The notes beneath the pieces are model-generated. The model searched no databases. It saw only the letters and a list, made by a program, of their open reading frames with translations, and was not told where the DNA came from. Source: Candidatus Uhrbacteria bacterium (GTDB lineage Bacteria > Patescibacteriota > Patescibacteriia > 2-12-FULL-60-25). Taken from it: a stretch of 64,000 bases of DNA. The position numbers were made by a program, and so were the translations under genes. Where the stretch lies: assembly GCA_021413945.1 (NCBI GenBank), contig JAIOPK010000006.1:1-64000 (forward strand). Reading direction: 5' to 3'. Below, piece by piece: positions 1-64,000 of this stretch; the stretch's first letter is position 1; every line of letters begins with the position of its first letter.

Positions 1-159
1 ACGGTTGCTCCGGGGGTGTTTCAGCTCGATGAGGAGAACAAGGCGTACGTTGTCGATCCGAAAGCCGCCGATGATGAAACGATTTTACTCGCGGCGCAGG
101 CATGTCCCGTGCAAGCGATCATTCTGTACGACGAGGAAGGGAAACAAATTTATCCGTAA
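1..159 (+). CDS. Ferredoxin, C-terminal part (partial at window edge)
   Basis: The open frame enters from the left edge and stops at TAA 157-159, giving 52 residues. It contains a single cysteine in the context QACPVQAI, the usual last cluster ligand followed by Pro in small 4Fe-4S ferredoxins, then a short acidic C-terminus ending KQIYP. The region before it (GVFQLDEENKAYVVDP) resembles the loop between the CxxCxxC part and the last Cys in single-cluster bacterial ferredoxins. The first three ligands would lie upstream of the window. Such proteins carry electrons in the cytoplasm; the partner cannot be read here. A diverged 3Fe-4S ferredoxin is the alternative. Confidence 0.72.
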   Translation, partial: TVAPGVFQLDEENKAYVVDPKAADDETILLAAQACPVQAIILYDEEGKQIYP

Positions 160-198
160 AAAAGACGAGCGCCCCGTACCAGAGTTGGTGCGGGGCGC
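158..198 (-). terminator. Intrinsic terminator of the minus-strand gene ending at 204
   Basis: A 12-bp G/C-rich stem (169-180 with 187-198, one G-U pair, loop of about 6 nt) is followed on the minus strand by a T-run at 158-163. It lies between two convergent genes, and the T-run side serves the minus gene. Confidence 0.75.
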
Positions 199-203
199 TT
201 CAG

Positions 204-1082
204 TCAGAGCGGGATGCCGGTAGTGATGCGGAGCGTGTGCAGGAAGCAGAGAAGCTTGAAGCCGGTGCCGGCGACGAGCGGGTCCTCCGAGTTCTGCATG
301 TCCTCGAACAGATGTCCGTACGAGGCGATCGCCTTGGCGAGCTCGAGGTAGTCGTCCTTGAACATCCCGGTGATGCTCGTGGCGCTTTCGAGTTCCGCTT
401 GACGATGCGTGATCGTGAGCTCGAGATGTTTGATGATCTCGCGCTGGCGCATGATCTCGTGCGAGAGCATACGGCCGTTCTCGCGATGTTCCGCGTTCAT
501 CCTCTTGATCCGATCCAGCGAGGACCGGATGCCGTCGAGCGCGTTCAGCTCCTTGCGGAGCTCGTCGAGCTCTTCGGTGGAACGGACGAGTCGGTCGCGT
601 GACTGACTGCCGTAGGCGATGGCCGTGTCGCGAACCAGCTGGTTCACGAAGCGTGAGAACATCGGGTTGCGTTCCTGCTCGACTGCGGCGAAGTCGATCA
701 CGCGGACGGTGACGTCCGTCTTGGCAACGACACGCGCGCAGTGGGTCAGGCCGATGATGTCGGTCGCGTTCAGCATGCGCTCGTCGGCGACGGGTTCGCC
801 TCGCGAGTTGATCGCGTGCTCGCTCGCACGTCCGCTCTCGATGAAGTAGAAGATCTTGGAGAGCTTCTCCTCGCTCACGATGATCTCACCGCGAGCAAAG
901 CGCTTCTGTGGGAGCGCGAGGAGCAGGGTCTCTTCGCTCTCCGACTGGCTCGGAGCGCCCGTTACCGGGACCTCCATGCGTTCGGTCGGTGGGCCTTCGG
1001 TTTCGAAGGACACGGTTTCGTCCCGGCGCTTGAGCGACGGAACTAGCGCGAGATGCGCTGTCGGCTTGGGCGTGTTACCCAT
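204..1082 (-). CDS. Cyclic-nucleotide-binding-domain-like protein with C-terminal coiled coil
   Basis: The 292-residue protein has a low-complexity N-terminus, then at about 50-170 a stretch that reads like a CAP/cNMP effector beta-roll (FARGEIIVSEE, IFYFIESGR, DIIGLTHCARVVAKTDVTVRVID). After it come a helical heptad region (about 180-265) and a short helical tail. No DNA-binding HTH is seen, and the phosphate-binding RGE-A cassette of true cAMP receptors is not obvious, so nucleotide binding is doubtful. The start is ATG 1082 rather than the upstream in-frame ATG 1151 because AGGAGG lies 6 nt before it and the promoter at 1140-1168 overlaps the longer reading. It is monocistronic. A soluble oligomeric regulator or structural sensor is plausible; function unknown. 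Confidence 0.6.
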   Translation of the reverse strand: MGNTPKPTAHLALVPSLKRRDETVSFETEGPPTERMEVPVTGAPSQSESEETLLLALPQKRFARGEIIVSEEKLSKIFYFIESGRASEHAINSRGEPVADERMLNATDIIGLTHCARVVAKTDVTVRVIDFAAVEQERNPMFSRFVNQLVRDTAIAYGSQSRDRLVRSTEELDELRKELNALDGIRSSLDRIKRMNAEHRENGRMLSHEIMRQREIIKHLELTITHRQAELESATSITGMFKDDYLELAKAIASYGHLFEDMQNSEDPLVAGTGFKLLCFLHTLRITTGIPL

Positions 1083-1139
1083 TAACGTCCTCCTGTGAAG
1101 TTTGGGGGCGTTCCCGGAATGATAACCGGAGAACATGCA

Positions 1140-1168
1140 AACATACAGCAAAAAGAGGGTTTTGTCAA
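1140..1168 (-). promoter_or_regulatory. Sigma-70-type promoter for the cNMP-like gene
   Basis: On the minus strand TTGACA (1163-1168), a 17-nt spacer and TATGTT (1140-1145), followed by a leader of about 50 nt with AGGAGG before ATG 1082. Confidence 0.75.
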
Positions 1169-1180
1169 CCCTTTCGCCCC

Positions 1181-2341
1181 TTATTTCTTCATCAAAATAA
1201 CGATTTTTCTGCGAATATGCTGGTCGGGTCTCGCGTAGGTTAGCGGTTTTCCAATCATCGAATAACCGGCTTTTTCTGCGGCTTGGATGGGGCTAACGGA
1301 GAACGTTCCATGCGAACCCACAAGGTCAGGCCAAACAGCTACGAGGCGGCCGCCCGCGGGCTGGAGCTTCGACAGAATCGGCAATGCCTCTGCCCAGAGT
1401 TCCTCGATTTCTTGTTTTTCTTTTTCTAAAACAACGGCCGGTTCATTTCCGGAAAGGGGAGCGCCTAAATAGCCTTCGGTGACGATGGCATCAAATTCTT
1501 TCCCCGTGACATGTGCGGCGATTTCTTGGACCGGGCAAATTTTCCAGCTGATGCGATCTGCATCGGCGCGGCGGATGAGTTCTTTTGCCATCAGCCATTC
1601 CGTATTTTCTTGAGCTCCTTTGATTTGGCGTGCGTCGATATCGGAGCCGACAAGCTGTAAGTCTTTATGCAAAAGCGCGGCTTCCATAATAACCGTGCCG
1701 CTTCCGCAGAACGGGTCGAGCAGCGTCGACGTTGGTGCGGCAAGATTCACCATCATGCGGGCGAGCTTGGGCGGAAGCATTCCGGTTTTGGCGTCGCGGA
1801 ATGGACGGCCAAAATCGCGCAGGCTCCAGGCATCGATGTTTTGGACTTGCGTTGTGAGGCCGATGGAAACGGTGTCGCCATGAATTGCAATAACAAAATC
1901 GTAGCCGTCCGTGGTGAGACCCATTTTGGAAATGGCGGCCGGAGCGAGAATACCGTTATCGCCCGTGACCCAGCGCACGGATTTTCCGCGTTCTTGTAGC
2001 TCGCGCTTTAATCGAATGGGAAGATGCTTGAGCGCTTGTCGATCTTTGTTGGATCCGCCGACGATCGTGAGACTAAAAAGGATGCGTTCGGCACGGGGTC
2101 GGGCCTCGATATGGTCGGCGAGGAGCTTTCCGTCGTCGAGTACATCTAGGGTTCGCTCATCGATAATATCGCCAAGCTTTACGGTTCCGGCCAAACGGTT
2201 TTGGAGGTCGGCGCTGTCCCAGGCTTCCGTCTCAAAAATGGCGACCGAATCGGCCATGACGGGTTGGATATCGCCAAGCACCGCCCGAGTCTCGGCAAGC
2301 GAGATTTCGGGGTGAGTTCCGTAAACAAGAAAATGCTTCAT
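1181..2341 (-). CDS. THUMP-domain RNA methylase (Trm11/TrmG10-like N2-guanosine family)
   Basis: 386 residues. The N-terminal half (about 1-160) looks like a ferredoxin-like plus THUMP region that binds tRNA. The C-terminal half is a Rossmann methylase with the SAM motif I LLDPFCGSGTVIMEAAL (about 207-223) and acidic SDID at strand 2. Family members methylate N2 of guanosine at tRNA positions such as 10, using a catalytic D/N-PPY motif. Here the equivalent site reads VTEGYLGAPLSG, so the usual DPPY is replaced; see findings. A -10-like TAAATT lies 8 nt before the start codon with TTGCCA 18 nt further upstream, so the message is probably leaderless. No Shine-Dalgarno is visible. The RNA target is unproven. 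Confidence 0.72.
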   Translation of the reverse strand: MKHFLVYGTHPEISLAETRAVLGDIQPVMADSVAIFETEAWDSADLQNRLAGTVKLGDIIDERTLDVLDDGKLLADHIEARPRAERILFSLTIVGGSNKDRQALKHLPIRLKRELQERGKSVRWVTGDNGILAPAAISKMGLTTDGYDFVIAIHGDTVSIGLTTQVQNIDAWSLRDFGRPFRDAKTGMLPPKLARMMVNLAAPTSTLLDPFCGSGTVIMEAALLHKDLQLVGSDIDARQIKGAQENTEWLMAKELIRRADADRISWKICPVQEIAAHVTGKEFDAIVTEGYLGAPLSGNEPAVVLEKEKQEIEELWAEALPILSKLQPAGGRLVAVWPDLVGSHGTFSVSPIQAAEKAGYSMIGKPLTYARPDQHIRRKIVILMKK

Positions 2342-2381
2342 TGAGCCGTAATTTAAACCTATTTTGCCCGAATTGGCAATC

Positions 2382-2408
2382 TTGACAATTCTCCTAATGT
2401 ATGATGAT
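2382..2408 (+). promoter_or_regulatory. Promoter with TTGACA and GATGAT block
   Basis: TTGACA (2382-2387) is followed after 15 nt by GATGATCTT (2403-2411). The same two blocks with identical spacing occur at 22911-22940. With a 17-nt spacer the -10 would read TGATCT. The leader is about 90 nt. Confidence 0.5.
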
Positions 2409-2498
2409 CTTAACCGTCGCTTATCCGCCTAGGCGGAAGGCGATCGGTCTGCTCCTTCGAACCGAAAAGAGATGAAGGAAACAGAAAGGGAGTTCGCT

Positions 2499-4835
2499 AT
2501 GTCGCGTTTCTTCACCGTTCTCGCAGCGATTTCCATCCTCGTTCTTGGTGCGACGAACGCGTCGGCCCAGGATCTGCCCATGCCGGGCCGAGGAGAAATC
2601 CTCGAGCTCCGGCGTGACGACCCGCGCAACACGGAAGGCTATCGAAGCTTCATCTACGGGAGCTGGGTTCCCGGGATGCCTGGTTTGAGCAACCTCCTCG
2701 ACCGCGTGAATGCGGATCTCGAGGGCGGGTCGCTCGTGACCATGGAACAGCTCGATGCCGCCAACCCCTGCATCGTCATCTACCATCGCGAGGGCCGCCG
2801 CTTCGGACACAACGGCTCCTGCGACACCAACTCGACGAACGAACGCGTCACGTACGCCTCGTTCTGCGAGGGGGACAGCTCATGCGCCCGCTGGCCGATG
2901 GCTAATCGTGTCTACCACATCCCGTCGCGTCCCAGGCTCACGCCCGGGGAACGCGCCGAGGAGATGGTGCACACGCTCGACGGAACGACGGTGACCGAGA
3001 CGGTCCCCGCACCCGCCGAGTTGGGCGGATGGCTCACGGAGCTTTCCGACACCATGGGCGAGGAACAGCCTCCGACCTATGGTCAGGTGCGCGATGTCAT
3101 CGCGGCTGTCGGTCGTACGCTCACGCGTGCGGAGACGGCCTCGAGTGCGACGGCCGCCGCAGCGGCGCCCGATACGGCCGCTGCGGCCGATACGGCAGCT
3201 GCGGACATGATGTTTGGCGAGGATGAAGCCCTCGGAACATCGGCCGCCGATGGAGCCTCGCGCCCGACGAGCGCAGAGGACGAAGCACATGCAACGTCAA
3301 CGTCGACCGGAGCCACCACCTCCGTTCTGACGAACCCTTCCCTTCTGTGGCTTATCATCGCGGGACTGTCCCTCGCGCTGATTCTTCTTCTCTTCAAGGA
3401 CAATATCCGAGCGTGGTACAGGCCCACGTCTCTGGACGATGAACAGACACCGCCTGAAACGGACAGCGCGCCACCGTCTCCGACCAAGGAGCAAGTGCGC
3501 GACAAGCATATCCTGGACTCGCTCCAGAAGTACTGGACCGAGTTCCATAAGAAGTGGAAGCGGAACGATAGCCTCACGGAGGAGAATCTCAATCTCTTCT
3601 TCATGACGGCGGATGCCAACAAGGAGCTCGTCAAGACGCAGGACCAGGAGCTTGCGGATCTGCACGCTCGTCCGGCGCCCGAGCCCAAGGTTATCTACAC
3701 GCCAGGACCTACGGTCCACGTGAAGGATGAAACGGCTATCGCCGCGGCCAATGCGGCCAAGGTCGTCGCGGAAACGCGGGCGGCTAATGCCGAGGAAGCC
3801 AAGACGGTTGCCGAGGCCGGTCTCGCGGCCATGAAGCGCGAGTTCGATGAGTTCAAGAGCAAGGCTAAGGCCTTGGTCGGGGACTTCTACCAGAACGGGA
3901 TCGCTAATCTCGATCTGGCCCTCGACCACGCGTGCCGCACCGGTGACACTTCCGCTCCTTCACTCATGAACGCGCTCGAGCGCATCGCTCAGGCACGCGA
4001 GCTCTTCAAGGGAATGGCGCGCGGGGTCCTGAACGACCTCATGATCCATCTCGAGTCGGATCTCGCGATGGTGCCTTCAATGGCAAGCGGGCCCTCGTAT
4101 CTCGATCGAGAGGAGGTACCGGAGCCGTTGGTTCCTAGAAAGGTCCGGACGGACGATTCCTGGGAGGGAGCGCTCGACGAGAGCGTTCCCGAACTCGCGG
4201 ACGGACGCATGAGTCTCGGCACGAGACTCACCGAGCTTGCGCAGGAACAGGAGCCGGTCTCGGTTCCTCCCGCCAAGGCAGGCGATGTGTCGATTCCGCC
4301 CGCGGAGTCGCTGTCGGGCGAGCCGACGCATCCCGGAGTTCGGATTCCAGAACCGGGTCAGACGGAAGACGTCGTGTTCCGTGTGAGTCAGCATGCGCCT
4401 CCGCCTCCGGCCAAACCGGTCGGCCGTGCGGAACGCAGACGCCGGCGGAAGACGACGGATTCCTTCGAACGCCAAGTGGTGCAGAAGGATATCGAAGCGG
4501 AACGTTCGGCTCGTGACGACGAGAAGACGACCGTGTTCGATCAAGGCGCTCTCGAGCGTAAGCGGGTGGAAGCCCGAACGGGCAAGACCATCACCCCCAG
4601 TAGCACTCGTGCCGCATCGGACGACAGTCCGATTCCCGGATCGCTCGTTCCGCCTCCGCCACCCGTCGTCGCTCCTCTCGCCGATTACGGCGAGGAGAAC
4701 GACCCGACGGAGGCCATCCCCCGCGAAGCCCCTCCCGAGGGTAAGCCCGGCACGTCGAGCCTGTTCGACGATCAGCCCGGTTCGTCCGATGAGACCGGCG
4801 TCACGGTCAAGAAGGCCGTCGGCAAAGACGGATAA
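2499..4835 (+). CDS. Exported single-pass membrane protein with LysM-like ectodomain and long cytoplasmic region
   Basis: 778 residues. A signal peptide (MSRFFTVLAAISILVLG...ASAQ) leads into an ectodomain of about 150 residues with four cysteines. Its core (NLLDRVNADLEGGSLVTMEQ, LDAANP, then VYHIPS) follows the LysM pattern of an IA-type helix, L..xN and a final IP strand, which suggests peptidoglycan contact. An Ala/Thr/Asp-rich spacer precedes one TM helix (LLWLIIAGLSLALILLLF, about 275-292). The rest is cytoplasmic: a helical coiled-coil stretch (about 330-510) and a Pro-rich charged disordered tail. The start is ATG 2499 (GGGAG 6 nt upstream) instead of in-frame ATG 2472, because it places the signal peptide at the N-terminus. 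The next gene has the same architecture. Function unknown. Confidence 0.65.
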   Translation: MSRFFTVLAAISILVLGATNASAQDLPMPGRGEILELRRDDPRNTEGYRSFIYGSWVPGMPGLSNLLDRVNADLEGGSLVTMEQLDAANPCIVIYHREGRRFGHNGSCDTNSTNERVTYASFCEGDSSCARWPMANRVYHIPSRPRLTPGERAEEMVHTLDGTTVTETVPAPAELGGWLTELSDTMGEEQPPTYGQVRDVIAAVGRTLTRAETASSATAAAAAPDTAAAADTAAADMMFGEDEALGTSAADGASRPTSAEDEAHATSTSTGATTSVLTNPSLLWLIIAGLSLALILLLFKDNIRAWYRPTSLDDEQTPPETDSAPPSPTKEQVRDKHILDSLQKYWTEFHKKWKRNDSLTEENLNLFFMTADANKELVKTQDQELADLHARPAPEPKVIYTPGPTVHVKDETAIAAANAAKVVAETRAANAEEAKTVAEAGLAAMKREFDEFKSKAKALVGDFYQNGIANLDLALDHACRTGDTSAPSLMNALERIAQARELFKGMARGVLNDLMIHLESDLAMVPSMASGPSYLDREEVPEPLVPRKVRTDDSWEGALDESVPELADGRMSLGTRLTELAQEQEPVSVPPAKAGDVSIPPAESLSGEPTHPGVRIPEPGQTEDVVFRVSQHAPPPPAKPVGRAERRRRRKTTDSFERQVVQKDIEAERSARDDEKTTVFDQGALERKRVEARTGKTITPSSTRAASDDSPIPGSLVPPPPPVVAPLADYGEENDPTEAIPREAPPEGKPGTSSLFDDQPGSSDETGVTVKKAVGKDG

Positions 4836-4846
4836 CTCTGAAGAGA

Positions 4847-4885
4847 CCCCGTATCGCGTAACTGCGGTACGGGGCCTTGACTTTT
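4847..4885 (+). terminator. Intrinsic terminator
   Basis: An 11-bp stem (CCCCGTATCGC with GCGGTACGGGG, one G-U pair, loop 6 nt) is followed by CCTTGACTTTT. It lies directly after the stop codon of the first membrane protein. Confidence 0.7.
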
Positions 4886-4938
4886 AATATAAATCCTGAC
4901 CAAATACGGATGGGTCTTTCCCACCAGAAGAGGTTTTC

Positions 4939-6777
4939 ATGACTGGTTTCCGGCTCGGCCGTATCTTGGCGGTCGTTTGCTTGGCCGCCCTCATGTACAG
5001 TCCGTCTTTCGCGCAGGCGCAGGAGCGTCCGTTGGTCGAGCTTGTCTCGGTCGAACGCGAAGCCGGAGTGGCACGTATCCTTGTCCGCTTTGGCGGGCGG
5101 GTGCGCGATGTCAATCGCATCGCTCGTCGCCACGCGACGGCCCCCGGACTGCATGTCGACATCGACATGCTCGCCGAGTGGAATCCGAATCGCGTCATCT
5201 ACGTGTGCTTCGACAACCTTCGCGGTGAGCGGCCCATGATGAGCCGTAACCCCGCGACGGAGTCGAACTGCATCGGCTATCGGAGTACGCGCTGGCTACG
5301 GGCGGGGGAGACGTACCTCGTCCCGCTTCAGCCGACGGCCGCACCCGCGCCGACCGTGGTTCCGCCGACGGCCGCGCCGACCGTGCGCGATCCGGAGGAT
5401 CGTCGGCGCATCGCCGAGCTTGAGGCGGAAGTCGCCATGCTCGCCGATTCGCTCGATGACGCCGAGGCGGGATTGCTTGCGGCCGCGAGCCCTGCGGCAC
5501 CCGCCGCGACGGCTCCGCGAGAGGACCGATCAACTTGGTTTGTCCTCATCGGAGTCCTGCTCGGAATGGGCCTCTGTTTCCTCGCATTTTTCTTTGTCCG
5601 CCGGCAATGGCAGGAGGAGAAAGGACGCGAGCTTGAAATGCTGGCCATCAGAATCCGCGGCGCGGCGCTCGAATCCAAGCGAAAGGTGGAACATGCCTTG
5701 GCCGCCATGCGGTCCAAGAGAGATGAGCTCGCAAAGCTGTACGGACGACGGCGCTTGCGAACAAAAATCCTTCTCGTCCAACTGGCTAAGTATCGGAAGT
5801 TGCTTCGCCAGTGTCTCCACACCATCAAAAATTTCCAACGGCAGCAATCTGAGGAGATTGCCCGCCGCGAACGCCTCCCCGAACTCCTCAAACAGGTGGA
5901 CGATGCGCGTCTCCACCTGATGTATGCAAACAATGCGCGGACTCGGGCCGAGATGGTGGCCGGATGGTCCAAACTGCTACGACGCGGCGAAGCTTACTCC
6001 AGCACATTGCGGAGAACGCTCGTCGGTACGTATCGGCGCATGCTCACCGACTATCGCATCGATCGGAGGGATCACGAGCAGAAAGCTAAAGAGCTGGCTC
6101 CCGCTCGTAATGAAGCCATCGAGGTTTTCTACGCTCTGACCGGCATTCGTGCCTCGAGCGTGGAACCGGAAGTACGACTGCAGAGGTCGATCGATGCGGC
6201 GGATAAGAACGCCGCGATCGTCCAAGCCCAGTCGGAAGCGATGAACGATCTGCTTCAGGCGCACATCGCGCTTCAGGGAAGCTTCGGCGTCCGGGAGCAT
6301 GCGATCGTCGTACGCGAGAATCAGATCGCGGAAGTCGAGGCGGATCTCGTCGACCGAATGCGCGAACATGACGCGCGTGTCGCGAGCTGGGAGAAGGAGC
6401 ACGAGGTCAAGAAGACGCTCGATCTCTGGACCGGAGGTCTCGCTCACGCGGAATCGGCCGGTAAGCTCTCGGTTGTCGAGAAGCGAATGAGCGAGCTTGA
6501 AGGTCGTATGGCCGGGTATGAACGGCGCGCCGCCTCGGCGGAGCACGAGCTGAGTCAGACCAACGACTTCCTAGGCAAGGTTCAGCGGGAGTTCAGGCAG
6601 GCCAAGGAGCTGCTCGAAGGGATCAAGAAGGGTCCGAACTTCCTGGAAGCGAGAACCGCACAGATGGCCGAGTACATTTCTATGCTCGAGGAAAAGCTCG
6701 GTATCGAGCGTAAGTCGATTTGGGGCGGTTTGCCCGAGCTTGCCTACGGAGCGATTCCGCCCAAAGCCAAAGCCTGA
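4939..6777 (+). CDS. Exported single-pass membrane protein with LysM-like ectodomain and cytoplasmic coiled coil
   Basis: 612 residues. A signal peptide (LAVVCLAALMYSPSFAQAQ) is followed by an ectodomain of about 105 residues with two Cys (YVCFDN and SNCIGY). It has a LysM-like outline: VNRIARRH, then IDMLAEWNPN, and ending GETYLVPLQP. Next come a Pro/Ala/Thr linker, a short acidic heptad region, one TM helix (WFVLIGVLLGMGLCFLAFFFV, about 199-219) and some 390 residues of mostly helical, charged cytoplasmic coiled coil. AGAGG lies 5 nt before ATG 4939. Architecture and ectodomain pattern match the preceding gene, so the two probably arose by duplication or work as partners. They could link the cell wall to a cytoplasmic scaffold; that is inference. 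No enzyme motif is visible. Confidence 0.65.
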   Translation: MTGFRLGRILAVVCLAALMYSPSFAQAQERPLVELVSVEREAGVARILVRFGGRVRDVNRIARRHATAPGLHVDIDMLAEWNPNRVIYVCFDNLRGERPMMSRNPATESNCIGYRSTRWLRAGETYLVPLQPTAAPAPTVVPPTAAPTVRDPEDRRRIAELEAEVAMLADSLDDAEAGLLAAASPAAPAATAPREDRSTWFVLIGVLLGMGLCFLAFFFVRRQWQEEKGRELEMLAIRIRGAALESKRKVEHALAAMRSKRDELAKLYGRRRLRTKILLVQLAKYRKLLRQCLHTIKNFQRQQSEEIARRERLPELLKQVDDARLHLMYANNARTRAEMVAGWSKLLRRGEAYSSTLRRTLVGTYRRMLTDYRIDRRDHEQKAKELAPARNEAIEVFYALTGIRASSVEPEVRLQRSIDAADKNAAIVQAQSEAMNDLLQAHIALQGSFGVREHAIVVRENQIAEVEADLVDRMREHDARVASWEKEHEVKKTLDLWTGGLAHAESAGKLSVVEKRMSELEGRMAGYERRAASAEHELSQTNDFLGKVQREFRQAKELLEGIKKGPNFLEARTAQMAEYISMLEEKLGIERKSIWGGLPELAYGAIPPKAKA

Positions 6778-6800
6778 ACATCGCTCTTGCTCTCTATCCA

Positions 6801-6849
6801 CCGCCCGGTCCGTCAGCCCCTCTGGGTTGACAGGCCGGGCGGTTTTGGT
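6801..6849 (+). terminator. Intrinsic terminator
   Basis: CCGCCCGGTC (6801-6810) pairs with GGCCGGGCGG (6833-6842), and TTTTGGTT follows. The loop is long (about 22 nt). Confidence 0.6.
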
Positions 6850-6911
6850 TAAGGTTTGGCCACTAAAAAACCTAGCGTGACTGGCCAATCCCGACAGCGC
6901 TTATGCTCGTC

Positions 6912-6930
6912 GGTGCCCCAAATAGGGGAC
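6912..6930 (+). promoter_or_regulatory. Hairpin with purine-rich site upstream of rpsF
   Basis: GTGCCCC and GGGGAC can pair around an AAATA loop just upstream of rpsF. The AGGGGA purine stretch, the only Shine-Dalgarno-like site nearby, sits inside this stem and 16 nt before the rpsF ATG. A 9-codon frame (ATG 6931 to TGA 6960) starts right after it and overlaps the rpsF start. Autoregulation of rpsF leaders by S6:S18 is known in bacteria, but I do not recognise that motif with confidence. Confidence 0.3.
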
Positions 6931-6944
6931 ATGTCACAATATCT

Positions 6945-7427
6945 ATGTCCGACGCTTTGACGTCATCCAAGTACGAGCTCATGTACATCATTCCGGCCAC
7001 TCTTTCCGAAGAGGAGGCGGGGGCGGTGGAAACCAAGATCTCGGCACTTATTACCAAGTACGGCGCAACGGTCGAGTCGACTAAGCGCTTGGGCAAATTC
7101 CGTCTCGCCTATCTCATCCAGAATCAGCGCCACGGCTATTACATGCTCGTCCGTTTCTCGGCAGAGCGTCCGGCCATGACCAAGATCGAGGAGAACCTGC
7201 GTATCTCCACAGACATCATCCGCCACATGATTTTGCGCGCGGAGGAAGCGGGAGAAGGCAAGTACAACTTGGTGGAATATAAGGAGATCAACCTTGATAA
7301 CAAGGAAGACCGTCCGCGACGCCGCACCGAGACGGCTAAGCCCGAGGAAGCCAAGCCTGCAGCCGAAGGCGCCACGCCCGAGGTGAAGGCGGAAGCCGCC
7401 TTGCCTGAAGCCGCCGCCAGTGTCTAA
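6945..7427 (+). CDS. rpsF: Ribosomal protein bS6
   Basis: 160 residues. The first ~105 are a standard bS6 ferredoxin-like fold: KYELMYIIPATLSEEEA at the start, the central RLGKFRLAYLIQNQRHGYYM strand pair and TDIIRHMILRAEE near the end. bS6 binds bS18 and 16S rRNA in the 30S platform. A tail of about 50 residues rich in Glu, Ala, Pro and Lys is added, longer than in E. coli. The start is ATG 6945 because it gives the usual short N-terminus; in-frame ATG 6903 would add 14 unlikely residues. It heads rpsF-ssb-rpsR, a widely conserved order. No Shine-Dalgarno is correctly spaced to this ATG. Confidence 0.95.
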   Translation: MSDALTSSKYELMYIIPATLSEEEAGAVETKISALITKYGATVESTKRLGKFRLAYLIQNQRHGYYMLVRFSAERPAMTKIEENLRISTDIIRHMILRAEEAGEGKYNLVEYKEINLDNKEDRPRRRTETAKPEEAKPAAEGATPEVKAEAALPEAAASV

Positions 7428-7438
7428 ACTGGACTTAT

Positions 7439-7897
7439 ATGGACTTGAACCGCGCCATGATTATCGGCAACGTGACTCGTGATCCGGAACTCCGGACCAC
7501 GGCCACGGGACAAAACGTTTGTTCGTTTGGCATCGCTACCAACCAGCAATGGACGGATGCGCAAGGCGCCAAACAACAGCGCGCGGAGTATCACAACATC
7601 GTCGCTTGGGGGAAGCTCGCGGAAATTTGCGGACAGTATCTCGGCAAGGGCCGTAAGGTCTATATCGAGGGACGACTGCAGACGCGCGAGTGGGAAACCC
7701 AAGATGCGCAGAAGCGACAGCGCACCGAGATCGTGGCAGACAACATGATCTTGCTCGATCGCAAAGACGTTGGCGCGACAACTCGTCCGGCCTCGTCCGC
7801 ACCGATGCCGACGGAGCCTACGACCGAACCGATCGTCGCTCCGATGGACAAGTCCATCGGCGACAACGAAATCCGTCTTGAAGACATTCCGTTTTAA
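7439..7897 (+). CDS. ssb: Single-stranded DNA-binding protein
   Basis: 152 residues. An N-terminal OB fold is recognisable from MDLNRAMIIGNVTRDPELR, FGIATNQQW, YHNIVAWGKLAEICGQYL and GRKVYIEGRLQTREW. A Pro/Thr-rich linker leads to the acidic C-terminal tip LEDIPF, the docking tail for replication and repair proteins. SSB normally forms tetramers that coat single-stranded DNA. It follows rpsF by 11 nt in the conserved rpsF-ssb-rpsR order. A TAAACT hexamer 8 nt before the ATG could also give a separate leaderless transcript. There is no Shine-Dalgarno. Confidence 0.95.
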   Translation: MDLNRAMIIGNVTRDPELRTTATGQNVCSFGIATNQQWTDAQGAKQQRAEYHNIVAWGKLAEICGQYLGKGRKVYIEGRLQTREWETQDAQKRQRTEIVADNMILLDRKDVGATTRPASSAPMPTEPTTEPIVAPMDKSIGDNEIRLEDIPF

Positions 7898-7958
7898 ACT
7901 TATTACTCATTTCATCCCGCGCGTTTTTGGCTGATCCGTTCCCAACGCGCCCACATCT

Positions 7959-8183
7959 ATGCACAACAAAAAGAAGATGGCCCCACGTACGTGTTACTTC
8001 TGCCAGCAAGACATTACCGAAATCAACTATAAGGATACCGATACCTTGCGCCGTTACCTTTCCTCATTTGGAAAGATCGTGCCCCGCAAGCGCTCCGGTG
8101 TCTGCGCCTGGCATCAGCGCAAGCTGGCCAACGCAATCAAGCGCGCCCGCTTCATGGCCTTGGTTCCGTACTTGGTTCGCTAA
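7959..8183 (+). CDS. rpsR: Ribosomal protein bS18
   Basis: 74 residues, the normal family length. The signature KIVPRKRSGVCAWHQRKLANAIKRAR is present in parts, ending FMALVPYLVR. A CYFC pair near the N-terminus and CAWH in the middle form a probable CCCH zinc site, so this is the zinc-binding form of S18. It binds bS6 on the 30S platform and closes the rpsF-ssb-rpsR operon; an intrinsic terminator follows within a few bases of the stop. Confidence 0.95.
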   Translation: MHNKKKMAPRTCYFCQQDITEINYKDTDTLRRYLSSFGKIVPRKRSGVCAWHQRKLANAIKRARFMALVPYLVR

Positions 8184-8187
8184 AACA

Positions 8188-8213
8188 AATCCCCCAGAAA
8201 TGGGGGATTTTGT
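8188..8213 (+). terminator. Terminator of the rpsF-ssb-rpsR operon
   Basis: AATCCCCC and GGGGGATT form an 8-bp stem with a 6-nt loop, followed by TTTG. The next promoter (TGTTATACT) begins directly on its 3' flank. Confidence 0.85.
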
Positions 8214-8219
8214 TATACT
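8211..8219 (+). promoter_or_regulatory. Extended -10 promoter TGT-TATACT
   Basis: TG at 8211-8212, one base, then TATACT (8214-8219), with the ATG 7 nt downstream. This predicts a leaderless transcript. There is no convincing -35; that position falls in the preceding terminator. Confidence 0.6.
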
Positions 8220-8226
8220 AGATTCT

Positions 8227-8706
8227 ATGAAGAATAAACCGGAGATGGACTGGGAGGGCGAGGGCGTCCAGATTTTTAAACCGGAAGATCTTGTTGCTAA
8301 TGAGCTCGCCAAGAAGTTTGAGATGCTGATGCCCGGTGCACCCAAGGAACGCCTTAAGGACATGGTCGACATGGTGCGGTACGCTAAGACACCAAATTTT
8401 GCATGGGTACCGGAGAGCGTGAGAGGACCCGTGCTGCACGAGGCGCGAATGGCTGCGCAACGTTTTGATGAATTGGCCGCGGCCAAAGTTGAGGCGGAGA
8501 TGAAGCACGAGGAGCGTGCCAAGGCTATTCCTAAATTGAAGAAAGAGGACGAGGCTGAACGCCAGGAGGTTATCGCGAAGTTCAATGATGAATTTGCATT
8601 GGAGCGATTGGCGCAGAAATTCGAGCTGCCGCCGGAGGATCAGGGCAAAGTTTCACAGAGACAGATTCCGACAATGATCGTGAAGCGTGAGGACTTGAAA
8701 AAATAG
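8227..8706 (+). CDS. Uncharacterised helical charged protein
   Basis: 159 residues, unrecognised. Rich in Lys, Glu and Ala, apparently all helical, with a strongly heptad-like segment (about 75-130). There is no signal peptide, TM segment or cysteine. The C-terminus ends in IVKREDLKK. The start is ATG 8227 because it sits 7 nt after the TATACT box; the frame is open further upstream but through the terminator and rpsR. It lies between rpsR and epmA, with only 24 nt before epmA, so co-transcription with epmA is possible. Confidence 0.65.
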   Translation: MKNKPEMDWEGEGVQIFKPEDLVANELAKKFEMLMPGAPKERLKDMVDMVRYAKTPNFAWVPESVRGPVLHEARMAAQRFDELAAAKVEAEMKHEERAKAIPKLKKEDEAERQEVIAKFNDEFALERLAQKFELPPEDQGKVSQRQIPTMIVKREDLKK

Positions 8707-8730
8707 TCGTTTTCTGCTTGGATAGCGTTC

Positions 8731-9678
8731 ATGAAGAAGGAATTCATTGAGACGCGTTCTCGCGTTGTTAAGCAAGTACGACGTTTTTTTGATGAACGCG
8801 GATATTTGGAAGTGCAGACGCCGCGTCTCGTCGGACTTCCGGGGCAGGAGCCTTATCTTGAGCCGATGTGGTCGGAGGTGAAAGAGGCGGATGGGAAGGT
8901 GCATCGCGGTGCGCTGATCACGAGCCCGGAATATGCGATGAAGCGATTGCTTGCGAGCGACTTCGACAAGATATACGACTTGGGTCCGTGTTTTCGGAAC
9001 GGGGAGCCTTGGGATGGGACGCATGATGTCGAGTTTATGATGCTTGAGTGGTATCGAAAGGGGATCAGCATTCATGAATTGATGGATGAGACGGAAGAGA
9101 TGACGCGATCGGTGTTGAAGGATTTGCCGAAGTTTCGTCGACTCACCGTCGAAGAGGCGATGAGGGAATATGCGGGAGTCGAGCTCGGAGGTCTTCTTGG
9201 AGATAGAGAGGCGATAGCCAATGCATGTCGGAAACATCATCAGACGGTGAATGAGACGGATACGTGGGACGACTTGTTTTTCAAGATCTTTTTGTCGGAA
9301 GTCGAACCAAAGCTTGGGGAGGTGCCGACGTTTTTGTGGCGATATCCGGTGTCGATGGCGGCGCTTGCACAGAAAGATTCTGACGATTCTCGATATGCTT
9401 TGCGCGTTGAGTTGTATGTTGGTTCATTGGAACTCGCGAACGGCTTTGTCGAGCTTGCGGAACCCGTCGAACAGCGAGCCCGATTCAAAGAAGAGCAGGA
9501 ATTGCGTCGAAGTCTTGGGAAAGATGTTTGGCCGATTGATGAGCGATTCATGTCAGCGCTTCCATCGATGGGGCAGGCGGCTGGGATAGCGTTTGGGGTG
9601 GATCGATTGGCGATGCTGGTTGCGGGGGCAGAATCGATCAGCGATTTGATGCCGATTCCTGTACAAGAAAGGTTTTAA
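8731..9678 (+). CDS. epmA: EF-P--beta-lysine ligase-like class II synthetase
   Basis: 315 residues, matching EpmA (about 325 in E. coli) and much shorter than LysRS because the anticodon-binding domain is missing. Class II motifs are present: an N-terminal FFDERGYLEVQTPRL (motif 1), CFRNGEPWDGTHDVEF (motif 2) and GIAFGVDRLAML (motif 3). The EYAMKRLL segment is typical of the LysRS-like catalytic core. EpmA attaches (R)-beta-lysine, or lysine poorly, to the conserved Lys of EF-P so the ribosome can pass polyproline stretches. It lies 41 nt upstream of efp on the same strand, which supports the assignment strongly. EpmB, which makes beta-lysine, is not in this window. Confidence 0.85.
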   Translation: MKKEFIETRSRVVKQVRRFFDERGYLEVQTPRLVGLPGQEPYLEPMWSEVKEADGKVHRGALITSPEYAMKRLLASDFDKIYDLGPCFRNGEPWDGTHDVEFMMLEWYRKGISIHELMDETEEMTRSVLKDLPKFRRLTVEEAMREYAGVELGGLLGDREAIANACRKHHQTVNETDTWDDLFFKIFLSEVEPKLGEVPTFLWRYPVSMAALAQKDSDDSRYALRVELYVGSLELANGFVELAEPVEQRARFKEEQELRRSLGKDVWPIDERFMSALPSMGQAAGIAFGVDRLAMLVAGAESISDLMPIPVQERF

Positions 9679-9681
9679 CGG

Positions 9682-9710
9682 TTGACGAAATATCGGCTAT
9701 TAGCCATACT
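9682..9710 (+). promoter_or_regulatory. Promoter of efp
   Basis: TTGACG (9682-9687), 17 nt, CATACT (9705-9710). The start codon of efp begins 9 nt after the -10, so the leader would be only a few bases. Confidence 0.65.
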
Positions 9711-9719
9711 CCCGCCATT

Positions 9720-10283
9720 ATGGCTTCCACTTCCGAGATCAAAAAAGGCGTTGTTATCCAGGACCCGCAGGGTCTTTGGGTGGTGAACGAATTCCAGCAC
9801 ATCAACCCGGGCAAGGGCGCTGCGTTTGTGCGCACGCGCATCAAGAATTTGCAGACCGGAAAGACGTTGGAAACGACGTTTAAGACATCGGAAACAATCA
9901 CGTTGGTCGATGTCGAGCATCGCCGCATGCAGTATCTTTTTCATGACGCCACCGGATTTACGTTCATGGACAAGGATACGTATGATCAGGTCGCGATGTC
10001 GGATGCGGATGTTGGTACGGACGGTAAGTATCTCCGCGATGGCATGGATATCAACGTCACGACGTATGAAGGTCAGCCGATCGCGCTTGAACTTCCTCGC
10101 AAGATGACATTCAAGGTGACGGAGTCGATGGACGCGACGGGAGGCAACACGGTGTCGGGTGGAAACATGACCAAGGAAGTGACCGTCGAAGGCGGGATCA
10201 AGGTGCATGTGCCGCTCTTCATTAAGCAGGGTGAAGACATCATCATTAATACGGAGAACGGGGAGTACGTGGAACGCGCGTAA
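9720..10283 (+). CDS. efp: Translation elongation factor P
   Basis: 187 residues with the normal KOW plus two OB domains. The modification loop reads HINPGKGAAFVRTR, so the modified residue would be Lys32, as in the EpmA-type (PGKG) class rather than the Arg class. The middle carries YLFHDATGFTFMDKDTYDQV and the C-terminus GGIKVHVPLFIKQGEDI, both diagnostic. EF-P enters the ribosomal E site and rescues stalls at Pro-Pro. It is preceded by epmA, its probable modification enzyme, and followed by a strong terminator. The genome encodes long Pro-rich tails (for example the end of the 4,824-residue protein), which are plausible EF-P clients. Confidence 0.96.
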   Translation: MASTSEIKKGVVIQDPQGLWVVNEFQHINPGKGAAFVRTRIKNLQTGKTLETTFKTSETITLVDVEHRRMQYLFHDATGFTFMDKDTYDQVAMSDADVGTDGKYLRDGMDINVTTYEGQPIALELPRKMTFKVTESMDATGGNTVSGGNMTKEVTVEGGIKVHVPLFIKQGEDIIINTENGEYVERA

Positions 10284-10296
10284 TCGATACAAACAA

Positions 10297-10325
10297 AAAA
10301 CCCTCCGAGCGGAGGGTTTTTTGTT
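10297..10325. terminator. Bidirectional terminator between efp and the S-layer-like gene
   Basis: AAAACCCTCCG and CGGAGGGTTTT pair around a short loop, with A-tract and T-tract on either side, so it can act for both convergent genes. Confidence 0.85.
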
Positions 10326-10333
10326 TGTTCTTA

Positions 10334-13120
10334 TTAGAACGCGTAGAGCGGAATGCGTGCTGTCTCGCGGGTGTTCGTAAGCGCGCTGTTGCTTGCGACA
10401 CCGTAGACACGCGTATTCACGCCACTCGTGGGAATCGTGTACGGGACCGAACAGCTGACCGAACCCGAGCAGGTGCCTACCGGAGTAGACGACTGTTCCG
10501 TGTACAGACGAATGACCGTGTCAGTCGAGGTGTACGGGAGGTTGGTGAAGCTGGCGGTGAGATACACCGTACCGCCTGCGCGTACATTGTACGTTGGGGC
10601 GATGTAGATGTCCGTGTTCGGGATCTGGGCGACCGTGCCGACGGAGCCGGTTCCGGTCGACGTGCCGCTTACGTAGATGACCGGACCGAACTGACTCATG
10701 ATGAAGCTGCCGGTGCGATCGTAGATGCGCGCTTCGTATTGGGCCGTGCCGTTGCTGCCTGTGACCGTGAGGTCGACGACGCACCAGGATTGGTCAAAGC
10801 ACGTGCGGACGATGGAGCCCGTGCGGATATCGCGGATCTCGATGCGGTTGCCGATATAGCTCCAGTTACCCGCATTGGAGGCATTAGCCGTGAGTTTCAC
10901 CATGTCGCCAGTGGCGGCGGAGGTGCGGTCGGACTGGAGGGTCAGACCGTTGATGTAGTTCGTGCCGTCGTTGGAGGATCCGCTTGTCGAATCGGTGAAC
11001 GAGACGGTGATGCGGTTGGAGGTTCGGAGAATCGGATGAATCGGAGCCTGGATCGCCGTCTGGGAAATGTCGACGATTACCGCATCGAATTGATCGTTGC
11101 TTCCGGCGACCGTCGTTCCGTAGAACGGACGCGGATACTCCGTGATGGAGCAAGACGTAGTGCCTGCCGCGCATTGTTTTATCGTTGAGCTCCAGCGTTC
11201 GTTTGACTGTTGAATATTACGGATCTCGATGCGCTCGTTTGAGAGCAATGTACCGTTGAAGTTCACCGAAAGCAGAACGGAGTCTCCGTTGCGGATCGAC
11301 GTGCGATCGGCGCTCAAGACGAGCGAACCGGTTTGCGAAGTCGAACCGGTCGACGTGCCGCTCACGGTAATCACCGGACCAAATTGGCTCATGACGAAGC
11401 GGCCGAGGCGATCGTAGATACGGGCTTCATATTGAGCCGTACCATTGCTGCCTGTGACGGCCGTATCAACGACACACCAGCTTTGATCGTTACACGTTTT
11501 CACGATGGAACCGGTGCGGACATCGCGGATTTCAATGCGATTGTCCACGTAGCTCCAGTTGCCGACGTTGAAGGCGTTGGCGGTGAGCTTCACCATGTCG
11601 CCGTTGGCGGCGGTGGTGCGGTCGGACTGGAGGGTCAAACCGTTGATGTAGTTCACGCCGTCGTTGGAGGTTGAACCGGTGCCTGTCGAAGTGATCGAGA
11701 TCGTGACCAAGCCACCATCGACGACCATGCCGTTACTGTTATCGATGTAGTCCGCATTGAAGCGAACGGATTGGCCATTGGATCCGATAACCGTGGCGGT
11801 CTTGGTACAGGTGGACGTGTTGTAGCACGTGCCGACAACGGCGCCCGTCGTTTGATTCGTAATGATGATGTAGCGGTTACTCAGGTTTTGGGTGGCGTTA
11901 GCCGTGAGCGTGATTGAACCGCCGCTCTCAACGCTCGTGCGATCTGCCGTGAGGCTGAACGTATTAATCGATGATCCATCAAAGAAGATCGTCGGGCTGT
12001 ATTGGGTCGCAGCCGTGTTGCTATTTGAATCGATGATTCTTGCGACGTATTGCGTGGAAGAATATCCGGATTGATAAGGATAAACCGTTACCTCGCAGGT
12101 AGACGCATAGCAGGTCTTCACAAGAGTATTGGCACGCACTTCACGAATCTCGATGCGTTCGCCGCTGTGAAGGTTGGACGGATTGCCGTCGCCGATGAAA
12201 GCGTTCAAGAGGACGGATTGGCCGTTTGTGATACTCGTGCGGCTGGCGGTAAGCGACAAGATACCGTTCTGCGAAGAACCATTGGTATAAATCACCGGAC
12301 CGTATTGGGTGGCGATGAACGTACCGTTGCTGTTCTTGGCGACGATGTAGTACTGCACCGAGTTCTGCGTAGAGTCGACCATCGGGTTGACGGTGACATT
12401 GCAGGTGCTCGTGTTGGTACACGTCTTGATCGTTGCGCTGTTGCGAACATCCTTGATTTCAAGATAACCGCCGCTCGGCAAGGTGCCGACGTAGGTACCC
12501 GTGAGATTGACGGCCTGACCGCTCGTGATCGATGTGCGATCGGCGTTCAAGGTCAGCGAACCGGACTGGCTCGTGGAGCCTTGTCCCTGAATGCGGAGCG
12601 AGTCGCTTGGGCTGAAGACGCCGTTGTACTCGTTGCTGACGTTGTAGTCAGAGGTCGAGTAAATCGGGGAGCCGACCGTGTAGTTCGTGAAGAACTCGTC
12701 CGGGAGGTCTTGGACTTTGGAAGCCCAGTCGTAACCGAAGAGCTGGCTCGCAAGGGATTCGCTCGTCACATGACGGAGGACTCCGCCGCGTGCGACGGCA
12801 TACGTCTTAGGATCGCTCGTCACTTTTACGAGCTTGGCGCCCGGGCGATACGTGACGTTTCCGGCAAGCGGAATCGAGAACAATTCCGAGTCGGAAATCG
12901 TGAGCACGTTCTCAAAGGACGGGAACCACGTGTTGTAGGTGCCGGCATTCGGGAAGACATAACGCTTTCCGTCGTTGGCGTACCAATAGACGGTCGAGTA
13001 GGTCGTTCCGCGAATTGCGGTGTTGAATGTGGCGGCTTGCACCGACGCGACATTACCGAAAGCGGTAAGCGGTGCGGCGATAAGCGCGACCAAGATGAGA
13101 CTCAAGAGTGTCTTATTCAT
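10334..13120 (-). CDS. Secreted S-layer-like protein with tandem Ig-like repeats
   Basis: 928 residues. A signal peptide (LLSLILVALIAAPLTAFG) is followed at about 40-130 by a domain with YWYANDGKRYVFPN, ISDSELFSIPL, VTYRPGAKLVKV and YAVARGGVLRHV, a pattern I know from surface proteins of Patescibacteria. After it come at least seven Ig-like repeats of 90-120 residues, each opening with an L-x-A-DRTSI-x-G motif and holding a Cys pair (such as TCTNTSTC or TCNDQSWC) that likely forms a disulfide. No TM or sorting signal is seen at the C-terminus, which ends in a final beta-rich domain. Two repeats are nearly identical (see repeats). The promoter at 13149-13177 lies 28 nt before the ATG with no Shine-Dalgarno. 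Probably the S-layer or another abundant surface protein. Confidence 0.75.
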   Translation of the reverse strand: MNKTLLSLILVALIAAPLTAFGNVASVQAATFNTAIRGTTYSTVYWYANDGKRYVFPNAGTYNTWFPSFENVLTISDSELFSIPLAGNVTYRPGAKLVKVTSDPKTYAVARGGVLRHVTSESLASQLFGYDWASKVQDLPDEFFTNYTVGSPIYSTSDYNVSNEYNGVFSPSDSLRIQGQGSTSQSGSLTLNADRTSITSGQAVNLTGTYVGTLPSGGYLEIKDVRNSATIKTCTNTSTCNVTVNPMVDSTQNSVQYYIVAKNSNGTFIATQYGPVIYTNGSSQNGILSLTASRTSITNGQSVLLNAFIGDGNPSNLHSGERIEIREVRANTLVKTCYASTCEVTVYPYQSGYSSTQYVARIIDSNSNTAATQYSPTIFFDGSSINTFSLTADRTSVESGGSITLTANATQNLSNRYIIITNQTTGAVVGTCYNTSTCTKTATVIGSNGQSVRFNADYIDNSNGMVVDGGLVTISITSTGTGSTSNDGVNYINGLTLQSDRTTAANGDMVKLTANAFNVGNWSYVDNRIEIRDVRTGSIVKTCNDQSWCVVDTAVTGSNGTAQYEARIYDRLGRFVMSQFGPVITVSGTSTGSTSQTGSLVLSADRTSIRNGDSVLLSVNFNGTLLSNERIEIRNIQQSNERWSSTIKQCAAGTTSCSITEYPRPFYGTTVAGSNDQFDAVIVDISQTAIQAPIHPILRTSNRITVSFTDSTSGSSNDGTNYINGLTLQSDRTSAATGDMVKLTANASNAGNWSYIGNRIEIRDIRTGSIVRTCFDQSWCVVDLTVTGSNGTAQYEARIYDRTGSFIMSQFGPVIYVSGTSTGTGSVGTVAQIPNTDIYIAPTYNVRAGGTVYLTASFTNLPYTSTDTVIRLYTEQSSTPVGTCSGSVSCSVPYTIPTSGVNTRVYGVASNSALTNTRETARIPLYAF
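10650..10985 (-). repeat. Ig-like repeat copy (C-terminal) of the S-layer-like protein
   Basis: Encodes the NYINGLTLQSDRTSAATGD...DQSWCVV...SQFGPVIYVSG repeat. It is almost the same as the copy at 11344-11680, in protein and largely in DNA, which suggests a recent duplication or conversion. Confidence 0.75.
11344..11680 (-). repeat. Ig-like repeat copy (internal) of the S-layer-like protein
   Basis: Encodes NYINGLTLQSDRTTAANGD...DQSWCVV...SQFGPVITVSG, the partner of 10650-10985. The two copies are separated by one diverged repeat. Confidence 0.75.
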
Positions 13121-13148
13121 AGGATGATATCGCGTATGCGATGGGCTA

Positions 13149-13177
13149 ACGTTAGCAGAATTTTAATAAAATGTCAA
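13149..13177 (-). promoter_or_regulatory. Promoter of the S-layer-like gene
   Basis: On the minus strand TTGACA (13172-13177), 17 nt, TAACGT (13149-13154), preceded by TGC as in extended -10 sites. Confidence 0.65.
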
Positions 13178-13227
13178 TGGTCTTACTCTCGATCTTTGTC
13201 GATGTTCTAACAGTTGGCAAGTCCTTC

Positions 13228-13236
13228 TGGTATGCT
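13228..13236 (+). promoter_or_regulatory. Extended -10 promoter TGG-TATGCT
   Basis: TATGCT (13231-13236) is preceded by TGG; the lipoprotein ATG starts 10 nt later. Confidence 0.5.
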
Positions 13237-13246
13237 GTTTGAACGT

Positions 13247-13780
13247 ATGAAAAAAATGGCCGTGACAAGCCTTGTTTTGGCCGTTGCTCTCATGGGCGCC
13301 GGTTGTTTGGGCGTGCCTAAATACAGCCTCGGCGATATGCCGAGCGAGGAACAACTTGCCCTGATGGATGATCAGGAGAAGGTGAAGGCCATCGAGGCTT
13401 TCATGGAAAAGAACCCTGTTCCCGAGCCATCGGAGGATGAAAAACGGCAGGAATTGAAGGAGTCTATCGACACGATGATGGGCGGGACGGCGGAGCGAAT
13501 GGGCGATTTTGTCGGCAAAAATTTTCATAATGGCGAGGGAATCGCGCGCATCGTTAAAGTCGGAGCGATGTACCGCATCGTTCTATCGGAAGAGTTTTCC
13601 GTGACGCCGGGGCCGTATCTTGTCGTCAAAGCGGGGGAGCTGGAAGTCGGGCCTTTGAAGAGTTTCCGAGGAACGCAGACGTTTGATCTGCCAAAAGGTT
13701 TTGATCTTTCGCAAGCGCCGTATATCTCGATTTTCTGTAAGCCGTTTCAAGTGGAGTTTGCGAGAGCGACGTTCAATTGA
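13247..13780 (+). CDS. Lipoprotein with DM13-like domain
   Basis: 177 residues. The signal peptide MKKMAVTSLVLAVALMGAGC has a lipobox (LMGAGC), so the mature protein should start at lipid-modified Cys20. A charged helical stretch (about 30-80) precedes a beta-rich region at about 95-177 that follows the DM13 pattern: GIARIV..YRIVLSEEFSV, PYLVVK, VGPLKSFRGTQTFDLP, then ISIFCKPFQVEFARATF with the single conserved Cys of DM13. DM13 domains are thought to be redox-related or cytochrome-like beta-sandwich modules; no heme motif is present. The start is ATG 13247, placed by the lipobox and by the -10 box 10 nt upstream. Family moderately sure, role unknown. Confidence 0.7.
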   Translation: MKKMAVTSLVLAVALMGAGCLGVPKYSLGDMPSEEQLALMDDQEKVKAIEAFMEKNPVPEPSEDEKRQELKESIDTMMGGTAERMGDFVGKNFHNGEGIARIVKVGAMYRIVLSEEFSVTPGPYLVVKAGELEVGPLKSFRGTQTFDLPKGFDLSQAPYISIFCKPFQVEFARATFN

Positions 13781-13815
13781 TTTTTACGCCGATCTCGCGT
13801 AGTTTGGCGATGCTG

Positions 13816-13902
13816 GCCGAGATGGTGGAACTGGTAGACACACCAGCCTTAGGAGCTGGCCCTCGAAAGAGGATGAGAGTTCGAGTCTCTCTCTCGGCAC
13901 CA
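13816..13902 (+). tRNA. tRNA-Leu (anticodon UAG)
   Basis: Acceptor GCCGAGA pairs with TCTCGGC, followed by discriminator A and encoded CCA. The anticodon loop is CTTAGGA in a CCAGC/GCTGG stem, the variable arm is long (CCTCGAAAGAGG) and the T arm GAGAGTTCGAGTCTC is normal. Length 87 nt, a type II tRNA. Confidence 0.96.
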
Positions 13903-13912
13903 CGTAAAAACG

Positions 13913-13936
13913 ATCCGCCACGGCGGATTGTTTTTA
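13913..13936 (+). terminator. Terminator after tRNA-Leu
   Basis: ATCCGCC and GGCGGAT with a 2-nt gap (loop widens when folded) followed by TGTTTTTAG. Confidence 0.65.
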
Positions 13937-13953
13937 GTTGTTGTCGTTCACGT

Positions 13954-13979
13954 GCCCCGTCGCTCGCGAGCGACGGGGC
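13954..13979. repeat. 26-bp perfect palindrome
   Basis: GCCCCGTCGCTCG is followed immediately by its exact reverse complement. It has no T-run and lies between the tRNA-Leu terminator and the promoter of the next gene. It could be a protein-binding site or a cruciform element. Confidence 0.6.
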
Positions 13980-13991
13980 GTGGCACGGCCA

Positions 13992-14025
13992 TTGACAAGA
14001 ATGTGTTTTTCCCGTGGTGTATCAT
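13992..14025 (+). promoter_or_regulatory. Promoter candidate for the 14073 gene
   Basis: TTGACA (13992-13997) is clear. TATCAT (14020-14025) is the best -10 by sequence but 22 nt away; TGGTGT at 17 nt is weaker. The -10 is therefore uncertain. Confidence 0.4.
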
Positions 14026-14072
14026 CCAATTGCTCTTTCGCGACGTCACGTCGCAGAACGGAATGAGGGGAC

Positions 14073-14477
14073 ATGACGACACAAGCAAAGAAAAAAGCTA
14101 CCAAGCCTGCGCCCGCAGTGCGCACGGGATCGCTCGCAGTCACCGTGCATGATGAAGACGGGCATCCGCGCCTCAAGATGCGCGTTCAGATCTCGAGCAA
14201 GTCCAAGGTGTTGGGCGAGTTCCTGACCGACGCGGATGGTGATGTGGTGTTTCCCGGCCTCATCATCGGACAGACGTACTTTGTCCGTGTGAACGGAGAC
14301 GAGGCCTTCGAGGAAATCGAGATCGATCGCGTCAGGGACACGCTTGAGATCGAGTACGACGGCGAGCTCGCTTCCGTCCCGAAGGATGACGAGGATGCCG
14401 ACTCTGAAGGCGACAGCGAGGAAGAAGACGAGGAAGACCTCGATACGCCTCGAGACGAGCTCGATGAGCTCGACTGA
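14073..14477 (+). CDS. Small protein with transthyretin/Cna-B-like beta domain and acidic tail
   Basis: 134 residues, not a named family. A basic N-terminus (about 1-17) is followed by a beta-sandwich-like stretch (about 18-95): GSLAVTVHDEDGHPRLKMRV, LGEFLTDADGDVVFPGL, IGQTYFVRV. This is the alternating pattern of carboxypeptidase-regulatory/Cna-B type domains, with the typical D-x-D-G turn. The last 35 residues are almost all Asp, Glu and Ser. There is no signal peptide or TM segment, so a cytoplasmic location is expected, unusual for this fold. GAGGGG lies 2 nt before ATG 14073. It is single, ended by a strong terminator. Confidence 0.6.
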   Translation: MTTQAKKKATKPAPAVRTGSLAVTVHDEDGHPRLKMRVQISSKSKVLGEFLTDADGDVVFPGLIIGQTYFVRVNGDEAFEEIEIDRVRDTLEIEYDGELASVPKDDEDADSEGDSEEEDEEDLDTPRDELDELD

Positions 14478-14504
14478 CCGAATCGGGCGACTGCCCGACA
14501 AGAA

Positions 14505-14532
14505 GAAACCCCCGAGCACTCTCGGGGGTTTC
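14505..14532. terminator. Bidirectional terminator
   Basis: GAAACCCCCGAG and CTCGGGGGTTTC form a perfect 12-bp stem around CACT between two convergent genes. Confidence 0.85.
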
Positions 14533-14539
14533 AATCGTT

Positions 14540-14833
14540 TTATTGACCGGCGTCTTCTTTCAGCGCGTTCTCGACGCGCATGACTCGGGCGCCGATTTCA
14601 CGAATGTCTTTGCGGAGATCCGAGATGGAACGGAGGACTCCTTCCGAGTTCTGGGCGTAGCCTTGGGAGCTGCCTTGTGCCATGGCCGCGAGCGAGATGG
14701 TCGAGATGGAGAACGTGATGGCAACGGCGGCGATCCAGAGAACGGCATGCCATGGGGCACCATGACCGTCCTTATGCGGGTGACGAGCTTTGACGGGCAT
14801 CGGTTTTACGGTAGCGGATTTTTTGGGAGGCAT
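14540..14833 (-). CDS. Small single-TM protein with C-terminal coiled coil
   Basis: 97 residues, unrecognised. The basic N-terminus (MPPKKSATVKPMPVKAR) is followed by a TM helix (WHAVLWIAAVAITFSISTISLAAMA, about 28-52) and a helical C-terminus (SISDLRKDIREIGARVMRVENALK) that looks like a short coiled coil. A type II or III membrane orientation is likely. The start is ATG 14833; the frame is open further upstream but those residues run through the opposite gene's promoter. An extended -10 (TGG-TATACT) lies about 40 nt upstream. No clear Shine-Dalgarno. Confidence 0.6.
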   Translation of the reverse strand: MPPKKSATVKPMPVKARHPHKDGHGAPWHAVLWIAAVAITFSISTISLAAMAQGSSQGYAQNSEGVLRSISDLRKDIREIGARVMRVENALKEDAGQ

Positions 14834-14872
14834 AATGAAGGGACAAAAAGATCGAGTATTTTGATGAAGCAA

Positions 14873-14881
14873 AGTATACCA
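14873..14881 (-). promoter_or_regulatory. Extended -10 promoter TGG-TATACT
   Basis: On the minus strand TGG followed by TATACT; about 39 nt before ATG 14833. It lies back to back with the plus-strand promoter at 14899. Confidence 0.5.
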
Positions 14882-14898
14882 TATGTTGCCCGAGACCA

Positions 14899-14927
14899 TT
14901 GACAAAAATGAAAAAATCCTGTAACTA
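14899..14927 (+). promoter_or_regulatory. Promoter candidate for the 14955 gene
   Basis: TTGACA (14899-14904), then TGTAAC (15-nt spacer) or TAACTA (17-nt spacer). The -35 is strong and the -10 weak. Confidence 0.45.
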
Positions 14928-14954
14928 CAAGAGGTTCGTTTGCACGAGGTGGTT

Positions 14955-15398
14955 ATGGACGACGGCAGTGCGCTCGATCTCTTTCGCGACAAGCATCGCG
15001 AGTTCCTGAACAGCATCGACAAGGCGTGGGCGAGTCTCGACAAGAGTCGTGACCGGCTCCGCATCCGACTGCGCACCAACGAGCGCTTGCCGCCGAACTG
15101 GCTCAAGCAGCTCTCCATCATCGTCCGTCACGATACCTTCCATATCGAAGAGACCCTCGATCGGCTCGAGTGGCCGGATACGGAAGGCTCGCTCCTCGTC
15201 GCGACCTGCAAGCGTCCGCGCGTCGTCCTTCCGGACGATCAGCTCCGCGCGATGAGCGAGGTGATCCTGCCCATCGGCGACATCATCCTGTTTGCGGGAG
15301 ACGGTGCGTACGAGCATCCGCTCTACAACGAGCAGAGCGAGCACGTCATGAGCCGTCTCATCGTTGACCTGCCTCACGAGAGTGAGATTCTGTCCTGA
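14955..15398 (+). CDS. Uncharacterised soluble protein
   Basis: 147 residues, not recognised. The N-terminal half is helical and charged (DLFRDKHREFLNSIDKAWASLDKSRDRLRIRLR); the C-terminal half seems mixed alpha/beta (ILPIGDIILFAGDGAYEHPLY). There is one Cys (VATCKRP) and no signal or TM segment. The start is ATG 14955 with GAGGTGG 3 nt upstream; the longer in-frame reading starts with TTG and would bury this site. It shares the TTGACA plus GAGG layout of the genes at 14073 and 16720 and may be expressed together with them. Confidence 0.6.
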   Translation: MDDGSALDLFRDKHREFLNSIDKAWASLDKSRDRLRIRLRTNERLPPNWLKQLSIIVRHDTFHIEETLDRLEWPDTEGSLLVATCKRPRVVLPDDQLRAMSEVILPIGDIILFAGDGAYEHPLYNEQSEHVMSRLIVDLPHESEILS

Positions 15399-15399
15399 A

Positions 15400-15414
15400 C
15401 CGAGCTTAGCTCGG
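15400..15414. repeat. Short palindrome with AGCTTAGCT core
   Basis: CCGAGCTTAGCTCGG. The same core occurs in palindromes at 55774-55788 and 55806-55820. Confidence 0.5.
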
Positions 15415-15420
15415 CTGAAT

Positions 15421-15455
15421 GAAAACGCCCCCGTTCACATCTGTGATCGGGGGCG
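15421..15455 (-). terminator. Terminator overlapping the end of the PP2C gene
   Basis: CGCCCCCG (15426-15433) and CGGGGGCG (15448-15455), extended by TTCACA/TGTGAT, with GTTTTC on the minus-strand 3' side. The stop codon (15435-15437) lies inside the hairpin, so the last codons of the gene form part of it. Confidence 0.75.
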
Positions 15456-16619
15456 TGTGAATTTCCGGACAATGACCGTGATGTCGTCGGGTTTAGCTCT
15501 CTCGTGATTGGTTTGCGAGCGATTGGCCGCGGCCTGTTCCAGCTCTTGTGCCGCTTTGAGCGGTTCATCGGCGTGTTTGATCAAAACGGCCTGGATTTCA
15601 TGGTCGGTGAGCACATCGGATAAGCCGTCGGAGCAGTCGAGATAGATGTCTTCATCATCGAGCTCATCCGTACGGACGAACGGTTGCAGTTCCTTTTCAT
15701 AATAGTCCTTGTTGGAATCGCCGGCGCCGATCGATTGCAGGAGATAGTGGCGGATGTCATCGAGCGTCAGCGTCACGATTTTTTTCTGCAGCATCAGACG
15801 GACAATCGCCGCGATCTCCTTACTTTTTAGAACATGTTTTCTCAAGGCTTCAATCGAGAATGTCCGCGAGACATCTTGATCGTCCGTAATCGGTTCGCCG
15901 TTGATGTCCGGAATGCGCAGATCGACGATGGCTTGGGCGAGGGAATGATCGGGAGTCATGCGCTCCAATCGGCCTTGGCGCAAGCGGTAGATACGGCTAT
16001 CGCCGACATGGGCGATCGTGTTCCAATCTTTGCCTTCCGCATCGCGCCAGATTTTGGAGAGGGAAGCGGTACAGCTCATGGAGCGGGCTTCATACAAGAC
16101 GAGTTGGCGGTCCATCGGATCCGTCGGATCGAGCTTGCGCGTGTTCTTGAGTTTTTTCTCCGCGCGTTTGACGGCCATGGCGATGATCGCCGGATCGGTT
16201 TGGAGTTCGGTTAAGGCCTCCTGCATGTTGACGAGGGTTTGCCGTAACGCGTCCTCCACGTCTTCCGCCGATACCATCGGTTCTTCACGACCGGCTTCCA
16301 TGACGAGGCGCGTCATGATATCGCGCGTGGCGAGACGCTCGAAGGTTAGTTCTTGAGCGGCTTTGGCGCTTGCAAGATTCCCCGCCAAACCTCCGCCGAC
16401 GCCATCGGCCACGAAGTCGATGCCGCGTTCTTCCGAGACATAATAGCTGTCTTCATTACGCGTCGGATGATCGGGGGAGGCTTCCGTTGCGATGCCGATC
16501 TGGAGATGTGTTTCGTTTTTCTGCGACTCGATTAAACGGAACTCCGCCTGGCGGATTTCTTTTTTTGGAGTTTCTACCGGCTCGGGAGCCGATTTCCATT
16601 TATCAAATGCGGCGCTCAT
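15435..16619 (-). CDS. PP2C-family protein phosphatase
   Basis: 394 residues. PP2C motifs in order: RNEDSYY (about 55), DFVADGVGGG (about 70), HVGDSRIYR (about 205), DCSDGLSDVL (about 330) and KPDDITVIV near the end. The Asp residues that bind the two metal ions are all present. Such phosphatases remove phosphate from Ser/Thr in the cytoplasm, usually opposing Hanks-type kinases. An insertion between the second and third motifs (about 110-190) is longer than in minimal bacterial PP2Cs, and the N-terminus is charged. ATG 16619 lies 8 nt after TATCAT, so the message looks leaderless; GTG 16625 is the alternative. No kinase is in the window. A second PP2C lies 545 nt upstream on the same strand. 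Confidence 0.88.
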   Translation of the reverse strand: MSAAFDKWKSAPEPVETPKKEIRQAEFRLIESQKNETHLQIGIATEASPDHPTRNEDSYYVSEERGIDFVADGVGGGLAGNLASAKAAQELTFERLATRDIMTRLVMEAGREEPMVSAEDVEDALRQTLVNMQEALTELQTDPAIIAMAVKRAEKKLKNTRKLDPTDPMDRQLVLYEARSMSCTASLSKIWRDAEGKDWNTIAHVGDSRIYRLRQGRLERMTPDHSLAQAIVDLRIPDINGEPITDDQDVSRTFSIEALRKHVLKSKEIAAIVRLMLQKKIVTLTLDDIRHYLLQSIGAGDSNKDYYEKELQPFVRTDELDDEDIYLDCSDGLSDVLTDHEIQAVLIKHADEPLKAAQELEQAAANRSQTNHERAKPDDITVIVRKFTRPRSQM

Positions 16620-16627
16620 CGCCACTT

Positions 16628-16633
16628 ATGATA
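16628..16633 (-). promoter_or_regulatory. -10 box of the PP2C gene
   Basis: TATCAT on the minus strand, 8 nt before ATG 16619; no clear -35. Confidence 0.45.
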
Positions 16634-16669
16634 CTACAGATCGGGCGAGTCGCGTGAGAGGGGGAACGG

Positions 16670-16698
16670 TTGACAACAGACGAAATTTCTGTTAATAC
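16670..16698 (+). promoter_or_regulatory. Promoter of the 16720 gene
   Basis: TTGACA (16670-16675), 17 nt, TAATAC (16693-16698); GAGGTAG precedes the ATG. Confidence 0.7.
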
Positions 16699-16719
16699 AT
16701 TATTGGAAGTGAGGTAGCG

Positions 16720-17109
16720 ATGATCGTCGGTCTATTGGCTCGCCAGCTCGACCAATCCTTCAGCGCCATTCAGGGCCTGAACATCGAGAAAGACGCCGCG
16801 GGCCGCATCATCATCAAGCTGCGCGCCTTTGGTCCCTTCTCTCCGAACTGCCTTGACGGCATGCCCTCCGAGCTTGATCTCGCCTGTCCAAGCGGGATCG
16901 AGAGCGTCGGCATCACCTTGCGCGTTGTGCCGCACACGGCACCGCGCGGCACATGGTTTCCCTACGAGGCCGTGTTCAACAGCCCGAGCGATGTCGAGCG
17001 CCTTGTTTTTACGGGTGTTCACATCCAGTTCTCCAATATTTGGCGCCTGTCGCTCCTTGCCGAAGGCCGACCGGCTATCGCGATCGCCAATCCGTTCTAT
17101 CGGATCTAG
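16720..17109 (+). CDS. Uncharacterised small protein between two PP2C genes
   Basis: 129 residues, unrecognised. It appears beta-rich with a fairly hydrophobic core (RIIIKLRAFG, IESVGITLRVVPH, RLVFTGVHIQFSNIWRLSLLAEG), two Cys (NCLDG, LACPSG) and no signal peptide or TM helix. GAGGTAG lies 3 nt before ATG 16720, under a consensus-like promoter. The gene is divergent from one PP2C gene and convergent with the other. A role with the phosphatases is possible from position only. Confidence 0.6.
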   Translation: MIVGLLARQLDQSFSAIQGLNIEKDAAGRIIIKLRAFGPFSPNCLDGMPSELDLACPSGIESVGITLRVVPHTAPRGTWFPYEAVFNSPSDVERLVFTGVHIQFSNIWRLSLLAEGRPAIAIANPFYRI

Positions 17110-17117
17110 GCAACACA

Positions 17118-17155
17118 GAACCCCGTCCCGCAATTCTGCGGTACGGGGTTCTTAC
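17118..17155. terminator. Terminator between convergent genes
   Basis: GAACCCCGTCCCGCA and TGCGGTACGGGGTTC form a long stem with one mismatch, followed by TTACG on the plus strand; A/T-poor tail, so efficiency is uncertain. Confidence 0.65.
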
Positions 17156-17163
17156 GTTGTCGT

Positions 17164-18411
17164 CTAATTTTTCTTCTGTACTTTGGCGCGGACAATCGCG
17201 ATGTCATCGTCCTTTTTATAGGTGATACGCTTTTTGGATTCTTTGCGCAGGTTATCCATTTGTTCCTTGCTCGTCTTACCGCTCATGGCCGCGGACAATT
17301 CTGCATAGTTCGTGTCTTCCGTATTTGGATCTTCAAATTTGTCGACGAGGCCGTCTGTTCCCAGAATGAGTTCATCACCTTCCTCTAATCGGCGGATACC
17401 GAGGGAAGGTTCAAAGACTTGGCTTCCAAGCGATGCGACCATGGCGCGTTTGAGCAATCCATAGGACATCGGAATTTCTTTTACGCCTTTGGCTTGGAAT
17501 TGTTTTAACTCCTGTTCGCCGCCGCCCATCGCCTGGATGACTTCCAGCGAGAGGGGAATCGGATGTTTGGCCTTTGGATCGCTCTTCATCTTAGCGAGGA
17601 GTTCGGGTGTGAGCGCACCGGACTGGGTCAGGCTGTTCAAAGCCGAATCCTCCTGCGTGATCGGTACCATTTCTCCGTTCTTTCTGCGTTTGAATGCCAT
17701 GCTGTCTCCCAAGTTGGCGACGATGGCATATTTCTCTCCGCTCGGTGTTTCGTGGATGAAGCCGACGGTTGCGGTTGTCTTTCCGCCGGACTCGAGAACG
17801 GCCGCGTTTGCGCCGCGCAAGGATTCTATGAGTGCGAGCGCCTTCTTTGCCATCTTTGGATCAAGGGAAAGCATCTGCTCCACCATGTTCGTCACTTGTA
17901 TGCGTGCTTCCGGGTTTCCGATTTTCTTGATCTGCTGTTCCACGAGCCTGCGCTGTACCTCCTGATTGTCGAGCTTGCCGATTTCCGCCGCGGCTTTTTT
18001 ATAGCCTTCCGGAATCGCGCGCTCAGCCGCTTTGCTCGCCAAATCTCCCTGCCCTTCTCCTCCCAGTCCATCCAATACGCCGAGCAGACCGGTTTCCGGA
18101 TCGACGATGACATTGTCTTCATTGTGGTTTTCCGGACTGCCTTTGCGTTCATCTTTTTTCTCGATAGTGGCCATGACCTCGAGTCCGTTGAAGCCCTGTA
18201 CCTCAAACGCTTCGATTACATCCTGTTCCTGCACTTCCCTTGCCTCCATATTTTTATGCGCAAGCTCGATGCTCTTTTTTCGAGCCGCATCCGGGATCGG
18301 CGGGGGACCGGATTTTTTCTTGGCCGCTTCGGGAATCGGTGGCATGCCTTTTTTTCTTGCGCTTTCCGGGATCGGTGGAGGTACGGCGCGCATGGATTGT
18401 TCGAGGTTCAT
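17164..18411 (-). CDS. PP2C-family protein phosphatase with N-terminal proline repeats
   Basis: 415 residues. The N-terminus carries three 13-residue repeats of the form PPxIPxxARKKx (about 10-48), likely a flexible protein-binding segment. The PP2C core follows: NHNEDNVIVD (about 95), GVLDGLGGEGQGD (about 111), NLGDSMAFK (about 236), LGTDGLVDKF (about 360) and KKDDDIAIVRA near the end. Metal-binding Asp residues are kept. A helical insert (about 140-205) separates the second and third motifs. It starts 15 nt after rlmH and is probably co-transcribed with it. No Shine-Dalgarno is visible. The PIP-type repeats could be EF-P-dependent. Substrate unknown. Confidence 0.87.
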   Translation of the reverse strand: MNLEQSMRAVPPPIPESARKKGMPPIPEAAKKKSGPPPIPDAARKKSIELAHKNMEAREVQEQDVIEAFEVQGFNGLEVMATIEKKDERKGSPENHNEDNVIVDPETGLLGVLDGLGGEGQGDLASKAAERAIPEGYKKAAAEIGKLDNQEVQRRLVEQQIKKIGNPEARIQVTNMVEQMLSLDPKMAKKALALIESLRGANAAVLESGGKTTATVGFIHETPSGEKYAIVANLGDSMAFKRRKNGEMVPITQEDSALNSLTQSGALTPELLAKMKSDPKAKHPIPLSLEVIQAMGGGEQELKQFQAKGVKEIPMSYGLLKRAMVASLGSQVFEPSLGIRRLEEGDELILGTDGLVDKFEDPNTEDTNYAELSAAMSGKTSKEQMDNLRKESKKRITYKKDDDIAIVRAKVQKKN

Positions 18412-18426
18412 ATAGGTATGGAGGAG

Positions 18427-18900
18427 TTACTTATGATATTCCTTTCCGCGGCTGATCGTCTCGGCGCGATAGAGCTGTTCTAATAATACGATGCGCGCGA
18501 GGTTGTGGGGGAGTGTTTGTTTTCCAAGCGAGATGACGGCGTTGGCTTGCGATCGAATCGCCGGATCAAGACCCCAAGATCCTCCGATGAGAAAGACGAG
18601 AGGCTGGCCGGACTCGGACCAGGTCTCTAGCTTGCGCGCGAGCGTCGGCGAATCAAGATTGGTTCCGGTCTCGTCGAGAGCGATGACGAATGAACCCTTT
18701 GGGTACCCTTTGGCGAGTGACTCGGCTTCTCTGGAACGAGTCTTTGTCGCATCAGGCTTGGCGGAACCTTGATGACCTTCGGCTACCTCGACCAAATCGA
18801 CCTTGGCGAAGGGTTTGAGGCGGTCGAGATACATCGATATTGCCTCGGATTGCCAGCTCTCGGTGGGGGAGCCGACGGCTTGAATGCGTATGTGCTTCAT
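18427..18900 (-). CDS. rlmH: 23S rRNA (pseudouridine1915-N3)-methyltransferase RlmH
   Basis: 157 residues, close to E. coli RlmH (155). The SPOUT signature is clear: FVIALDETGTNLDSPTLARKL, LVFLIGGSWGLDPAIR and the C-terminal SLGKQTLPHNLARIVLLEQLYRAETI, which forms the SAM-binding knot and ends at YHK. It methylates the pseudouridine at helix 69 of 23S rRNA. That uridine would be at 21412 in the adjacent 23S gene. The start is ATG 18900, 7 nt after a GATTAT -10 box; the in-frame ATG at 18909 lies inside that box. It is divergent from the 23S gene and followed by a PP2C gene. Confidence 0.95.
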   Translation of the reverse strand: MKHIRIQAVGSPTESWQSEAISMYLDRLKPFAKVDLVEVAEGHQGSAKPDATKTRSREAESLAKGYPKGSFVIALDETGTNLDSPTLARKLETWSESGQPLVFLIGGSWGLDPAIRSQANAVISLGKQTLPHNLARIVLLEQLYRAETISRGKEYHK

Positions 18901-18907
18901 AGAGCCC

Positions 18908-18936
18908 ATAATCCTTTGTATTCACGCCCTTGACAA
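18908..18936 (-). promoter_or_regulatory. Promoter of rlmH, sharing its -35 with the rRNA promoter
   Basis: On the minus strand TTGTCA (18931-18936), 17 nt, GATTAT (18908-18913), and the ATG 7 nt further. The -35 lies on the same 7 bp (TTGACAA/TTGTCAA) as the opposite promoter. Confidence 0.65.
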
Positions 18937-18958
18937 GGGTTTAGGGGTTCTATAAACT
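18930..18958 (+). promoter_or_regulatory. Promoter of the 23S-5S operon
   Basis: TTGACA (18930-18935), 17 nt, TAAACT (18953-18958); TATAAA at 15 nt is an alternative. It is the only strong promoter upstream of the rRNA. Confidence 0.7.
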
Positions 18959-19384
18959 AACGGCACTTCAAAACCCATGTCCCCCAGAATTTCGGAAGAT
19001 TACGGGGACCTCTGGAGATTTCTCATGAGCCTATTTAACCCCATTGCCCGACCAACGTCGGCCTTCACGGCTAAAGCCTCTTAGAAACCTCTCCAGGTTT
19101 CGCGAGCTTGGCCGACGACGGTCAAGCTCGCTTTCGTTCTCTCTACACTTCGCCCGAGTCGGACAGAAACAGCATCCTCTATCAGATGGGATTCCATTTC
19201 TGTCCGTGTCGCCTCGCACGTGCGTTGGACGCGGATATGCCTCTTAGACAATACGAGATAGGTACGTATAACGATTCAAACGTGATACGTGCAAGGCATA
19301 GAAACAACACTTGCAAGCAATGCAGCATAATTGAAGTTATTTGCGAGACCTTCTCCAGATCCCGACTTGTTCGGACATCCGGAT
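18959..19384 (+). ncRNA. Structured leader of the 23S transcript
   Basis: About 425 nt without a gene. Several hairpins are visible: GTCCCC...GGGGAC (18978-19008), GAAACC...GGTTTC (near 19085-19102), CGAGCTTGGCC...GGTCAAGCTCG (near 19104-19131) and GACAGAAA...TTTCTGTC (near 19163-19204). ATTTGCGAGACC (19339-19350) can pair with GGTCGAGCAAAT (22385-22396) beyond the 3' end of 23S, forming a processing stem. No 16S or tRNA is present. The role beyond processing is unknown. Confidence 0.5.
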
Positions 19385-22360
<2,976 letters not shown>

Positions 22361-22509
22361 ATCCAGATGTAAAACTCTGTTGATGGTCGAGCAAATGCGG
22401 CAATCATGTCGCGTGTAGCAAGTGTTTTCCTTTTGCCTTGCACGTATCACTTTTGAATCAAGCGTATTGTGTCATCGATCTTGTTTTTCGATATCCATCG
22501 AAAGCCGGG

Positions 22510-22627
<118 letters not shown>

Positions 22628-22632
22628 CAGAG

Positions 22633-22660
22633 AAGCTCAGCTGAAAGGCTGGGCTTTTGT
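22633..22660 (+). terminator. Terminator of the rRNA operon
   Basis: AAGCTCAGC and GCTGGGCTT form a 9-bp stem (one G-U pair) around TGAAAG, then TTGTGTTT. Confidence 0.8.
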
Positions 22661-22695
22661 GTTTCTTGATACCGGCGGAGTACAATAGGATGCAT

Positions 22696-22866
22696 ATGAA
22701 TCAAAAATCTCTTGCGATGTGGTCATTCTGGGTCGGTGCCGTGATTGTGGTTGCGACGCATATCTATATGTTGGTTGCGGGATTGCCGGCGTCACAGATG
22801 ATGGGGCATGCGATTTTGAACTTGGTTGCTGGGGCGCTTGTGATCTTTGGTTGGACGAAGCGATAG
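22696..22866 (+). CDS. Small two-TM membrane protein
   Basis: 56 residues, unrecognised. Two hydrophobic helices (WSFWVGAVIVVATHIYMLVAG, about 9-29, and HAILNLVAGALVIFGW, about 38-53) are joined by a short loop (LPASQMMG), ending TKR. It would form a helical hairpin in the membrane. TACAAT (22681-22686) lies 9 nt before ATG 22696; ATG 22690 is an alternative only 3 nt from it. The gene sits between the rRNA terminator and a strong terminator of its own, so it is an independent unit. Confidence 0.55.
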   Translation: MNQKSLAMWSFWVGAVIVVATHIYMLVAGLPASQMMGHAILNLVAGALVIFGWTKR

Positions 22867-22878
22867 TAAATCCTTTTA

Positions 22879-22908
22879 CAAAACACCCCGCTACGGCGGG
22901 GTGTTTTG
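22879..22908 (+). terminator. Strong intrinsic terminator
   Basis: CAAAACACCCCG and CGGGGTGTTTTG form a perfect 12-bp stem around CTACGG. Confidence 0.85.
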
Positions 22909-22910
22909 CG

Positions 22911-22937
22911 TTGACAGAAGCGTTATTTCATGATGAT
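22911..22937 (+). promoter_or_regulatory. Promoter with TTGACA and GATGAT block
   Basis: TTGACA (22911-22916), 15 nt, GATGATCTT (22932-22940), the same arrangement as at 2382-2411. Confidence 0.5.
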
Positions 22938-22967
22938 CTTTCTTCGGCTCATTCAAGGGGGAATGCC

Positions 22968-23480
22968 ATGCTGAACGGACTTGATACGTTTGTGCCGAGA
23001 CTGCTCGACCTGACCGAAAAGGCGGGGATCGACGTTTCGGGATACTTGATGGACCACGTCTGTTATCGCGTGGCAGACATGGATCGGTATGATGGCTTGG
23101 CACATGCCTGGCGATTGTTTGCCGAGAAGACGCACACGAGCCTTGTGAACGGTCGGCCGATCACGGTGTTCGTTCTCCAGAAGTCGCTGACGATTGCGGG
23201 CCGCATCATCCGCGTGATCGAGCTCCCAGCCCCGAAGCAGGGGAGCTCGTATCTGGAAGGTTGGGAACATGCGGAGTTCGTCATCGACGAGCCGTTCTCC
23301 CACTTCATGTCTCGGTACGACGAGCATGACTTTGATACCAAGTCGCTCGGGAAAGATTTGAACCCAGAGCTTGGGTACAAGTTGCCCGAGGGTCTCCAGA
23401 TCAAGTTCCATCAGATGCCGCTCGAACACGTAATCGAGATCGAGCGCGAACGGGGATTGGCCCTCACAATCGAAGAATAA
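22968..23480 (+). CDS. YecM-like VOC-fold protein
   Basis: 170 residues. It matches the YecM outline: DHVCYRVADMDRYD near residue 30, VNGRPITVFVL in the middle, VIELPAPKQGSSYLEGWEHAEFV, and IKFHQMPLEHVIEIE at the C-terminus. The family has a glyoxalase/VOC-like fold with His and Glu residues that could bind a metal; its biochemical role is not established. The start is ATG 22968, with AAGGGGG 6 nt upstream; the longer open frame runs through a terminator. It is a single gene with its own promoter and hairpin. Confidence 0.78.
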   Translation: MLNGLDTFVPRLLDLTEKAGIDVSGYLMDHVCYRVADMDRYDGLAHAWRLFAEKTHTSLVNGRPITVFVLQKSLTIAGRIIRVIELPAPKQGSSYLEGWEHAEFVIDEPFSHFMSRYDEHDFDTKSLGKDLNPELGYKLPEGLQIKFHQMPLEHVIEIERERGLALTIEE

Positions 23481-23485
23481 TACTA

Positions 23486-23517
23486 AGCCTCGGAACGACA
23501 CCTGTCGGTCCGGGGCT
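23486..23517. terminator. Hairpin between convergent genes
   Basis: AGCCTCGGAACGACA and TGTCGGTCCGGGGCT pair over 15 positions with one mismatch and G-U pairs. No long T-run, so termination is only likely. Confidence 0.45.
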
Positions 23518-23533
23518 CATGCGTTCTTTCCTG

Positions 23534-24718
23534 TTAGCCCATTTCGTTTCGCGTTTGATTCAAGCGCGAGAGTTCTTGATCGAGTCGATACAGTTCATTA
23601 TTCCATTCGATATCAGATTCAGTTCTTGTATCTCCCGACGAGGTCGAGGCAAACGGATCGGATCCGCGCGCGGCTCGACGAGCTTCCGCTTCCCGATTTG
23701 CCGCTTCACGTGCCGCGACAAGCGTCGCACGTTCGTCACGCAAACGTTGTTCTTCAAGGATCAGTGCCTGGCGCAGTTGCGCCTGCATCTCCGGACTCAT
23801 TTGATCCGCCATGCGGGCCAAGTCAAAGGGCTGTATTATCTGTACGGCTTCCATAATCGATGCCATTGCCTCTTCATCACCGGAGGCACGGTCGATTCTA
23901 CGACGCAATCCTTCTTCAAAAAGATCCGGCCGATTAGCATCTACGGCAAAACGCGTGTCACTGGATCTTCCGTTTAGCTCGCTGGTTGCGCTTAAGATTT
24001 CAAAATTTGAATCCGCTTCCGCAAACCTCGTGCTGTAGTCAATTCGATTTTGCAGAGTCGAGGCTGCCATAGCAAGCGCTTGCTCCGTATCGCAATCCGG
24101 AGCCGAGCATGCCCCTTCGATTTCACGACGAATCCGCTCCGCTAAGCGTGGGCCATCGATGGATCCGCCAAGTTCTTGCAAGGCGTTTTCTACGGCTGTT
24201 TCCGCTGTTAACCGTGTGATTTCCGATTCGGAAGTGCGATCGATACCCATCTCATGCTCGCGTAACAGTTGCGCGAGATCTAGAAGCATTTGTTGTGCGA
24301 GTTGAGCTTCCGAATCCGTTGTTCGTTCAAAACGCACGGGTAGCGGAGCTACGGGTGCGTATTCTTCATTTTCCTCGCGAGCGTCATTGGAATCTGTGTT
24401 TTCGGAGGACGCTTCATGTGATCTCGATCCTTCTACAAGCGCAATATGTCCGAGCATGGCTACGGGCATCGACATCGCGAGCACGGCGCCTAAACGTGCC
24501 ACGGTACGTTTAAGAGAGTCGAGTTTTGAACGAATCGTCTTCTTTGACTCGGGAGAAACATTTTTGGAACCAAGCATTTCAATACCTTTTTTTATTTCTG
24601 CTCCCGCGTTTGATATGGATTCAGCCGTCTGACGCATTTGCTCCGTTCCGGACTCTTTTGTTTTTTTGGACTCGAAGGCCCGTGTCTCTTTTGAACCGGG
24701 TTGTTTTTCCATGGCCAT
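23534..24718 (-). CDS. Uncharacterised membrane-anchored helical protein
   Basis: 394 residues, unrecognised. The N-terminal 75 residues are charged and helical, then one TM helix (LGAVLAMSMPVAMLGHIALV, about 76-95). The larger C-terminal part is acidic and helical, with coiled-coil character around 330-394 (EEQRLRDERATLVAAREAAN and following). A Cys pair (GACSAPDCD) lies near residue 205. No signal peptidase site is obvious. ATG 24718 follows the stop of the upstream 52-residue gene by 2 nt, so translation is probably coupled; ATG 24712 is also possible. Function unknown. Confidence 0.6.
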   Translation of the reverse strand: MAMEKQPGSKETRAFESKKTKESGTEQMRQTAESISNAGAEIKKGIEMLGSKNVSPESKKTIRSKLDSLKRTVARLGAVLAMSMPVAMLGHIALVEGSRSHEASSENTDSNDAREENEEYAPVAPLPVRFERTTDSEAQLAQQMLLDLAQLLREHEMGIDRTSESEITRLTAETAVENALQELGGSIDGPRLAERIRREIEGACSAPDCDTEQALAMAASTLQNRIDYSTRFAEADSNFEILSATSELNGRSSDTRFAVDANRPDLFEEGLRRRIDRASGDEEAMASIMEAVQIIQPFDLARMADQMSPEMQAQLRQALILEEQRLRDERATLVAAREAANREAEARRAARGSDPFASTSSGDTRTESDIEWNNELYRLDQELSRLNQTRNEMG

Positions 24719-24720
24719 AC

Positions 24721-24879
24721 TTATGATCCGATTTGTTTCTTAATCGCCTCGATCTGACTCGTGTCGTTTGATTGTGATTGTTCTCGCGTCGCCGATTGTA
24801 TTGAGCGTTGAAGATCCTTCGTCTTCTTTTGTAATTCCAAAACGAGCGCTCTCATCGTTTGTTTCAAGGAGTCCACCAT
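24721..24879 (-). CDS. 52-residue helical micro-protein
   Basis: 52 residues (MVDSLKQTMRALVLELQKKT... ending KKQIGS). Almost entirely polar helix with a heptad feel (LKQTMRALVLELQKKTKDLQ), no TM segment. It precedes the 394-residue membrane protein by 2 nt and likely forms one operon with it. TGC-TATGCT lies 10 nt before ATG 24879, a leaderless layout. It may bind the helical domain of its neighbour; inference from adjacency and coiled-coil character. Confidence 0.5.
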   Translation of the reverse strand: MVDSLKQTMRALVLELQKKTKDLQRSIQSATREQSQSNDTSQIEAIKKQIGS

Positions 24880-24958
24880 ATTATCGCATAGCATAGCAAT
24901 ATCTTGACCCTGTGACTATGGGGGCGTAAGGTCGATTCGGTTCCTTTTGGGAGGATAC

Positions 24959-25738
24959 ATGCCAACGGTTAGGTTTCCCGTCATCAAGCCGGAATACGCC
25001 GTCGATAAGGGAAATGATTTCCAGGTTCCGTTGCTGCGCGAGATCAGTCCGCGCATCGGTTGGATACTGCGTTTGTTCATCGATCCTGAGGTTCAAGTCC
25101 ATCAGGTTTGGTACCCGATGGTCGAGAATGGCGATGCGGACATCGCGAAATGCAAAGAGCGATTTCGTGCGCTGAAGCGCGATCTGGAGAAACTGTTTCC
25201 TCCGATGTACAAAACGGAGAGGACGGAGGACACGGATCTGCACACGGCGCTTACGGATATCGGAGCCGAACATTTCTACGGCGGGTGGCTGCGCAAGTTT
25301 GATGACACAGCCAAGCTTCAAGGGCCGATCTGGGTCGGCATGCGTGTGAGTTTTCGCTCGTCGTGCAAGGTGCTCGGGCCCTCGCTCATCGAATCGAGTG
25401 TGACGATCGGGACTTCCGCGATCGTGAATCGCTCGATCGTGTGTCGACGCACGGAGATCGATGCGGCGGCACAGGTCGCGGACTCGATCATTGGGCGCGA
25501 CGTGTACATCGGACCGACGGCGCTCCTTCTGCACAAGCCGCTCACGGGCGAGCTTGAACCGCTTCATGAGGGAGTGAGACTCACTAATCGCAAGAAGTGC
25601 GGAGTCGTCGTTGGCGACGGTTGCCGCATCGGCGCCGGAGCGACGATCGAGCCTGGAACGATTCTGATGCCCAAGTGCATCGTACCCATCGGTCGCCATG
25701 TTAAAACCGGGTTCTATTGCCCGGAAGACTTCCGCTGA
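24959..25738 (+). CDS. Left-handed beta-helix (hexapeptide repeat) protein
   Basis: 259 residues. The C-terminal two-thirds carries hexapeptide-like turns (GPIWVGMRVSFRSSC, GPSLIESSVTIGTSAIVNRS, AQVADSIIGRDVYIGPTA, GVVVGDGCRIGAGATIEPGT) ending in a long loop, as in trimeric acyl- and nucleotidyl-transferases such as the C-terminal domain of GlmU. The N-terminal ~95 residues are helical and charged; no nucleotidyltransferase signature (LxxGxGTRM) is seen. It may act on a sugar nucleotide, or be a structural trimer. GGGAGG lies 5 nt before ATG 24959. It is convergent with a flippase gene, so a link to surface polysaccharide is possible. Confidence 0.7.
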   Translation: MPTVRFPVIKPEYAVDKGNDFQVPLLREISPRIGWILRLFIDPEVQVHQVWYPMVENGDADIAKCKERFRALKRDLEKLFPPMYKTERTEDTDLHTALTDIGAEHFYGGWLRKFDDTAKLQGPIWVGMRVSFRSSCKVLGPSLIESSVTIGTSAIVNRSIVCRRTEIDAAAQVADSIIGRDVYIGPTALLLHKPLTGELEPLHEGVRLTNRKKCGVVVGDGCRIGAGATIEPGTILMPKCIVPIGRHVKTGFYCPEDFR

Positions 25739-25743
25739 AACTG

Positions 25744-25776
25744 AAATCCTCCGCTTACACTAGCGGAGGATTTGTC
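25744..25776. terminator. Bidirectional terminator overlapping the flippase stop codon
   Basis: AAATCCTCCGCT and AGCGGAGGATTT form a perfect 12-bp stem around a 6-nt loop; the stop codon of the minus gene (25755-25757) lies inside it. Confidence 0.8.
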
Positions 25777-27206
25777 GTTTTAGCTTTGAAGATCTCTTGG
25801 AGAATTTCTTTTTTTATGCCGCCCATCACATAGAGGGCGATGCCGTAGACGATGGCTCCAAAGAGGATCGGGACTGCGACAAATTGATGGCGCAACAACC
25901 AAACGGCAATCGACATAAGTATCGATGCGCCGATCGCGGCGAGGAGAACGCGCGGTTTGAATTCTGTCGGGATAGCTTTGTGAGAAACGATGATGGAGCC
26001 GAGACCGACGAGAACCTCGGAAGCGACGGTGAGCCATGCCGCGGCCCACATGCCATATGTCGGGATGAAGAGGAGATAGCCGATGACTGCGGCGATGGCG
26101 ACGGCAATATAGACCGGAATCATTTTGCGTTGGCCGTCGATCGCGACAACGATGTGGGAGAAGACGGTATTTACATAGATGGCGGCGACGGCGACGATCA
26201 AAATCGACAAGATGCGACCTGACTCGGCAAACTCCGGACCGGCGACTAATATCATAATACGCTCGCCGAGGATCCATGTGCCAAACATCATCGGCAAACA
26301 GAAGACGAGCATGACATTGATGGAGTTGGTGACGAGCGTTTTGAATTTGGGAAAATCTTTTCTTGCAAAGGCGTTAGATAAGATCGGCAAGAGGACGCCG
26401 GCGTACATGAAGGGAATGGTGATGAGTATTTCTAGTACCCGATACGCGGCCCCGTAAATACCGACCTCGGATTGAGGTCGGACAAAGGAAAGAATCAATG
26501 TGTCGGCCTTGAAATAGGCGAGTCCAAAGGCAATCGAAAGGCCGACGGGCCATGATCGATGCAGGGCCATTTTCCAAAATGCGGGGTCCCAGTTCCAGTG
26601 GAAGTCGGCGTAACGTCGAGCGTATAGAAAATTCAGGATGAAATTACAGAAGCCGGCGACCGAGATGAACCACATGATCGGCACGAGACCCCAGCCTTGA
26701 GCTTGTGCGTAGAGTAGTCCCGCGAGCGCGACGATGCGTCCCACGTTTTCCGCAATTGCGGCCATCGACATTTTGAGATGTCGCTGTTGTGCGCCGACGA
26801 CAACTTGGTTCAAGCTCGGAAAAATGAAGGAGCCGGTAAGCGCGATGATCGCGAGTTTGAGGGCAAGGGGATACGGAGAGGCGAGCGCGACGGCCGGAGC
26901 GACCAAACCGAGAATCACGAACGCCATCACGATGCGCAATGTGAAGAGGGCGCTCGTGCATCGCTTTTCATATTTTTCATCGCCGGCATGCTCGCCTAGC
27001 AGTGCAACGAGTGTGACGTTCAAACCTAGATCGAGGAGAAGCGCGAAGACTTGGAGAAAGGCATTTGCCGTCGAGTACGCACCAAAGCCTTCCGTGCCGA
27101 GTTGGCGCGTCATTAAACCGATGATGACGACACCGAGTGCCGTCGAGACGGTTTTTCCGAGAATTTGTACTCCTGTGTTCAAGGCAAGGGCTCGTGCGAG
27201 TGACAT
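25755..27206 (-). CDS. Polysaccharide flippase, Wzx/MOP superfamily
   Basis: 483 residues with about 12-14 hydrophobic helices. The N-terminus (LNTGVQILGKTVSTALGVVI, then GLMTRQLGTEGFGAYSTANA) is typical of O-antigen/teichoic-acid flippases (RfbX/Wzx, MOP superfamily), which move lipid-linked glycans across the cytoplasmic membrane. LVAGPEFAESGRILSILI in the middle is also a family feature. TAAACT lies 6 nt before ATG 27206, suggesting a leaderless message. No glycosyltransferases are in the window; the nearby beta-helix protein is the only possible sugar enzyme. MurJ is less likely from the N-terminal sequence. Confidence 0.85.
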   Translation of the reverse strand: MSLARALALNTGVQILGKTVSTALGVVIIGLMTRQLGTEGFGAYSTANAFLQVFALLLDLGLNVTLVALLGEHAGDEKYEKRCTSALFTLRIVMAFVILGLVAPAVALASPYPLALKLAIIALTGSFIFPSLNQVVVGAQQRHLKMSMAAIAENVGRIVALAGLLYAQAQGWGLVPIMWFISVAGFCNFILNFLYARRYADFHWNWDPAFWKMALHRSWPVGLSIAFGLAYFKADTLILSFVRPQSEVGIYGAAYRVLEILITIPFMYAGVLLPILSNAFARKDFPKFKTLVTNSINVMLVFCLPMMFGTWILGERIMILVAGPEFAESGRILSILIVAVAAIYVNTVFSHIVVAIDGQRKMIPVYIAVAIAAVIGYLLFIPTYGMWAAAWLTVASEVLVGLGSIIVSHKAIPTEFKPRVLLAAIGASILMSIAVWLLRHQFVAVPILFGAIVYGIALYVMGGIKKEILQEIFKAKTTNPPLV

Positions 27207-27268
27207 GCGGGCAGTTTACATCAACAGAGAGCATAGAACATAGGGCGGGGAGCGTGTATACTTGCGCC

Positions 27269-28018
27269 ATGCTTAAGCGCTGGTTGGCGCTGGTTACGAT
27301 TTTGGTCGGAATGATTCCGGCTGGTTTGGTTTTGGCGGAAAATGCTTCCAGTCCAAATTTTCAGAATACGGATTCCTCGATCATTCCCCTCATCATCAAT
27401 ACCGTTTCCGCGAATTTCATCATTGATGGTTCCGTTAGCCCAATTGTCGGTACAGCGGCGAGTGCAAATTTAATTGTAGAAAGCGGACCGCAGAGTGATC
27501 CGGGCAATCCGCCCGTTGTTATTCCGCCTGTTATCCCTCCTCCGAGCGGCGGGGGAGGAGGTGGTGGCGGTATTCCGATTCCGGTTCCGGTACCATCGGG
27601 ACCGTTGCTTGAGCCGCCGCCAACTATTGACCCGCGTCGATGGACATACAAATCAACAGCAATGGTGCAGGGAAATCGCGGTGTGACGAATGCGGAAATC
27701 TATTTGAATGGCTCCAACGTCGATATTGTTTATCCGAATGCAGACCGTTGGTCGCGCGTTCTTCCGCTCGGACTTGGCGATAATACTTTGGTTCTTCAGT
27801 CCAAACAGGGTGACCGAGCCTCAATTCTCGTGTACGGTATGGTGCATCGGAGGCTGATTGGTGACGTTAACGATAATAGAATCGTTGATGATGTGGACCT
27901 TTCGCTATTCACTCGACATTGGAAGGCTTTTGACATCCAGAGTGACTTTGATGAAGACGGACTCATCGACGACGTGGACCTTTCACTCTTGGCAAGCCAT
28001 TGGGGCAAATCCTACTAA
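27269..28018 (+). CDS. Secreted protein with C-terminal type I dockerin-like domain
   Basis: 249 residues. A signal peptide (MLKRWLALVTILVGMIPAG...LA) is followed by an N-terminal part (about 25-75), a flexible Pro/Gly-rich linker (about 80-118), a beta-rich domain (about 123-190) and a dockerin-like pair of Ca2+ loops at the C-terminus (about 194-249): GDVNDNRIVDDVDLSLF and SDFDEDGLIDDVDLSLL. Both loops keep the D-x-N/D-x-N/D...D ligand pattern (positions 1, 3, 5, 12) and the following LSL helix, with the same D-V pair at the recognition positions 10-11. Dockerins bind cohesins tightly. The next gene encodes a cohesin-like membrane protein. TATACT lies 6 nt before ATG 27269. Confidence 0.82.
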   Translation: MLKRWLALVTILVGMIPAGLVLAENASSPNFQNTDSSIIPLIINTVSANFIIDGSVSPIVGTAASANLIVESGPQSDPGNPPVVIPPVIPPPSGGGGGGGGIPIPVPVPSGPLLEPPPTIDPRRWTYKSTAMVQGNRGVTNAEIYLNGSNVDIVYPNADRWSRVLPLGLGDNTLVLQSKQGDRASILVYGMVHRRLIGDVNDNRIVDDVDLSLFTRHWKAFDIQSDFDEDGLIDDVDLSLLASHWGKSY

Positions 28019-28029
28019 ATACAAAAACT

Positions 28030-29229
28030 ATGAAATATCGGTTCTTTCTCGCCTCGCTCCTCCTGTTTATCCCGCAGGTGGCGTTTGCGGCTAGCGCAGG
28101 ATTGTCGGCGCCCGCGGAGGTTCAAGTAGGTCGGACGTTTCAAGTCCGAATGAACATTGGCGGTGCCAAGGATACCGATACGGTACGATTTATCGGTTCT
28201 TTTCCTACGGAATTCCTTGAATTTCAGGGGATGGCTAATGGATCGTCCTTGCCGACGCGATCTCCCGGATCCGGTGCTTCTGGGGGAACCTTTAACTTCG
28301 GAGGATTCTCATTGGGAAATCCGGTGAGCGGAAATCAACTTGCGGGTATTTTGACATTTAAAGCAAAAAAAGTCGGAACAGCGACGATTTCACTTGTTGG
28401 GGGGACGCGTATTTTATCGGCAGGTACGGATCAGCTAACGGGGAAAGGGAGCGTGACGATTAAGATTGTGGAAGGCCCTGCGCCAGGCGAGATCCCGGTT
28501 AAACCTCCGGAGAAAACCACGATCGATCTTTTTAGTAATACACATCCCGACCAAGATGAGTGGTATTCATCGCGTGTATTGCATTTAGGGTGGAAATTGG
28601 GCGGGAAACAGCCGATTTCCGTAACCGTCGGCTTTGATCAAGCGCCGGAAGGTCCGGCGGAAACGAACGCCGTTTCTACGAGTAGCGCCATGTTTACGGC
28701 GCCGTCAGATGGTGTTTGGTACGGTCATTTAGTGTTGCGCTACTCGGCGAGCGATGTTGTACGAAAGGATTTCCGTTATCTCGTCGACGGAACGGCTCCG
28801 CGTCCGATGGCTGTGGCCGTCGATCAAACTGATGTACGTCCCGGAACACCAAATTATCTCCGTTTCGCAGCCCTGGATGATGCATCAGGTATCGAATCCT
28901 ACGAAATCAGCATTAATGATAAATTTGTAACGTCGACAAGCGAACAATCTTATTCGTTGATCGATTATCCGGCAGGGGAGTATCGCGTGAGTGTAAAAGC
29001 AAAGGATTTTGCCGGCAATGTTTCTCAAGGTGTAGCGGAATTCCGTTTGATCGAGGCAGGTCCTTCGCTTCCTACCGTCAGCCGTATTCAAACGATGCAA
29101 GAATGGCTGCTTCGTCTCGCATTAGCCTTCTTCATCGGCGTTCTCCTGTTTATTATCGGGTTTTTGATCGGGAAAAAGAAGAAGAAGGATGCAAAAGCCG
29201 CGCTCAAGAGTCGATCGAAGAAAAGTTAA
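28030..29229 (+). CDS. Membrane-anchored cohesin-like surface protein
   Basis: 399 residues. A signal peptide (FFLASLLLFIPQVAFA) precedes a domain at about 22-155 with the cohesin profile: an opening AEVQVGRTFQVRMNIGG, FPTEFLEFQGM, GTFNFGGFS and GILTFKAKKVGTATISLVGGT. Ig-like beta domains follow (about 165-350, with the FAALDDASGIESYEISINDK region). Near the C-terminus is one TM helix (LLRLALAFFIGVLLFIIGFLIG, about 360-381) and a Lys-rich cytoplasmic tail. The protein is thus fixed in the membrane and exposes the cohesin-like domain. It starts 11 nt after the dockerin gene, so both are one operon. No Shine-Dalgarno is seen. Cohesin identity is by pattern and context. Confidence 0.78.
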   Translation: MKYRFFLASLLLFIPQVAFAASAGLSAPAEVQVGRTFQVRMNIGGAKDTDTVRFIGSFPTEFLEFQGMANGSSLPTRSPGSGASGGTFNFGGFSLGNPVSGNQLAGILTFKAKKVGTATISLVGGTRILSAGTDQLTGKGSVTIKIVEGPAPGEIPVKPPEKTTIDLFSNTHPDQDEWYSSRVLHLGWKLGGKQPISVTVGFDQAPEGPAETNAVSTSSAMFTAPSDGVWYGHLVLRYSASDVVRKDFRYLVDGTAPRPMAVAVDQTDVRPGTPNYLRFAALDDASGIESYEISINDKFVTSTSEQSYSLIDYPAGEYRVSVKAKDFAGNVSQGVAEFRLIEAGPSLPTVSRIQTMQEWLLRLALAFFIGVLLFIIGFLIGKKKKKDAKAALKSRSKKS

Positions 29230-29265
29230 CCACAGATAGAGTTTTTTCTGTAAGGTAAAGCATTG

Positions 29266-29304
29266 TATACTGTTGATATCCGTACAACCCCCGAGTTGTT
29301 ACGG
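29266..29304 (+). promoter_or_regulatory. -10 box and leader hairpin of the giant gene
   Basis: TATACT (29266-29271) preceded by TTG, then a leader of about 45 nt. CCGTACAAC (about 29280-29288) and GTTGTTACGG (about 29295-29304) can form a hairpin just before the start region. No -35 is clear. Confidence 0.45.
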
Positions 29305-29318
29305 AATGCTCTTCGTAC

Positions 29319-32300
29319 ATGAACCCACTTCGGGAAAATAATTACTACCGGCTTTTCCGCAAGAGTCTTGCGACGGTAGTAGCCCTTGTCCAGTTTTTAG
29401 GCATGGGCGTTTTTCCGAATCTCCCAACGCTTCCGTTTGAGTTTTTACAAGCAATTCCGGCACATGCGGCTATTCCGACAACGCTTGGTTATCAGGGGCG
29501 TTTGAAGAACTCATCGGGCACGGCGTTAACGGGTACGTATTCGTTTACATTCCGTTTGTATGCGGCTTCGAGTGGAGGTACTGCCATGTACACGGAAGTT
29601 CAGCCCTCGGTTTCCGTTGGTGAAGGCTTTTTCTCTGTCTTGCTCGGTTCGGTCACGCCTTTTCCGGCTGGATTTGATTTCAATCAACCGCTGTTTCTGA
29701 CGACGGAAGTGAACGGCGACGGTGAAATGACGCCGCGCATCACGATCAACAGCGTTCCGTACGCCTATACGGCCGGCGGAATCAATTCACAAGGTATCGC
29801 GCCCGTATCGGCATCCGGAGGAAGAATGTATTACAACACGACGGATGCTAGTTTAAATTATTACGACGGGAATGCATCGATGTGGGTGACGCTTGGAGCT
29901 TCGGCATCATCAACGAGTTTGCAGGCGGTTACCAACGTGGGGAATAGCACAACGAATCCGCTTATTTTTGGCGGCGGTACATCGACAGGGAACTTTGCCG
30001 CCATCGGTTATACGATTTCAGCCACAACCGGCACGTTTAGCAATCTTGTCATCAACGGCTCCGTACCTTCCTCGATCACGAACTTTATTTGGACCAATGC
30101 AACGGGTACCAACTCGACCTCGACAAATCTTTATACCGGCAATCTCGGCTTTAATGGCGCAACGGGAACCAATTTGCTGGCGACGGGATCGGTATCGACC
30201 ACGAATCTTTTTGCGAATATCGGTACGTTCGCCACGGCTACCGTCATGGGCCAGGCCATCTGTCTCTCGAACGGTGTCGGCTGTTCCTTTGCCGCCGCCG
30301 GTCTCGACACGCTGCAGTCCGTTTCCGCGAGAGGCGCGTTTACGACAACAACACTCTCGCTCTTTGGAGGAGCGAATGTTTCCACGCTGACGGTCACATC
30401 GACGCTCACCATCTCCGGAACTCTTTCGTCGGATTTAATTCCGACGACGGATCTTGCGTTTAGCCTGGGTAATTCCACGAATCGCTGGAACGGCAATTTT
30501 GGGAACACGACATCGACGAATTCCACATCAACAAATATTTACGCCACGAACGGTACTATTGTAAACTTTGCCGCCACGACCGCTACCATTACCAATTTGA
30601 CCGTGAACGGCACAACGCCCTCCACGTTTACCAACCTCATCTGGACCAATGCGACGGGTACCAACACGACTTCGACCAATTTGTTTGCGACGAATTTGTA
30701 CGGTACGAACTTTGGTTTCACGAATGCGACGGGAGGCTACATGCTCGCCACGACGGTTTCCACCACCAACCTCCTTGTCGGCGGTAACTTGGTTTGTCTC
30801 GCGAACGGCACCAACTGTCCTTCATCGACCGCTGCTAATTTCCAGACCGTGACAAATGCCGGCAACACCACGACCAATGCCATTCAGTTTGCCGGAGGAA
30901 CATCGACGGCTGACTTCGTCTTCAATACGAGCGCGACCGTCAACGGCATTCTGACATTTAACAACGCGACGGGCGCCACGATCACCGCCACGACAGGTAC
31001 CTTCACGAATCTTGTCGTGAACGGTTCCGTGCCTTCCTCCTTCACGAACCTCATTTGGACCAATGCAACCGGCACGAACACGACGTCGACAAATCTCTTC
31101 GCAACCAACCTGTTCTTCACCGGTGCGACCGGTACAAGTCTTGGTATCTCAGGCACCGGTTCATTTGGAACCGTCACATCGTCTAACCTCTTCGCCAACT
31201 TCGGCCAGTTCGCTTCCGCCACCGTAGCTGGACAGGGGATCTGTCTTCAGAACGGCGTCGGTTGTCCGAGCCAAGCAGCAGGACTCGATACGCTCCAGAG
31301 CGTCACCGCTCGCGGATCGTTTACGACGACCACCGTCTCCCTCTTTGGTGGCGCCAATGTTTCGACATTGACTGTCACCTCAACCCTCACCGTGTCCGGT
31401 ACGGTCTCCTCCGACTTCATTCCAACGACCGACCTCGCCTTCTCCCTCGGCAATGCAACGAACCGCTGGAACGGCTACTTTGGAAATACGACATCCACCA
31501 ACTCCACGTCGACGAATTTGTTTGCGACAAACGGAACGATCATCAACCTCACGGCAACCAACGGAACGATCACTTCTCTTCTCGCTACATCCGTCACAAC
31601 AACGAACTTCCTAGCAACTTCCGGCACGATCTCGAACCTCACATTCACGAATGCGACCGGCGTATTCATCACCGCGACAACTGGTACCTTCACCAACCTC
31701 GTCGTGAACGGCACAACGCCTTCATCGTTCACCAACCTCATCTGGACCAATGCGACGGGAACGAATACAACGTCGACCAATTTGTTTGCGACGAATTTGT
31801 ACGGAACCAACTTCGGTTTCACCAATGCCACCGGCGGATACATGCTCGCTACAACGGTTTCCACCACCAACCTACTCGTCGGTGGAAATCTCGTTTGTCT
31901 TGCGAACGGCACCAACTGTCCGAGCGGCACCTCGCCTAATTTCCAGACGGTTACGAATGCAGGCAACACGACCACGAACGCGATTCAGTTTGCCGGGGGA
32001 ACTTCTACGGCGGACTTTGTCTTCAATACGAGCGCGACGGTCAACGGTGTCCTCACGTTCAACAACGCCACCGGTGCAACGATCACCGCCACAACCGGTA
32101 CCTTCACGAATCTCGTCGTGAACGGTGCCGCTCCGTCCTCCTTCACGAACCTCGTCTGGACGAATGCCACAGGCACCAACACCACGTCGACCAATTTGTT
32201 TGCGACCAACCTCGGCTTCACCGGTGCGACCGGCGTGAACATTCTCGCCACGGGATCGGTTTCGACGACCAACCTTTTTGCTAACATCGGTACCTTTGCC

Positions 32301-35300
32301 ACAGCAACGGTCATGGGTCAGGCAATCTGTCTCCAGAATGGTGTTGGCTGTCCGAGCCAAGCAGCCGGCCTGGATACCCTCCAAAGCGTCACAGCTCGAG
32401 GCGCTTTCACCACAACGACGATCTCGCTCTTTGGTGGCGCCAACGTTTCGACGCTCACGGTCACCTCGACCCTCACTGTCTCCGGCACCGTCTCCTCCGA
32501 CTTTATTCCAACCACCGACCTCGCTTTCTCTCTCGGCAACGCCACTAATCGATGGAATGGCTACTTTGGAAACACGACGTCGACTAATTCCACGTCGACC
32601 AACTTGTTTGCGACGAATGGAACCATCATCAATCTCACTGCGACAAACGGCACGATCACCTCGCTCCTCGCGACATCCGTCACCACCACGAACTTCCTTG
32701 CGACGAGCGGCACGATCTCGAATCTTACATTCACGAACGCAACCGGCGTCTTCATCACCGCCACGACCGGTACCTTTACGAACCTCGTCGTGAATGGAAC
32801 GACACCTTCCAGCTTTACCAATCTTATTTGGACGAATGCGACCGGGACGAATACGACATCGACAAATCTATTTGCGACAAACTTGTTTGGTACAAATCTC
32901 GGCTTCACCAATGCGACCGGGGGATACATGCTCGCCACGACGGTCTCGACGACGAATTTGCTTGTTGGCGGCAATTTGGTTTGTCTCGCGAACGGCACCA
33001 ACTGTCCGAGCGGTACCTCGCCTAATTTCCAGACCGTGACGAACGCAGGCAACACCACGACCAATGCCATCCAGTTTGCCGGGGGAACATCGACGGCTGA
33101 CTTTGTCTTTAATACATCCGCCACGGTGAACGGCGTGCTGACGTTTAACAACGCGACGGGCGCCACGATCACCGCCACGACAGGTACCTTCACGAATCTT
33201 GTCGTGAACGGTTCCGTGCCTTCCTCCTACACGAACCTCATTTGGACCAATGCAACCGGCACGAACACGACGTCGACAAATCTCTTCGCAACCAACCTGT
33301 TCTTCACCGGTGCGACCGGTACAAGTCTTGGTATCTCAGACACCGGTTCCTTTGGAACAGTCACCTCGACCAATTTGTTCGCCAACTTCGGCCAGTTCGC
33401 CTCGGCCACGGTTGCCGGACAGGGGATCTGTCTCCAGAACGGCGTCGGTTGTCCGAGCCAGGCGGCAGGTCTCGATACCCTCCAATCCGTCACCGCTCGC
33501 GGATCGTTTACAACCACAACAATCTCTCTCTTTGGCGGTGCCAACGTCTCGACGCTTACCGTCACCTCGACCCTCACCGTCTCCGGCACCGTTTCCTCCG
33601 ATCTCATCCCAACGACCGATCTAGCCTTTTCACTCGGCAATTCGACGAATCGATGGAATGCTACGTTTGGCAACACAACCTCCACCAATTCCACGTCGAC
33701 GAACATTTACGCGACGAACGGCACGATCGTTAACTTCGCCGCCACAACGGCAACGATCACCAACCTCATCGTGAACGGCACGACACCTTCGACATTCACC
33801 AATCTCACTTGGACCAATGCCACCGGTACCAACACAACTTCGACCAACCTCTTCGCCACGAATCTCTTCTTCACCGGTGCCACTGGCACAAGCCTCGGTA
33901 TCTCGGGCACCGGCTCCTTTGGAACGGTCACATCGTCGAACCTCTTTACAAACTCCGCCACATTTGGAACCGCTACGATTTCAGGTCAGGCTGTCTGTCT
34001 CTTGGATGGCACAAACTGTTCCGCCGCGTTCCTCGACACCCTGCAGTCGGTAACGGCGCGCGGATCGTTTACGACGACGACGATGCAGTTCTTTGGAGGA
34101 TTTGTCGCGGCAAGCTCGAGCGTGACGGGTACGTTGAACGTTGCGGGAAGTTTGAATGTCACCGGGAATACGACGCTGAATGGAGCGACGATAACGAATG
34201 CGACGGCCACGAATGTCACAACGACGAATTTGTTTGCCGACAATGCCGCCTTCACGAATCTGACATTGTCGGGTGCTTTGACGGCCACAAACTTGACTTG
34301 GACCAACGCCACCGGAACGAACACGACGTCGACGAATCTCTTTGGAACGAATCTTGGCTTTACCGGAGCCACTGGCGTGAATATCCTCGCCACTGGAAGC
34401 GTCTCCACCACCAACCTCTTTGCAAACTTCGGTCAGTTCGCCTCGGCCACCATCGCCGGACAGGGGATCTGTCTCCAGAATGGCGTCGGTTGTCCGAGTC
34501 AGGCGGCAGGTCTCGACACCCTTCAGAGTGTCACCGCTCGCGGATCGTTCACGACGACCACCGTCTCTCTCTTTGGTGGTGCGAACGTCTCGACATTGAC
34601 GGTCACGTCGACACTCACTGTTTCCGGAACCGTCTCCTCCGATCTCATCCCCACGACGGACCTCGCTTTCTCTCTTGGCAATGCTACGAATCGCTGGAAC
34701 GGCTACTTTGGAAATACCACATCGACGAATTCAACCTCAACGAATGTCTACGCGACGAATGGCAACATTGTTAATTTGTCGAGCGCAACCGCCACGATTA
34801 GCAATCTTGTCGTGAACGGCACAACGCCTTCTACGTTTACGAACCTTATTTGGGTTAATGCGACCGGTACCAATACAACGTCAACAAATTTGTTTGCGAC
34901 GAATCTTGGATTTGAAACGGCTACGGGTACGACGCTGAATACCAACGTTCTGAACTTTGGGACGGGTAGTGCCGGATCATTGAGCGTGAATACGACGCTG
35001 ACATTGAACGGCGTGAATGTCTGTCTACAAGACAATACGAATTGTCCGTCGGTAGGCGGCAGTTCAAGCGACGGAAGCTGGGTGTACAACTCCTCGACAC
35101 AGCAGCTGTATCAAGTCACTTCTTCCTTGGATGTCTTGATCGGTGGATCAAGCGAACCGGGCTCGCCATTTGTCTTTCAGAATAATTCGACCACGAGCCG
35201 CCTGATTATTTCAGGAGGCATTTCTCCGGCGGATGTGACGATCGGTGCCAGTACGTCGAGTGGATTGAATTCCGCTTTCCAGCTTGATGGCGGCAACCTG

Positions 35301-38300
35301 TTTGTCGAGGGGAATATCGGATCGGTTTCATCTGTCTATACGAACGGTGCGTTTATCGCCGGAGGTACGGTGTACGCCGACGGCAGTATCAATAAGACGG
35401 ATGGCAACTTGATTTTGTCGGCATCCGGGGGTTTTATCACGCCGCCTGTCGATTTGTCTGTGAGCCTTGGTTCGTCGGCGCTGCGCTTTAACGGCTACTT
35501 TGGAAATACCACGTCGACCAACTCGACTTCTACGAACCTGTTTGCGACCAATGCGAATTTCACCAATCTGACCGTTTCCTCGTTCTCGCCAACCAATATT
35601 ACCTGGACCAACGCCACGGGTACCAATACAACGTCGACGAATCTCTTTGCCACCAATCTGTTCTTCACCGGCGCCACCGGTACGAGCCTTGGTATCACCG
35701 GCACTGGCTCCTTTGGAACAGTTACATCGTCGAACGTCTTTGCTAACTTTGCCCAATTCGCTTCGGCTACCGTTGCCGGACAGGGGATCTGTCTTCAAAA
35801 CGGTGTTGGTTGTCCGGCCTTCACGTCTGCTGAAGTCGACACCCTCCAATCCGTCACAGCACGAGGTGCCTTCACCACCACCACGCTTTCCCTCTTTGGC
35901 GGCGCAAACGTTTCTACTCTCACCGTCACGTCGACTCTGACTGTCTCCGGCACCGTCTCCTCCGACTTCATTCCGACGACCGATCTCGCGTTTTCGCTCG
36001 GGAATGCCACCAACCGATGGAATGGCTACTTTGGAAACACGACGTCGACCAACTCAACATCGACGAATATCTTTGCCACGAACGGTCTCTTCAACAATGT
36101 GACGGCTACAACCGGAACCTTTACTAATCTTGTTGTTAGCGGACCATCATCGTTTACGAATCTGACCTGGACCAATGCGACGGGCACGAACACGACATCG
36201 ACGAATTTGTTTGCGACGAATCTTTTCTTCACCGGTGCAACTGGTACAAGCCTAGGTATCTCCGGAACCGGTTCATTTGGAACAGCGACCGCTACAAATA
36301 TCTTTGCGAACTTTGGTCAGTTCGCCTCGGCTACGGTCGCAGGGCAGGGGATCTGTCTTCAGAACGGCGTTGGTTGTCCGAGCCAGGCCGGTCTCGACAC
36401 GTTGCAATCCGTCACCGCTCGCGGATCGTTTACCACAACGACCGTTGAGTTCTTTGGAGGATTTGTTGCCGCTTCATCGAGCGTGACGGGTACGTTCGCA
36501 GGACTTGGAAATATCGTCCTTGGCAATGAAACGACCGATGCGATTACGGTCGGAGGCCGCTTCAGTTCCGATCTTGTTCCGACAACAGACCTTGCTAACT
36601 CGCTCGGTATCGCCACCAATCGCTGGAACGCCTATTTTGGAAACACGACATCGACCAATTCAACGAGTACGAATATCTTTGCGACCAACGGATTGTTTAC
36701 CAATGTTACCGCTACGACCGGTACCTTCACTAACCTTGTCGTAAGCGGCCCTTCCAACTTCACAAATATCACGTGGGTGAATGCGACAGGTACTAACACA
36801 ACCTCAACAAATTCCTACGCAACCAACCTGTTCTTCACCGGTGCGACCGGTACAAGCCTCGGTATTTCCGGCACGGGCTCCTTTGGAACAGTGACGTCGT
36901 CGAACCTCTTTGCCAACTTCGGCCAGTTCGCCTCAGCCACCGTCGCCGGACAGGGGATCTGTCTCCAGAACGGTGTTGGTTGCCCAGCTTCCAATGCTAT
37001 TGAGGTCGACACTCTTCAGACTGTGACGGCTCGCGGTGCTTTCACGACGACGACGTTGTCCCTCTTTGGAGGATTTGTCGCCGCATCATCGAGTGTTACA
37101 TCTACCTTTGCCGCGCTTGGAAACATTGCGCTTGGCAATGAAACGACCGATGCGATTACGGTCGGCGGACGATTTAGCTCGGATCTTGTTCCGACAACGG
37201 ATCTTGCTAATTCGCTCGGCAATGCCACTAATCGTTGGAACGGTTACTTCGGCAACACGACATCGACTAATTCCACGTCGACGAATATCTTTGCGACCAA
37301 TGGTTTATTCACCAACGTAACGGCAACGACTGGAACATTCACGAACCTTGTCGTGAGCGGCCCGTCATCGTTTACGAATCTGACCTGGACCAATGCAACG
37401 GGTACAAACACAACGTCGACGAACATGTTCGCGACAAATCTGTTCTTCACCGGCGCCACAGGCACGAGCCTCGGTATCTCCGGTACCGGCTCATTCGGAA
37501 CGGTCACCTCGACCAATTTGTTTGCCAACTTCGGTCAGTTCGCCTCGGCCACGGTTGCCGGACAGGGGATTTGTCTCCAGAACGGTATCGGTTGTCCGAG
37601 CCAAGCAGCCGGCCTCGACACATTGCAGAGCGTGACGGCACGCGGATCGTTTACGACGACCACTGCCCAATTCTTTGGAGGATTTGTTGCGGCGAGCTCG
37701 AGTGTCACAGGAACCTTTGCCGGACTCGGCAACATTACCCTCGGCAATGACACGGCCGATGCTATCACCGTCGGCGGTCGCTTTAGCTCGGATCTTGTTC
37801 CGACGACCGACCTCGCTAACTCGCTCGGTATCGCCACCAACCGATGGAATGGTTACTTTGGGAATACGACATCGACCAACTCCACATCGACGAATCTCTT
37901 TGCGACGAACGGTTTCTTCACGAATCTCACGGCAACCACCGCTACGATCACCAACCTCGTCGTGAACGGCACAACGCCTGCCGCCTTCACGAACATCACG
38001 TGGACCAATGCGACGGGCGTGAATACGACGAGTACGAATTTGTTCGCGACGAACCTCTTTTATACGGGTGCCACCGGTACCAATCTTGCCTCGACCGGAC
38101 TGTTCACGTTCTCGACTGCAACGGGAACGACCATCCGTGCAAATACCGGCAACTTTGGTCAGTTCACATCTAATAACGTCACGATCGGCGGTGGAACGAT
38201 TAACAATACGAGTATCGGAGCAACCACGCCTTCCACCGGTGTCTTTACGCATACAACGACGACGAATCTCTGGGTTACTGGCAACGTCTATTCAAACTTG

Positions 38301-41300
38301 ATCCCGATTACGGACCTCGGCTTCACGCTCGGCAACGCTACGAATCGCTGGAATGGTTACTTCGGTAATACAACATCGACCAACTCAACGTCGACCAACT
38401 TCTTTGCGACGAATGGTTATTTCACCAATTTGACAGCCTCCTCGTTTGCACCGACCAACTTGACTTGGACGAATGCGACAGGCATCAACACAACCTCGAC
38501 CAATTTGTTCGCAACGAACTTGTTCTTCACAGGAGCTACAGGTACGAGTCTCGGTATCACCGGCACCGGCTCATTCGGAACAGTCACTTCGACCAACCTG
38601 TTTGCTAACTTCGGCCAGTTCGCTTCCGCCACCGTTGCCGGACAGGGGATTTGTTTGCAGAACGGTATCGGTTGTCCGAGCTTCACCGCGACAGAAACGG
38701 ATACGCTCCTTACCGTTTCCAACCGCGGTGCCGTTGCGACATCGACGCTGACATTGTTTGGAGGCTTCGTCGCGGCTTCCTCGAGCGTGACGGGAACACT
38801 GCGTGTTGCCGGCGCGTTGACCGTGACCGGGGCTTCGTCCTTGCAAGGCTTTACCTTCACGAATGGAACAGGAACAAACGTTACGAGCACGAACGCTTTT
38901 ATCACCAACCTCGGCTTCCTCGGCGCTACCGGTACAACGTTACAAACCAGCGTCTACGTCTCCTCCTCCAACCTCTTTGCCAACTTTGGCCAGTTCGCCT
39001 CGGCCACCGTCGCCGGACAGGGGATCTGTTTGCAGAATGGTGTTGGTTGTCCTGTATCGGCCGGTCTCGACACGCTTCAGAGCGTGACGGCCCGCGGGTC
39101 GTTTACGACCACAACTGCCCAGTTCTTTGGAGGATTTACCGCCGCGAGCTCGTCTGTGACGGGCACGCTTACCGTTGCCGGCGCGCTGACCGTGACGGGC
39201 GCATCTTCCTTACAAGGTTTTACCTTCACGAATGGAACGGGAACAAATGTTACGAGTACGAATATTGCCGCAACAGGCTTGCTGACGTTTGGAACGGCGA
39301 CAGGTACAAGTTTGTTTGTCACCGGTCTCTCGCGTTTGGATGGGACGACGATGATGAATGCGACAGCGACCAATGTGACGTCTACCGGCATGTACGGCTC
39401 GTACCTTGGTTTCCTCGGCGCTACTGGTACCACTCTTCAGACGAGCGTATACGTCTCCTCATCTAACCTCTTCGCTAACTTCGGCCAGTTCGCCTCGGCG
39501 ACCGTCGCCGGACAGGGGATTTGTCTCCAGAACGGCGTTGGTTGTCCGGCCTCGGGAGCAGCCAGTCTTGAAACATTGTTAACCGTTTCAAATCGCGGAT
39601 CCATCGCCACTTCCACCCTCACTCTCTTTGGTGGATTCGTGGCCGCTTCCTCGAGCGTGACGGGAACGCTGCGTGTTGTTGGTAACTTTATTACAACCGC
39701 GTCTTCATCGCTTGCGGCATTTACCTTTACCAATACGACCGGTACGAATCTCTACTTGGCCGGCAATGTCTTCTCCAATCTCATCCCTTCAACCGACCTT
39801 GCGTTCTCGCTTGGTAATGACACGAACCGCTGGAATGCGACATTCGGCAATGTTACCGCCACCAATGTCACGACAACAAATTTGACCGTCACCGGGAACT
39901 TCTCCGTTTCCAGTACGCAACTGCAAATGAATAACCAAGGCAATCCCTTTGGTTCCGCGTTGCTTGCCGGTGCATTCATCGATCAAAACTCCGCCATTTT
40001 GGAAGAATTCAGCAAAATGCAGACCTCTAAATCCGTGGATACGACAGGTGCTGGTAACGCCGGCTTTGGAGATGGTGGAGGTTGGGGTGTCTATGAAGGT
40101 TCTGTTTGTACATTTTCCTCTCCGAATGACGCGGCCGGCGGTATCGTGAACATTTCCGCAAACAGTGCCGGGAACGGTTGTCTCATGATGCTCGATGAAG
40201 CCGCGAATGATATTCGTGGCATTCTTGATGCGGACTTTTTGCCTGTGATCTATACGAAGGTACAGCCTTCGGTGACGAGCAGTCGAAACTATATTTTCGT
40301 CGGTGCAGGCAATGCGACCGACGGAGCCGTTGTGACATCGACCAACTTTATCGGGTTTACTAACGGAGGCGACAAGATTTGGCAGGGAGTCACCATTTCC
40401 GGAGGAACGGCCACACTTGTGCCTTGTACCGGACTTTCAATCCCGACGTCCACGTATTCCCTTCTCCTTGTAGAAGTACGTTCTACAACCTCCGTACGTT
40501 TCAGCGTCGATACGGATCCGACAGATGGCGTCAACATGACTGTTTGCGGCACGGCGACGACAAATATTCCGACGATCCCGCTCGCACCCCAGTTCCAGTA
40601 TCAGGTGAGAACGGGAGGTACGGTGGGTTCGCTGAACGTGGACTTCTTCCGTGCATGGCAGGATGACCCGCCGGGCGGCGGCAGTGAAGGCCTAGGTGCG
40701 GCTTCCAATAATTTTGTGACTCGTTCCGCGCTTGTCCAGGAATTCCCGGCCGACAACTTGGACTTGGAATCGGGAACGGTCGTATCCATCGATACGTCGA
40801 CGACGACGATGCGTGCCATGCCGTCCAACATCGGGTATGACCCGAATTTCCTTGGAGTCGTGGTTAATAGCGCTGACCCGGGCCTCATTCTGTCCAACGG
40901 TTCCTTTGAAGGTATTCGTGTCGCGACACAGGGTCGCGTGTACGCAACGGTTTCCAACGAAAACGGAGATATCGTGGCAGGCGACGTCTTGACCACAGCC
41001 GCCTCCAATACGGGTGCGCTTATGAAGGCTACGGGTCCCGGCCCTTCCATCGGAAAAGCGTTGAGTAGCTTCACGAGCGCTACGAGCTCGGCTACAGGCA
41101 CGGCGCTTGTCATCATCCAACCGATGTATTACACGCCTTCGTCAAACGGCGTCTATGACAGGCTCCGCGCTGTCGGTTACTTGTCTGTCGGCGACAGCGA
41201 AGCACCTGCCGTCGGTGCCTCCGCCATCGCTCAATTTGCCGCTACGACAGATGCCTATCTCCAGATCAACCTCCAGAACTTCTCGACAGGCACCAGTGCC

Positions 41301-43793
41301 TCGGGGGATTATGTGGTGACGGCAGACAATGGTGATGACTCCAGCTATTTCATCGACATGGGTATCAATGGATCGAATTATGCGAATCCGGATTATTCCA
41401 TCGGGGGACCCAATGACGGTTATCTGTATGTGAATGGCGGTGATCTGGCACTAGGTACCGCGAGCTCGGCAGATATTCTCTTCCACACCGGCGGAACGCT
41501 TGTGGAAAATGAGCGCATGCGGGTCACGTCGGACGGACGTGTCGGTATCGGAACATCCGCACCTTCATCGACCTTGCATGTGGTCGGGGATACGACCCTG
41601 GATACGCTTGCGTTCACCGATGCGACGGGTACAAGTCTCAACTTGATTGCCTCGTTGAACGTCGGAGGAGATCTCACTGTGACCGGCAGTACTACTCTGC
41701 AGAATGTCACGGCCGTCAATGCGGTGTTTACGGGTGTTACGACAACCAACCTCGCCGTTACCGGACTGGTTTCCGTCGCTGATCTGACCGTTGGCGGAAA
41801 GCGCGTTTGTTTGGAAGATGGAACCAACTGTTCGATCGGGGCAACCAAGAGCGCGTCTTCTTCTGCCTCGGTTTCCGTCGGTGCGGAAACGGAATTGCTG
41901 GTCGTTACAACGACGCCATCCTTTGTCTCAAACGCGGTATGGATTTCCGCCGATGCGCGCGCCGCCAACGCCGATGGCTCCGCGTCGTCGACCGTGACTC
42001 TGCGCATCCGCCGAGGCGATACGTGTTTGAGCGGTGTTCAAGTCGGCGTCGATCGAACGGTAGAGGTCGGAGCCGCCGATTCCGATACGATTTCGACGAG
42101 CTTTGTCGATAGCCCCGCTACGACAAACGCTACGGCATACCGCTTGTGTGCTCTCGGCTCCGGTGGAACGCCGACCGTGACCAACCGATCGATGATGGTC
42201 CAGCTCATCAAACAGGGTGCCGACTTGGGTGAAGTCTATTACACGTCCGATCACAGCATCGATCCAGGAACCGTCGTTTCCATTGATGCCAGCGGAGAAG
42301 CGCTCGTACAGAAGTCCGGTCAGGCTTACGACGACAAGGTGCTCGGTATCATTTCCACGCGCCCGGGTCTTTTGCTTGCGGAACAGCCTAAGGCCGATGG
42401 AACACCGGTCATTGTCGCGCTTTCCGGCCGCGTTCCCGTGAAGGTCACGACGAGCAACGGCAAGATTGAAGCGGGGGATTATCTGACGGCTTCACCGGTT
42501 GCCGGAGTTGCCATGAAGGCAACTAAGGCCGGATTCGTGATCGGTCAGGCCCTGATGCCGTACGATGCCGATGAGGATGGAGAAGTCGTCGTGTTTATCA
42601 AGAACGGCATGTGGAATGGCCAGGTTGTAGCGGAAATGCGTTCCGGTACGGGTCGCTCAGTGCTCATGAGTACGTTGAATGCAGTTGCTTCCGTCAACCA
42701 GGCCACATCGACAGCTTCTGTCATGTCGCTCGATCGTCTTGTCGCGAGCGGAGACGTGGTGGCCGCATCGCTTGTTTCGCAGGATTTGTCCGTGCAGATG
42801 ATCGAGGCATTGAACGGATCGCTGACGATGCAGATCGGAGCGACGGGTACTTGGTCGCTTGTGTCGGAGGGCTCGTCCTCGTCCATCATGACAATTGATG
42901 CGAGCGGTATCCTCGATTTGAACGGTACGTTGATCGCAAGCCATGTCAGCTCGACTCGTATGACGACGGATCAGTTGATTGCCATCGACATCCAGTCGCC
43001 GGTGATTGATGCGATGCGCGAGGCTCTTGGAACTTCCTCTAGTACGGTTACCGACCTCGCGAATCGCGCAACAGAGATGACCAACCGACTCTTAGATGTC
43101 GAGAATCGTTTGAGTGTATTAACGGAGACGGCAAGCTCGACGGCGATGGGCCTCGATGTCGACCAGCTCCGCGTCGCACAAGGCTTGGAGGTCCAAGGCG
43201 AGATCCGCGCTCCTGGTGGGTTGCGCGTCGATCGTCTCTCGAGTATCGCCGATCTTCTGACGATCGCAACGGACATTGAAATGACGGGATCGATCACGGT
43301 TAACAAGGACACGGCCGGATTCGCAGTCATCAAGACGGGTATGCGACGTATGCGTATCACGTTCGATCGTCCGTATGTGGTCATGCCGGTGGTACAGTTG
43401 AGCGTGAACTTCAAACAGTTGGAAGATGAAGAGCTTGGACAAGAGGAATTGCGTATTCAGAACTACTTTGATCAGAACATGCGATATGTCGTGACGCATG
43501 TCACCAAGGAAGGATTCGATATTCTCCTCGACAAGCAGGCACAGCAAGATGTGCGATTCAGCTGGATCGCTTTGGCACCTAAGAACGCGGAGGAGCTCAT
43601 CTCGCAGGAAATCCTTGGAGCTACTCCTGAACCGGCCCCCGAGCCTGCTCCTGCACCAGCACCAGAGCCAACGCCGGAGCCGGTACCCGAACCGACTCCC
43701 GAACCGACTCCCGCTCCTGAACCGGCCCCCGAGCCCGCTCCTGCGCCAGCACCAGAGCCCGCTCCTGCGCCAGCTCCCGAACCAGCCCCGTAA
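29319..43793 (+). CDS. Giant (4,824-residue) repetitive fibre-like surface protein
   Basis: N-terminus: a long signal-like hydrophobic segment (about 15-45) and a beta domain (about 52-150; YQGRLKNSSGTALTGTYSFTFRLY). About residues 195-3530 are Thr/Asn/Ser-rich tandem repeats built from phrases such as ATGTNTTSTNLFATN and NATNRWNGYFGNTTSTNST. DTLQSVTARG-type unit heads occur 13 times, and a C-x6-C loop (CLQNGVGC) 18 times in all. A ConA/LamG-like beta domain may lie at about 3550-3785. Next come two related beta modules (about 3800-3950 and 4290-4400), VGIGTSAPSSTLHV (about 4075) as in phage-tail-like fibres, a short coiled coil (about 4570-4605), a terminal beta domain and a Pro/Glu/Ala tail (about 4770-4824). 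No C-terminal TM helix is seen. It probably forms a long, possibly trimeric, surface fibre; attachment is unknown. Confidence 0.8.
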   Translation: MNPLRENNYYRLFRKSLATVVALVQFLGMGVFPNLPTLPFEFLQAIPAHAAIPTTLGYQGRLKNSSGTALTGTYSFTFRLYAASSGGTAMYTEVQPSVSVGEGFFSVLLGSVTPFPAGFDFNQPLFLTTEVNGDGEMTPRITINSVPYAYTAGGINSQGIAPVSASGGRMYYNTTDASLNYYDGNASMWVTLGASASSTSLQAVTNVGNSTTNPLIFGGGTSTGNFAAIGYTISATTGTFSNLVINGSVPSSITNFIWTNATGTNSTSTNLYTGNLGFNGATGTNLLATGSVSTTNLFANIGTFATATVMGQAICLSNGVGCSFAAAGLDTLQSVSARGAFTTTTLSLFGGANVSTLTVTSTLTISGTLSSDLIPTTDLAFSLGNSTNRWNGNFGNTTSTNSTSTNIYATNGTIVNFAATTATITNLTVNGTTPSTFTNLIWTNATGTNTTSTNLFATNLYGTNFGFTNATGGYMLATTVSTTNLLVGGNLVCLANGTNCPSSTAANFQTVTNAGNTTTNAIQFAGGTSTADFVFNTSATVNGILTFNNATGATITATTGTFTNLVVNGSVPSSFTNLIWTNATGTNTTSTNLFATNLFFTGATGTSLGISGTGSFGTVTSSNLFANFGQFASATVAGQGICLQNGVGCPSQAAGLDTLQSVTARGSFTTTTVSLFGGANVSTLTVTSTLTVSGTVSSDFIPTTDLAFSLGNATNRWNGYFGNTTSTNSTSTNLFATNGTIINLTATNGTITSLLATSVTTTNFLATSGTISNLTFTNATGVFITATTGTFTNLVVNGTTPSSFTNLIWTNATGTNTTSTNLFATNLYGTNFGFTNATGGYMLATTVSTTNLLVGGNLVCLANGTNCPSGTSPNFQTVTNAGNTTTNAIQFAGGTSTADFVFNTSATVNGVLTFNNATGATITATTGTFTNLVVNGAAPSSFTNLVWTNATGTNTTSTNLFATNLGFTGATGVNILATGSVSTTNLFANIGTFATATVMGQAICLQNGVGCPSQAAGLDTLQSVTARGAFTTTTISLFGGANVSTLTVTSTLTVSGTVSSDFIPTTDLAFSLGNATNRWNGYFGNTTSTNSTSTNLFATNGTIINLTATNGTITSLLATSVTTTNFLATSGTISNLTFTNATGVFITATTGTFTNLVVNGTTPSSFTNLIWTNATGTNTTSTNLFATNLFGTNLGFTNATGGYMLATTVSTTNLLVGGNLVCLANGTNCPSGTSPNFQTVTNAGNTTTNAIQFAGGTSTADFVFNTSATVNGVLTFNNATGATITATTGTFTNLVVNGSVPSSYTNLIWTNATGTNTTSTNLFATNLFFTGATGTSLGISDTGSFGTVTSTNLFANFGQFASATVAGQGICLQNGVGCPSQAAGLDTLQSVTARGSFTTTTISLFGGANVSTLTVTSTLTVSGTVSSDLIPTTDLAFSLGNSTNRWNATFGNTTSTNSTSTNIYATNGTIVNFAATTATITNLIVNGTTPSTFTNLTWTNATGTNTTSTNLFATNLFFTGATGTSLGISGTGSFGTVTSSNLFTNSATFGTATISGQAVCLLDGTNCSAAFLDTLQSVTARGSFTTTTMQFFGGFVAASSSVTGTLNVAGSLNVTGNTTLNGATITNATATNVTTTNLFADNAAFTNLTLSGALTATNLTWTNATGTNTTSTNLFGTNLGFTGATGVNILATGSVSTTNLFANFGQFASATIAGQGICLQNGVGCPSQAAGLDTLQSVTARGSFTTTTVSLFGGANVSTLTVTSTLTVSGTVSSDLIPTTDLAFSLGNATNRWNGYFGNTTSTNSTSTNVYATNGNIVNLSSATATISNLVVNGTTPSTFTNLIWVNATGTNTTSTNLFATNLGFETATGTTLNTNVLNFGTGSAGSLSVNTTLTLNGVNVCLQDNTNCPSVGGSSSDGSWVYNSSTQQLYQVTSSLDVLIGGSSEPGSPFVFQNNSTTSRLIISGGISPADVTIGASTSSGLNSAFQLDGGNLFVEGNIGSVSSVYTNGAFIAGGTVYADGSINKTDGNLILSASGGFITPPVDLSVSLGSSALRFNGYFGNTTSTNSTSTNLFATNANFTNLTVSSFSPTNITWTNATGTNTTSTNLFATNLFFTGATGTSLGITGTGSFGTVTSSNVFANFAQFASATVAGQGICLQNGVGCPAFTSAEVDTLQSVTARGAFTTTTLSLFGGANVSTLTVTSTLTVSGTVSSDFIPTTDLAFSLGNATNRWNGYFGNTTSTNSTSTNIFATNGLFNNVTATTGTFTNLVVSGPSSFTNLTWTNATGTNTTSTNLFATNLFFTGATGTSLGISGTGSFGTATATNIFANFGQFASATVAGQGICLQNGVGCPSQAGLDTLQSVTARGSFTTTTVEFFGGFVAASSSVTGTFAGLGNIVLGNETTDAITVGGRFSSDLVPTTDLANSLGIATNRWNAYFGNTTSTNSTSTNIFATNGLFTNVTATTGTFTNLVVSGPSNFTNITWVNATGTNTTSTNSYATNLFFTGATGTSLGISGTGSFGTVTSSNLFANFGQFASATVAGQGICLQNGVGCPASNAIEVDTLQTVTARGAFTTTTLSLFGGFVAASSSVTSTFAALGNIALGNETTDAITVGGRFSSDLVPTTDLANSLGNATNRWNGYFGNTTSTNSTSTNIFATNGLFTNVTATTGTFTNLVVSGPSSFTNLTWTNATGTNTTSTNMFATNLFFTGATGTSLGISGTGSFGTVTSTNLFANFGQFASATVAGQGICLQNGIGCPSQAAGLDTLQSVTARGSFTTTTAQFFGGFVAASSSVTGTFAGLGNITLGNDTADAITVGGRFSSDLVPTTDLANSLGIATNRWNGYFGNTTSTNSTSTNLFATNGFFTNLTATTATITNLVVNGTTPAAFTNITWTNATGVNTTSTNLFATNLFYTGATGTNLASTGLFTFSTATGTTIRANTGNFGQFTSNNVTIGGGTINNTSIGATTPSTGVFTHTTTTNLWVTGNVYSNLIPITDLGFTLGNATNRWNGYFGNTTSTNSTSTNFFATNGYFTNLTASSFAPTNLTWTNATGINTTSTNLFATNLFFTGATGTSLGITGTGSFGTVTSTNLFANFGQFASATVAGQGICLQNGIGCPSFTATETDTLLTVSNRGAVATSTLTLFGGFVAASSSVTGTLRVAGALTVTGASSLQGFTFTNGTGTNVTSTNAFITNLGFLGATGTTLQTSVYVSSSNLFANFGQFASATVAGQGICLQNGVGCPVSAGLDTLQSVTARGSFTTTTAQFFGGFTAASSSVTGTLTVAGALTVTGASSLQGFTFTNGTGTNVTSTNIAATGLLTFGTATGTSLFVTGLSRLDGTTMMNATATNVTSTGMYGSYLGFLGATGTTLQTSVYVSSSNLFANFGQFASATVAGQGICLQNGVGCPASGAASLETLLTVSNRGSIATSTLTLFGGFVAASSSVTGTLRVVGNFITTASSSLAAFTFTNTTGTNLYLAGNVFSNLIPSTDLAFSLGNDTNRWNATFGNVTATNVTTTNLTVTGNFSVSSTQLQMNNQGNPFGSALLAGAFIDQNSAILEEFSKMQTSKSVDTTGAGNAGFGDGGGWGVYEGSVCTFSSPNDAAGGIVNISANSAGNGCLMMLDEAANDIRGILDADFLPVIYTKVQPSVTSSRNYIFVGAGNATDGAVVTSTNFIGFTNGGDKIWQGVTISGGTATLVPCTGLSIPTSTYSLLLVEVRSTTSVRFSVDTDPTDGVNMTVCGTATTNIPTIPLAPQFQYQVRTGGTVGSLNVDFFRAWQDDPPGGGSEGLGAASNNFVTRSALVQEFPADNLDLESGTVVSIDTSTTTMRAMPSNIGYDPNFLGVVVNSADPGLILSNGSFEGIRVATQGRVYATVSNENGDIVAGDVLTTAASNTGALMKATGPGPSIGKALSSFTSATSSATGTALVIIQPMYYTPSSNGVYDRLRAVGYLSVGDSEAPAVGASAIAQFAATTDAYLQINLQNFSTGTSASGDYVVTADNGDDSSYFIDMGINGSNYANPDYSIGGPNDGYLYVNGGDLALGTASSADILFHTGGTLVENERMRVTSDGRVGIGTSAPSSTLHVVGDTTLDTLAFTDATGTSLNLIASLNVGGDLTVTGSTTLQNVTAVNAVFTGVTTTNLAVTGLVSVADLTVGGKRVCLEDGTNCSIGATKSASSSASVSVGAETELLVVTTTPSFVSNAVWISADARAANADGSASSTVTLRIRRGDTCLSGVQVGVDRTVEVGAADSDTISTSFVDSPATTNATAYRLCALGSGGTPTVTNRSMMVQLIKQGADLGEVYYTSDHSIDPGTVVSIDASGEALVQKSGQAYDDKVLGIISTRPGLLLAEQPKADGTPVIVALSGRVPVKVTTSNGKIEAGDYLTASPVAGVAMKATKAGFVIGQALMPYDADEDGEVVVFIKNGMWNGQVVAEMRSGTGRSVLMSTLNAVASVNQATSTASVMSLDRLVASGDVVAASLVSQDLSVQMIEALNGSLTMQIGATGTWSLVSEGSSSSIMTIDASGILDLNGTLIASHVSSTRMTTDQLIAIDIQSPVIDAMREALGTSSSTVTDLANRATEMTNRLLDVENRLSVLTETASSTAMGLDVDQLRVAQGLEVQGEIRAPGGLRVDRLSSIADLLTIATDIEMTGSITVNKDTAGFAVIKTGMRRMRITFDRPYVVMPVVQLSVNFKQLEDEELGQEELRIQNYFDQNMRYVVTHVTKEGFDILLDKQAQQDVRFSWIALAPKNAEELISQEILGATPEPAPEPAPAPAPEPTPEPVPEPTPEPTPAPEPAPEPAPAPAPEPAPAPAPEPAP
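30957..31162 (+). repeat. Near-identical block, copy 1
   Basis: 206 bp matching 33144-33349 with two differences (offset 2,187 nt), much closer than other units. Confidence 0.85.
33144..33349 (+). repeat. Near-identical block, copy 2
   Basis: Partner of 30957-31162; the two base changes alter F to Y and G to D. Confidence 0.85.
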
Positions 43794-43822
43794 TAGTCAG
43801 TATCCAATCCTTACTTAAGGCG

Positions 43823-43831
43823 TGTTATACT
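43823..43831 (+). promoter_or_regulatory. Extended -10 promoter TGT-TATACT
   Basis: TG-T-TATACT, the same nine bases as at 8211-8219; ATG 43843 lies 11 nt after it. Confidence 0.6.
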
Positions 43832-43842
43832 CGTCCTGATCT

Positions 43843-44619
43843 ATGATTAAGCGCACATCTGCGTCCAGAACAAAGAAAGTCGTCATGGAAGAGCCCATGG
43901 TGTCGACGACGACCACCCCTCCAAAGGGGACCGGTACTTCGCGGGCAATTCCGATTGTGATCGCCCTGGTTTTGGTCGTTGGAGGAGTCGGTTATTTCGT
44001 GAATGCGGCCATGAAAGGGAAGACGAGTGCCGATGTTACGCAGGGACAAATCGGAGAAGGTGTTAACGCCGAGGAAGTGAACAAGACGATTGAGCGAGTT
44101 CGTTCATTAACCGTCACAACAGCCGATGAGTTTCCGACGGTAGCGACGATTCAGAATATTTCGATTTTGCGCCCACAGAACCCGACGCTGTATCGCGATG
44201 CGGAGAATGGCGACAAGCTGCTTGTTTGGTCGGACAAGGTCGTGGTGTATTCCGCGAACAAGGATCGCTTGCTCGTTGTGATGCCGATCAATATCCCGCC
44301 GACGGTGTCCGCACCCGTTGCCGCAGCAACAGTAACGGAAGAGCCAACGGTGACGCTTGAAGTAAGAAACGGTTCGGCGACGCTTGGCGTCGCGCGCGTC
44401 CTCAGTGAAAAATTAAAGGGCGAAGGATTCAAAACATTAGCTCCGGGTGATGCAAAGAATAAATTATATGCGTCGACGGTGATCTATAATGCCACCGGAA
44501 AAACGATTCCAAATACGCTCGAGAAACTGGTTGCGTCGACCGGAGGAACGGTCGTAGATTCTCTTGAAGGGGAGAGGGAAAGCAAAGCGGACCTGTTGAT
44601 AATTGTTGGAGGAAAATAA
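43843..44619 (+). CDS. Membrane protein with LytR C-terminal (LytR_C) domain
   Basis: 258 residues. A short cytoplasmic N-terminus with Ser/Thr/Pro is followed by one TM helix (AIPIVIALVLVVGGVGYFVNAA, about 35-56) and an outside part. The region 165-258 reads as LytR_C: TVTLEVRNGSATLGVARVLSEKL, EGFKTLAPGDAKNK, STVIYN, and KADLLIIVGGK at the end. LytR_C accompanies LCP-type enzymes that attach glycopolymers to peptidoglycan, but also occurs alone as here; the LCP catalytic domain is absent. It lies 49 nt after the giant gene with its own TGT-TATACT promoter, and a terminator follows. A role at the cell wall is likely. Confidence 0.8.
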   Translation: MIKRTSASRTKKVVMEEPMVSTTTTPPKGTGTSRAIPIVIALVLVVGGVGYFVNAAMKGKTSADVTQGQIGEGVNAEEVNKTIERVRSLTVTTADEFPTVATIQNISILRPQNPTLYRDAENGDKLLVWSDKVVVYSANKDRLLVVMPINIPPTVSAPVAAATVTEEPTVTLEVRNGSATLGVARVLSEKLKGEGFKTLAPGDAKNKLYASTVIYNATGKTIPNTLEKLVASTGGTVVDSLEGERESKADLLIIVGGK

Positions 44620-44642
44620 CAGGTACAAAACGTGTTCATAAG

Positions 44643-44675
44643 AAAATCTCCCTGAGCATAGGGAGATTTTCTTTT
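44643..44675 (+). terminator. Intrinsic terminator
   Basis: AAAATCTCCCT and AGGGAGATTTT form an 11-bp stem around GAGCAT, followed by CTTTTAC. Confidence 0.85.
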
Positions 44676-44712
44676 ACTGTATCCGGATCGTGTTCAATCG
44701 AGAAAAGAGGCA

Positions 44713-44741
44713 TTGAAAAAGGCTTGAAAAAATGATATTAT
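44713..44741 (+). promoter_or_regulatory. Promoter of the SpoIID-domain gene
   Basis: TTGAAA (44713-44718), 17 nt, TATTAT (44736-44741). Confidence 0.7.
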
Positions 44742-44778
44742 AGGTAGTATCGGAAAGCGGAAAGCAGAAAATAAATAC

Positions 44779-47190
44779 ATGAAACGCGCCTTTCCATTTT
44801 TACTCGCCATTCTCGTCGCCACTCCGTGGCCGCTTTTGGCGCAGGCCGCCGTTTCACGTTCTTCTTATAATATTTCTATCGTTTCGGTTAATGCGCCCAA
44901 GGCGTTGACGCCGGGTGCACGTGGTGAGATCACGGTCGAGGCAAGGAATACGGGGAGCGCCTCATGGACCCGTACAGGAACGAATTTTGTTTCCATCTAT
45001 TCTTACGATCCGATCAAGAAGCAGGAAGTCGGTAGCGTTTTTTATACAAGCGGATGGGATGCTCCTACGCGTCCTGCACGACTGCCGGTAGAACAAGTAA
45101 AACCGGGAGAAACAGCGACGTTCCGTTTTCCTATCGTCGCACCCTCCAAGCTCGGTTCGTATACGGCGGAGTTTGTGGTCGTCGTCGAAGGTTTAGTACG
45201 ACTTAGTAATGGACGTTTTAACGTCACGGTAAACTCGTCCAATTCTGCCGCGTCCGTACCCGTGGCCGCGCCTGCCGTCTCCGCTCCTGCGCCCGTATCA
45301 ACGCTGGCGCCGACCGGAATGCCGACGGGATCGAGTAAATACGCAGCGCAGTATGTTTCCGGTGTAGCTCCGAGCTGGCAGATCGAGCTCGATCAAAATG
45401 TGATTGCTGAAATCGCTTATAAGAATACGGGTACGGAGACATGGAAGCGTGATGAAGGCGCATTTGTGTCTTTATATGCCGTTGAAGGAGGAGCGAGCGG
45501 TAGCAAGGAGCGCACGAGTTCATTTCAGGATCAAAGCTGGACGGGTGCGCGTGCGGCAAAAATGGTGGAGTCGGAGGTGAAGCCGGGTTCGATCGGACAC
45601 TTTAAAGTCGAGCTGCGTGCCAAAACCCCGGGGGATTATCGCGAGGAGTTTCTTCTTTCCGCGGAGAACATTGCATGGATGGCGGATAGCAGAATCTTTT
45701 TGAATATCAAGGTGCCGACGAATGGTTCATATATTGCACGCAATATTATTGCGCCATCTAATACGATTTCCGCAACCCAAGCTGCTATAAACGCCGGTTA
45801 TAGCGCGCTTCTTATGCTTCGTTCGACGCAGAGCGTCTCGACTTCCGGTAACGGTCGCATGCAGTTGACCGTTGGTTTCAAGAACACGGGCACCAAAGCT
45901 TGGGGGAATCGGAGTTTGCAGGTGCGCGGAGTCACGGCGGCGACAACGGCGATCGCCAAGTATGCCAGTGTTCGTGATGATTCTTGGCGCGAGGGATCGA
46001 CGCCGGTGAAAGTGGAAGGATTGACCAAACCGGGCGAACTTGGATTGCTCACCTTCACAGTGAAGGCTCCGGCCAAGAAGGGTGAATATAGGGCGAGCTT
46101 CCAGATGTATGCGGACAACCAGCCCGTCGACGGCGGTATCATCGATATTCCGATTACGGTGACGGCAGACGGTTATATCGAGCCGGAGCCTGTTCCCGCC
46201 AAGCCGATTCCGACGGTCACGACGCCGACCCCTGCTCCGTCGAACCCGACGCCTAACGCGATTCCGAGTTTGAATCCTCAGCCGTTGAATGGCGATGTCG
46301 CGAGTCTGCCAAATGAGCCTTTGATGCGCGTCGGTATCTTTGCGACCACGGATGATAAGATGACGATTCGTGCCAAGTATGCGCCGCTTGAGGTTCGCAA
46401 CGGTTCATCGGTTGTTTGTACGCTTCCGGTTGGCCAGAGCGTTATCGTTACGTATGACCGCAGCAGCTCGATCTACCGTATTGCCGGCGATTGTCCGGCG
46501 GCTCAGTCATCGACCTATTATGTTGTGAAAGCACAGGATGGTTTGTCGCCGATGGAAATGAGCGACTTTAGCCGACCGGTCGGTTGGCTTCCGGGCGCCA
46601 ATGATAATACGTTCCGCGCGCATCTTGAGCTCCGCTGGTCGCCGACCGTGAGCCAGGCTTGGGTGATTAACGAATTACCGATTGAATGGTATTTGAAGGG
46701 GATCGCAGAAACGTCGAATGTCAGCCCGATGCAGTATCAGCGCACGCTCCTCGTCGCCGCTCGAACGTACGCGATGTATCACGTACAGCGTCAGACCAAG
46801 CACGCGTCTAAGTTCTTCATCGTCGATGCGACCTATGACCAGGTGTATCGCGGTTATGGTCAGGAAGCTCGCAGTCCGACCATTGTTGCCGCTGTTGATG
46901 CGACGCGCGGTCAGATTGTTACCTATCAGGGCAAGTTAGCACTTACGCCGTATTTCTCTCGCTCAGACGGTCGCACACGATCTTGGGGTGAAGTCTGGTA
47001 TGGCCAATCGAATTATCCGTGGCTTGTCTCGGTTCCGGTGCCGGATGATGTCGGTAAGACATTGTGGGGCCATGGCGTCGGTATGTCGGCCACGGGCGCA
47101 CTTCAGATGGATGCCAAGTGGGGGAAGACGTACGATCAGATCCTTGCACACTTTTATACGGGGACGGAACTACGTCGGGTCTACAAATAA
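44779..47190 (+). CDS. Secreted protein with Ig-like domains and SpoIID/LytB domain
   Basis: 803 residues. A signal peptide (FPFLLAILVATPWPLLAQA) is followed by three NBR1-like/Ig-like domains (about 30-155, 185-310 and 335-465), each with a W-x-R or W-x-N centre, a conserved PG turn (VKPGETATFRF, VKPGSIGHFKV, TKPGELGLLTF) and a closing strand. A Pro-rich linker (about 470-505) leads to a beta region and the SpoIID/LytB domain (about 625-803): LPIEWYLKGIAE, RTLLVAARTYAMYH, GQIVTYQGKLALTPYFS, and WGHGVGMSATGALQMD. SpoIID-type domains are lytic transglycosylases on denuded glycan, or amidase enhancers. It closes the surface locus and may remodel peptidoglycan for it. Confidence 0.85.
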   Translation: MKRAFPFLLAILVATPWPLLAQAAVSRSSYNISIVSVNAPKALTPGARGEITVEARNTGSASWTRTGTNFVSIYSYDPIKKQEVGSVFYTSGWDAPTRPARLPVEQVKPGETATFRFPIVAPSKLGSYTAEFVVVVEGLVRLSNGRFNVTVNSSNSAASVPVAAPAVSAPAPVSTLAPTGMPTGSSKYAAQYVSGVAPSWQIELDQNVIAEIAYKNTGTETWKRDEGAFVSLYAVEGGASGSKERTSSFQDQSWTGARAAKMVESEVKPGSIGHFKVELRAKTPGDYREEFLLSAENIAWMADSRIFLNIKVPTNGSYIARNIIAPSNTISATQAAINAGYSALLMLRSTQSVSTSGNGRMQLTVGFKNTGTKAWGNRSLQVRGVTAATTAIAKYASVRDDSWREGSTPVKVEGLTKPGELGLLTFTVKAPAKKGEYRASFQMYADNQPVDGGIIDIPITVTADGYIEPEPVPAKPIPTVTTPTPAPSNPTPNAIPSLNPQPLNGDVASLPNEPLMRVGIFATTDDKMTIRAKYAPLEVRNGSSVVCTLPVGQSVIVTYDRSSSIYRIAGDCPAAQSSTYYVVKAQDGLSPMEMSDFSRPVGWLPGANDNTFRAHLELRWSPTVSQAWVINELPIEWYLKGIAETSNVSPMQYQRTLLVAARTYAMYHVQRQTKHASKFFIVDATYDQVYRGYGQEARSPTIVAAVDATRGQIVTYQGKLALTPYFSRSDGRTRSWGEVWYGQSNYPWLVSVPVPDDVGKTLWGHGVGMSATGALQMDAKWGKTYDQILAHFYTGTELRRVYK

Positions 47191-47222
47191 AAAACATCCC
47201 CCGATCGGGGGATGTTTTTTAT
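47189..47222. terminator. Bidirectional terminator
   Basis: AAAACATCCCCC and GGGGGATGTTTT around GATC, with A- and T-tracts; between the convergent SpoIID-domain gene and clpP. Confidence 0.88.
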
Positions 47223-47227
47223 TTTGA

Positions 47228-47809
47228 TTACGAGATGATCTTGTCGACCAATCCGTATTTTACGGCTGCCGAGGCTTCCATGAAATTGTCGCGTTCCGTG
47301 TCCTCTTCAACTTTCTTTAGAGGTTGGCCGGTGTGCTTGGCCAGGATCTTGTTCAGGTTGGACTTGGTTTGGAGAATGCGTTCCGCGTGAATTTTGATAT
47401 CTGTCGCTTGTCCTTGGAATCCGCCGAGCACTTGGTGGATCATCACTTCCGAGTTTGGAAGAACGAATCGCTTACCCTTGGCTCCACCGGCGAGGAGGAC
47501 GGCGCCCATGGAGGCGGCCATGCCGATACAGATCGTCGAGACATCGGGTTTGATCAACTGCATGGTGTCGTAGATGGCGAGGCCGGCTGTGACCGAGCCG
47601 CCGGGGGAGTTGATGTAGAGTTTGATGTCTTTTTCCTTGTCCTGGCTTTCCAAGAAAAGGAGCTGAGCGACAATGATGTTGGCGACGTCATCGTTGATTT
47701 CCGTGCCGAGCATGATGATGCGGTCCTTCAAGAGGCGCGAGTAAATGTCGTAGGCGCGTTCTCCTTGAGGGGTTTTCTCGATCACCGTCGGGATGAGGTA
47801 GTTCTTCAT
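47228..47809 (-). CDS. clpP: ATP-dependent Clp protease proteolytic subunit
   Basis: 193 residues, the family length. The catalytic triad is Ser100 (GMAASMGA), His125 (VMIHQVLGG) and Asp174 (DTERDNFM). Other marks are [18 protein letters not shown] and the N-terminal LIPTVIE. ClpP forms a double-heptamer chamber fed by ClpX or ClpA/C, neither of which is in the window. It has its own promoter (47817-47844) with the ATG 7 nt after the -10, so the mRNA is probably leaderless, and it is the last of three genes in the same direction (rbfA, DHH gene, clpP). Confidence 0.97.
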
Positions 47810-47816
47810 GGGAATA

Positions 47817-47844
47817 AGGATAGCAGACAGGATTTAGCAGTCAA
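47817..47844 (-). promoter_or_regulatory. Promoter of clpP
   Basis: On the minus strand TTGACT (47839-47844), 16 nt, TATCCT (47817-47822) preceded by TGC; ATG 7 nt later. Confidence 0.7.
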
Positions 47845-47856
47845 GTGGATAGAGTG

Positions 47857-48819
47857 CTAGTTCGGAACGATGCGAGGAATGCCATCAGTTACAGCAATTT
47901 TACCTTTTATGGCAAAGCCGGAGGCGCGTTTGTGACCGCCGCCGCCGAGTTGCTGGGCCAGGCGGGAGATATCGCGATTCATGCTGCGAATGGAGCCTTT
48001 GACCAAGCCGTCGCTCTTCTCACGGAGGACGAGCATGGTGTCGGCGCCGGAGCAGGCGGAACTTAGAAAGTTAGAGATGCCTTCGACGGCTTCATCGCTA
48101 CCGGGTCCTTCGAGATCCTCGGCTTTGAACCACGTGATCGCCATATCGTATTCCGGAACGTGGCGGAGACGCTCGAGGGCTTTGCCCCAAATTTTGAGCG
48201 AGTCGACGCTTTTGTTGCGCACGAGATTTTTTAGGATATCCATGTGACGCGCGCCGGAAGCAAAGCAGGTGCTCGCAGCTTCCATCGCTTTTGGATTTGT
48301 GGCGCTGTTGGAAAAATGTCCGGTGTCGGTGCAGAGACCGGTGAGCAGGGAAGTCGCCATGCGATGATCGAGCAAGACATTGTTGGCTTCAAAGAAGCGA
48401 TAGACCATTTCACATGTTGAGCTGGCTTTTGTATCGACCAAGTTCATCGAACCGAATAGCTCGTTCGTTGCGTGATGATCGACATCGACAATGATGGGCT
48501 TTGTCGGAATGCGGGGGAGCATGTCGAGAATGCCGCAGTGCTTGAGACTGCCGGTATCGAAGGTGATGACCATGTCCCACGGTTGGTCGAAAATCAATGG
48601 ATCATTTGTTTGATCATTGATGCCGTCGAGGAAGAGGAAGTTCTTGGGAATGGGTGCAACGCAAAAGAGGGCGGTGTCTTTGCCTTCGCGTTTGAGCCAC
48701 ATGTAGAAGGCAGAACTCGAGCCGAGGGAGTCGCCATCTGGTTTACCATCGCCCACGACCAAAATACGTTGGCTTTTAGCCACCGCGTCGAATACTTCCT
48801 TGAAGGGGAGGCCATTCAT
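47857..48819 (-). CDS. DHH/DHHA1 phosphoesterase, NrnA-like
   Basis: 320 residues. Motifs: VVGDGKPDGDSLGSS (motif I), TFDTGSLKHCG (II), VDVDHHATN (III, the DHH), GLCTDTGHF (IV), and the DHHA1 glycine loop GGGGHKRASGF near 300. This is the NrnA layout (nano-RNA and pAp hydrolysis with Mn2+), about the usual 310-330 residues. In motif I the usual His of the HxxPDGD form is Asp24 here (D-G-K-P-D-G-D), so a metal ligand is changed. It lies downstream of rbfA by 45 nt, an arrangement (rbfA-nrnA) common in bacteria. c-di-AMP/pApA hydrolysis is an alternative activity. Confidence 0.88.
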   Translation of the reverse strand: MNGLPFKEVFDAVAKSQRILVVGDGKPDGDSLGSSSAFYMWLKREGKDTALFCVAPIPKNFLFLDGINDQTNDPLIFDQPWDMVITFDTGSLKHCGILDMLPRIPTKPIIVDVDHHATNELFGSMNLVDTKASSTCEMVYRFFEANNVLLDHRMATSLLTGLCTDTGHFSNSATNPKAMEAASTCFASGARHMDILKNLVRNKSVDSLKIWGKALERLRHVPEYDMAITWFKAEDLEGPGSDEAVEGISNFLSSACSGADTMLVLREKSDGLVKGSIRSMNRDISRLAQQLGGGGHKRASGFAIKGKIAVTDGIPRIVPN

Positions 48820-48864
48820 AGGTAATAGGCCAACCTATCGTGTTTTTGGCGAACTGTCAAGCGT

Positions 48865-49212
48865 CTATACCTCGCCTTTCTTACGTAGTTCAAGCAGTTC
48901 ATCCTCGATCACGGCCGCTTTAGCTTCTGTTTCATCGAATGCGTAGTGGATGCGGGGCATGCGGCGGAGGCGGAGGCGTTTGGCGAGGCCATCTTTGATC
49001 TCGTGGTCGTATTCTTCCAGGGTGCGGACGGCTTCGTCTTTCATGTTATCCGGGAAAACGGACATGACGAATTTGGCGTGGCCGGTGCTTGCGGTGATTT
49101 TGGCGGAAAGGACCGTGACCATCATGCCGAGGGGAAACTCAACATCCTCTGCCAGAACTCGGGCAAAGGCGTCTTTTAGGTGTTCAAATCCGGCTTCTAC
49201 ACGGAGTGACAT
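48865..49212 (-). CDS. rbfA: Ribosome-binding factor A
   Basis: 115 residues with the KH-like RbfA fold: MSLRVEAGFEHLKDAFARVL (N-terminal helix), VTVLSAKITASTGHAKFVMSVF, and LRLRRMPRIHYAFDET, where R-x-x-P-x-x-x-F is the typical end motif. RbfA binds immature 30S subunits near helix 1 of 16S rRNA during maturation and cold adaptation. It is followed by the NrnA-like gene and is divergent from smc. TTGACG lies back to back with the smc -35, so the two promoters share about 12 bp. Confidence 0.93.
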   Translation of the reverse strand: MSLRVEAGFEHLKDAFARVLAEDVEFPLGMMVTVLSAKITASTGHAKFVMSVFPDNMKDEAVRTLEEYDHEIKDGLAKRLRLRRMPRIHYAFDETEAKAAVIEDELLELRKKGEV

Positions 49213-49238
49213 ATAACGTGAATCCTGAAGCTAAAAAC

Positions 49239-49267
49239 TTGAAACGTCAACCCCTAACGGCTATAAT
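49239..49267 (+). promoter_or_regulatory. Promoter of smc
   Basis: TTGAAA (49239-49244), 17 nt, TATAAT (49262-49267), a perfect -10; ATG 14 nt later. On the other strand TTGACG (49245-49250) may drive rbfA. Confidence 0.8.
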
Positions 49268-49281
49268 TTTAGCGATTATCT

Positions 49282-51498
49282 ATGTACCTGAAACGGCTGG
49301 AAATTCAAGGATTCAAGACCTTTGCCCAGAAGACGGTTCTTGAGTTCAAGCCGGTCGCTTCCGGTCGCCGAGGTGTAACCGCGATTGTCGGGCCTAACGG
49401 CTCGGGCAAATCCAATGCCGCCGATGCCATTCGATGGGTCATGGGGGAACAGAGCTTGAAGTTGCTGCGCGGTAAGAAATCGGAGGACGTGATTTTTTCC
49501 GGTTCCGATAAACGCAGCCGTAGCGGTTTTGCGGAAGTGACGATGGTGCTCGAGAATGAGGGCGAGGATCGCACGGGTCTCGATCTTGGAGAGATTGCCG
49601 TCACACGCCGACTGTATCGCGATGGGCAATCGGAGTATGAGGTGAATCGACAAAGTGCGCGTCTCCAAGATGTCGCGTTGCTTCTTGCGCAGGCTGGAAT
49701 CGGACAGAGAACGTATTCTGTGATCGGTCAGGGCATGATCGATAGCGTTTTGGTCGCGAGCCCTTCGGAACGCAAAGAATTCTTTGACGAAGCATTTGGT
49801 TTGAAGCCGTTTCAGTTGAAGCGACAAAGCGCGTTGAATAAAATTGACGAGAGTAAGAAGAATCTTGGGCAGACGGAGTCGCTTTTGAATGAGATCGGGC
49901 CGAGGCTCACGACATTGGAACGACAGATCAAGCGTTTGGCGGAGCGCGATACGCTGCAAGCCGAGCTCCAGTCGCTCGAACGTGCGTATTATGGTTCCGA
50001 GTGGCAACAGATTGATGGGGGAATCAAGTCGGCGACGGTGAAGCTTGAGTTGTCTCGTGCAGAACAGGCAAAGCTTGTTGAAGCGGCAAACAAATTGGAG
50101 GCGATGCTGACGGAGATGGAAAAGGCTACGCCACGCGGGGATGGGTTTAAGGAGTTGCGAGCAAAACTCGACACGTTGGCGACGGAGAAAGCCGGATTGC
50201 GTGAACGCGAGTTGAAATTGGAAACGCAAAAGGCTGTTGCGGCTGTTCGAGCGGAGAAGCCGTGGGCGCCGTTGCCGTTGTCGAAGATTATTGAAGCGAT
50301 CGAGAGTCTTCGCGGAGCGCATGAGGAGTTGGTGGCGGAGCTCGACAAGGCTAAGCCGGATATTGCTAAGGCCAAGAAGCTGGCGGAATCGTTGCGCTCG
50401 ACGAGCGTTGATTTGGCGGGGCAACTGCAGCGCCCGGCACCGGAACCTGGACAGGTTAAATCGGCGATGGATCCGGCTGTCGAAAAGGAATTGAAGGAAA
50501 TTGCTCAGGCTTATGCGGATTTGGCGGAAAAGACGATCAAAGCGAATACGGATTTGGAGGCGTGGAATCGCGGTGAGGATGATAAACGCTCGCATATTTT
50601 TAAGACGCAGCATGAGCTCTCGCAGAAACGCGCGGAGGCACAGGGTGTCGAACGTAAAGCGGGGGATGCTTCTATTGAGCTCGCTCGATTAGAGACGCGC
50701 CGCGATGGATTGCTCGCGGATCTTCGATTGCATGCGCCAACGCTTGAGACGGAGCTCTCGAATCTTGCCGGCAAGGCAGATAAGCCCGCGGCTGATGCGG
50801 CTGCTCGCATGCAGAAGCTGCGCTCCCAGCTCGAATGGATCGGCGGAATTGATCCGGAGACGATTAAGGATCATAAGGAAACAAAAGAGCGATTCGAATT
50901 CTTGTCCAAGCAGGTCGAGGATTTGCGAGCGGGAATTCAGGCGCTCGACCTTGTTGTCGAGGAGTTGGATGCAACGATTCGTGATCGGAGTGCGACCGCT
51001 TTCCACAAATTGAATCGCGAGTTCACCTCGTTTTTCAAGAAATTGTTTGATGGAGGCGAGGCATCGCTCGTTGAGATGCAACCTGAGCCGGAATTGGATG
51101 AAGAAGGGAATATTATTTCCGAGCCAAAAGAAGGAGAAGTTGCCGGAGTTGATATTCAGGCGACGCCGCCGGGGAAGCGCTTCAAGTCGATTGCATTGCT
51201 CTCGGGCGGTGAGCGCGCGCTGACATCGATCGCACTTATCTGCGCGATCATGGCGACCAATCCTTCGCCATTCGTCGTACTCGATGAAGTCGATGCGGCG
51301 CTCGATGAAAGCAACTCGCGCAAGTTTGCGGAGATTATCGGGACACTCGCGGACAAAACGCAGTTTGTCGTCGTGACACATAACCGCGCGACGATGATGC
51401 AGGCTTCCGTACTCTACGGCGTGACGATGGGGGATGATGGAGTTTCACAGCTCCTCTCGGTAGACTTTGCGGATGTAGAGAAGCTTCGGAAGAAATAA
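49282..51498 (+). CDS. smc: Shortened, apparently hinge-less SMC-family ATPase
   Basis: 738 residues against about 1,150-1,190 for usual bacterial SMC. Head motifs are complete: Walker A GPNGSGKSN (37-45), SPSERKEFFDEAFGL, the ABC signature LSGGERAL (about 641) and Walker B FVVLDEVDAALDESN (about 664). The coiled-coil arms (about 165-580) are short and broken around 335-345 (KPWAPLPLS) and 395-415 (RPAPEPGQVK). I see no SMC hinge domain with its Gly-rich ends. SMC complexes organise and segregate chromosomes. The arm could still fold back, but dimerisation through a normal hinge seems excluded. RecN, RecF and MukB are less likely from the head. ScpA/ScpB are not in the window. Confidence 0.85.
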   Translation: MYLKRLEIQGFKTFAQKTVLEFKPVASGRRGVTAIVGPNGSGKSNAADAIRWVMGEQSLKLLRGKKSEDVIFSGSDKRSRSGFAEVTMVLENEGEDRTGLDLGEIAVTRRLYRDGQSEYEVNRQSARLQDVALLLAQAGIGQRTYSVIGQGMIDSVLVASPSERKEFFDEAFGLKPFQLKRQSALNKIDESKKNLGQTESLLNEIGPRLTTLERQIKRLAERDTLQAELQSLERAYYGSEWQQIDGGIKSATVKLELSRAEQAKLVEAANKLEAMLTEMEKATPRGDGFKELRAKLDTLATEKAGLRERELKLETQKAVAAVRAEKPWAPLPLSKIIEAIESLRGAHEELVAELDKAKPDIAKAKKLAESLRSTSVDLAGQLQRPAPEPGQVKSAMDPAVEKELKEIAQAYADLAEKTIKANTDLEAWNRGEDDKRSHIFKTQHELSQKRAEAQGVERKAGDASIELARLETRRDGLLADLRLHAPTLETELSNLAGKADKPAADAAARMQKLRSQLEWIGGIDPETIKDHKETKERFEFLSKQVEDLRAGIQALDLVVEELDATIRDRSATAFHKLNREFTSFFKKLFDGGEASLVEMQPEPELDEEGNIISEPKEGEVAGVDIQATPPGKRFKSIALLSGGERALTSIALICAIMATNPSPFVVLDEVDAALDESNSRKFAEIIGTLADKTQFVVVTHNRATMMQASVLYGVTMGDDGVSQLLSVDFADVEKLRKK

Positions 51499-51530
51499 AA
51501 AAATCCCCCGAGTGGGGGATTTTTTTTATT
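51497..51530. terminator. Bidirectional terminator
   Basis: AAAAAATCCCCC and GGGGGATTTTTT around GAGT, between convergent smc and rpsP; it reaches the rpsP stop codon. Confidence 0.88.
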
Positions 51531-51846
51531 TGGCGGCTGCCTGCTTTTCCTTTTCGAGTTTTGCTTTGCGGCGGATCGAGAGACCGGCGAGCTTGACCTT
51601 ATCGCCCTTCAGAATGCCTTGGTCGATGAAGAGGTTGCGCACGGTGTCCGATGTCTGGGCGCCCTTGCTGATCCAGTATTCGATACGCTCTTTTTCAAGC
51701 GTGATCTCGGCCGGCTTTACGCGCGGGTTGTAGGTGCCGAGAATCTCGAGCGCACGTCCCCACGGGTCACGGGCCTTTTCAGACACGATAAAACGGTAGG
51801 TAGGTTGGCCTTTCTTTCCGACACGGGTTAAGCGGATGGTTAACAT
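51526..51846 (-). CDS. rpsP: Ribosomal protein bS16
   Basis: 106 residues. Signature MLTIRLTRVGKKGQPTYRFIVSEK, then GRALEILGTYNPR, IEYWISKGAQTSDTVRNLF, with a Lys/Ala-rich tail. bS16 is an early assembly protein of the 30S subunit. In most bacteria rpsP, khpA, rimM and trmD lie in one operon; here rpsP is turned round and transcribed away from khpA-trmD, and rimM is missing from the site. No strong promoter or Shine-Dalgarno is evident upstream. Confidence 0.96.
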   Translation of the reverse strand: MLTIRLTRVGKKGQPTYRFIVSEKARDPWGRALEILGTYNPRVKPAEITLEKERIEYWISKGAQTSDTVRNLFIDQGILKGDKVKLAGLSIRRKAKLEKEKQAAAK

Positions 51847-51946
51847 TGGATTGGGTAATGTTTTTAGTAGAAGTGACAGCCTTCGCCAGAAGGAAGTCCT
51901 GAGAGCATGGGCAAAAGCTTATAGGAAAGCCTTAAAATGGTCAAGG

Positions 51947-51975
51947 TTGGCCCTTTTCCAGCCCTGTGCTACTAT
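51947..51975 (+). promoter_or_regulatory. Promoter of khpA-trmD
   Basis: TTGGCC (51947-51952), 17 nt, TACTAT (51970-51975) preceded by TGC. Confidence 0.6.
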
Positions 51976-52002
51976 TTTCTTACTAAATATTATCCGAACG
52001 TT

Positions 52003-52410
52003 ATGGACGAAATGCAAAAGGATCAGCAGTTTCTTGAATACGTGGTGAAATCCTTGGTGAATCACCCGGAGGACGTTAAAACCACACGTGAACTGGACGA
52101 TCGCGGCGTTAAAATCACGCTTCACGTTAACCCGGAGGACATGGGGTATATCATCGGACGTCAGGGCCAGACCGCCCGAGCGCTCCGTATTTTGCTCAAG
52201 ATCGTCGGCGCCAAGGAGGATGCCCGCGTGAGCATGTTAATTTACGAGCCGGAGGAAATGCGCCGTATTCACCAGGAGAAGAAGGGCGCCATGATGGGTG
52301 AATCGATGGGAGCCTCGACGGTTTCCGCGGCCAGCGATCGACCTAAGCCGCGCGTTCATGGAGATGCAGGACTTGTTTCCGATGACGACTTGGCGGATCT
52401 CGGAATCTAA
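52003..52410 (+). CDS. khpA: KH-domain RNA-binding protein KhpA
   Basis: 135 residues. The first ~80 are the single KH domain of KhpA/YlqC: QFLEYVVKSLVNHPEDV, ITLHVNPEDMGYIIGRQGQTARALRIL (with the GxxG loop GRQG), and ARVSMLI. A longer charged tail follows, ending SDDDLADLGI, not seen in short KhpA proteins. KhpA binds RNA with KhpB and affects cell size in some Firmicutes. The start is ATG 52003; the longer frame overlaps the promoter. The stop codon overlaps the trmD start by one base (TAATG), so the two are coupled. Confidence 0.9.
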   Translation: MDEMQKDQQFLEYVVKSLVNHPEDVKTTRELDDRGVKITLHVNPEDMGYIIGRQGQTARALRILLKIVGAKEDARVSMLIYEPEEMRRIHQEKKGAMMGESMGASTVSAASDRPKPRVHGDAGLVSDDDLADLGI

Positions 52411-53099
52411 TGCGCATCGACATCGTCACAATTTTTCCCGAAATGGTGGAGCCGTATACCAACGGCTCCATTTTGGGCCGTGCGCAGAAAAATAAAAAAG
52501 TGACGATTAAGGTGCATCAGCTTCGGAAGTGGACGCATGACAATCATAAGACGGTCGACGACAAGCCGTTTGGCGGAGGGCCGGGGATGCTGATGAAGGT
52601 TGCGCCGTTTCATGAAGCTCTCGTGTCGCTCAAGCTTCGAACAAAAGACGGGAAGAAGACGGCGGCTTCTAAGAAAGCTCGAGTTATCGTTACGAGTGCA
52701 AAAGGGAAATCGTTTACGCAGAAGGATGCGGTTCGATTATCGAAATACGATCGACTCGTGTTCTTGTGTGGGCGATATGAGGGCATTGATGAGCGCGTGA
52801 TCGAGCACCTGTGCGATGAAGAACTGTCGATCGGGCCGTATGTGCTCACGGGCGGGGAGCTACCGGCGATGGTGATGGCGGATGCGGTTGTCCGACTGAA
52901 GCCCGGAGTTCTTGGAAAGGCTGAGTCGTTGGCTCGCGAGTCGCACACCGTCGAAGGGGAGCTGGAACACGCGCAATACACACGGCCGGAGAAGTATTCT
53001 TTGAATAAAAAGAAGAGTTGGGATGTGCCGGCGATTTTACTCTCGGGGGATCATAAGAAGATTGAGGAGTGGCGGCGCGGACTATCGGGTGCGAAGTAG
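52410..53099 (+). CDS. trmD: tRNA (guanine37-N1)-methyltransferase
   Basis: 229 residues. TrmD marks: MRIDIVTIFPEMVEPYTNGSI, DDKPFGGGPGMLM, FLCGRYEGIDERV, SIGPYVLTGGELPAMVMADA and the C-terminal helices with DVPAILLSGDHKKIEEWR. SAM binds in the SPOUT knot and G37 next to the anticodon is methylated, preventing frameshifts. It overlaps khpA by 1 bp. Its 3' end overlaps the 3' end of the convergent P-type ATPase gene by 18 bp, and no terminator is visible between them. Confidence 0.97.
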   Translation: MRIDIVTIFPEMVEPYTNGSILGRAQKNKKVTIKVHQLRKWTHDNHKTVDDKPFGGGPGMLMKVAPFHEALVSLKLRTKDGKKTAASKKARVIVTSAKGKSFTQKDAVRLSKYDRLVFLCGRYEGIDERVIEHLCDEELSIGPYVLTGGELPAMVMADAVVRLKPGVLGKAESLARESHTVEGELEHAQYTRPEKYSLNKKKSWDVPAILLSGDHKKIEEWRRGLSGAK

Positions 53100-55637
53100 G
53101 CGTTTGGCGATTTCGAGCGGGACAATTGTTAATGCGCTTACGACGATGGCTAGAAGAAGCCACTCAATGGCGAGGGGAACGGTTGCGAGGACTTCATTAC
53201 CGATCGGGAGATAGATTCCAAGCAGGGTCATCGCGATACCGAGGCCGACGCCAAAGGTCATGGATGGGTTGTCGAATGGATTCAGTTTCCAGATCGGTTC
53301 TTCAAGACTGCGCAGGGCGAGGGCCATGAACAGTGTCGACAAAGATAGTGCGGCGTAAGTCATGGTGCGTGCAATGATTGGGTCCGGGGCGATTCGCAGG
53401 AAGATAATGTGGGTGACAAAGAGGATGGCGCTTCCCCCGAGACCGCTCACGACAACGAGCCGGCGAATCGATTTTGTGAGAATGCCGCCATGATGGCGTT
53501 TACCATTGCCGCCGTTTTTTTCGAACGCATACGCGATGGCGGGGAGGGAGTCGGTGAAGACATTGATGAAGAGAATTTGAAGCGCGTTGACCGGTAAGGG
53601 GAGGCCGATGAGGAAAGCGCCGGTGACGAGGACGAATTCGCCGAAAGCGTTGGTCAGGGCATAGGCCACGGCTTTTTTGATGTTCGTGACGATATGGCGG
53701 CCTTCACGGATAGCGGCGACGATCGTGGCGTAGTTGTCGTCGAGGATGACGAGGTCGGCCGCATCTTTCGACACGTCGGTGCCGGAGCCCATGGCGACGC
53801 CGATGTCGGCGGCGCGGAGGGCCGGGGCGTCGTTGACGCCGTCACCGGTCACCGCGACGATCTCGCCCATGGATTGATAGCGCTCGACGAGCTGGAGTTT
53901 TTGGGCGGGAGTGACACGCGCAAAAATGCGCGTGGCGCGCAGATCCATCTCGCTCATTTTGTCGATGTCTTTTCCGTGCACAGCAGTCTCGCCTGCTCCG
54001 ATGAGGCCGATTTCACGACCAACGGCGGCAGCGGTTCCCGGATGATCGCCTGTGACGACGCGGGTGCGTACGCCGGATTGAGCGATATCGCGGATGGCCT
54101 CGATCACATTCGGACGAAGCGGATCACGGAAGCCAAGGAGACCGGCAAAGCGGAAACCTCCCTTCAGTTCACGCGGATGGGGAAGCGAGCCTTTTCCATC
54201 GAGGTCCATGATCGCGACGCCCAAGAGCCGAACGCCGTCGTTTGCCCGATCCGCAATGTGTTTTTCAAGTTCCTTCCTTTTCTGTTCCGGCCAATCGATG
54301 AAGGTGACGAGAATGTCGGGCGCACCGACGAGTACGGCATGGCGTTTTTTGTTTTGCTCGACAACAACGCCGGAGAATTTGTAGCTCGAGTCAAACGGTA
54401 TGCGTTGGACGATTGTTGTTTTGGACATGACTTCCGGAAGCAAAACAAAATGTTTTGCAGCACCACCGACGAGCGCAATTTCCATCGGACGGCCAACGAT
54501 ATTCCAAGCCTCGGGTTTGTCTTCCGGATTCTCGAGCACGATTTGCGAGGTCAGGACGGCATTGGAGAGGAGCGTGTTCTCGTCGAATCCTTGCTCTGGG
54601 AGAATTTCTTCCAGCGACATCTTGGCTTGCGTGAGCGTGCCGGTTTTATCGGTAAGGATGAGCGTGGTCGAGCCCAAAGCTTCGGCGGCTACCAATCGAC
54701 GCACAATGCCTTGGCGGCCGGCTAACCGTTCGACGCCAATCGCCAGAATAACGGTGAGAGCGATGGGCATGCCCTCGGGAACCGTCGAGACGCCGACGGC
54801 GACGGAGAGGAGGAGCATGTCGAGCCAATCGCGGCCCGTGGCGATGCCGAGCGCAAATAAACCGATGACGGCGACGAGTACGCCAATACCGATGAATTTG
54901 GAGAGACGCGAAACTTCAAGCTGTAGGGGAGTCGGCGCCTCACGGTTTCGCGTACTCATTTCGGCAATCGCACCGAACTCTGTGTCGGCTCCGGTTGCGG
55001 TGATCACGGCTTCACCCAAACCCTCCACGACAACGGTTCCGCCATGCAGCATGTTGCGATGATCGGCGAGCGTTGTTTTTGTGGGAACCTTATCGATCAT
55101 TTTTTCCGCCGCCTGCGATTCTCCGGTCAGGATGCTTTCATCGACGGATAATCCTTGAGCGGCAATGAGGCGCGCATCGGCGGGAATACGATCGCCTTGG
55201 GACAAGATAATAATGTCGCCGGGGACGAGGTTGATCGCATCGATTTCATGTTCGTGGCCATTGCGTCGGACGCGGGACTGCGTGCGGATGAAATTCTCAA
55301 GCTTCTCGATGACATGTTGAGCTTTCCATTCCTGCCAAAAACCGAGTGCGGCATTGGCGATGATCGAAATAAGGATGACGGCGGTCTCGACCCATTCTTG
55401 AAGAGCGAGCGTGATGGCGCCGGAAGCGACAAGAATGAAAAGCAGGGGATTTGAGAGCTGACGCAAAAAGAGACGGATCGCATTGTCCGGACGACGTCTG
55501 GGAAGTTGGTTTTTTCCGGAAGCGAGCCTTGTCGCGACTTCTTGGTCGGAAAGGCCTTGAAGGGAGCTTCCGAGGGCTTGAAGCGCGTCTTCCGGGGAGA
55601 GGCTCCATGGGGCGGCGACGTGGGAGGGATGCGGCAT
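53082..55637 (-). CDS. P2A-type cation ATPase, probably Ca2+-transporting
   Basis: 851 residues with about ten TM helices. Motifs: an actuator LTGES, TM4 VPEGMPIALTV, the phosphorylation site LILTDKTGTLTQ, KGAP-like VGAPD in the N-domain, and TGDGVNDAPALRAADIGVAMG (hinge). The Ca2+ ligands known in SERCA-type pumps have matches: Glu of PEGMP in TM4, Asn and Glu in TNAFGEFVLV (TM5), and Asn, Thr and Asp in FINVFTDSLPA (TM6). Calcium or Mn2+ export is therefore likely. The N-terminal LSPEDALQALGSSLQGLSDQEV is the cation-ATPase N domain. TATCAT lies 6 nt before ATG 55637. The Ca2+-binding dockerin and S-layer proteins could be related clients; inference only. Confidence 0.9.
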   Translation of the reverse strand: MPHPSHVAAPWSLSPEDALQALGSSLQGLSDQEVATRLASGKNQLPRRRPDNAIRLFLRQLSNPLLFILVASGAITLALQEWVETAVILISIIANAALGFWQEWKAQHVIEKLENFIRTQSRVRRNGHEHEIDAINLVPGDIIILSQGDRIPADARLIAAQGLSVDESILTGESQAAEKMIDKVPTKTTLADHRNMLHGGTVVVEGLGEAVITATGADTEFGAIAEMSTRNREAPTPLQLEVSRLSKFIGIGVLVAVIGLFALGIATGRDWLDMLLLSVAVGVSTVPEGMPIALTVILAIGVERLAGRQGIVRRLVAAEALGSTTLILTDKTGTLTQAKMSLEEILPEQGFDENTLLSNAVLTSQIVLENPEDKPEAWNIVGRPMEIALVGGAAKHFVLLPEVMSKTTIVQRIPFDSSYKFSGVVVEQNKKRHAVLVGAPDILVTFIDWPEQKRKELEKHIADRANDGVRLLGVAIMDLDGKGSLPHPRELKGGFRFAGLLGFRDPLRPNVIEAIRDIAQSGVRTRVVTGDHPGTAAAVGREIGLIGAGETAVHGKDIDKMSEMDLRATRIFARVTPAQKLQLVERYQSMGEIVAVTGDGVNDAPALRAADIGVAMGSGTDVSKDAADLVILDDNYATIVAAIREGRHIVTNIKKAVAYALTNAFGEFVLVTGAFLIGLPLPVNALQILFINVFTDSLPAIAYAFEKNGGNGKRHHGGILTKSIRRLVVVSGLGGSAILFVTHIIFLRIAPDPIIARTMTYAALSLSTLFMALALRSLEEPIWKLNPFDNPSMTFGVGLGIAMTLLGIYLPIGNEVLATVPLAIEWLLLAIVVSALTIVPLEIAKRLLRTR

Positions 55638-55659
55638 GGGAGCATGATATCGCGAATGC

Positions 55660-55688
55660 TTGACTTTGGCTCATAAATTGCCTATTCT
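55660..55688 (+). promoter_or_regulatory. Promoter of tRNA-Glu
   Basis: TTGACT (55660-55665), 17 nt, TATTCT (55683-55688), 11 nt before the tRNA. Confidence 0.75.
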
Positions 55689-55698
55689 CTCTGCGCGC

Positions 55699-55773
55699 GG
55701 CTCCATCGTCTATCGGTTAGGACAGCGGCTTTTCAAGCCGTTAAGAGGGGTTCGACTCCCCTTGGAGCTACCA
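55699..55773 (+). tRNA. tRNA-Glu (anticodon UUC)
   Basis: Acceptor GGCTCCA with TGGAGCT, discriminator A and encoded CCA. The anticodon loop is TTTTCAA in GCGGC/GCCGT, and the T arm is GGGGTTCGACTCCCC. 75 nt. The first acceptor pair is G1-U72. Confidence 0.95.
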
Positions 55774-55788
55774 TCGAGCTTAGCTCGA
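55774..55788. repeat. Short palindrome with AGCTTAGCT core
   Basis: TCGAGCTTAGCTCGA directly after the tRNA CCA end; same core as 15400-15414. Confidence 0.5.
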
Positions 55789-55805
55789 CTCTGCGGATGG
55801 GATCA

Positions 55806-55820
55806 CGAAGCTTAGCTTCG
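55806..55820. repeat. Short palindrome with AGCTTAGCT core
   Basis: CGAAGCTTAGCTTCG, 17 nt after the previous one. Confidence 0.5.
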
Positions 55821-55855
55821 CCCGACCGACGGCGTTAAGAGATAGACTCGCCAAC

Positions 55856-55885
55856 AAAAATCAGCCATCCGTGGCTGGTTTTTGT
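55856..55885 (+). terminator. Terminator after tRNA-Glu
   Basis: AAAAATCAGCCA and TGGCTGGTTTTT form a 12-bp stem (one G-U) around TCCG. Confidence 0.8.
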
Positions 55886-55924
55886 ATTGACAAGATTCCA
55901 AAAATAAGGAACGGAGTAGAAGGT

Positions 55925-56203
55925 ATGCATTACGTCTACGTTCTTTTTAGTGAAGTTGATCGGATGCTGTATGTCGGCTCAACGAGGGATCTACGAAAAC
56001 GATGGAAGGATCATTGTGCGGGTCGAGCAGACGCGACAAGGGATCGCCGTCCCTTGCGAGTGATTTATTATGAAGCATATCCGACGCAATACGAGGCTGA
56101 GCGTCGAGAGAAGTATCTCAAAGGTGGGAATGGTCGAGGACAATTGAAAAAGCAACTTTTTGCGACCTTAGAAAAGTTGAACTATCGATTTAGGAATTCG
56201 TAA
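55925..56203 (+). CDS. Free-standing GIY-YIG endonuclease-domain protein
   Basis: 92 residues, one GIY-YIG domain of the URI/UvrC-like type. The YVYVLFSEVDRMLYVGSTRD segment supplies the two core strands (VYV and YVG), followed by DLRKRWKDH with the catalytic Arg and His region, and YEAYPTQYEAERREKYLKGG with the metal-binding Glu. Single-domain members are common in bacteria, and their substrates are unknown. The start is ATG 55925 with AGAAGG 1 nt upstream; the longer frame crosses a terminator. A long hairpin terminator overlaps the stop. Confidence 0.85.
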   Translation: MHYVYVLFSEVDRMLYVGSTRDLRKRWKDHCAGRADATRDRRPLRVIYYEAYPTQYEAERREKYLKGGNGRGQLKKQLFATLEKLNYRFRNS

Positions 56204-56236
56204 CAAAACACCCCCGCATTGCGGGGGTGTTTTGTT
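56202..56236. terminator. Bidirectional terminator overlapping both stop codons
   Basis: AACAAAACACCCCCGCA and TGCGGGGGTGTTTTGTT form a perfect 17-bp stem. TAA of the GIY-YIG gene and TAA of the opposite gene both lie in it. Confidence 0.88.
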
Positions 56237-56918
56237 AGCACGCGTATCTTCCGCGCACGAAGTATACGTCTTCTGGTGTTACGAGGATTGGGAGGAGGTA
56301 GTCGGTTCCCGAACCGATAAGACCTTCCATTGAATTGATCGAATCGTCTGATTTAATGATTAACGTTGATTTCGTCGTTGTTGAGCTCGATAATTCTTCG
56401 GTACTATTTTCTTCGTCGTAAGAAAACATCTCGAATGTATCGGTTCGTTTCATTTCGATGGACCAAGCTCTTGTTTGCTTGTCGACATTGATATTTGTGA
56501 TTGTAAATTTATCTGTATGGCGGACTGTCTGGCCTCCTCCGCATCCTGTCGCGACGGTAAATGATCCGCCATTAGGAACCCTGAACGTTCCCCAATCGGT
56601 AGGCGATTGTGGTCTTACCAATCGTCCGGGGCCAATCAATCCGGATAGAATGTAGCTATTACTGCTTATATTTTGAGTCAGCTCGTCATTCTGATTTTTT
56701 AAATCTTTGTTTTCTGTTTCAAGCCTTTGTAGATCATTGAATAGCATCTGCTCGCTTTGAGTTTGTAGACTCGAGCTATCCGATTGACTTTTAACTGTGG
56801 CTGGATAGCGACTATTAAATGCGATTATTAACGCCATAATAGCAAGGATGATTATGGCGATCCCGTACCCCAGCCTGGCATTCTTTGGCGATGCGGGATT
56901 GCTACTTTTGAGTCTCAT
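56235..56918 (-). CDS. Uncharacterised exported, membrane-anchored protein
   Basis: 227 residues, unrecognised. A short basic N-terminus precedes one TM helix (LGYGIAIIILAIMALIIAF, about 16-34), a Ser/Gln-rich stretch with heptads (LFNDLQRLETENKDLKNQND, about 59-78) and a beta-rich outer domain. Two Cys occur, one in VATGCGGGQ and one as the very last residue (RGRYAC), which could form a disulfide. The coding sequence is visibly richer in A/T than its neighbours, hinting at recent acquisition. TGT-TACTAT lies 6 nt before ATG 56918 (leaderless layout). Confidence 0.6.
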   Translation of the reverse strand: MRLKSSNPASPKNARLGYGIAIIILAIMALIIAFNSRYPATVKSQSDSSSLQTQSEQMLFNDLQRLETENKDLKNQNDELTQNISSNSYILSGLIGPGRLVRPQSPTDWGTFRVPNGGSFTVATGCGGGQTVRHTDKFTITNINVDKQTRAWSIEMKRTDTFEMFSYDEENSTEELSSSTTTKSTLIIKSDDSINSMEGLIGSGTDYLLPILVTPEDVYFVRGRYAC

Positions 56919-56924
56919 GAGTGG

Positions 56925-56933
56925 ATAGTAACA
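56925..56933 (-). promoter_or_regulatory. Extended -10 promoter TGT-TACTAT
   Basis: On the minus strand TGT followed by TACTAT, 6 nt before ATG 56918. Confidence 0.5.
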
Positions 56934-56961
56934 TACCAGTCGCCAATAGAGGTTTATTCTC

Positions 56962-57072
56962 CTAGGCGGGTGTTATGTTAATACGCTCGGCGATTGCATC
57001 GATAAAATGTTCCGTGGTCAGCCAAGTTTGGTCTGGGCCGACGATGGGATTTTTTACCTGGATTTTTGGCAT
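56962..57072 (-). CDS. Possible 36-residue micro-protein
   Basis: 36 residues (MPKIQVKNPIVGPD... ending NITPA). TGC-TAGGCT lies 7 nt before ATG 57072, the same layout as clpP, which is the main reason to list it. The first eleven residues resemble the start of NADP-dependent isocitrate dehydrogenases, but the rest does not, so it may be chance or a remnant. No TM segment. The region otherwise holds nothing recognisable. Confidence 0.3.
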   Translation of the reverse strand: MPKIQVKNPIVGPDQTWLTTEHFIDAIAERINITPA

Positions 57073-57107
57073 GGTTGGAAGCCTAGCATGCCGTTTTTAT
57101 CGGCGAA

Positions 57108-57146
57108 ACGAAAGCACCCCGACGACGCAGTTGCGTGTCGGGGTGC
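57108..57146 (-). terminator. Terminator of the STAS-like pair
   Basis: GCACCCCGAC (57114-57123) and GTCGGGGTGC (57137-57146) pair; on the minus strand TTTCGTTT follows. Confidence 0.7.
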
Positions 57147-57150
57147 GAGA

Positions 57151-57561
57151 TCAGGGCTTGTTGTAGGTCGCGCGATGCGCGGCCGAAAGTTCGTTTGATT
57201 CCTTCAGGTCTTTGGCGATTTTGAGCGGGATGTTTCTCGCTTGGATCGCGACCATTCGGAACGTTGAGGCGACGGCCTGTTTGCCGGTGATGACAACGAT
57301 GAGTGCTCCGTTCGAGTTTCGGAACTCATCGAAGGCCACCTTGAGCCGCTCGCGAGCTTCACGCTCGATACGTTCGACCTCGATCGCGCCGATGGTCCAG
57401 AGGGCGTTGGGCGCGAATCGCCGCCGCGCCTGCACGGTCATCGCGTCGATCGCATCGGGAGTGGCATCGTGCGGTAGCCGCGTCAGGACTTCACCCTTGA
57501 GGATGTCGTCGAGGCTCGAGGTCGCCGAGCGGAGGGGATTGCTCTTGCGTTGGTCGGTCAT
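57151..57561 (-). CDS. Uncharacterised protein, second gene of the STAS-like pair
   Basis: 136 residues. The N-terminal ~60 are polar and helical (SSLDDILKGEVLTRLPHDATP); the C-terminal part has an alternating alpha/beta pattern (AFDEFRNSNGALIVVITGKQ, STFRMVAIQARNIPLKIAKDL), not far from a STAS-like half. No TM segment. ATG 57561 overlaps the stop of the upstream gene (ATGA), and GGAG lies about 12 nt upstream, so translation is coupled. A terminator follows. Function unknown; the pair probably works together. Confidence 0.6.
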   Translation of the reverse strand: MTDQRKSNPLRSATSSLDDILKGEVLTRLPHDATPDAIDAMTVQARRRFAPNALWTIGAIEVERIEREARERLKVAFDEFRNSNGALIVVITGKQAVASTFRMVAIQARNIPLKIAKDLKESNELSAAHRATYNKP

Positions 57562-58001
57562 CGCTGACCGTCCATCTCCTCGGGTTTGCGGCCGAGGCGG
57601 TTCAACGCCACAACGAGCGTGGGGACGATCTCGAGCGCGGGACCGTCGCCGGCAACCGACGACATCCCGATCGACGAGAACATCATCTTCAGGGCGTCCT
57701 TGGCGACGACGATCACGCGGCCGCCTTTGCGGGCCTTGAAGATTCCCAGGATCTCGACGAACGGTTCGCTTGCGTCGCGGTCGAACTTCTCGAGGCCGGC
57801 GGCATCGAGGACCCAGTCGTGCGTCTCGTCGTCGAGCGCGGCCGTGAGCTGGAGACGGAGGCGCGTGACGAGCGTCACGTTCATCATGCCGGTCACGGTG
57901 GTGACGATGGTTCCGCCGGTGCGCTTCTCGGTGCTGACCGTGCATCGATCACCGGCACCCGTGATGGGGGCCACAAATTCTCTCGAATCTCGTCTGCTCA
58001 T
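57558..58001 (-). CDS. STAS-domain-like protein
   Basis: 147 residues. After a polar N-terminus (about 1-30) the sequence follows the STAS/anti-anti-sigma layout: a strand (GGTIVTTVTGMMNVTLV), helix (TRLRLQLTAALDD), strand (DWVLDAAGLEKFDRDASEPF, where anti-anti-sigma factors carry D-S-S/T and this one has D-A-S), helix (VEILGIFKARKGG) and strand (RVIVVAKDAL). If true, it would be a binding partner of an anti-sigma kinase, switched by phosphorylation and reset by a PP2C phosphatase; two PP2Cs are in this window. The start is ATG 58001, about 45 nt after a good promoter, with weak CAGG upstream. Weak similarity only. Confidence 0.5.
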   Translation of the reverse strand: MSRRDSREFVAPITGAGDRCTVSTEKRTGGTIVTTVTGMMNVTLVTRLRLQLTAALDDETHDWVLDAAGLEKFDRDASEPFVEILGIFKARKGGRVIVVAKDALKMMFSSIGMSSVAGDGPALEIVPTLVVALNRLGRKPEEMDGQR

Positions 58002-58051
58002 ATCGAGCCTGTTCTTTCTGAGGGCCTTTTCTTCCGAATGACTGCGCTCGG

Positions 58052-58079
58052 ATTGTACAAAAAACGGGGTTTTTGTCAA
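58052..58079 (-). promoter_or_regulatory. Promoter of the STAS-like pair
   Basis: On the minus strand TTGACA (58074-58079), 16 nt, TACAAT (58052-58057). Confidence 0.78.
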
Positions 58080-58092
58080 CCCTTTGGACATC

Positions 58093-58128
58093 AAAAAAAC
58101 GCCCCGCGTAGTGCAGGGCGTTTTTTTT
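58093..58128 (-). terminator. Terminator of the lipoprotein/peroxiredoxin unit
   Basis: AAAAAAACGCCC and GGGCGTTTTTTT pair around an 11-nt loop; the minus-strand T-run follows the stem. Confidence 0.8.
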
Positions 58129-58161
58129 GTTCGGCTAATTATTTCACGATGATGATTCCCT

Positions 58162-58347
58162 TTATGTTTGAGGCGGCATGTTTTGCTCGCTTGATTCCGG
58201 AATTGGTTCTGGAGCAGGCGTCGGTGCGGGTGTCGGAGCAGGAGCCGGGACCGGAATCGGTTTCGGGGGAACGGGAGGTTGTGGACGGGCGAGACAGCCT
58301 TGGCCCATGAGGGCGAGACCGACGGCGATGACGAGAATTTTTTTCAT
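58162..58347 (-). CDS. Small proline-rich lipoprotein
   Basis: 61 residues. The signal peptide MKKILVIAVGLALMGQGC has a lipobox (LMGQGC), so the mature protein is only about 44 residues, nearly all Pro, Ala, Glu and Thr (for example PVPAPAPTPAPTPAPEPIPE). The same PAPEP-type sequence forms the C-terminal tail of the 4,824-residue protein. It could be a stiff spacer in the periplasm or cell wall. AAAGGAT lies 4 nt before the ATG, and the peroxiredoxin stop is 1 nt upstream, so the two are one operon. Its polyproline content suggests EF-P dependence. Confidence 0.7.
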   Translation of the reverse strand: MKKILVIAVGLALMGQGCLARPQPPVPPKPIPVPAPAPTPAPTPAPEPIPESSEQNMPPQT

Positions 58348-58348
58348 A

Positions 58349-58885
58349 TTATCCTTTGAGATAGTTCAGCATGGTTTGCGCATCTGAAACTTCAAACGGA
58401 TCCGTCGGGCAATCGTCCATGAATCCCGGTTCGACGAACAATTTTTTGATCGTTCCATCCTCGACAAACATGCTGTAGCGCCAGGAGCGATCGCCAAAGC
58501 CGAGATTGTTCTTTTTGACGAGCATGCCCATCTTTTCTGTGAAGTCGCCGTTACCATCGGGGAGCATGAAGACTTTTTCGATCTTCAAATCCTTGGCCCA
58601 CTTGAACATGACGAAGGCATCGTTGACGGACAAACAGATGACTTCATCGACGCCAAGTTTTTTAAAGTCGTCGTAGAACGCTTCGTAGCCTGGGGCGTGG
58701 ACGGAGGAGCAGGTCGGGGTGAAAGCGCCGGGCAAGGAAAAGAGGACGATTTTTTTTCCGGCAAAGATATCGGCCGTTGTGCGGTCCTGCCAGCGATACG
58801 GATTATCGCCCTCGACTTTTTCATCGCGGACGCGGGTTTTAAAGACGACGTCGGGGACGTGGGCGCCTTCATTCAAATGGGACAT
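58349..58885 (-). CDS. Peroxiredoxin, Prx5 type
   Basis: 178 residues. The peroxidatic Cys is Cys59 in PGAFTPTCSSVHAPGY, the Prx5 signature (P-x-x-x-T-x-x-C). RYSMFVEDGTIKKLFVEPG carries the conserved Arg. Two further Cys (VICLSV and DDCPTD) could supply a resolving thiol. Such enzymes reduce hydrogen peroxide and organic peroxides with thioredoxin or glutaredoxin in the cytoplasm. The start is ATG 58885 rather than the upstream in-frame ATG 58912 because it gives the usual N-terminus (HVPDVVFKTRV). It is followed by the proline-rich lipoprotein gene. Confidence 0.9.
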   Translation of the reverse strand: MSHLNEGAHVPDVVFKTRVRDEKVEGDNPYRWQDRTTADIFAGKKIVLFSLPGAFTPTCSSVHAPGYEAFYDDFKKLGVDEVICLSVNDAFVMFKWAKDLKIEKVFMLPDGNGDFTEKMGMLVKKNNLGFGDRSWRYSMFVEDGTIKKLFVEPGFMDDCPTDPFEVSDAQTMLNYLKG

Positions 58886-58948
58886 ATTGGTAAAAGGAAA
58901 GATAATTAACAAATCAACCGTGTTCCGATCGTACTCACTCGACTTTTT

Positions 58949-59365
58949 CTATGCAAGGGCGACGAGGATCGCGCCGATGGTCACCATAATACCGCCGACG
59001 ACGAGTTGCCAAGAGATTTTCTCGGCTAAGAATATGACGGAGAAGAGGATGATTAGGGGGAGGCTCAAACGGTCGAGCGCGGCGAGCTTGGAAGCGGTGG
59101 TTGCTCTCAAGCCGAGGAAGTAGAAGAGCCAGGAAGCGGCACCAAACACGCCTGCCAAGCCGATGATGCCCCAGTCTCTGGTTTGGAGCTTTGTGATCGC
59201 CTGAAACTTACCCGATGCCATGACGGTCGTGAGCATGAATAGGAACATGAAAGCGCTACGAACGGCCGTCGCAAGCGTTGGATCGACGTTTTTAAGCCCC
59301 ACTTTTCCGACGATCGTCATGAGCGCGGCTGTAACGGCGGCGAGTAGTCCATAGACAATCCACAT
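58949..59365 (-). CDS. EamA-like half-size transporter
   Basis: 138 residues with four or five TM helices: WIVYGLLAAVTAALMTIVGKV, LATAVRSAFMFLFMLTTVM, WGIIGLAGVFGAASWLFYFLGL, and a C-terminal pair LSLPLIILFSVIFLAEKISW, LVVGGIMVTIGAILVAL. This is one EamA repeat; full DMT transporters have two, so this one likely dimerises. ATG 59365 is chosen since it begins just before the first helix; ATG 59377 is possible. TAGAAT (minus strand) lies 10 nt upstream. It is divergent from tsaD with overlapping promoters. Substrate unknown. Confidence 0.82.
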   Translation of the reverse strand: MWIVYGLLAAVTAALMTIVGKVGLKNVDPTLATAVRSAFMFLFMLTTVMASGKFQAITKLQTRDWGIIGLAGVFGAASWLFYFLGLRATTASKLAALDRLSLPLIILFSVIFLAEKISWQLVVGGIMVTIGAILVALA

Positions 59366-59387
59366 ATTTTGCCCCATTCTACCGTCT

Positions 59388-60428
59388 ATGAAGGCTTTGC
59401 GCATCTTAGGGATCGAGACGAGCTGTGACGAGACGGCCGTGTCGATTTTGTATGCGTCAAAAACGAAGGTCATTGTCGAGCAAGATTTTGTTTCATCACA
59501 GGTACCGATTCATCAAAAGTACGGAGGAGTCGTGCCGGAAGTGGCGGCGAGATCGCATGTGCCGGAGACCGTTTCTTTGATTACGCAGGCTTTGGGGAAA
59601 AAGGGGATGAAGGCTTTTGATGCGATTGCCGTGACGAGCGGACCGGGGCTCGCGACGGCTTTGCGCGTTGGAATCGAAGCGGCGCGTGTTCTTGCTTGGT
59701 TGTCCGGCAAGCCGATCGTGGGCGTGAATCATTTGGAAGGGCATCTCGCATCGGCGTGGTTGAATGTCGAGAATCGAAAGCTTTGGAAATTCCCTTTGCT
59801 CGCACTGATTGTCTCCGGTGGTCATACGGAGTTGGTATTGATGAAGCATTTTGGGAAATATCGGATTGTGGGACAGACGCGGGATGATGCGGCAGGGGAG
59901 GCATTCGATAAGACGGCAAAACTGATGGGTCTTCCGTATCCGGGCGGGCCGCAAATTGCCAAACTCGCTTTGCAGGGTGACGCGAAGGCATTCGATTTGC
60001 CTCGACCGATGATGAAAGATCCTTCGCTTGATTTTAGTTTCAGTGGGTTGAAGACGGCGGTGCGGATTGCGTGGGAGCCTTGGATGAAAGGGCCTGTCGA
60101 GAGACGAGACCAGGCTAAGAGAGATTTGGCGGCGTCGCTTCAGCAGGCCATCGTCGACGTGTTGGTCGACAAGACATCGAGAGCGACGAAGAAGTATAAG
60201 GTGAAAGGCGTTTTGCTCGTCGGCGGTGTGTCGGCGAATCAGCTGCTGCGTGAGACGCTTGGGAAAGCGTTAGTCGAACAGTTTCCCGGAGTGGCGTTTC
60301 TACCGTCGGATCGAAAATATATCACCGATAATGCGGCGATGATTGCGGCGGCGGGGGCGTGGAATTTGTGGAGACGGAAGACAGACGATTGGCGCAAGAT
60401 GGATGCCAAGCCCGAGTGGAATCTATGA
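59388..60428 (+). CDS. tsaD: tRNA threonylcarbamoyladenosine synthase subunit TsaD
   Basis: 346 residues, family length. The ASKHA core shows ILGIETSCDETAVSI at the N-terminus, metal ligands His115 and His119 (VNHLEGHL), VSGGHTELVL, the conserved GEAFDKTAKLMGLPYPGG, SGLKTAVR, and the third ligand in the KYITDNAAMIA region. With TsaB and TsaE it transfers the threonylcarbamoyl group to A37 of ANN-decoding tRNAs. CATTCT lies 7 nt before the ATG (leaderless). It overlaps tsaE by 4 bp. TsaB and TsaC are not in the window. Confidence 0.97.
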   Translation: MKALRILGIETSCDETAVSILYASKTKVIVEQDFVSSQVPIHQKYGGVVPEVAARSHVPETVSLITQALGKKGMKAFDAIAVTSGPGLATALRVGIEAARVLAWLSGKPIVGVNHLEGHLASAWLNVENRKLWKFPLLALIVSGGHTELVLMKHFGKYRIVGQTRDDAAGEAFDKTAKLMGLPYPGGPQIAKLALQGDAKAFDLPRPMMKDPSLDFSFSGLKTAVRIAWEPWMKGPVERRDQAKRDLAASLQQAIVDVLVDKTSRATKKYKVKGVLLVGGVSANQLLRETLGKALVEQFPGVAFLPSDRKYITDNAAMIAAAGAWNLWRRKTDDWRKMDAKPEWNL

Positions 60429-60856
60429 AATTTATCGTTTCGCGAATTGAAGACTGGGACGTGGTCGCCAAGGCGATCGTCGAACAGCTGAAGCCCGGGA
60501 TGGCTGTGCGCCTTACGGGGCCGCTTGGGGCGGGAAAGACGACGCTCGTGCAGGCATTGGCAAAAGTGTTAGGCGCAAAAAGCGTTCCGAGGAGCCCGAC
60601 GTTCTCCTTGATGCGGACGTATCAGGTTGGAAAACGAATTGGAATCAAACGACTGATTCATATCGATGCGTATCGACTTGAGAGCGCGTCGGACGCGCAT
60701 GCGCTCGGATTGGATGAGGAGCTGGCAGAGGCGGGGACGGTGCTTGCGGTGGAGTGGGCGGAGAAACTCGGCAGTCTCTTGAATGCGATTCCGTCGATTT
60801 CCGTACATATTGAAACGGACCCCAATGATGGGGCCCGTCGTGTTTCCGTTACGTAG
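60425..60856 (+). CDS. tsaE: tRNA threonylcarbamoyladenosine biosynthesis ATPase TsaE
   Basis: 143 residues. P-loop GPLGAGKTT (32-40), switch-like SPTFSLMRTY, and LIHIDAYRLES, typical of the TsaE/YjeE ATPase, followed by GTVLAVEWAEKL. It activates the TsaBD complex by ATP hydrolysis. ATG 60425 overlaps the tsaD stop (ATGA). It ends exactly where the convergent pilB-like gene ends, with no spacer and no clear terminator. Confidence 0.95.
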   Translation: MKFIVSRIEDWDVVAKAIVEQLKPGMAVRLTGPLGAGKTTLVQALAKVLGAKSVPRSPTFSLMRTYQVGKRIGIKRLIHIDAYRLESASDAHALGLDEELAEAGTVLAVEWAEKLGSLLNAIPSISVHIETDPNDGARRVSVT

Positions 60857-62701
60857 TTATTCTGTTGCCGTTTTTGGTTCTTCCGCTTTTGCCTCGTTCG
60901 TTCCCGGTTCAGAGATTTCCGAATCGGTGTTGGCGACGGCGAGGACTTCATCGACACTGGTTAGACCATCGAGCGCTTTGAGCAGGCCGTCTTGAGCCAT
61001 GTTGATCATGCCGGCGGCGGTGGCCATTTCCGCGATGCGAGCTTCCGAAACTTCTTTCTTCAAGACTTCTTCCTCGATCTCGTTTGTCATCGTAAAAATT
61101 TCGTAGATACCGACGCGGCCTTTGTAGCCGTCGTCCGTTGGCGTGACTTTATCCGGGTCGGGTTCCATGAAGGTTAGCTTGTTCAGGTCGACGGAGTAGC
61201 CGGAGTTTTTTGGAATCGATCCGAGAATCTTTTTTACCTGGTTCAGTTTGGCGGGCGATAGTTTTGCGGGTCGTGACATGTCCGGTTTGAGTCGTCGTAC
61301 GAGGCGCTGGCCGATGACGGCGTTCAGGGCCGGAGCGAGCAAGAACGGTTTGACGCCCATCGACATAAAACGGGGGATGGCGCCGGCGGCGGAGTTCGTG
61401 TGGATGGTTGAGACGACGAGGTGGCCGGTCAACGCTGCCTGAATGGCGATTTCCGCTGTTTCCGAGTCGCGGATTTCACCGACCATGACGATGTCCGGGT
61501 CTTGGCGGAGAATCGAACGCAAGCCTTTGGCGAAATCGTAATTCTTGCTGTGGTCGATTTGGCTTTGGTTGATGCCTTTCAGTTTATATTCGATCGGATC
61601 CTCAAGTGTGATGATTTTTTCCGTCGATGTATTGAGTTTTTTGAGAATCGCGTAGAGCGTTGTCGTCTTACCGGAACCGGTCGGACCGGTTGTGATGATC
61701 ATGCCGTTTGGTTTATCGATTTCCTTCTCCAAATCTTCCAACGCCTTGCCGCGGATACCAAGATTATCAAACTCGAGCGCGATGGTTTTGGGACGCAGGA
61801 TACGCATGACCACCGATTCGCCAAAAGCCGTCGGCAGGAAGCTTACGCGGATGTCGATCTTTTCATTGGTGAGATAAATTGTGATACGTCCGTCTTGCGG
61901 GACATCTTCGACGTTGATTTTAACGCCGGCCAGCAATTTGAAACGACCGATGATTTGCTTCCAAGCGGTTCGAGGGAGGGTTGCGGCGTCTCGCAGACGG
62001 CCGTCGATGCGGAAACGGACTTTGACATCCTCTTCTTCCGCTTCCACGTGTACGTCCGAGGTGCCGATCTTGAGCGCGGCGCCGAACATGAGCGTGATGA
62101 TGTCGGTCGTGTTAACCTCGCCGATCTTTTTTTGGAGATCGTCAAAGTTGGAAATTTCTTTTTCGTATTTGGCGAGGTCGGCTTCCTCGATGCGATAGCC
62201 GTAGATGACTTCCTTGGGCGTCGGGAGTTTGTCGTAGAGCTTGAGGGTGTATTCAAAGCTATCGTCGGAGACGAGGTAGACTTGGATATTGGCACTGCGG
62301 TCTTTTTTAATGCGCTCGGCGAGTTTATCGACTTCCTTTCCCGGATTTGTTGTCGCGAGACGGACTTCATCGCCCACGAGGAAGAACGGGATGACGCGGA
62401 TGGTCGTCGCGATATCCTTGGTGATCAGCGAGAGGGCTTCCGGCGCGATGGGGAAGCCGCGTAACGCGATGTAGGGGAGGCCGAGCTGGGCGGCTTTTTC
62501 CTGGACGAGTTTTTCTTTTTCTCCGAGCTTGATTTCTCCCATGCGCTCCTCGAGCTTTGTGACGACGCTCGACGGCGCTTTGGGCGCGGGTTTTGCGCTC
62601 GGTTTTGCCGGAGCCGCGCCGGTAGCCGCAGGAGCCGCGGCGGCTGTCGCGGCCCTGGCCTGCTTTAGGAGATCTTCAATGGATGAAGCTTTGGGAGGCA
62701 T
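60857..62701 (-). CDS. pilB: Type IV pilus assembly / type II secretion ATPase, PilB/GspE family
   Basis: 614 residues. An Ala/Pro-rich N-terminus (about 15-45) is followed by an MshEN/T2SSE N-domain (LPYIALRGFPIAPEALSLI), then the ATPase: Walker A GPTGSGKTTT, Asp box KIITLEDPIEYKL, Walker B LRSILRQDPDIVMVGEIRD, His box TGHLVVSTIHTN, and GYKGRVGIYEI at the end of the core. GspE and PilB normally carry a CxxC...CxxC zinc loop before GYKGR; here that stretch (LTFMEPDPDKVTP) has no cysteine. The hexamer powers pilin polymerisation. A polytopic membrane protein precedes it by 3 nt. Type IV pili are usual in CPR. PilC and pilins are not in the window. Confidence 0.92.
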   Translation of the reverse strand: MPPKASSIEDLLKQARAATAAAAPAATGAAPAKPSAKPAPKAPSSVVTKLEERMGEIKLGEKEKLVQEKAAQLGLPYIALRGFPIAPEALSLITKDIATTIRVIPFFLVGDEVRLATTNPGKEVDKLAERIKKDRSANIQVYLVSDDSFEYTLKLYDKLPTPKEVIYGYRIEEADLAKYEKEISNFDDLQKKIGEVNTTDIITLMFGAALKIGTSDVHVEAEEEDVKVRFRIDGRLRDAATLPRTAWKQIIGRFKLLAGVKINVEDVPQDGRITIYLTNEKIDIRVSFLPTAFGESVVMRILRPKTIALEFDNLGIRGKALEDLEKEIDKPNGMIITTGPTGSGKTTTLYAILKKLNTSTEKIITLEDPIEYKLKGINQSQIDHSKNYDFAKGLRSILRQDPDIVMVGEIRDSETAEIAIQAALTGHLVVSTIHTNSAAGAIPRFMSMGVKPFLLAPALNAVIGQRLVRRLKPDMSRPAKLSPAKLNQVKKILGSIPKNSGYSVDLNKLTFMEPDPDKVTPTDDGYKGRVGIYEIFTMTNEIEEEVLKKEVSEARIAEMATAAGMINMAQDGLLKALDGLTSVDEVLAVANTDSEISEPGTNEAKAEEPKTATE

Positions 62702-62704
62702 AGG

Positions 62705-63718
62705 CTATGCACGGACGGAGCGGGTAAGGGACAGCCACCAGCGATGGATTTTGGGGAGGGCGCCGCCTTCACCTACGCGGATGAAGAGGCGATGCCAGGC
62801 GGCGTATTGGAAGGTGACGGCGAGCATGCCGGCGATTAACGTCGTGAGGAAGAAGAGAGAGACGAACAGGATGAAGCCAAAGTAGACAATGACAGTCGAG
62901 TTCATGAGGGCGGCCGCGGCCATGAGCAGGAAGATTGGTAAGGCCATCAGCATGAAGGCGAGAGCGCCGGCCGCGAGAATGCCCGCCCCGACCAGGAAGA
63001 GGATGGTGCCGATCTCGAGGACGTTCAACCAGCCTTGGCGAAGCAAGTACCAAGCGCGATGCAGGGATTCCGTCACATGCGCGTCCTGAAGGACGATGGC
63101 GTTTAGCGCAAATAGGTGAATGGCGGCCAAAGCGATAACGGAGACGGCAAACAAGATCGCGCCGAGTGCCGCGAGCACGCCGAGACCGGTGACGGGATTA
63201 GTTTGCGAGAGGCCGTAGGGGACAAGGAAAAAGAATTTGGCGAGCCAACCGAGAAACAAGGTAACGATGTTGAGAGCGAGTACGCGCCAGGCGTAGTGGG
63301 CGCCGATGTAGAGACTCTCGCCAAAGAGCGGAGCGCGTCCGCGAATCGTTCCGCCAAGACCAAAGGCGAGGGCGCCTTGGCAGATGACCGAGAGACCGAC
63401 AACGGTCGCCACAATGAGAACGCCGATGATGATGCTTTGGAGAAGACCGACCGCCGCGATGGAATCGGGAGCGGCGGAAAAGCCGTTCCAGAGGACGGTC
63501 AAGATCGGAGGCATACCGCCTGTTGTCACTGCGAGACTTTTGCGTCCGGCTTCACGAAATGTCGTCAAAAGGACGTCATAAATACCGCCGGTGTAGAGGA
63601 GGCCGGCGAACAGTGCGAGCGGCCAAACGTATCGGCGCGACCAAGCATCGCGGAAGGCGTCCGGAATGATGATGCGGTAGAGGTGCGGATGCGGATTTGT
63701 TTTGTTTTTGCGGATCAT
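62705..63718 (-). CDS. Polytopic membrane protein upstream of pilB
   Basis: 337 residues with about six TM helices: near 30-50 (WPLALFAGLLYTGG), 95-125 (IIIGVLIVATVVGLSVICQG), 148-172, 178-208, 228-260 and 265-305. The fold reminds me of glycerophosphoryl-diester-phosphodiesterase membrane domains or DUF975-like proteins, common in Gram-positive and CPR genomes, but I cannot name it. The start is ATG 63718; ATG 63730 sits directly on the TGT-TATTCT box and could not be translated from that promoter. The stop lies 3 nt before pilB, so both are co-transcribed; a pilus role is not excluded. Confidence 0.7.
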   Translation of the reverse strand: MIRKNKTNPHPHLYRIIIPDAFRDAWSRRYVWPLALFAGLLYTGGIYDVLLTTFREAGRKSLAVTTGGMPPILTVLWNGFSAAPDSIAAVGLLQSIIIGVLIVATVVGLSVICQGALAFGLGGTIRGRAPLFGESLYIGAHYAWRVLALNIVTLFLGWLAKFFFLVPYGLSQTNPVTGLGVLAALGAILFAVSVIALAAIHLFALNAIVLQDAHVTESLHRAWYLLRQGWLNVLEIGTILFLVGAGILAAGALAFMLMALPIFLLMAAAALMNSTVIVYFGFILFVSLFFLTTLIAGMLAVTFQYAAWHRLFIRVGEGGALPKIHRWWLSLTRSVRA

Positions 63719-63741
63719 ACGATTGTGCATAGAATAACATA

Positions 63742-63775
63742 AAACGCCCCGATCAGCATGTGACTCGGGGCGTTT
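63742..63775 (-). terminator. Terminator of ftsH
   Basis: AACGCCCCGA and TCGGGGCGTT pair around a 12-nt loop; on the minus strand TTATG follows. Confidence 0.8.
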
Positions 63776-63787
63776 GATGTTTGTCGA

Positions 63788-64000
63788 TTAACCGACGACT
63801 TCTACGCCTTCTTTCTTCAATTTCGCTTTCGGATTTGCAGGCGGGAATCCTACAACCTTTTCGAATTCATCGCGTTCGATGATTTCGTTCTTTACGAGGT
63901 GGTCGGCGATGCGGTCCATGGCGGCGCGGTTGTCGGTGACGATCTTGATGGCGGTATCGAGACCTTGTTTGATCAACGCGTCGATTTCTTTGTCGATGAG
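63788..64000 (-). CDS. ftsH: ATP-dependent zinc metalloprotease FtsH, C-terminal end (partial)
   Basis: The last 70 residues of a protein that runs off the right edge. LIDKEIDALIKQGLDTAIKI, VTDNRAAMDRIADHLVKNEI, and IERDEFEKVVGF match the helical C-terminus of FtsH, which follows the zinc protease domain. The short tail (PPANPKAKLKKEGVEVVG) ends the protein. The AAA and HExxH parts are beyond the window, so the assignment rests on this helical pattern. A terminator follows. Confidence 0.82.
   Translation of the reverse strand, partial: LIDKEIDALIKQGLDTAIKIVTDNRAAMDRIADHLVKNEIIERDEFEKVVGFPPANPKAKLKKEGVEVVG

What the first reader, a model, noticed from the sequence alone, without database searches (positions are those of the whole stretch)
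27269..29229. Two-gene operon of a secreted dockerin protein and a membrane-anchored cohesin-like protein
The first gene ends in two well-kept Ca2+ loops of a type I dockerin with identical residues at the recognition positions; the next, 11 nt away, encodes a cohesin-pattern domain on a C-terminal membrane anchor. No carbohydrate enzyme is nearby, so this is not a cellulosome. The simplest reading is a Ca2+-dependent plug and socket that holds a secreted protein, or with it the 4,824-residue protein, on the cell surface.
Basis: partly seen in the sequence, partly recalled or inferred. Interest (0 to 1): 0.82.

Follow-up and report, generated by a model that had tools for sequence, protein, structure and literature searches.

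The report
Bacterial surface plug-and-socket gene pair
This tiny bacterium carries side by side the genes for a secreted protein with a calcium-binding 'plug' (dockerin) and a membrane protein with the matching 'socket' (cohesin), and the same neighbouring pair recurs across its whole phylum, which points to a common but little-described way in which these bacteria hold proteins on their surface.

Summary
Gene 1 (27269-28018) is secreted and ends in a type I dockerin. Gene 2 (28030-29229), 11 nt later, is a cohesin, Ig-like domains and a C-terminal membrane anchor. Both domains score below Pfam's cut-offs in the window proteins alone, but relatives match clearly (Dockerin_1 8/8, best 1e-8; Cohesin 13/16, best 1.5e-9). 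AlphaFold2 models of orthologous domains give the cohesin fold (best Z 18.2; the first 49 rows are cohesins). Two dockerin-cohesin chains read through the stop codon, only 25% identical to each other, give pTM 0.82 and 0.81. About 0.61 is expected if undocked, so docking is predicted, not measured.

The pair is not a local oddity. Cohesin relatives occur in 137 of 381 genomes of the phylum. In 40 loci chosen without regard to dockerins, the gene directly upstream encodes a dockerin in 33; other positions give 5 of 272. Dockerin proteins are secreted with the dockerin at the C-terminus; cohesin proteins are mostly membrane-anchored. No cellulosome is present. In close relatives a specific giant gene accompanies the pair.

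Best reading: a Ca2+-dependent surface-anchoring pair like Archaeoglobus ORF2375/2376, whose binding has been measured, here phylum-wide and membrane-anchored. New variant of a known kind. Binding, calcium dependence and cargo need experiments.

The parts
27269..28018 (+). P1, secreted dockerin protein (249 aa)
   Evidence: ORF; one N-terminal hydrophobic segment and no other; orthologues in 7 further Uhrbacteria loci
27269..27340 (+). P1 signal peptide (approximate)
   Evidence: sequence MLKRWLALVTILVGMIPAGLVLAE; hydrophobicity peak at residue 4
27344..27505 (+). P1 N-terminal repeats of the type SSxNF/SANF, about residues 26-79, then a Pro/Gly-rich linker
   Evidence: conserved in all 8 orthologues; the motif occurs at least twice in 11 of 48 dockerin proteins examined
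27623..27847 (+). P1 Ig-like domain (about residues 119-193)
   Evidence: PF09136 Glucodextran_B in 3 of 8 orthologues; Big_6/Big_13 in many more distant dockerin proteins
27848..28015 (+). P1 type I dockerin (residues 194-249, to the C-terminus)
   Evidence: AlphaFold2 of the orthologue, which is 80% identical over this domain
27863..27898 (+). Ca2+ loop 1, DVNDNRIVDDVD
   Evidence: sequence; alignment A2
27944..27979 (+). Ca2+ loop 2, DFDEDGLIDDVD
   Evidence: sequence; alignment A2
28030..29229 (+). P2, membrane-anchored cohesin protein (399 aa)
   Evidence: ORF; homologues in 12 of 41 family genomes
28093..28494 (+). P2 cohesin domain (residues 22-155)
   Evidence: Pfam Cohesin in 13 of 16 relatives; predicted fold of the orthologue (62% identical), best match 2vo8 Z 18.2, rmsd 2.0, 129 aligned
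28822..29034 (+). P2 Ig-like domain (residues 265-335)
   Evidence: Big_7 / OmpL47-type matches below cut-off; conserved in the alignment
29095..29157 (+). P2 C-terminal transmembrane segment, followed by a Lys-rich tail (29158-29226)
   Evidence: hydrophobicity peak at residue 356; 75 of 87 cohesin-only proteins have a hydrophobic segment after the cohesin
29319..43793 (+). Giant repetitive secreted protein (4,824 aa); linked gene, its physical part in the complex not shown
   Evidence: N-terminal head 60-69% identical only to the copies next to P1-P2 in relatives, 37-47% to copies elsewhere; H-type lectin match near the C-terminus just under the cut-off

Best explanation
P1 and P2 are a two-part surface-anchoring device. 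P2 is exported and stays in the cytoplasmic membrane by its C-terminal helix, with its Ig-like stalk and cohesin domain facing outwards. P1 is exported and released; its C-terminal dockerin folds on binding Ca2+ in its two loops and docks into the cohesin of P2, so that the N-terminal part of P1 (SSxNF repeats, Pro/Gly linker, Ig domain) is displayed non-covalently on the cell surface. The giant protein encoded next is probably displayed or assembled with the pair. Shown here: gene order and its conservation, domain identities, predicted cohesin fold, secretion and membrane signals. Predicted: docking of the two domains. Inferred: Ca2+ dependence, outward topology, cargo and biological role.
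For: Cohesin fold: the first 49 rows are cohesins, best 2vo8 Z 18.2; repeated for a distant pair. Docking: pTM 0.82 and 0.81 in single chains with a disordered linker; arithmetic gives about 0.61 if the dockerin were not placed and 0.80-0.83 if docked. Linkage: in 40 loci chosen by cohesin score, the gene at position -1 is a dockerin in 33 of 40, against 5 of 272 at all other positions; 35 of 40 have a dockerin gene upstream on the same strand within 1 kb. Co-occurrence over 381 genomes: 75 of 137 cohesin genomes also have a dockerin, against 51 of 244 others, odds ratio 4.6, p=2e-11 (phylogeny not corrected, and the strict Pfam threshold misses dockerins such as those of G095, G212, G248 and G282). 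Exclusivity: G036, G013 and G002 have one dockerin, directly upstream of their P2 homologue. Architecture: 46 of 48 dockerin proteins have an N-terminal hydrophobic segment, 46 of 48 no other, and the dockerin ends at the C-terminus in nearly all; 82 of 87 cohesin proteins have an N-terminal hydrophobic segment and 75 of 87 a further one after the cohesin. Precedent: the A. fulgidus ORF2375 dockerin and ORF2376 cohesin bind strongly and specifically (PMC9705933); its cohesin 2xdh matches our model at Z 16.0.
Against: No binding was measured. AlphaFold2 was trained on cohesin-dockerin complexes and may dock any such pair; a decoy control failed at the alignment step. Coordinates and PAE were not available, so the interface residues were not checked. 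The models are of orthologues. The window genome holds two further dockerin proteins, one of them a dockerin-cohesin adaptor, so cross-binding is possible. 12 of 87 cohesin proteins have no detected membrane segment after the cohesin (some are cut off at contig ends, some have the segment before it).
Confidence: 0.78

Rival explanations
1. Both domains are real, but their main partners are elsewhere: the dockerin of P1 binds another cohesin (for example the dockerin-cohesin adaptor at C2:251328-252401), and the cohesin of P2 holds other dockerin proteins.
For: The window genome has three dockerins and at least two cohesins. Some genomes have many dockerins (G108 about 12).
Against: Several genomes with the pair have a single dockerin, directly upstream of the cohesin (G036, G013, G002). 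Adjacency is conserved across the phylum.
Confidence: 0.12
2. P2's domain is a cohesin-like beta-sandwich that serves as a stalk or binds host or matrix glycans, and the P1 loops only stabilise a secreted protein with Ca2+; the two proteins work together without docking.
For: The nearest solved folds include cohesin modules of Clostridium perfringens glycoside hydrolases and, at low rank, an adhesin domain (9ifr). Sequence scores of the window domains alone are weak.
Against: Predicted docking in two distant pairs; a dockerin, rather than any other Ca2+ protein, is directly upstream in 33 of 40 loci; the dockerin sits at the free C-terminus nearly throughout.
Confidence: 0.08
3. A degenerate or incomplete cellulosome: remnants of a carbohydrate-degrading complex.
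For: Type I dockerin and cohesin domains; a few distant dockerin proteins carry a polysaccharide deacetylase or a glycoside hydrolase domain.
Against: No scaffoldin with tandem cohesins and no enzyme near the window pair; most dockerin partners are Ig-domain proteins; conservation of loops and order argues against decay.
Confidence: 0.02

Closest known systems
Archaeoglobus fulgidus ORF2375 (dockerin) / ORF2376 (cohesin), non-cellulosomal pair (PDB 2xdh; Voronov-Goldman 2011, used in PMC9705933)
   Same: Consecutively numbered ORFs; C-terminal dockerin in one, N-terminal cohesin in the other; no cellulosome; our model matches the 2xdh cohesin (Z 16.0); binding of that pair is reported as strong and specific
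   Different: An archaeon; here a bacterial phylum, with a membrane-anchored cohesin, one to four cohesin genes, and a giant secreted protein linked in Uhrbacteria
Clostridial cellulosome type I cohesin-dockerin (1ohz, 2vn5 and others)
   Same: Same two folds; duplicated Ca2+ loops with the same residues at positions 10-11, compatible with dual binding
   Different: No scaffoldin with tandem cohesins, no carbohydrate-binding module and no enzymes near the pair; cargo is an Ig-domain protein
Dockerin and cohesin proteins of ANME archaea (PMC9012536)
   Same: Non-cellulosomal use of both domains
   Different: There dockerins sit on substrate-binding proteins and up to five cohesins share a chain; here a compact gene pair with a single cohesin in each membrane protein
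Dockerin-domain protein SEML1_0315 of Southlakia epibionticum, Saccharibacteria (PMC10633639)
   Same: Same phylum; a dockerin protein of the cell envelope, found essential by Tn-seq
   Different: There read as aimed at host glycans; no cohesin is mentioned in the paper's text, and its neighbouring genes could not be inspected here

Membership tests
Type I dockerin (PF00404) | two F-hand Ca2+ loops with D at positions 1 and 12 and D/N at 3 and 5 | tested here: met
   DVNDNRIVDDVD and DFDEDGLIDDVD; Dockerin_1 matches 8 of 8 orthologues; window protein alone below cut-off, 18.2 against 22.9 bits
Type I dockerin (PF00404) | near-symmetric duplication with matching recognition residues | tested here: met
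   D-V at positions 10-11 of both loops, LSLxxxxHW-type sequence after both; positions 17-18 differ
Cohesin (PF00963) | nine-stranded jelly-roll cohesin fold | tested here: met
   model of the orthologous domain (62% identical): the first 49 rows are cohesins, best Z 18.2, rmsd 2.0, 129 aligned
Cohesin (PF00963) | sequence match to the family profile | tested here: met
   13 of 16 relatives, best 1.5e-9; window domain alone E=0.005, below cut-off
Cohesin-dockerin pair | the two domains form a complex | tested here: inconclusive
   AlphaFold2 pTM 0.82 and 0.81 in fused orthologous pairs; no measurement, no decoy control
Cohesin-dockerin pair | Ca2+ dependence | not testable with these tools
   inferred from the loops only
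Cellulosome | scaffoldin with several cohesins and dockerin-bearing carbohydrate enzymes | tested here: not met
   one cohesin in P2; no enzyme among the main window ORFs; dockerin partners are mostly Ig proteins
A. fulgidus ORF2375/2376-type non-cellulosomal pair | adjacent genes, one with a dockerin and one with a cohesin, outside a cellulosome | tested here: met
   precedent described in PMC9705933; common descent of the two arrangements was not tested

The most novel reading that the evidence does not exclude
Patescibacteria as a phylum use a dedicated, Ca2+-controlled cohesin-dockerin latch as a general way of displaying surface proteins, each operon holding one secreted plug and one to four membrane sockets. 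In Uhrbacteria it carries a giant lectin-tipped fibre used for contact with a host cell, and the essential dockerin protein of Saccharibacteria (SEML1_0315) is the plug of such a latch rather than a glycan-targeting protein.
Probability: 0.3. Interest if true: 0.82.

Novelty: new variant of a known kind. Interest (0 to 1): 0.64.

Why it matters
How the ultra-small Patescibacteria attach proteins to their surface, and themselves to hosts, is an open question. A widespread dockerin-cohesin operon with a fixed order offers a concrete, testable anchoring mechanism that could be switched with calcium, gives many new candidate binding pairs, and suggests a different reading of a dockerin gene already found essential in a cultivated epibiont (PMC10633639). 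In the searches of the held papers no report of this operon in the phylum was found; subscription papers are largely missing from that library.

Tried and rejected
Cellulosome: rejected, no enzymes or scaffoldin. Solved-structure search with the cohesin profile A1: no hit at E<=0.01, so cohesin identity rests on Pfam and fold. Phmmer of the window proteins alone: only marginal dockerin hits. Decoy docking control with a natural cohesin-dockerin single chain (L062): abandoned because the alignment split the cohesin. Modelling the window pair itself as one chain: not done, the genes lie in different frames; orthologous same-frame pairs were used instead. Apparent dockerin in the same-genus genome G012: a partial hit with an internal stop in a region of unrelated ORFs, taken as spurious. 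A cohesin in the frame-broken protein L004:8231-9871: not supported (hhalign probability 3%). Peer et al. 2009 was not held.

Full report
OBSERVATION. P1 (27269-28018, 249 aa) and P2 (28030-29229, 399 aa) lie on the + strand, 11 nt apart, followed by a 4,824-aa ORF at 29319-43793. P1 has an N-terminal hydrophobic segment, SSxNF-type repeats, a Pro/Gly linker, an Ig-like region, and at the very C-terminus two loops DVNDNRIVDDVD and DFDEDGLIDDVD. P2 has an N-terminal hydrophobic segment, a cohesin-pattern domain, an Ig-like domain, one C-terminal hydrophobic segment and a Lys-rich tail.

FAMILY EVIDENCE. The genome (1.05 Mb, 23 contigs) belongs to Ca. Uhrbacteria by inference: the closest P2 relative (62%) is in a record titled Ca. 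Uhrbacteria, whose 38,032-base contig corresponds to the same-genus genome G013. P2 homologues occur in 12 of 41 genomes of the family. In seven further loci (L022-L028) a P1 orthologue precedes the P2 orthologue. Dockerin_1 matches 8 of 8 P1 orthologues, best 1.2e-8; Cohesin matches 13 of 16 P2-type domains, best 1.5e-9; the P1 profile hits solved dockerins at 6e-5 to 2.5e-4.

FOLD AND DOCKING. In L023 (dockerin 80%, cohesin 62% identical to the window's) the two genes are in one frame, so the DNA read through the stop codon gives dockerin, signal peptide as linker, and cohesin as one chain. With an alignment of 79 rows, AlphaFold2 gave mean pLDDT 90.2 and pTM 0.82, with both domains above 90 nearly throughout and the linker disordered. 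Foldseek and VIA-align put cohesins in the first 49 rows, best 2vo8 (Z 18.2, rmsd 2.0, 129 residues), including the A. fulgidus non-cellulosomal cohesin 2xdh (Z 16.0). A second pair, L048, 25% identical to the first, gave pLDDT 89.8 and pTM 0.81, again with cohesin matches. From the definition of pTM, a chain of this length with an unplaced dockerin should score about 0.61 and a docked one about 0.80-0.83. So docking is predicted in both. This does not show specificity, because AlphaFold2 has seen such complexes; a decoy control could not be aligned, and coordinates and PAE were not available.

THE PAIR IS PHYLUM-WIDE. The cohesin profile found relatives in 137 of 381 genomes of the phylum. 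Forty loci were fetched by cohesin score and contig size only, and dockerins were then sought with a profile that used no sequence from these loci. The gene immediately upstream is a dockerin protein in 33 of 40, against 5 of 272 at the other positions; 35 of 40 have a dockerin gene upstream on the same strand within 1 kb, often overlapping or a few nt away. Many operons have one dockerin gene followed by two to four cohesin genes. Genome-level co-occurrence is strong (75/137 against 51/244, odds ratio 4.6, p=2e-11), though not corrected for phylogeny. Of 48 dockerin proteins, 46 have an N-terminal hydrophobic segment, 46 have no other, and the dockerin ends the chain in nearly all; of 87 cohesin-only proteins, 82 have an N-terminal hydrophobic segment and 75 a further one after the cohesin. 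Thus secreted plug and membrane-anchored socket is the general pattern. G036, G013 and G002 have just one dockerin, directly upstream of their P2 homologue.

THE GIANT PROTEIN. Its N-terminal head is 60-69% identical to heads of giant proteins encoded directly next to P1-P2 in G013, G002, G036, G014 and both copies in G006, but only 37-47% to those elsewhere in these genomes and in the same-genus genome G012, which lacks P2. So a specific giant gene travels with the pair in Uhrbacteria. It contains no dockerin or cohesin that was detected; near its C-terminus there is an H-type lectin match just under the cut-off, and the L023 copy has endosialidase-chaperone domains. Relatives of its C-terminal part lie near the operon in several other genomes. 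How, or whether, it is attached to P1 or P2 is unknown.

MECHANISM. Most likely: P2 sits in the membrane with its cohesin outside; P1 is secreted and docks by its dockerin in a Ca2+-dependent way, which displays its N-terminal part on the surface. Shown: genes, conservation, domains, fold prediction. Predicted: docking. Inferred: calcium, topology, cargo, role.

COMPARISON. A. fulgidus ORF2375 (dockerin at 432-506) and ORF2376 (cohesin at 29-162) are a non-cellulosomal pair with strong, specific binding (PMC9705933), so the principle is known. ANME archaea use both domains outside cellulosomes (PMC9012536). In Saccharibacteria a dockerin protein, SEML1_0315, is essential and was interpreted as glycan-directed (PMC10633639); the present data suggest looking for a cohesin gene beside it, which could not be done here. 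In the searches of the held papers no description of the operon in Patescibacteria was found.

VERDICT. New variant of a known kind; its main interest is the unexpected breadth and fixed order across the phylum.

Noticed in passing
L004:11329-12402 (G000:C2:251328-252401): One protein with an N-terminal hydrophobic segment, a dockerin over Pfam's cut-off and a cohesin (hhalign 7.5e-10 to A1): an adaptor-like dockerin-cohesin chain in the same genome.
   Followed up: partly
L004:6955-8229: A second secreted protein with a weak C-terminal dockerin (17.9 bits), directly before a frame-broken surface protein.
   Followed up: partly
L004:8231-11347: A large surface protein split over three ORFs (8231-9871, 9844-10389, 10391-11347), suggesting sequencing frame errors or a decayed gene; no cohesin supported.
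   Followed up: partly
window 42000-43793 and L023:3900-9005: H-type lectin-like match near the end of the giant protein; the L023 copy has Peptidase_S74 (endosialidase chaperone) domains, as in phage tail fibres.
   Followed up: partly
window 27344-27505; L038, L040, L045, L046, L049, L050, L054, L056, L060: Repeated SSxNF/SSTNY-type motif at the N-terminus of many dockerin proteins, with no Pfam family; perhaps a shared assembly or display module.
   Followed up: partly
L030:3647-5398 and other long cohesin proteins (L031, L032, L035): Long cohesin proteins have, after the membrane segment, a charged, probably helical tail of up to about 100 residues, likely cytoplasmic; a possible link from surface to cell interior.
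   Followed up: no
L029:9899-10411 (G013): A lone 170-aa cohesin protein, about 50% identical to P2's domain, without a membrane segment after the cohesin and away from any detected dockerin.
   Followed up: no
L071:4391-5983; A4 members: One dockerin protein next to a cohesin gene appears to carry a polysaccharide deacetylase; one member of the set has a GH39 match, so some relatives may display enzymes.
   Followed up: no
G108 (L077-L079): One 0.8 Mb genome has about 12 dockerin matches, several in neighbouring genes; it may display many proteins.
   Followed up: no
window 43843-47190: After the giant gene: a LytR_C-domain protein (a relative is also near the pair in L023 and L026) and an Ig-rich SpoIID/LytB protein.
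   Followed up: partly

Follow-up and report, generated by a model that had tools for sequence, protein, structure and literature searches.

How Patescibacteria recognise and hold their partner cells is largely an open question. For Saccharibacteria, type IV pili and predicted adhesins are discussed in the available part of one account (PMC11665869). In the Absconditicoccaceae, also Patescibacteria, very large proteins (>1,500 aa) have a predicted surface location and a proposed role in host contact; their own domains are of the fibronectin III, fibrinogen C, concanavalin A and integrin types, and the accessible portion of that description mentions neither a G2 domain nor a fibre plan (PMC13059738). 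A closer parallel in architecture is offered by the MAT fibres of Bdellovibrio bacteriovorus. As set out in the available sections of that study, trimeric fibres built on much the same plan serve in prey recognition; a signal peptide is followed by a conserved beta-rich domain and then by a long shaft like that of phage fibres, one subgroup has a self-cleaving phage chaperone domain, the C-terminal folds are adhesive, and several members occur per genome (PMC10769870). Two further systems are relevant to single domains, namely the preneck appendage gp12 of phage phi29 (3GQH, 3SUC; PF11962) and the H-type lectins, among them Helix pomatia agglutinin and discoidin (PF09458). A literature search, with most subscription papers outside its reach, found no publication describing the fibre family presented here.

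The protein studied here, of 4,824 aa, is encoded at 29319..43793 of the window, by which we mean the whole 64,000-nt stretch of DNA that was analysed; this gene and all features given below lie on the + strand. It resembles the MAT fibres in its signal peptide, the conserved domain directly after it, the long shaft, the phage chaperone-type domain, the adhesive type of C-terminal fold and the presence of several members per genome. It differs from them, as far as the accessible text describes them, in carrying G2 domains of the phi29 gp12 type rather than S74, an H-type lectin fold, a Pro/Glu tail and cohesin/dockerin neighbours, and in the length of its family members, 976 to at least 5,918 aa versus about 1,000 (PMC10769870). 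The N-terminal domains of the two groups are alike in position, directly after the signal peptide. A whole-protein Pfam scan gave no S74 match at E ≤1; where the available MAT text asks for S74 or another adhesive C-terminal fold, the giant has the H-lectin fold. By analogy, then, the giant appears to work like a MAT fibre, although on present tests it is not classifiable as one.

Taking these features together, we consider it fairly probable that the protein is a secreted giant adhesive fibre, probably homotrimeric and G2-processed, that recognises or attaches to other cells or extracellular polymers. Its most likely role, judged by comparison with the Bdellovibrio fibres, would be recognition, and on balance we favour it. 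The protein is a good candidate device by which an ultrasmall bacterium, a relative of Candidatus Uhrbacteria, could reach and hold other microbes. If this is true, phage-spike-type adhesive fibres extend from predatory bacteria to this phylum, at unusual length. The question of partner contact also becomes open to small, specific tests, since the family is widespread and offers a recognisable self-cleavage domain together with two named residues, a lectin domain and a conserved gene cassette.

Domain plan from signal peptide to tail

The first 50 residues (29319..29468) read as a signal peptide ending in an AHA|A site of the signal-peptidase I type, and comparable A-x-A sites in relatives stand immediately before the same conserved N-terminal domain. 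This domain, of 'YQGRL' type (residues 51–156, ~106 aa; 29469..29786), is defined by profile matches and alignment; it has no PDB match and nothing convincing in Pfam. Signal peptide and N-terminal domain would together place the base of the fibre at the cell envelope.

The repetitive Thr/Asn/Gly/Ser shaft that follows (residues ~160–3515, ~3,350 residues; 29796..39863) is delineated by motif counts and by selection. All the DTLQSVTARG-type motifs of the protein (13) lie in it, and so do all but one of the 18 C-x6-C pairs; both totals are those counted in the first-pass annotation. Thr (18.7%), Gly (11.3%), Ser (10.2%), Ala (9.7%) and Asn (9.1%) dominate the composition of the whole protein. 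A shaft of this kind would form a long fibre, rich in beta structure and probably homotrimeric. Scaled from the ~550 Å of the MAT fibre Bd3182, its length would be roughly 0.3 µm. One shaft unit, modelled as a monomer with 29 aligned copies, comes out extended (mean pLDDT 68.5, pTM 0.39), with strands confined to two short hairpins just before the C-x6-C loops, and without a fold match in the PDB. The predicted structure is compatible with an interchain beta fibre; it could also mean disorder or a flexible chain. Hydrophobic residues in the shaft show periodicities of about 5 and 2.5, which we set aside because the repeats alone produce such peaks.

The cysteine loops had been proposed to be disulfide-stabilised turns in a beta fibre. 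Shuffled versions of the protein contain on average 0.36 C-x6-C pairs and at most 3 (1,000 trials). The motif is found family-wide: the 23 other family ORFs hold 56 pairs against 1.4 expected, and 112 of their 251 cysteines lie within them. The genome that carries the gene (below, the host genome) has one DsbB and four matches to Thioredoxin_4 (DsbA-like) but no VKOR; proteins could thus be folded oxidatively outside the cytoplasm. In light of the shared motif and these genes, disulfide-stabilised turns are plausible, no more.

Beyond the shaft and the first of two G2 domains lies a phage-tail-fibre-like segment (residues 3954–4096; 41178..41606), identified by family matches and by tblastn to cyanophage and other tail fibre genes. 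It includes VGIGTSAPSSTLHV, the phage-tail-like sequence picked out at first sight, which occurs once, at residue 4075. The coiled coil suggested at the same time is partly supported: a helix is predicted at residues ~4561–4598 (42999..43112), though at low confidence only. The Pro-rich tail is indeed there, as a Pro/Glu/Ala-rich C-terminus (43581..43790) with 40% P and 19% E and with no LPXTG or membrane segment. Neither LPxTG nor a long hydrophobic run occurs in the 20 family tails examined; two relatives have NPxTG in their tails, with no hydrophobic run after it. Within the giant protein itself no anchor was found, and the YadA-type C-terminal membrane-anchor domain had no Pfam match at E ≤1 across the whole protein. 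Matches of the whole protein to Trypan_PARP, weak NCBIfam matches and four PDB matches were rejected, as they lie in the low-complexity tail or far below cut-off.

G2 domains, lectin domain and the fibre family

A profile built from 36 G2 copies of the family matches phi29 gp12 in the PDB with an E of 4.7e-5, and the match begins exactly at D692, the first residue of 3GQH. We take D692 and E695 to be the catalytic residues of gp12; in the 3SUC chain ('pre-mature' gp12), Q stands at the position of the conserved E. The equivalent D in column 1 and E in column 4 are both present in 33 of the 36 copies. In the giant, the first G2 domain (residues 3805–3938; 40731..41132; profile, alignment) has A-L-V-Q in place of D-x-x-E and, since both D and E are lost, is predicted to be catalytically inactive. 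The second, G2b (residues 4302–4432; 42222..42614; profile, alignment, model), keeps the motif intact as DLGE. Both copies have D and E in G002, a genome of the same genus. Scanned singly against Pfam PF11962 (Peptidase_G2), G2b scores 19.2 bits, under the cut-off of 25, and 9 of the 36 G2 members match this family at E ≤0.1, the best at 3.7e-7.

The AlphaFold model of residues 4298–4758 has a mean pLDDT of 67.2 and exceeds 90 over most of G2b. The best PDB match of the G2b model by Foldseek is 3SUC (E 2.8e-4); superposition on 3GQH gives Z 13.7 and an rmsd of 2.7 over 112 residues, and on 3SUC Z 13.6, followed by phage capsid decoration-type proteins at Z 9–13. G2b is homologous, in sequence and fold, to the self-cleaving C-terminal domain of phi29 gp12. 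The first-pass annotation saw the phage-like features of the protein but overlooked these two domains of the phi29 gp12 self-cleavage type. Giant and gp12 have in common the G2 fold, the equivalents of D692 and E695, and a position behind a fibre or spike. They differ in that the giant is a secreted cellular protein with two G2 copies, the first lacking both residues, and with ~390 more residues, the lectin included, after the second. G2 domains are also encoded by large phages of Agrobacterium, Sinorhizobium and Pseudomonas and by Campylobacter phages, at 31–42% identity and mostly annotated as hypothetical; those of jumbo phages have 38–42% identity.

As homologues of an intramolecular chaperone/protease, both G2 domains may promote folding of the trimer. 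G2b, with D4302 and E4305 intact, probably cuts its own chain once, after assembly, at 4301|4302 (A|D; 42219..42224), a bond located by equating profile position 1 with D692 of gp12; likeness of fold alone is no proof of cleavage. Such a cut would leave the lectin on the last 523 residues, released or held non-covalently, and is for this reason a poor fit with a tip adhesin.

The lectin-like domain that had been raised as a possibility is real. Scanned alone, this H-type lectin domain (residues 4664–4754; 43308..43580) scores 31.0 bits against H_lectin PF09458, passing the curated cut-off of 24; within the whole-protein scan it scores 18.6, below the cut-off. Among the 20 members of the lectin alignment, 9 match PF09458 at E ≤0.1. 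The lectin profile has no significant match among PDB sequences (best E 0.26). The domain model resembles discoidin II (Z 7.8), Helix pomatia agglutinin (Z 6.5) and the C-terminal domains of phage tailspikes (about Z 6–7), and these resemblances of a predicted fold are moderate, all with Z below 8. With H-type lectins the domain shares sequence score and fold; unlike them, it is part of a giant fibre protein, close to its C-terminus. The phage-tail-like character first noted for the protein extends to its C-terminal domains, which match phage appendage and tailspike as well as H-type lectin folds. Coiled coil and lectin might form a trimeric sugar-binding tip, or else a releasable chaperone-tip piece; the tip would bind glycans of the partner cell.

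The family comprises 24 ORFs: the window protein and 23 others of at least 400 aa with >33% T/S/N/G, from 18 regions of the host genome and of related genomes. G2 domains and the lectin-like domain are each found in 21 of the 24. The N-terminal domain is present in 11, and in 11 of the 13 whose 5′ end is covered; the two 5′-complete ORFs without it are a 471-aa dockerin protein and an ORF that is apparently frameshifted. Several ORFs run off the ends of contigs or regions, so their lengths, 5,918 aa among them, are minimum values. The shafts differ among members and the ends are constant, which suggests exchangeable shafts between fixed ends. We also observed a giant with AIGYxALxxNTTG shaft repeats (L023 2-14164), which we take to be YadA-head-like, and another with a different repeat module (L037 1-5607), presumably YVTN-like.

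The C-terminal part is matched in 45 of the 96 genomes searched as relatives, and matches to the G2 profile occur in 71 of the 192 genomes sampled from the phylum. Part of these phylum-level matches lie only in ORFs of ~200–350 aa (E about 1e-11 to 1e-21, covering part of the profile), perhaps a separate family. When named genomes were searched with the N-terminal domain, 17 loci were found. Six are titled Candidatus Uhrbacteria, with the closest matches among them; the other 11 are from three unclassified Patescibacteria, a Woesebacteria and seven MAGs, titled Planctomycetales, Ignavibacteriae/Ignavibacteria (three), Omnitrophota, Neomarinimicrobiota and one 'bacterium'. The host genome has four family members, jointly about 3.4% of the genome. 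Three of them, paralogous giants of 3,110, 1,830 and about 2,142 aa, lie clustered on contig C12 (L020 4658-19563, L021 1-6108); their N-terminal domains are nearly identical. The description of the protein as the repetitive fibre of a CPR cell is supported, the closest named relatives of its N-terminal domain being Candidatus Uhrbacteria, but that description passed over the family-wide spread, the cluster of paralogues and the cassette of cohesin-like and dockerin-like genes. The giant is real and under selection, a probable surface fibre whose family is spread widely in Patescibacteria.

A different function for such a surface protein would be structural, as a sheath, stalk or S-layer-like coat of the envelope or matrix that is cleaved by G2 for assembly and binds no cell specifically. 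Its length, its T/N-rich shaft, the lack of an anchor of its own, the four family members in the genome and the wall-type neighbours LytR_C and SpoIID would all suit this role. Nevertheless, 21 of the 24 family ORFs carry an H-type-lectin-like domain, which suggests that the terminus serves in binding, and lengths that range so widely among relatives (976 to ≥5,918 aa) would be odd for a coat. We regard a purely structural role as rather unlikely.

The cohesin-like/dockerin-like cassette

Directly upstream of the giant gene are genes for a secreted dockerin-like protein of 249 aa (27269..28018) and for a cohesin-like and Ig-like protein of 399 aa with a C-terminal membrane anchor (28030..29229), both of them conserved neighbours. 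In the window both domains score below their cut-offs (Dockerin_1 18.2 bits, cut-off 22.9; Cohesin 15.1 bits, cut-off 24.1), and the cohesin-like protein has no sequence match in the PDB. Their orthologues score above them: the dockerin orthologue in L030 reaches 33.7 bits, and the cohesin orthologues in L036 and L030 reach 30.3 and 24.5 bits. Directly downstream lies the gene for a LytR_C-domain protein of 258 aa (43843..44619; domain match), and beyond it that for an Ig-like and SpoIID cell-wall-type protein of 803 aa (44779..47190), a neighbour kept in the two same-genus genomes. LytR_C homologues follow the giant at seven loci of relatives (L028 to L033 and L036).

Eight dockerin-like/cohesin-like pairs were found in genomes of the bacterial family to which the window belongs (G000, G001, G013, G014, G022, G026 and, twice, G027). 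Seven lie directly upstream of a giant ORF that carries the N-terminal domain; the remaining one is cut off by the end of its contig. The order differs in G068, of the same class, where the giant comes first and the dockerin-like protein and the cohesin-like gene come after it. The link is not a strict one: G002, rated 100% complete, has the giant but yielded neither a cohesin-like nor a dockerin-like match, and in G048 two pairs occur with no giant in the stretches read.

With a membrane-anchored partner next door, the cohesin-like and dockerin-like proteins may hold the fibre at the surface; retention could also be through the N-terminal domain. It has to be asked whether the pair instead marks a cellulosome-like scaffold, holding extracellular hydrolases on polymers, with the lectin as its carbohydrate-binding module. 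The adjacent cohesin-like and dockerin-like genes and the H-lectin domain are what such a scaffold would have. However, neither a cohesin nor a dockerin domain was detected in the giant protein, and the ten neighbour proteins scanned include no polysaccharide hydrolase, the wall-type SpoIID protein aside, which makes a scaffold quite improbable. To our knowledge, cellulosomes are not known in the phylum Patescibacteria. Returning to the adhesive fibre, we tentatively suggest a fuller scheme, possible rather than likely, in which a giant trimeric fibre of the phage-spike type is mounted on an ultrasmall bacterium by a non-cellulosomal cohesin–dockerin pair. Two stacked G2 domains, one catalytically dead and one live, would set the timing of fibre assembly and of one self-cut, by which the tip is exposed or released. 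With its shafts exchangeable, this plan would then be a main partner-contact device of many Patescibacteria.

Integrity of the giant gene

The gene is one uninterrupted frame of 4,824 codons, exactly as first counted, and takes up 22.6% of the window. Its repeats raise the concern that length and repeat number are wrong, the repeats having been collapsed or expanded in assembly. Such genes are indeed hard to assemble, as seen from the breaks at contig ends in the sister genomes G001 and G013. Here, however, the gene is internal to a contig of 563,635 bp in a host genome of 1,050,475 bp and 23 contigs, and the longest exact DNA repeat inside it is 110 bp. We compared 12 shaft units, delimited by DTLQ motifs, in gapped alignments. 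Their median identity is 0.70 for protein and 0.66 for DNA; pairs reach at most 94% protein identity, yet differ at 42–79% of synonymous sites, near saturation. With five of the 66 pairs excluded for infinite synonymous distance, the remaining 61 have a median dN/dS of 0.13, which indicates strong purifying selection between units. Near-saturated synonymous divergence together with so short a longest repeat implies that the units are old rather than a fresh or mis-assembled duplication. The array has been maintained independently by selection on the protein; an assembly artefact is unlikely, and we give very little weight to a wrong length or repeat number.

That the gene belongs to a phage or prophage tail fibre lodged in the chromosome is scarcely credible: the G2 domain, the VGIGT segment and the lectin fold all have known counterparts in phage fibres and tailspikes, and jumbo phages encode G2 at 38–42% identity, but the protein has a signal peptide and no PHROG match, its neighbours are cellular (Wzx-like flippase, LytR_C, SpoIID, ClpP), the locus is conserved across relatives, and scans of viral contigs for the N-terminal domain and for G2b relatives, both limited by short back-translated patterns, confirmed none.

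In the sister genomes the start and end of the orthologous giant are on separate contigs (L058, L059 with L029, L031; G001 C70/C81, G013 C1/C3), and giant genes broken in this way may be under-reported in MAGs. Finally, GC skew falls to about -0.2 within the shaft (window 30001-34000), presumably from C-rich Thr and Asn codons.
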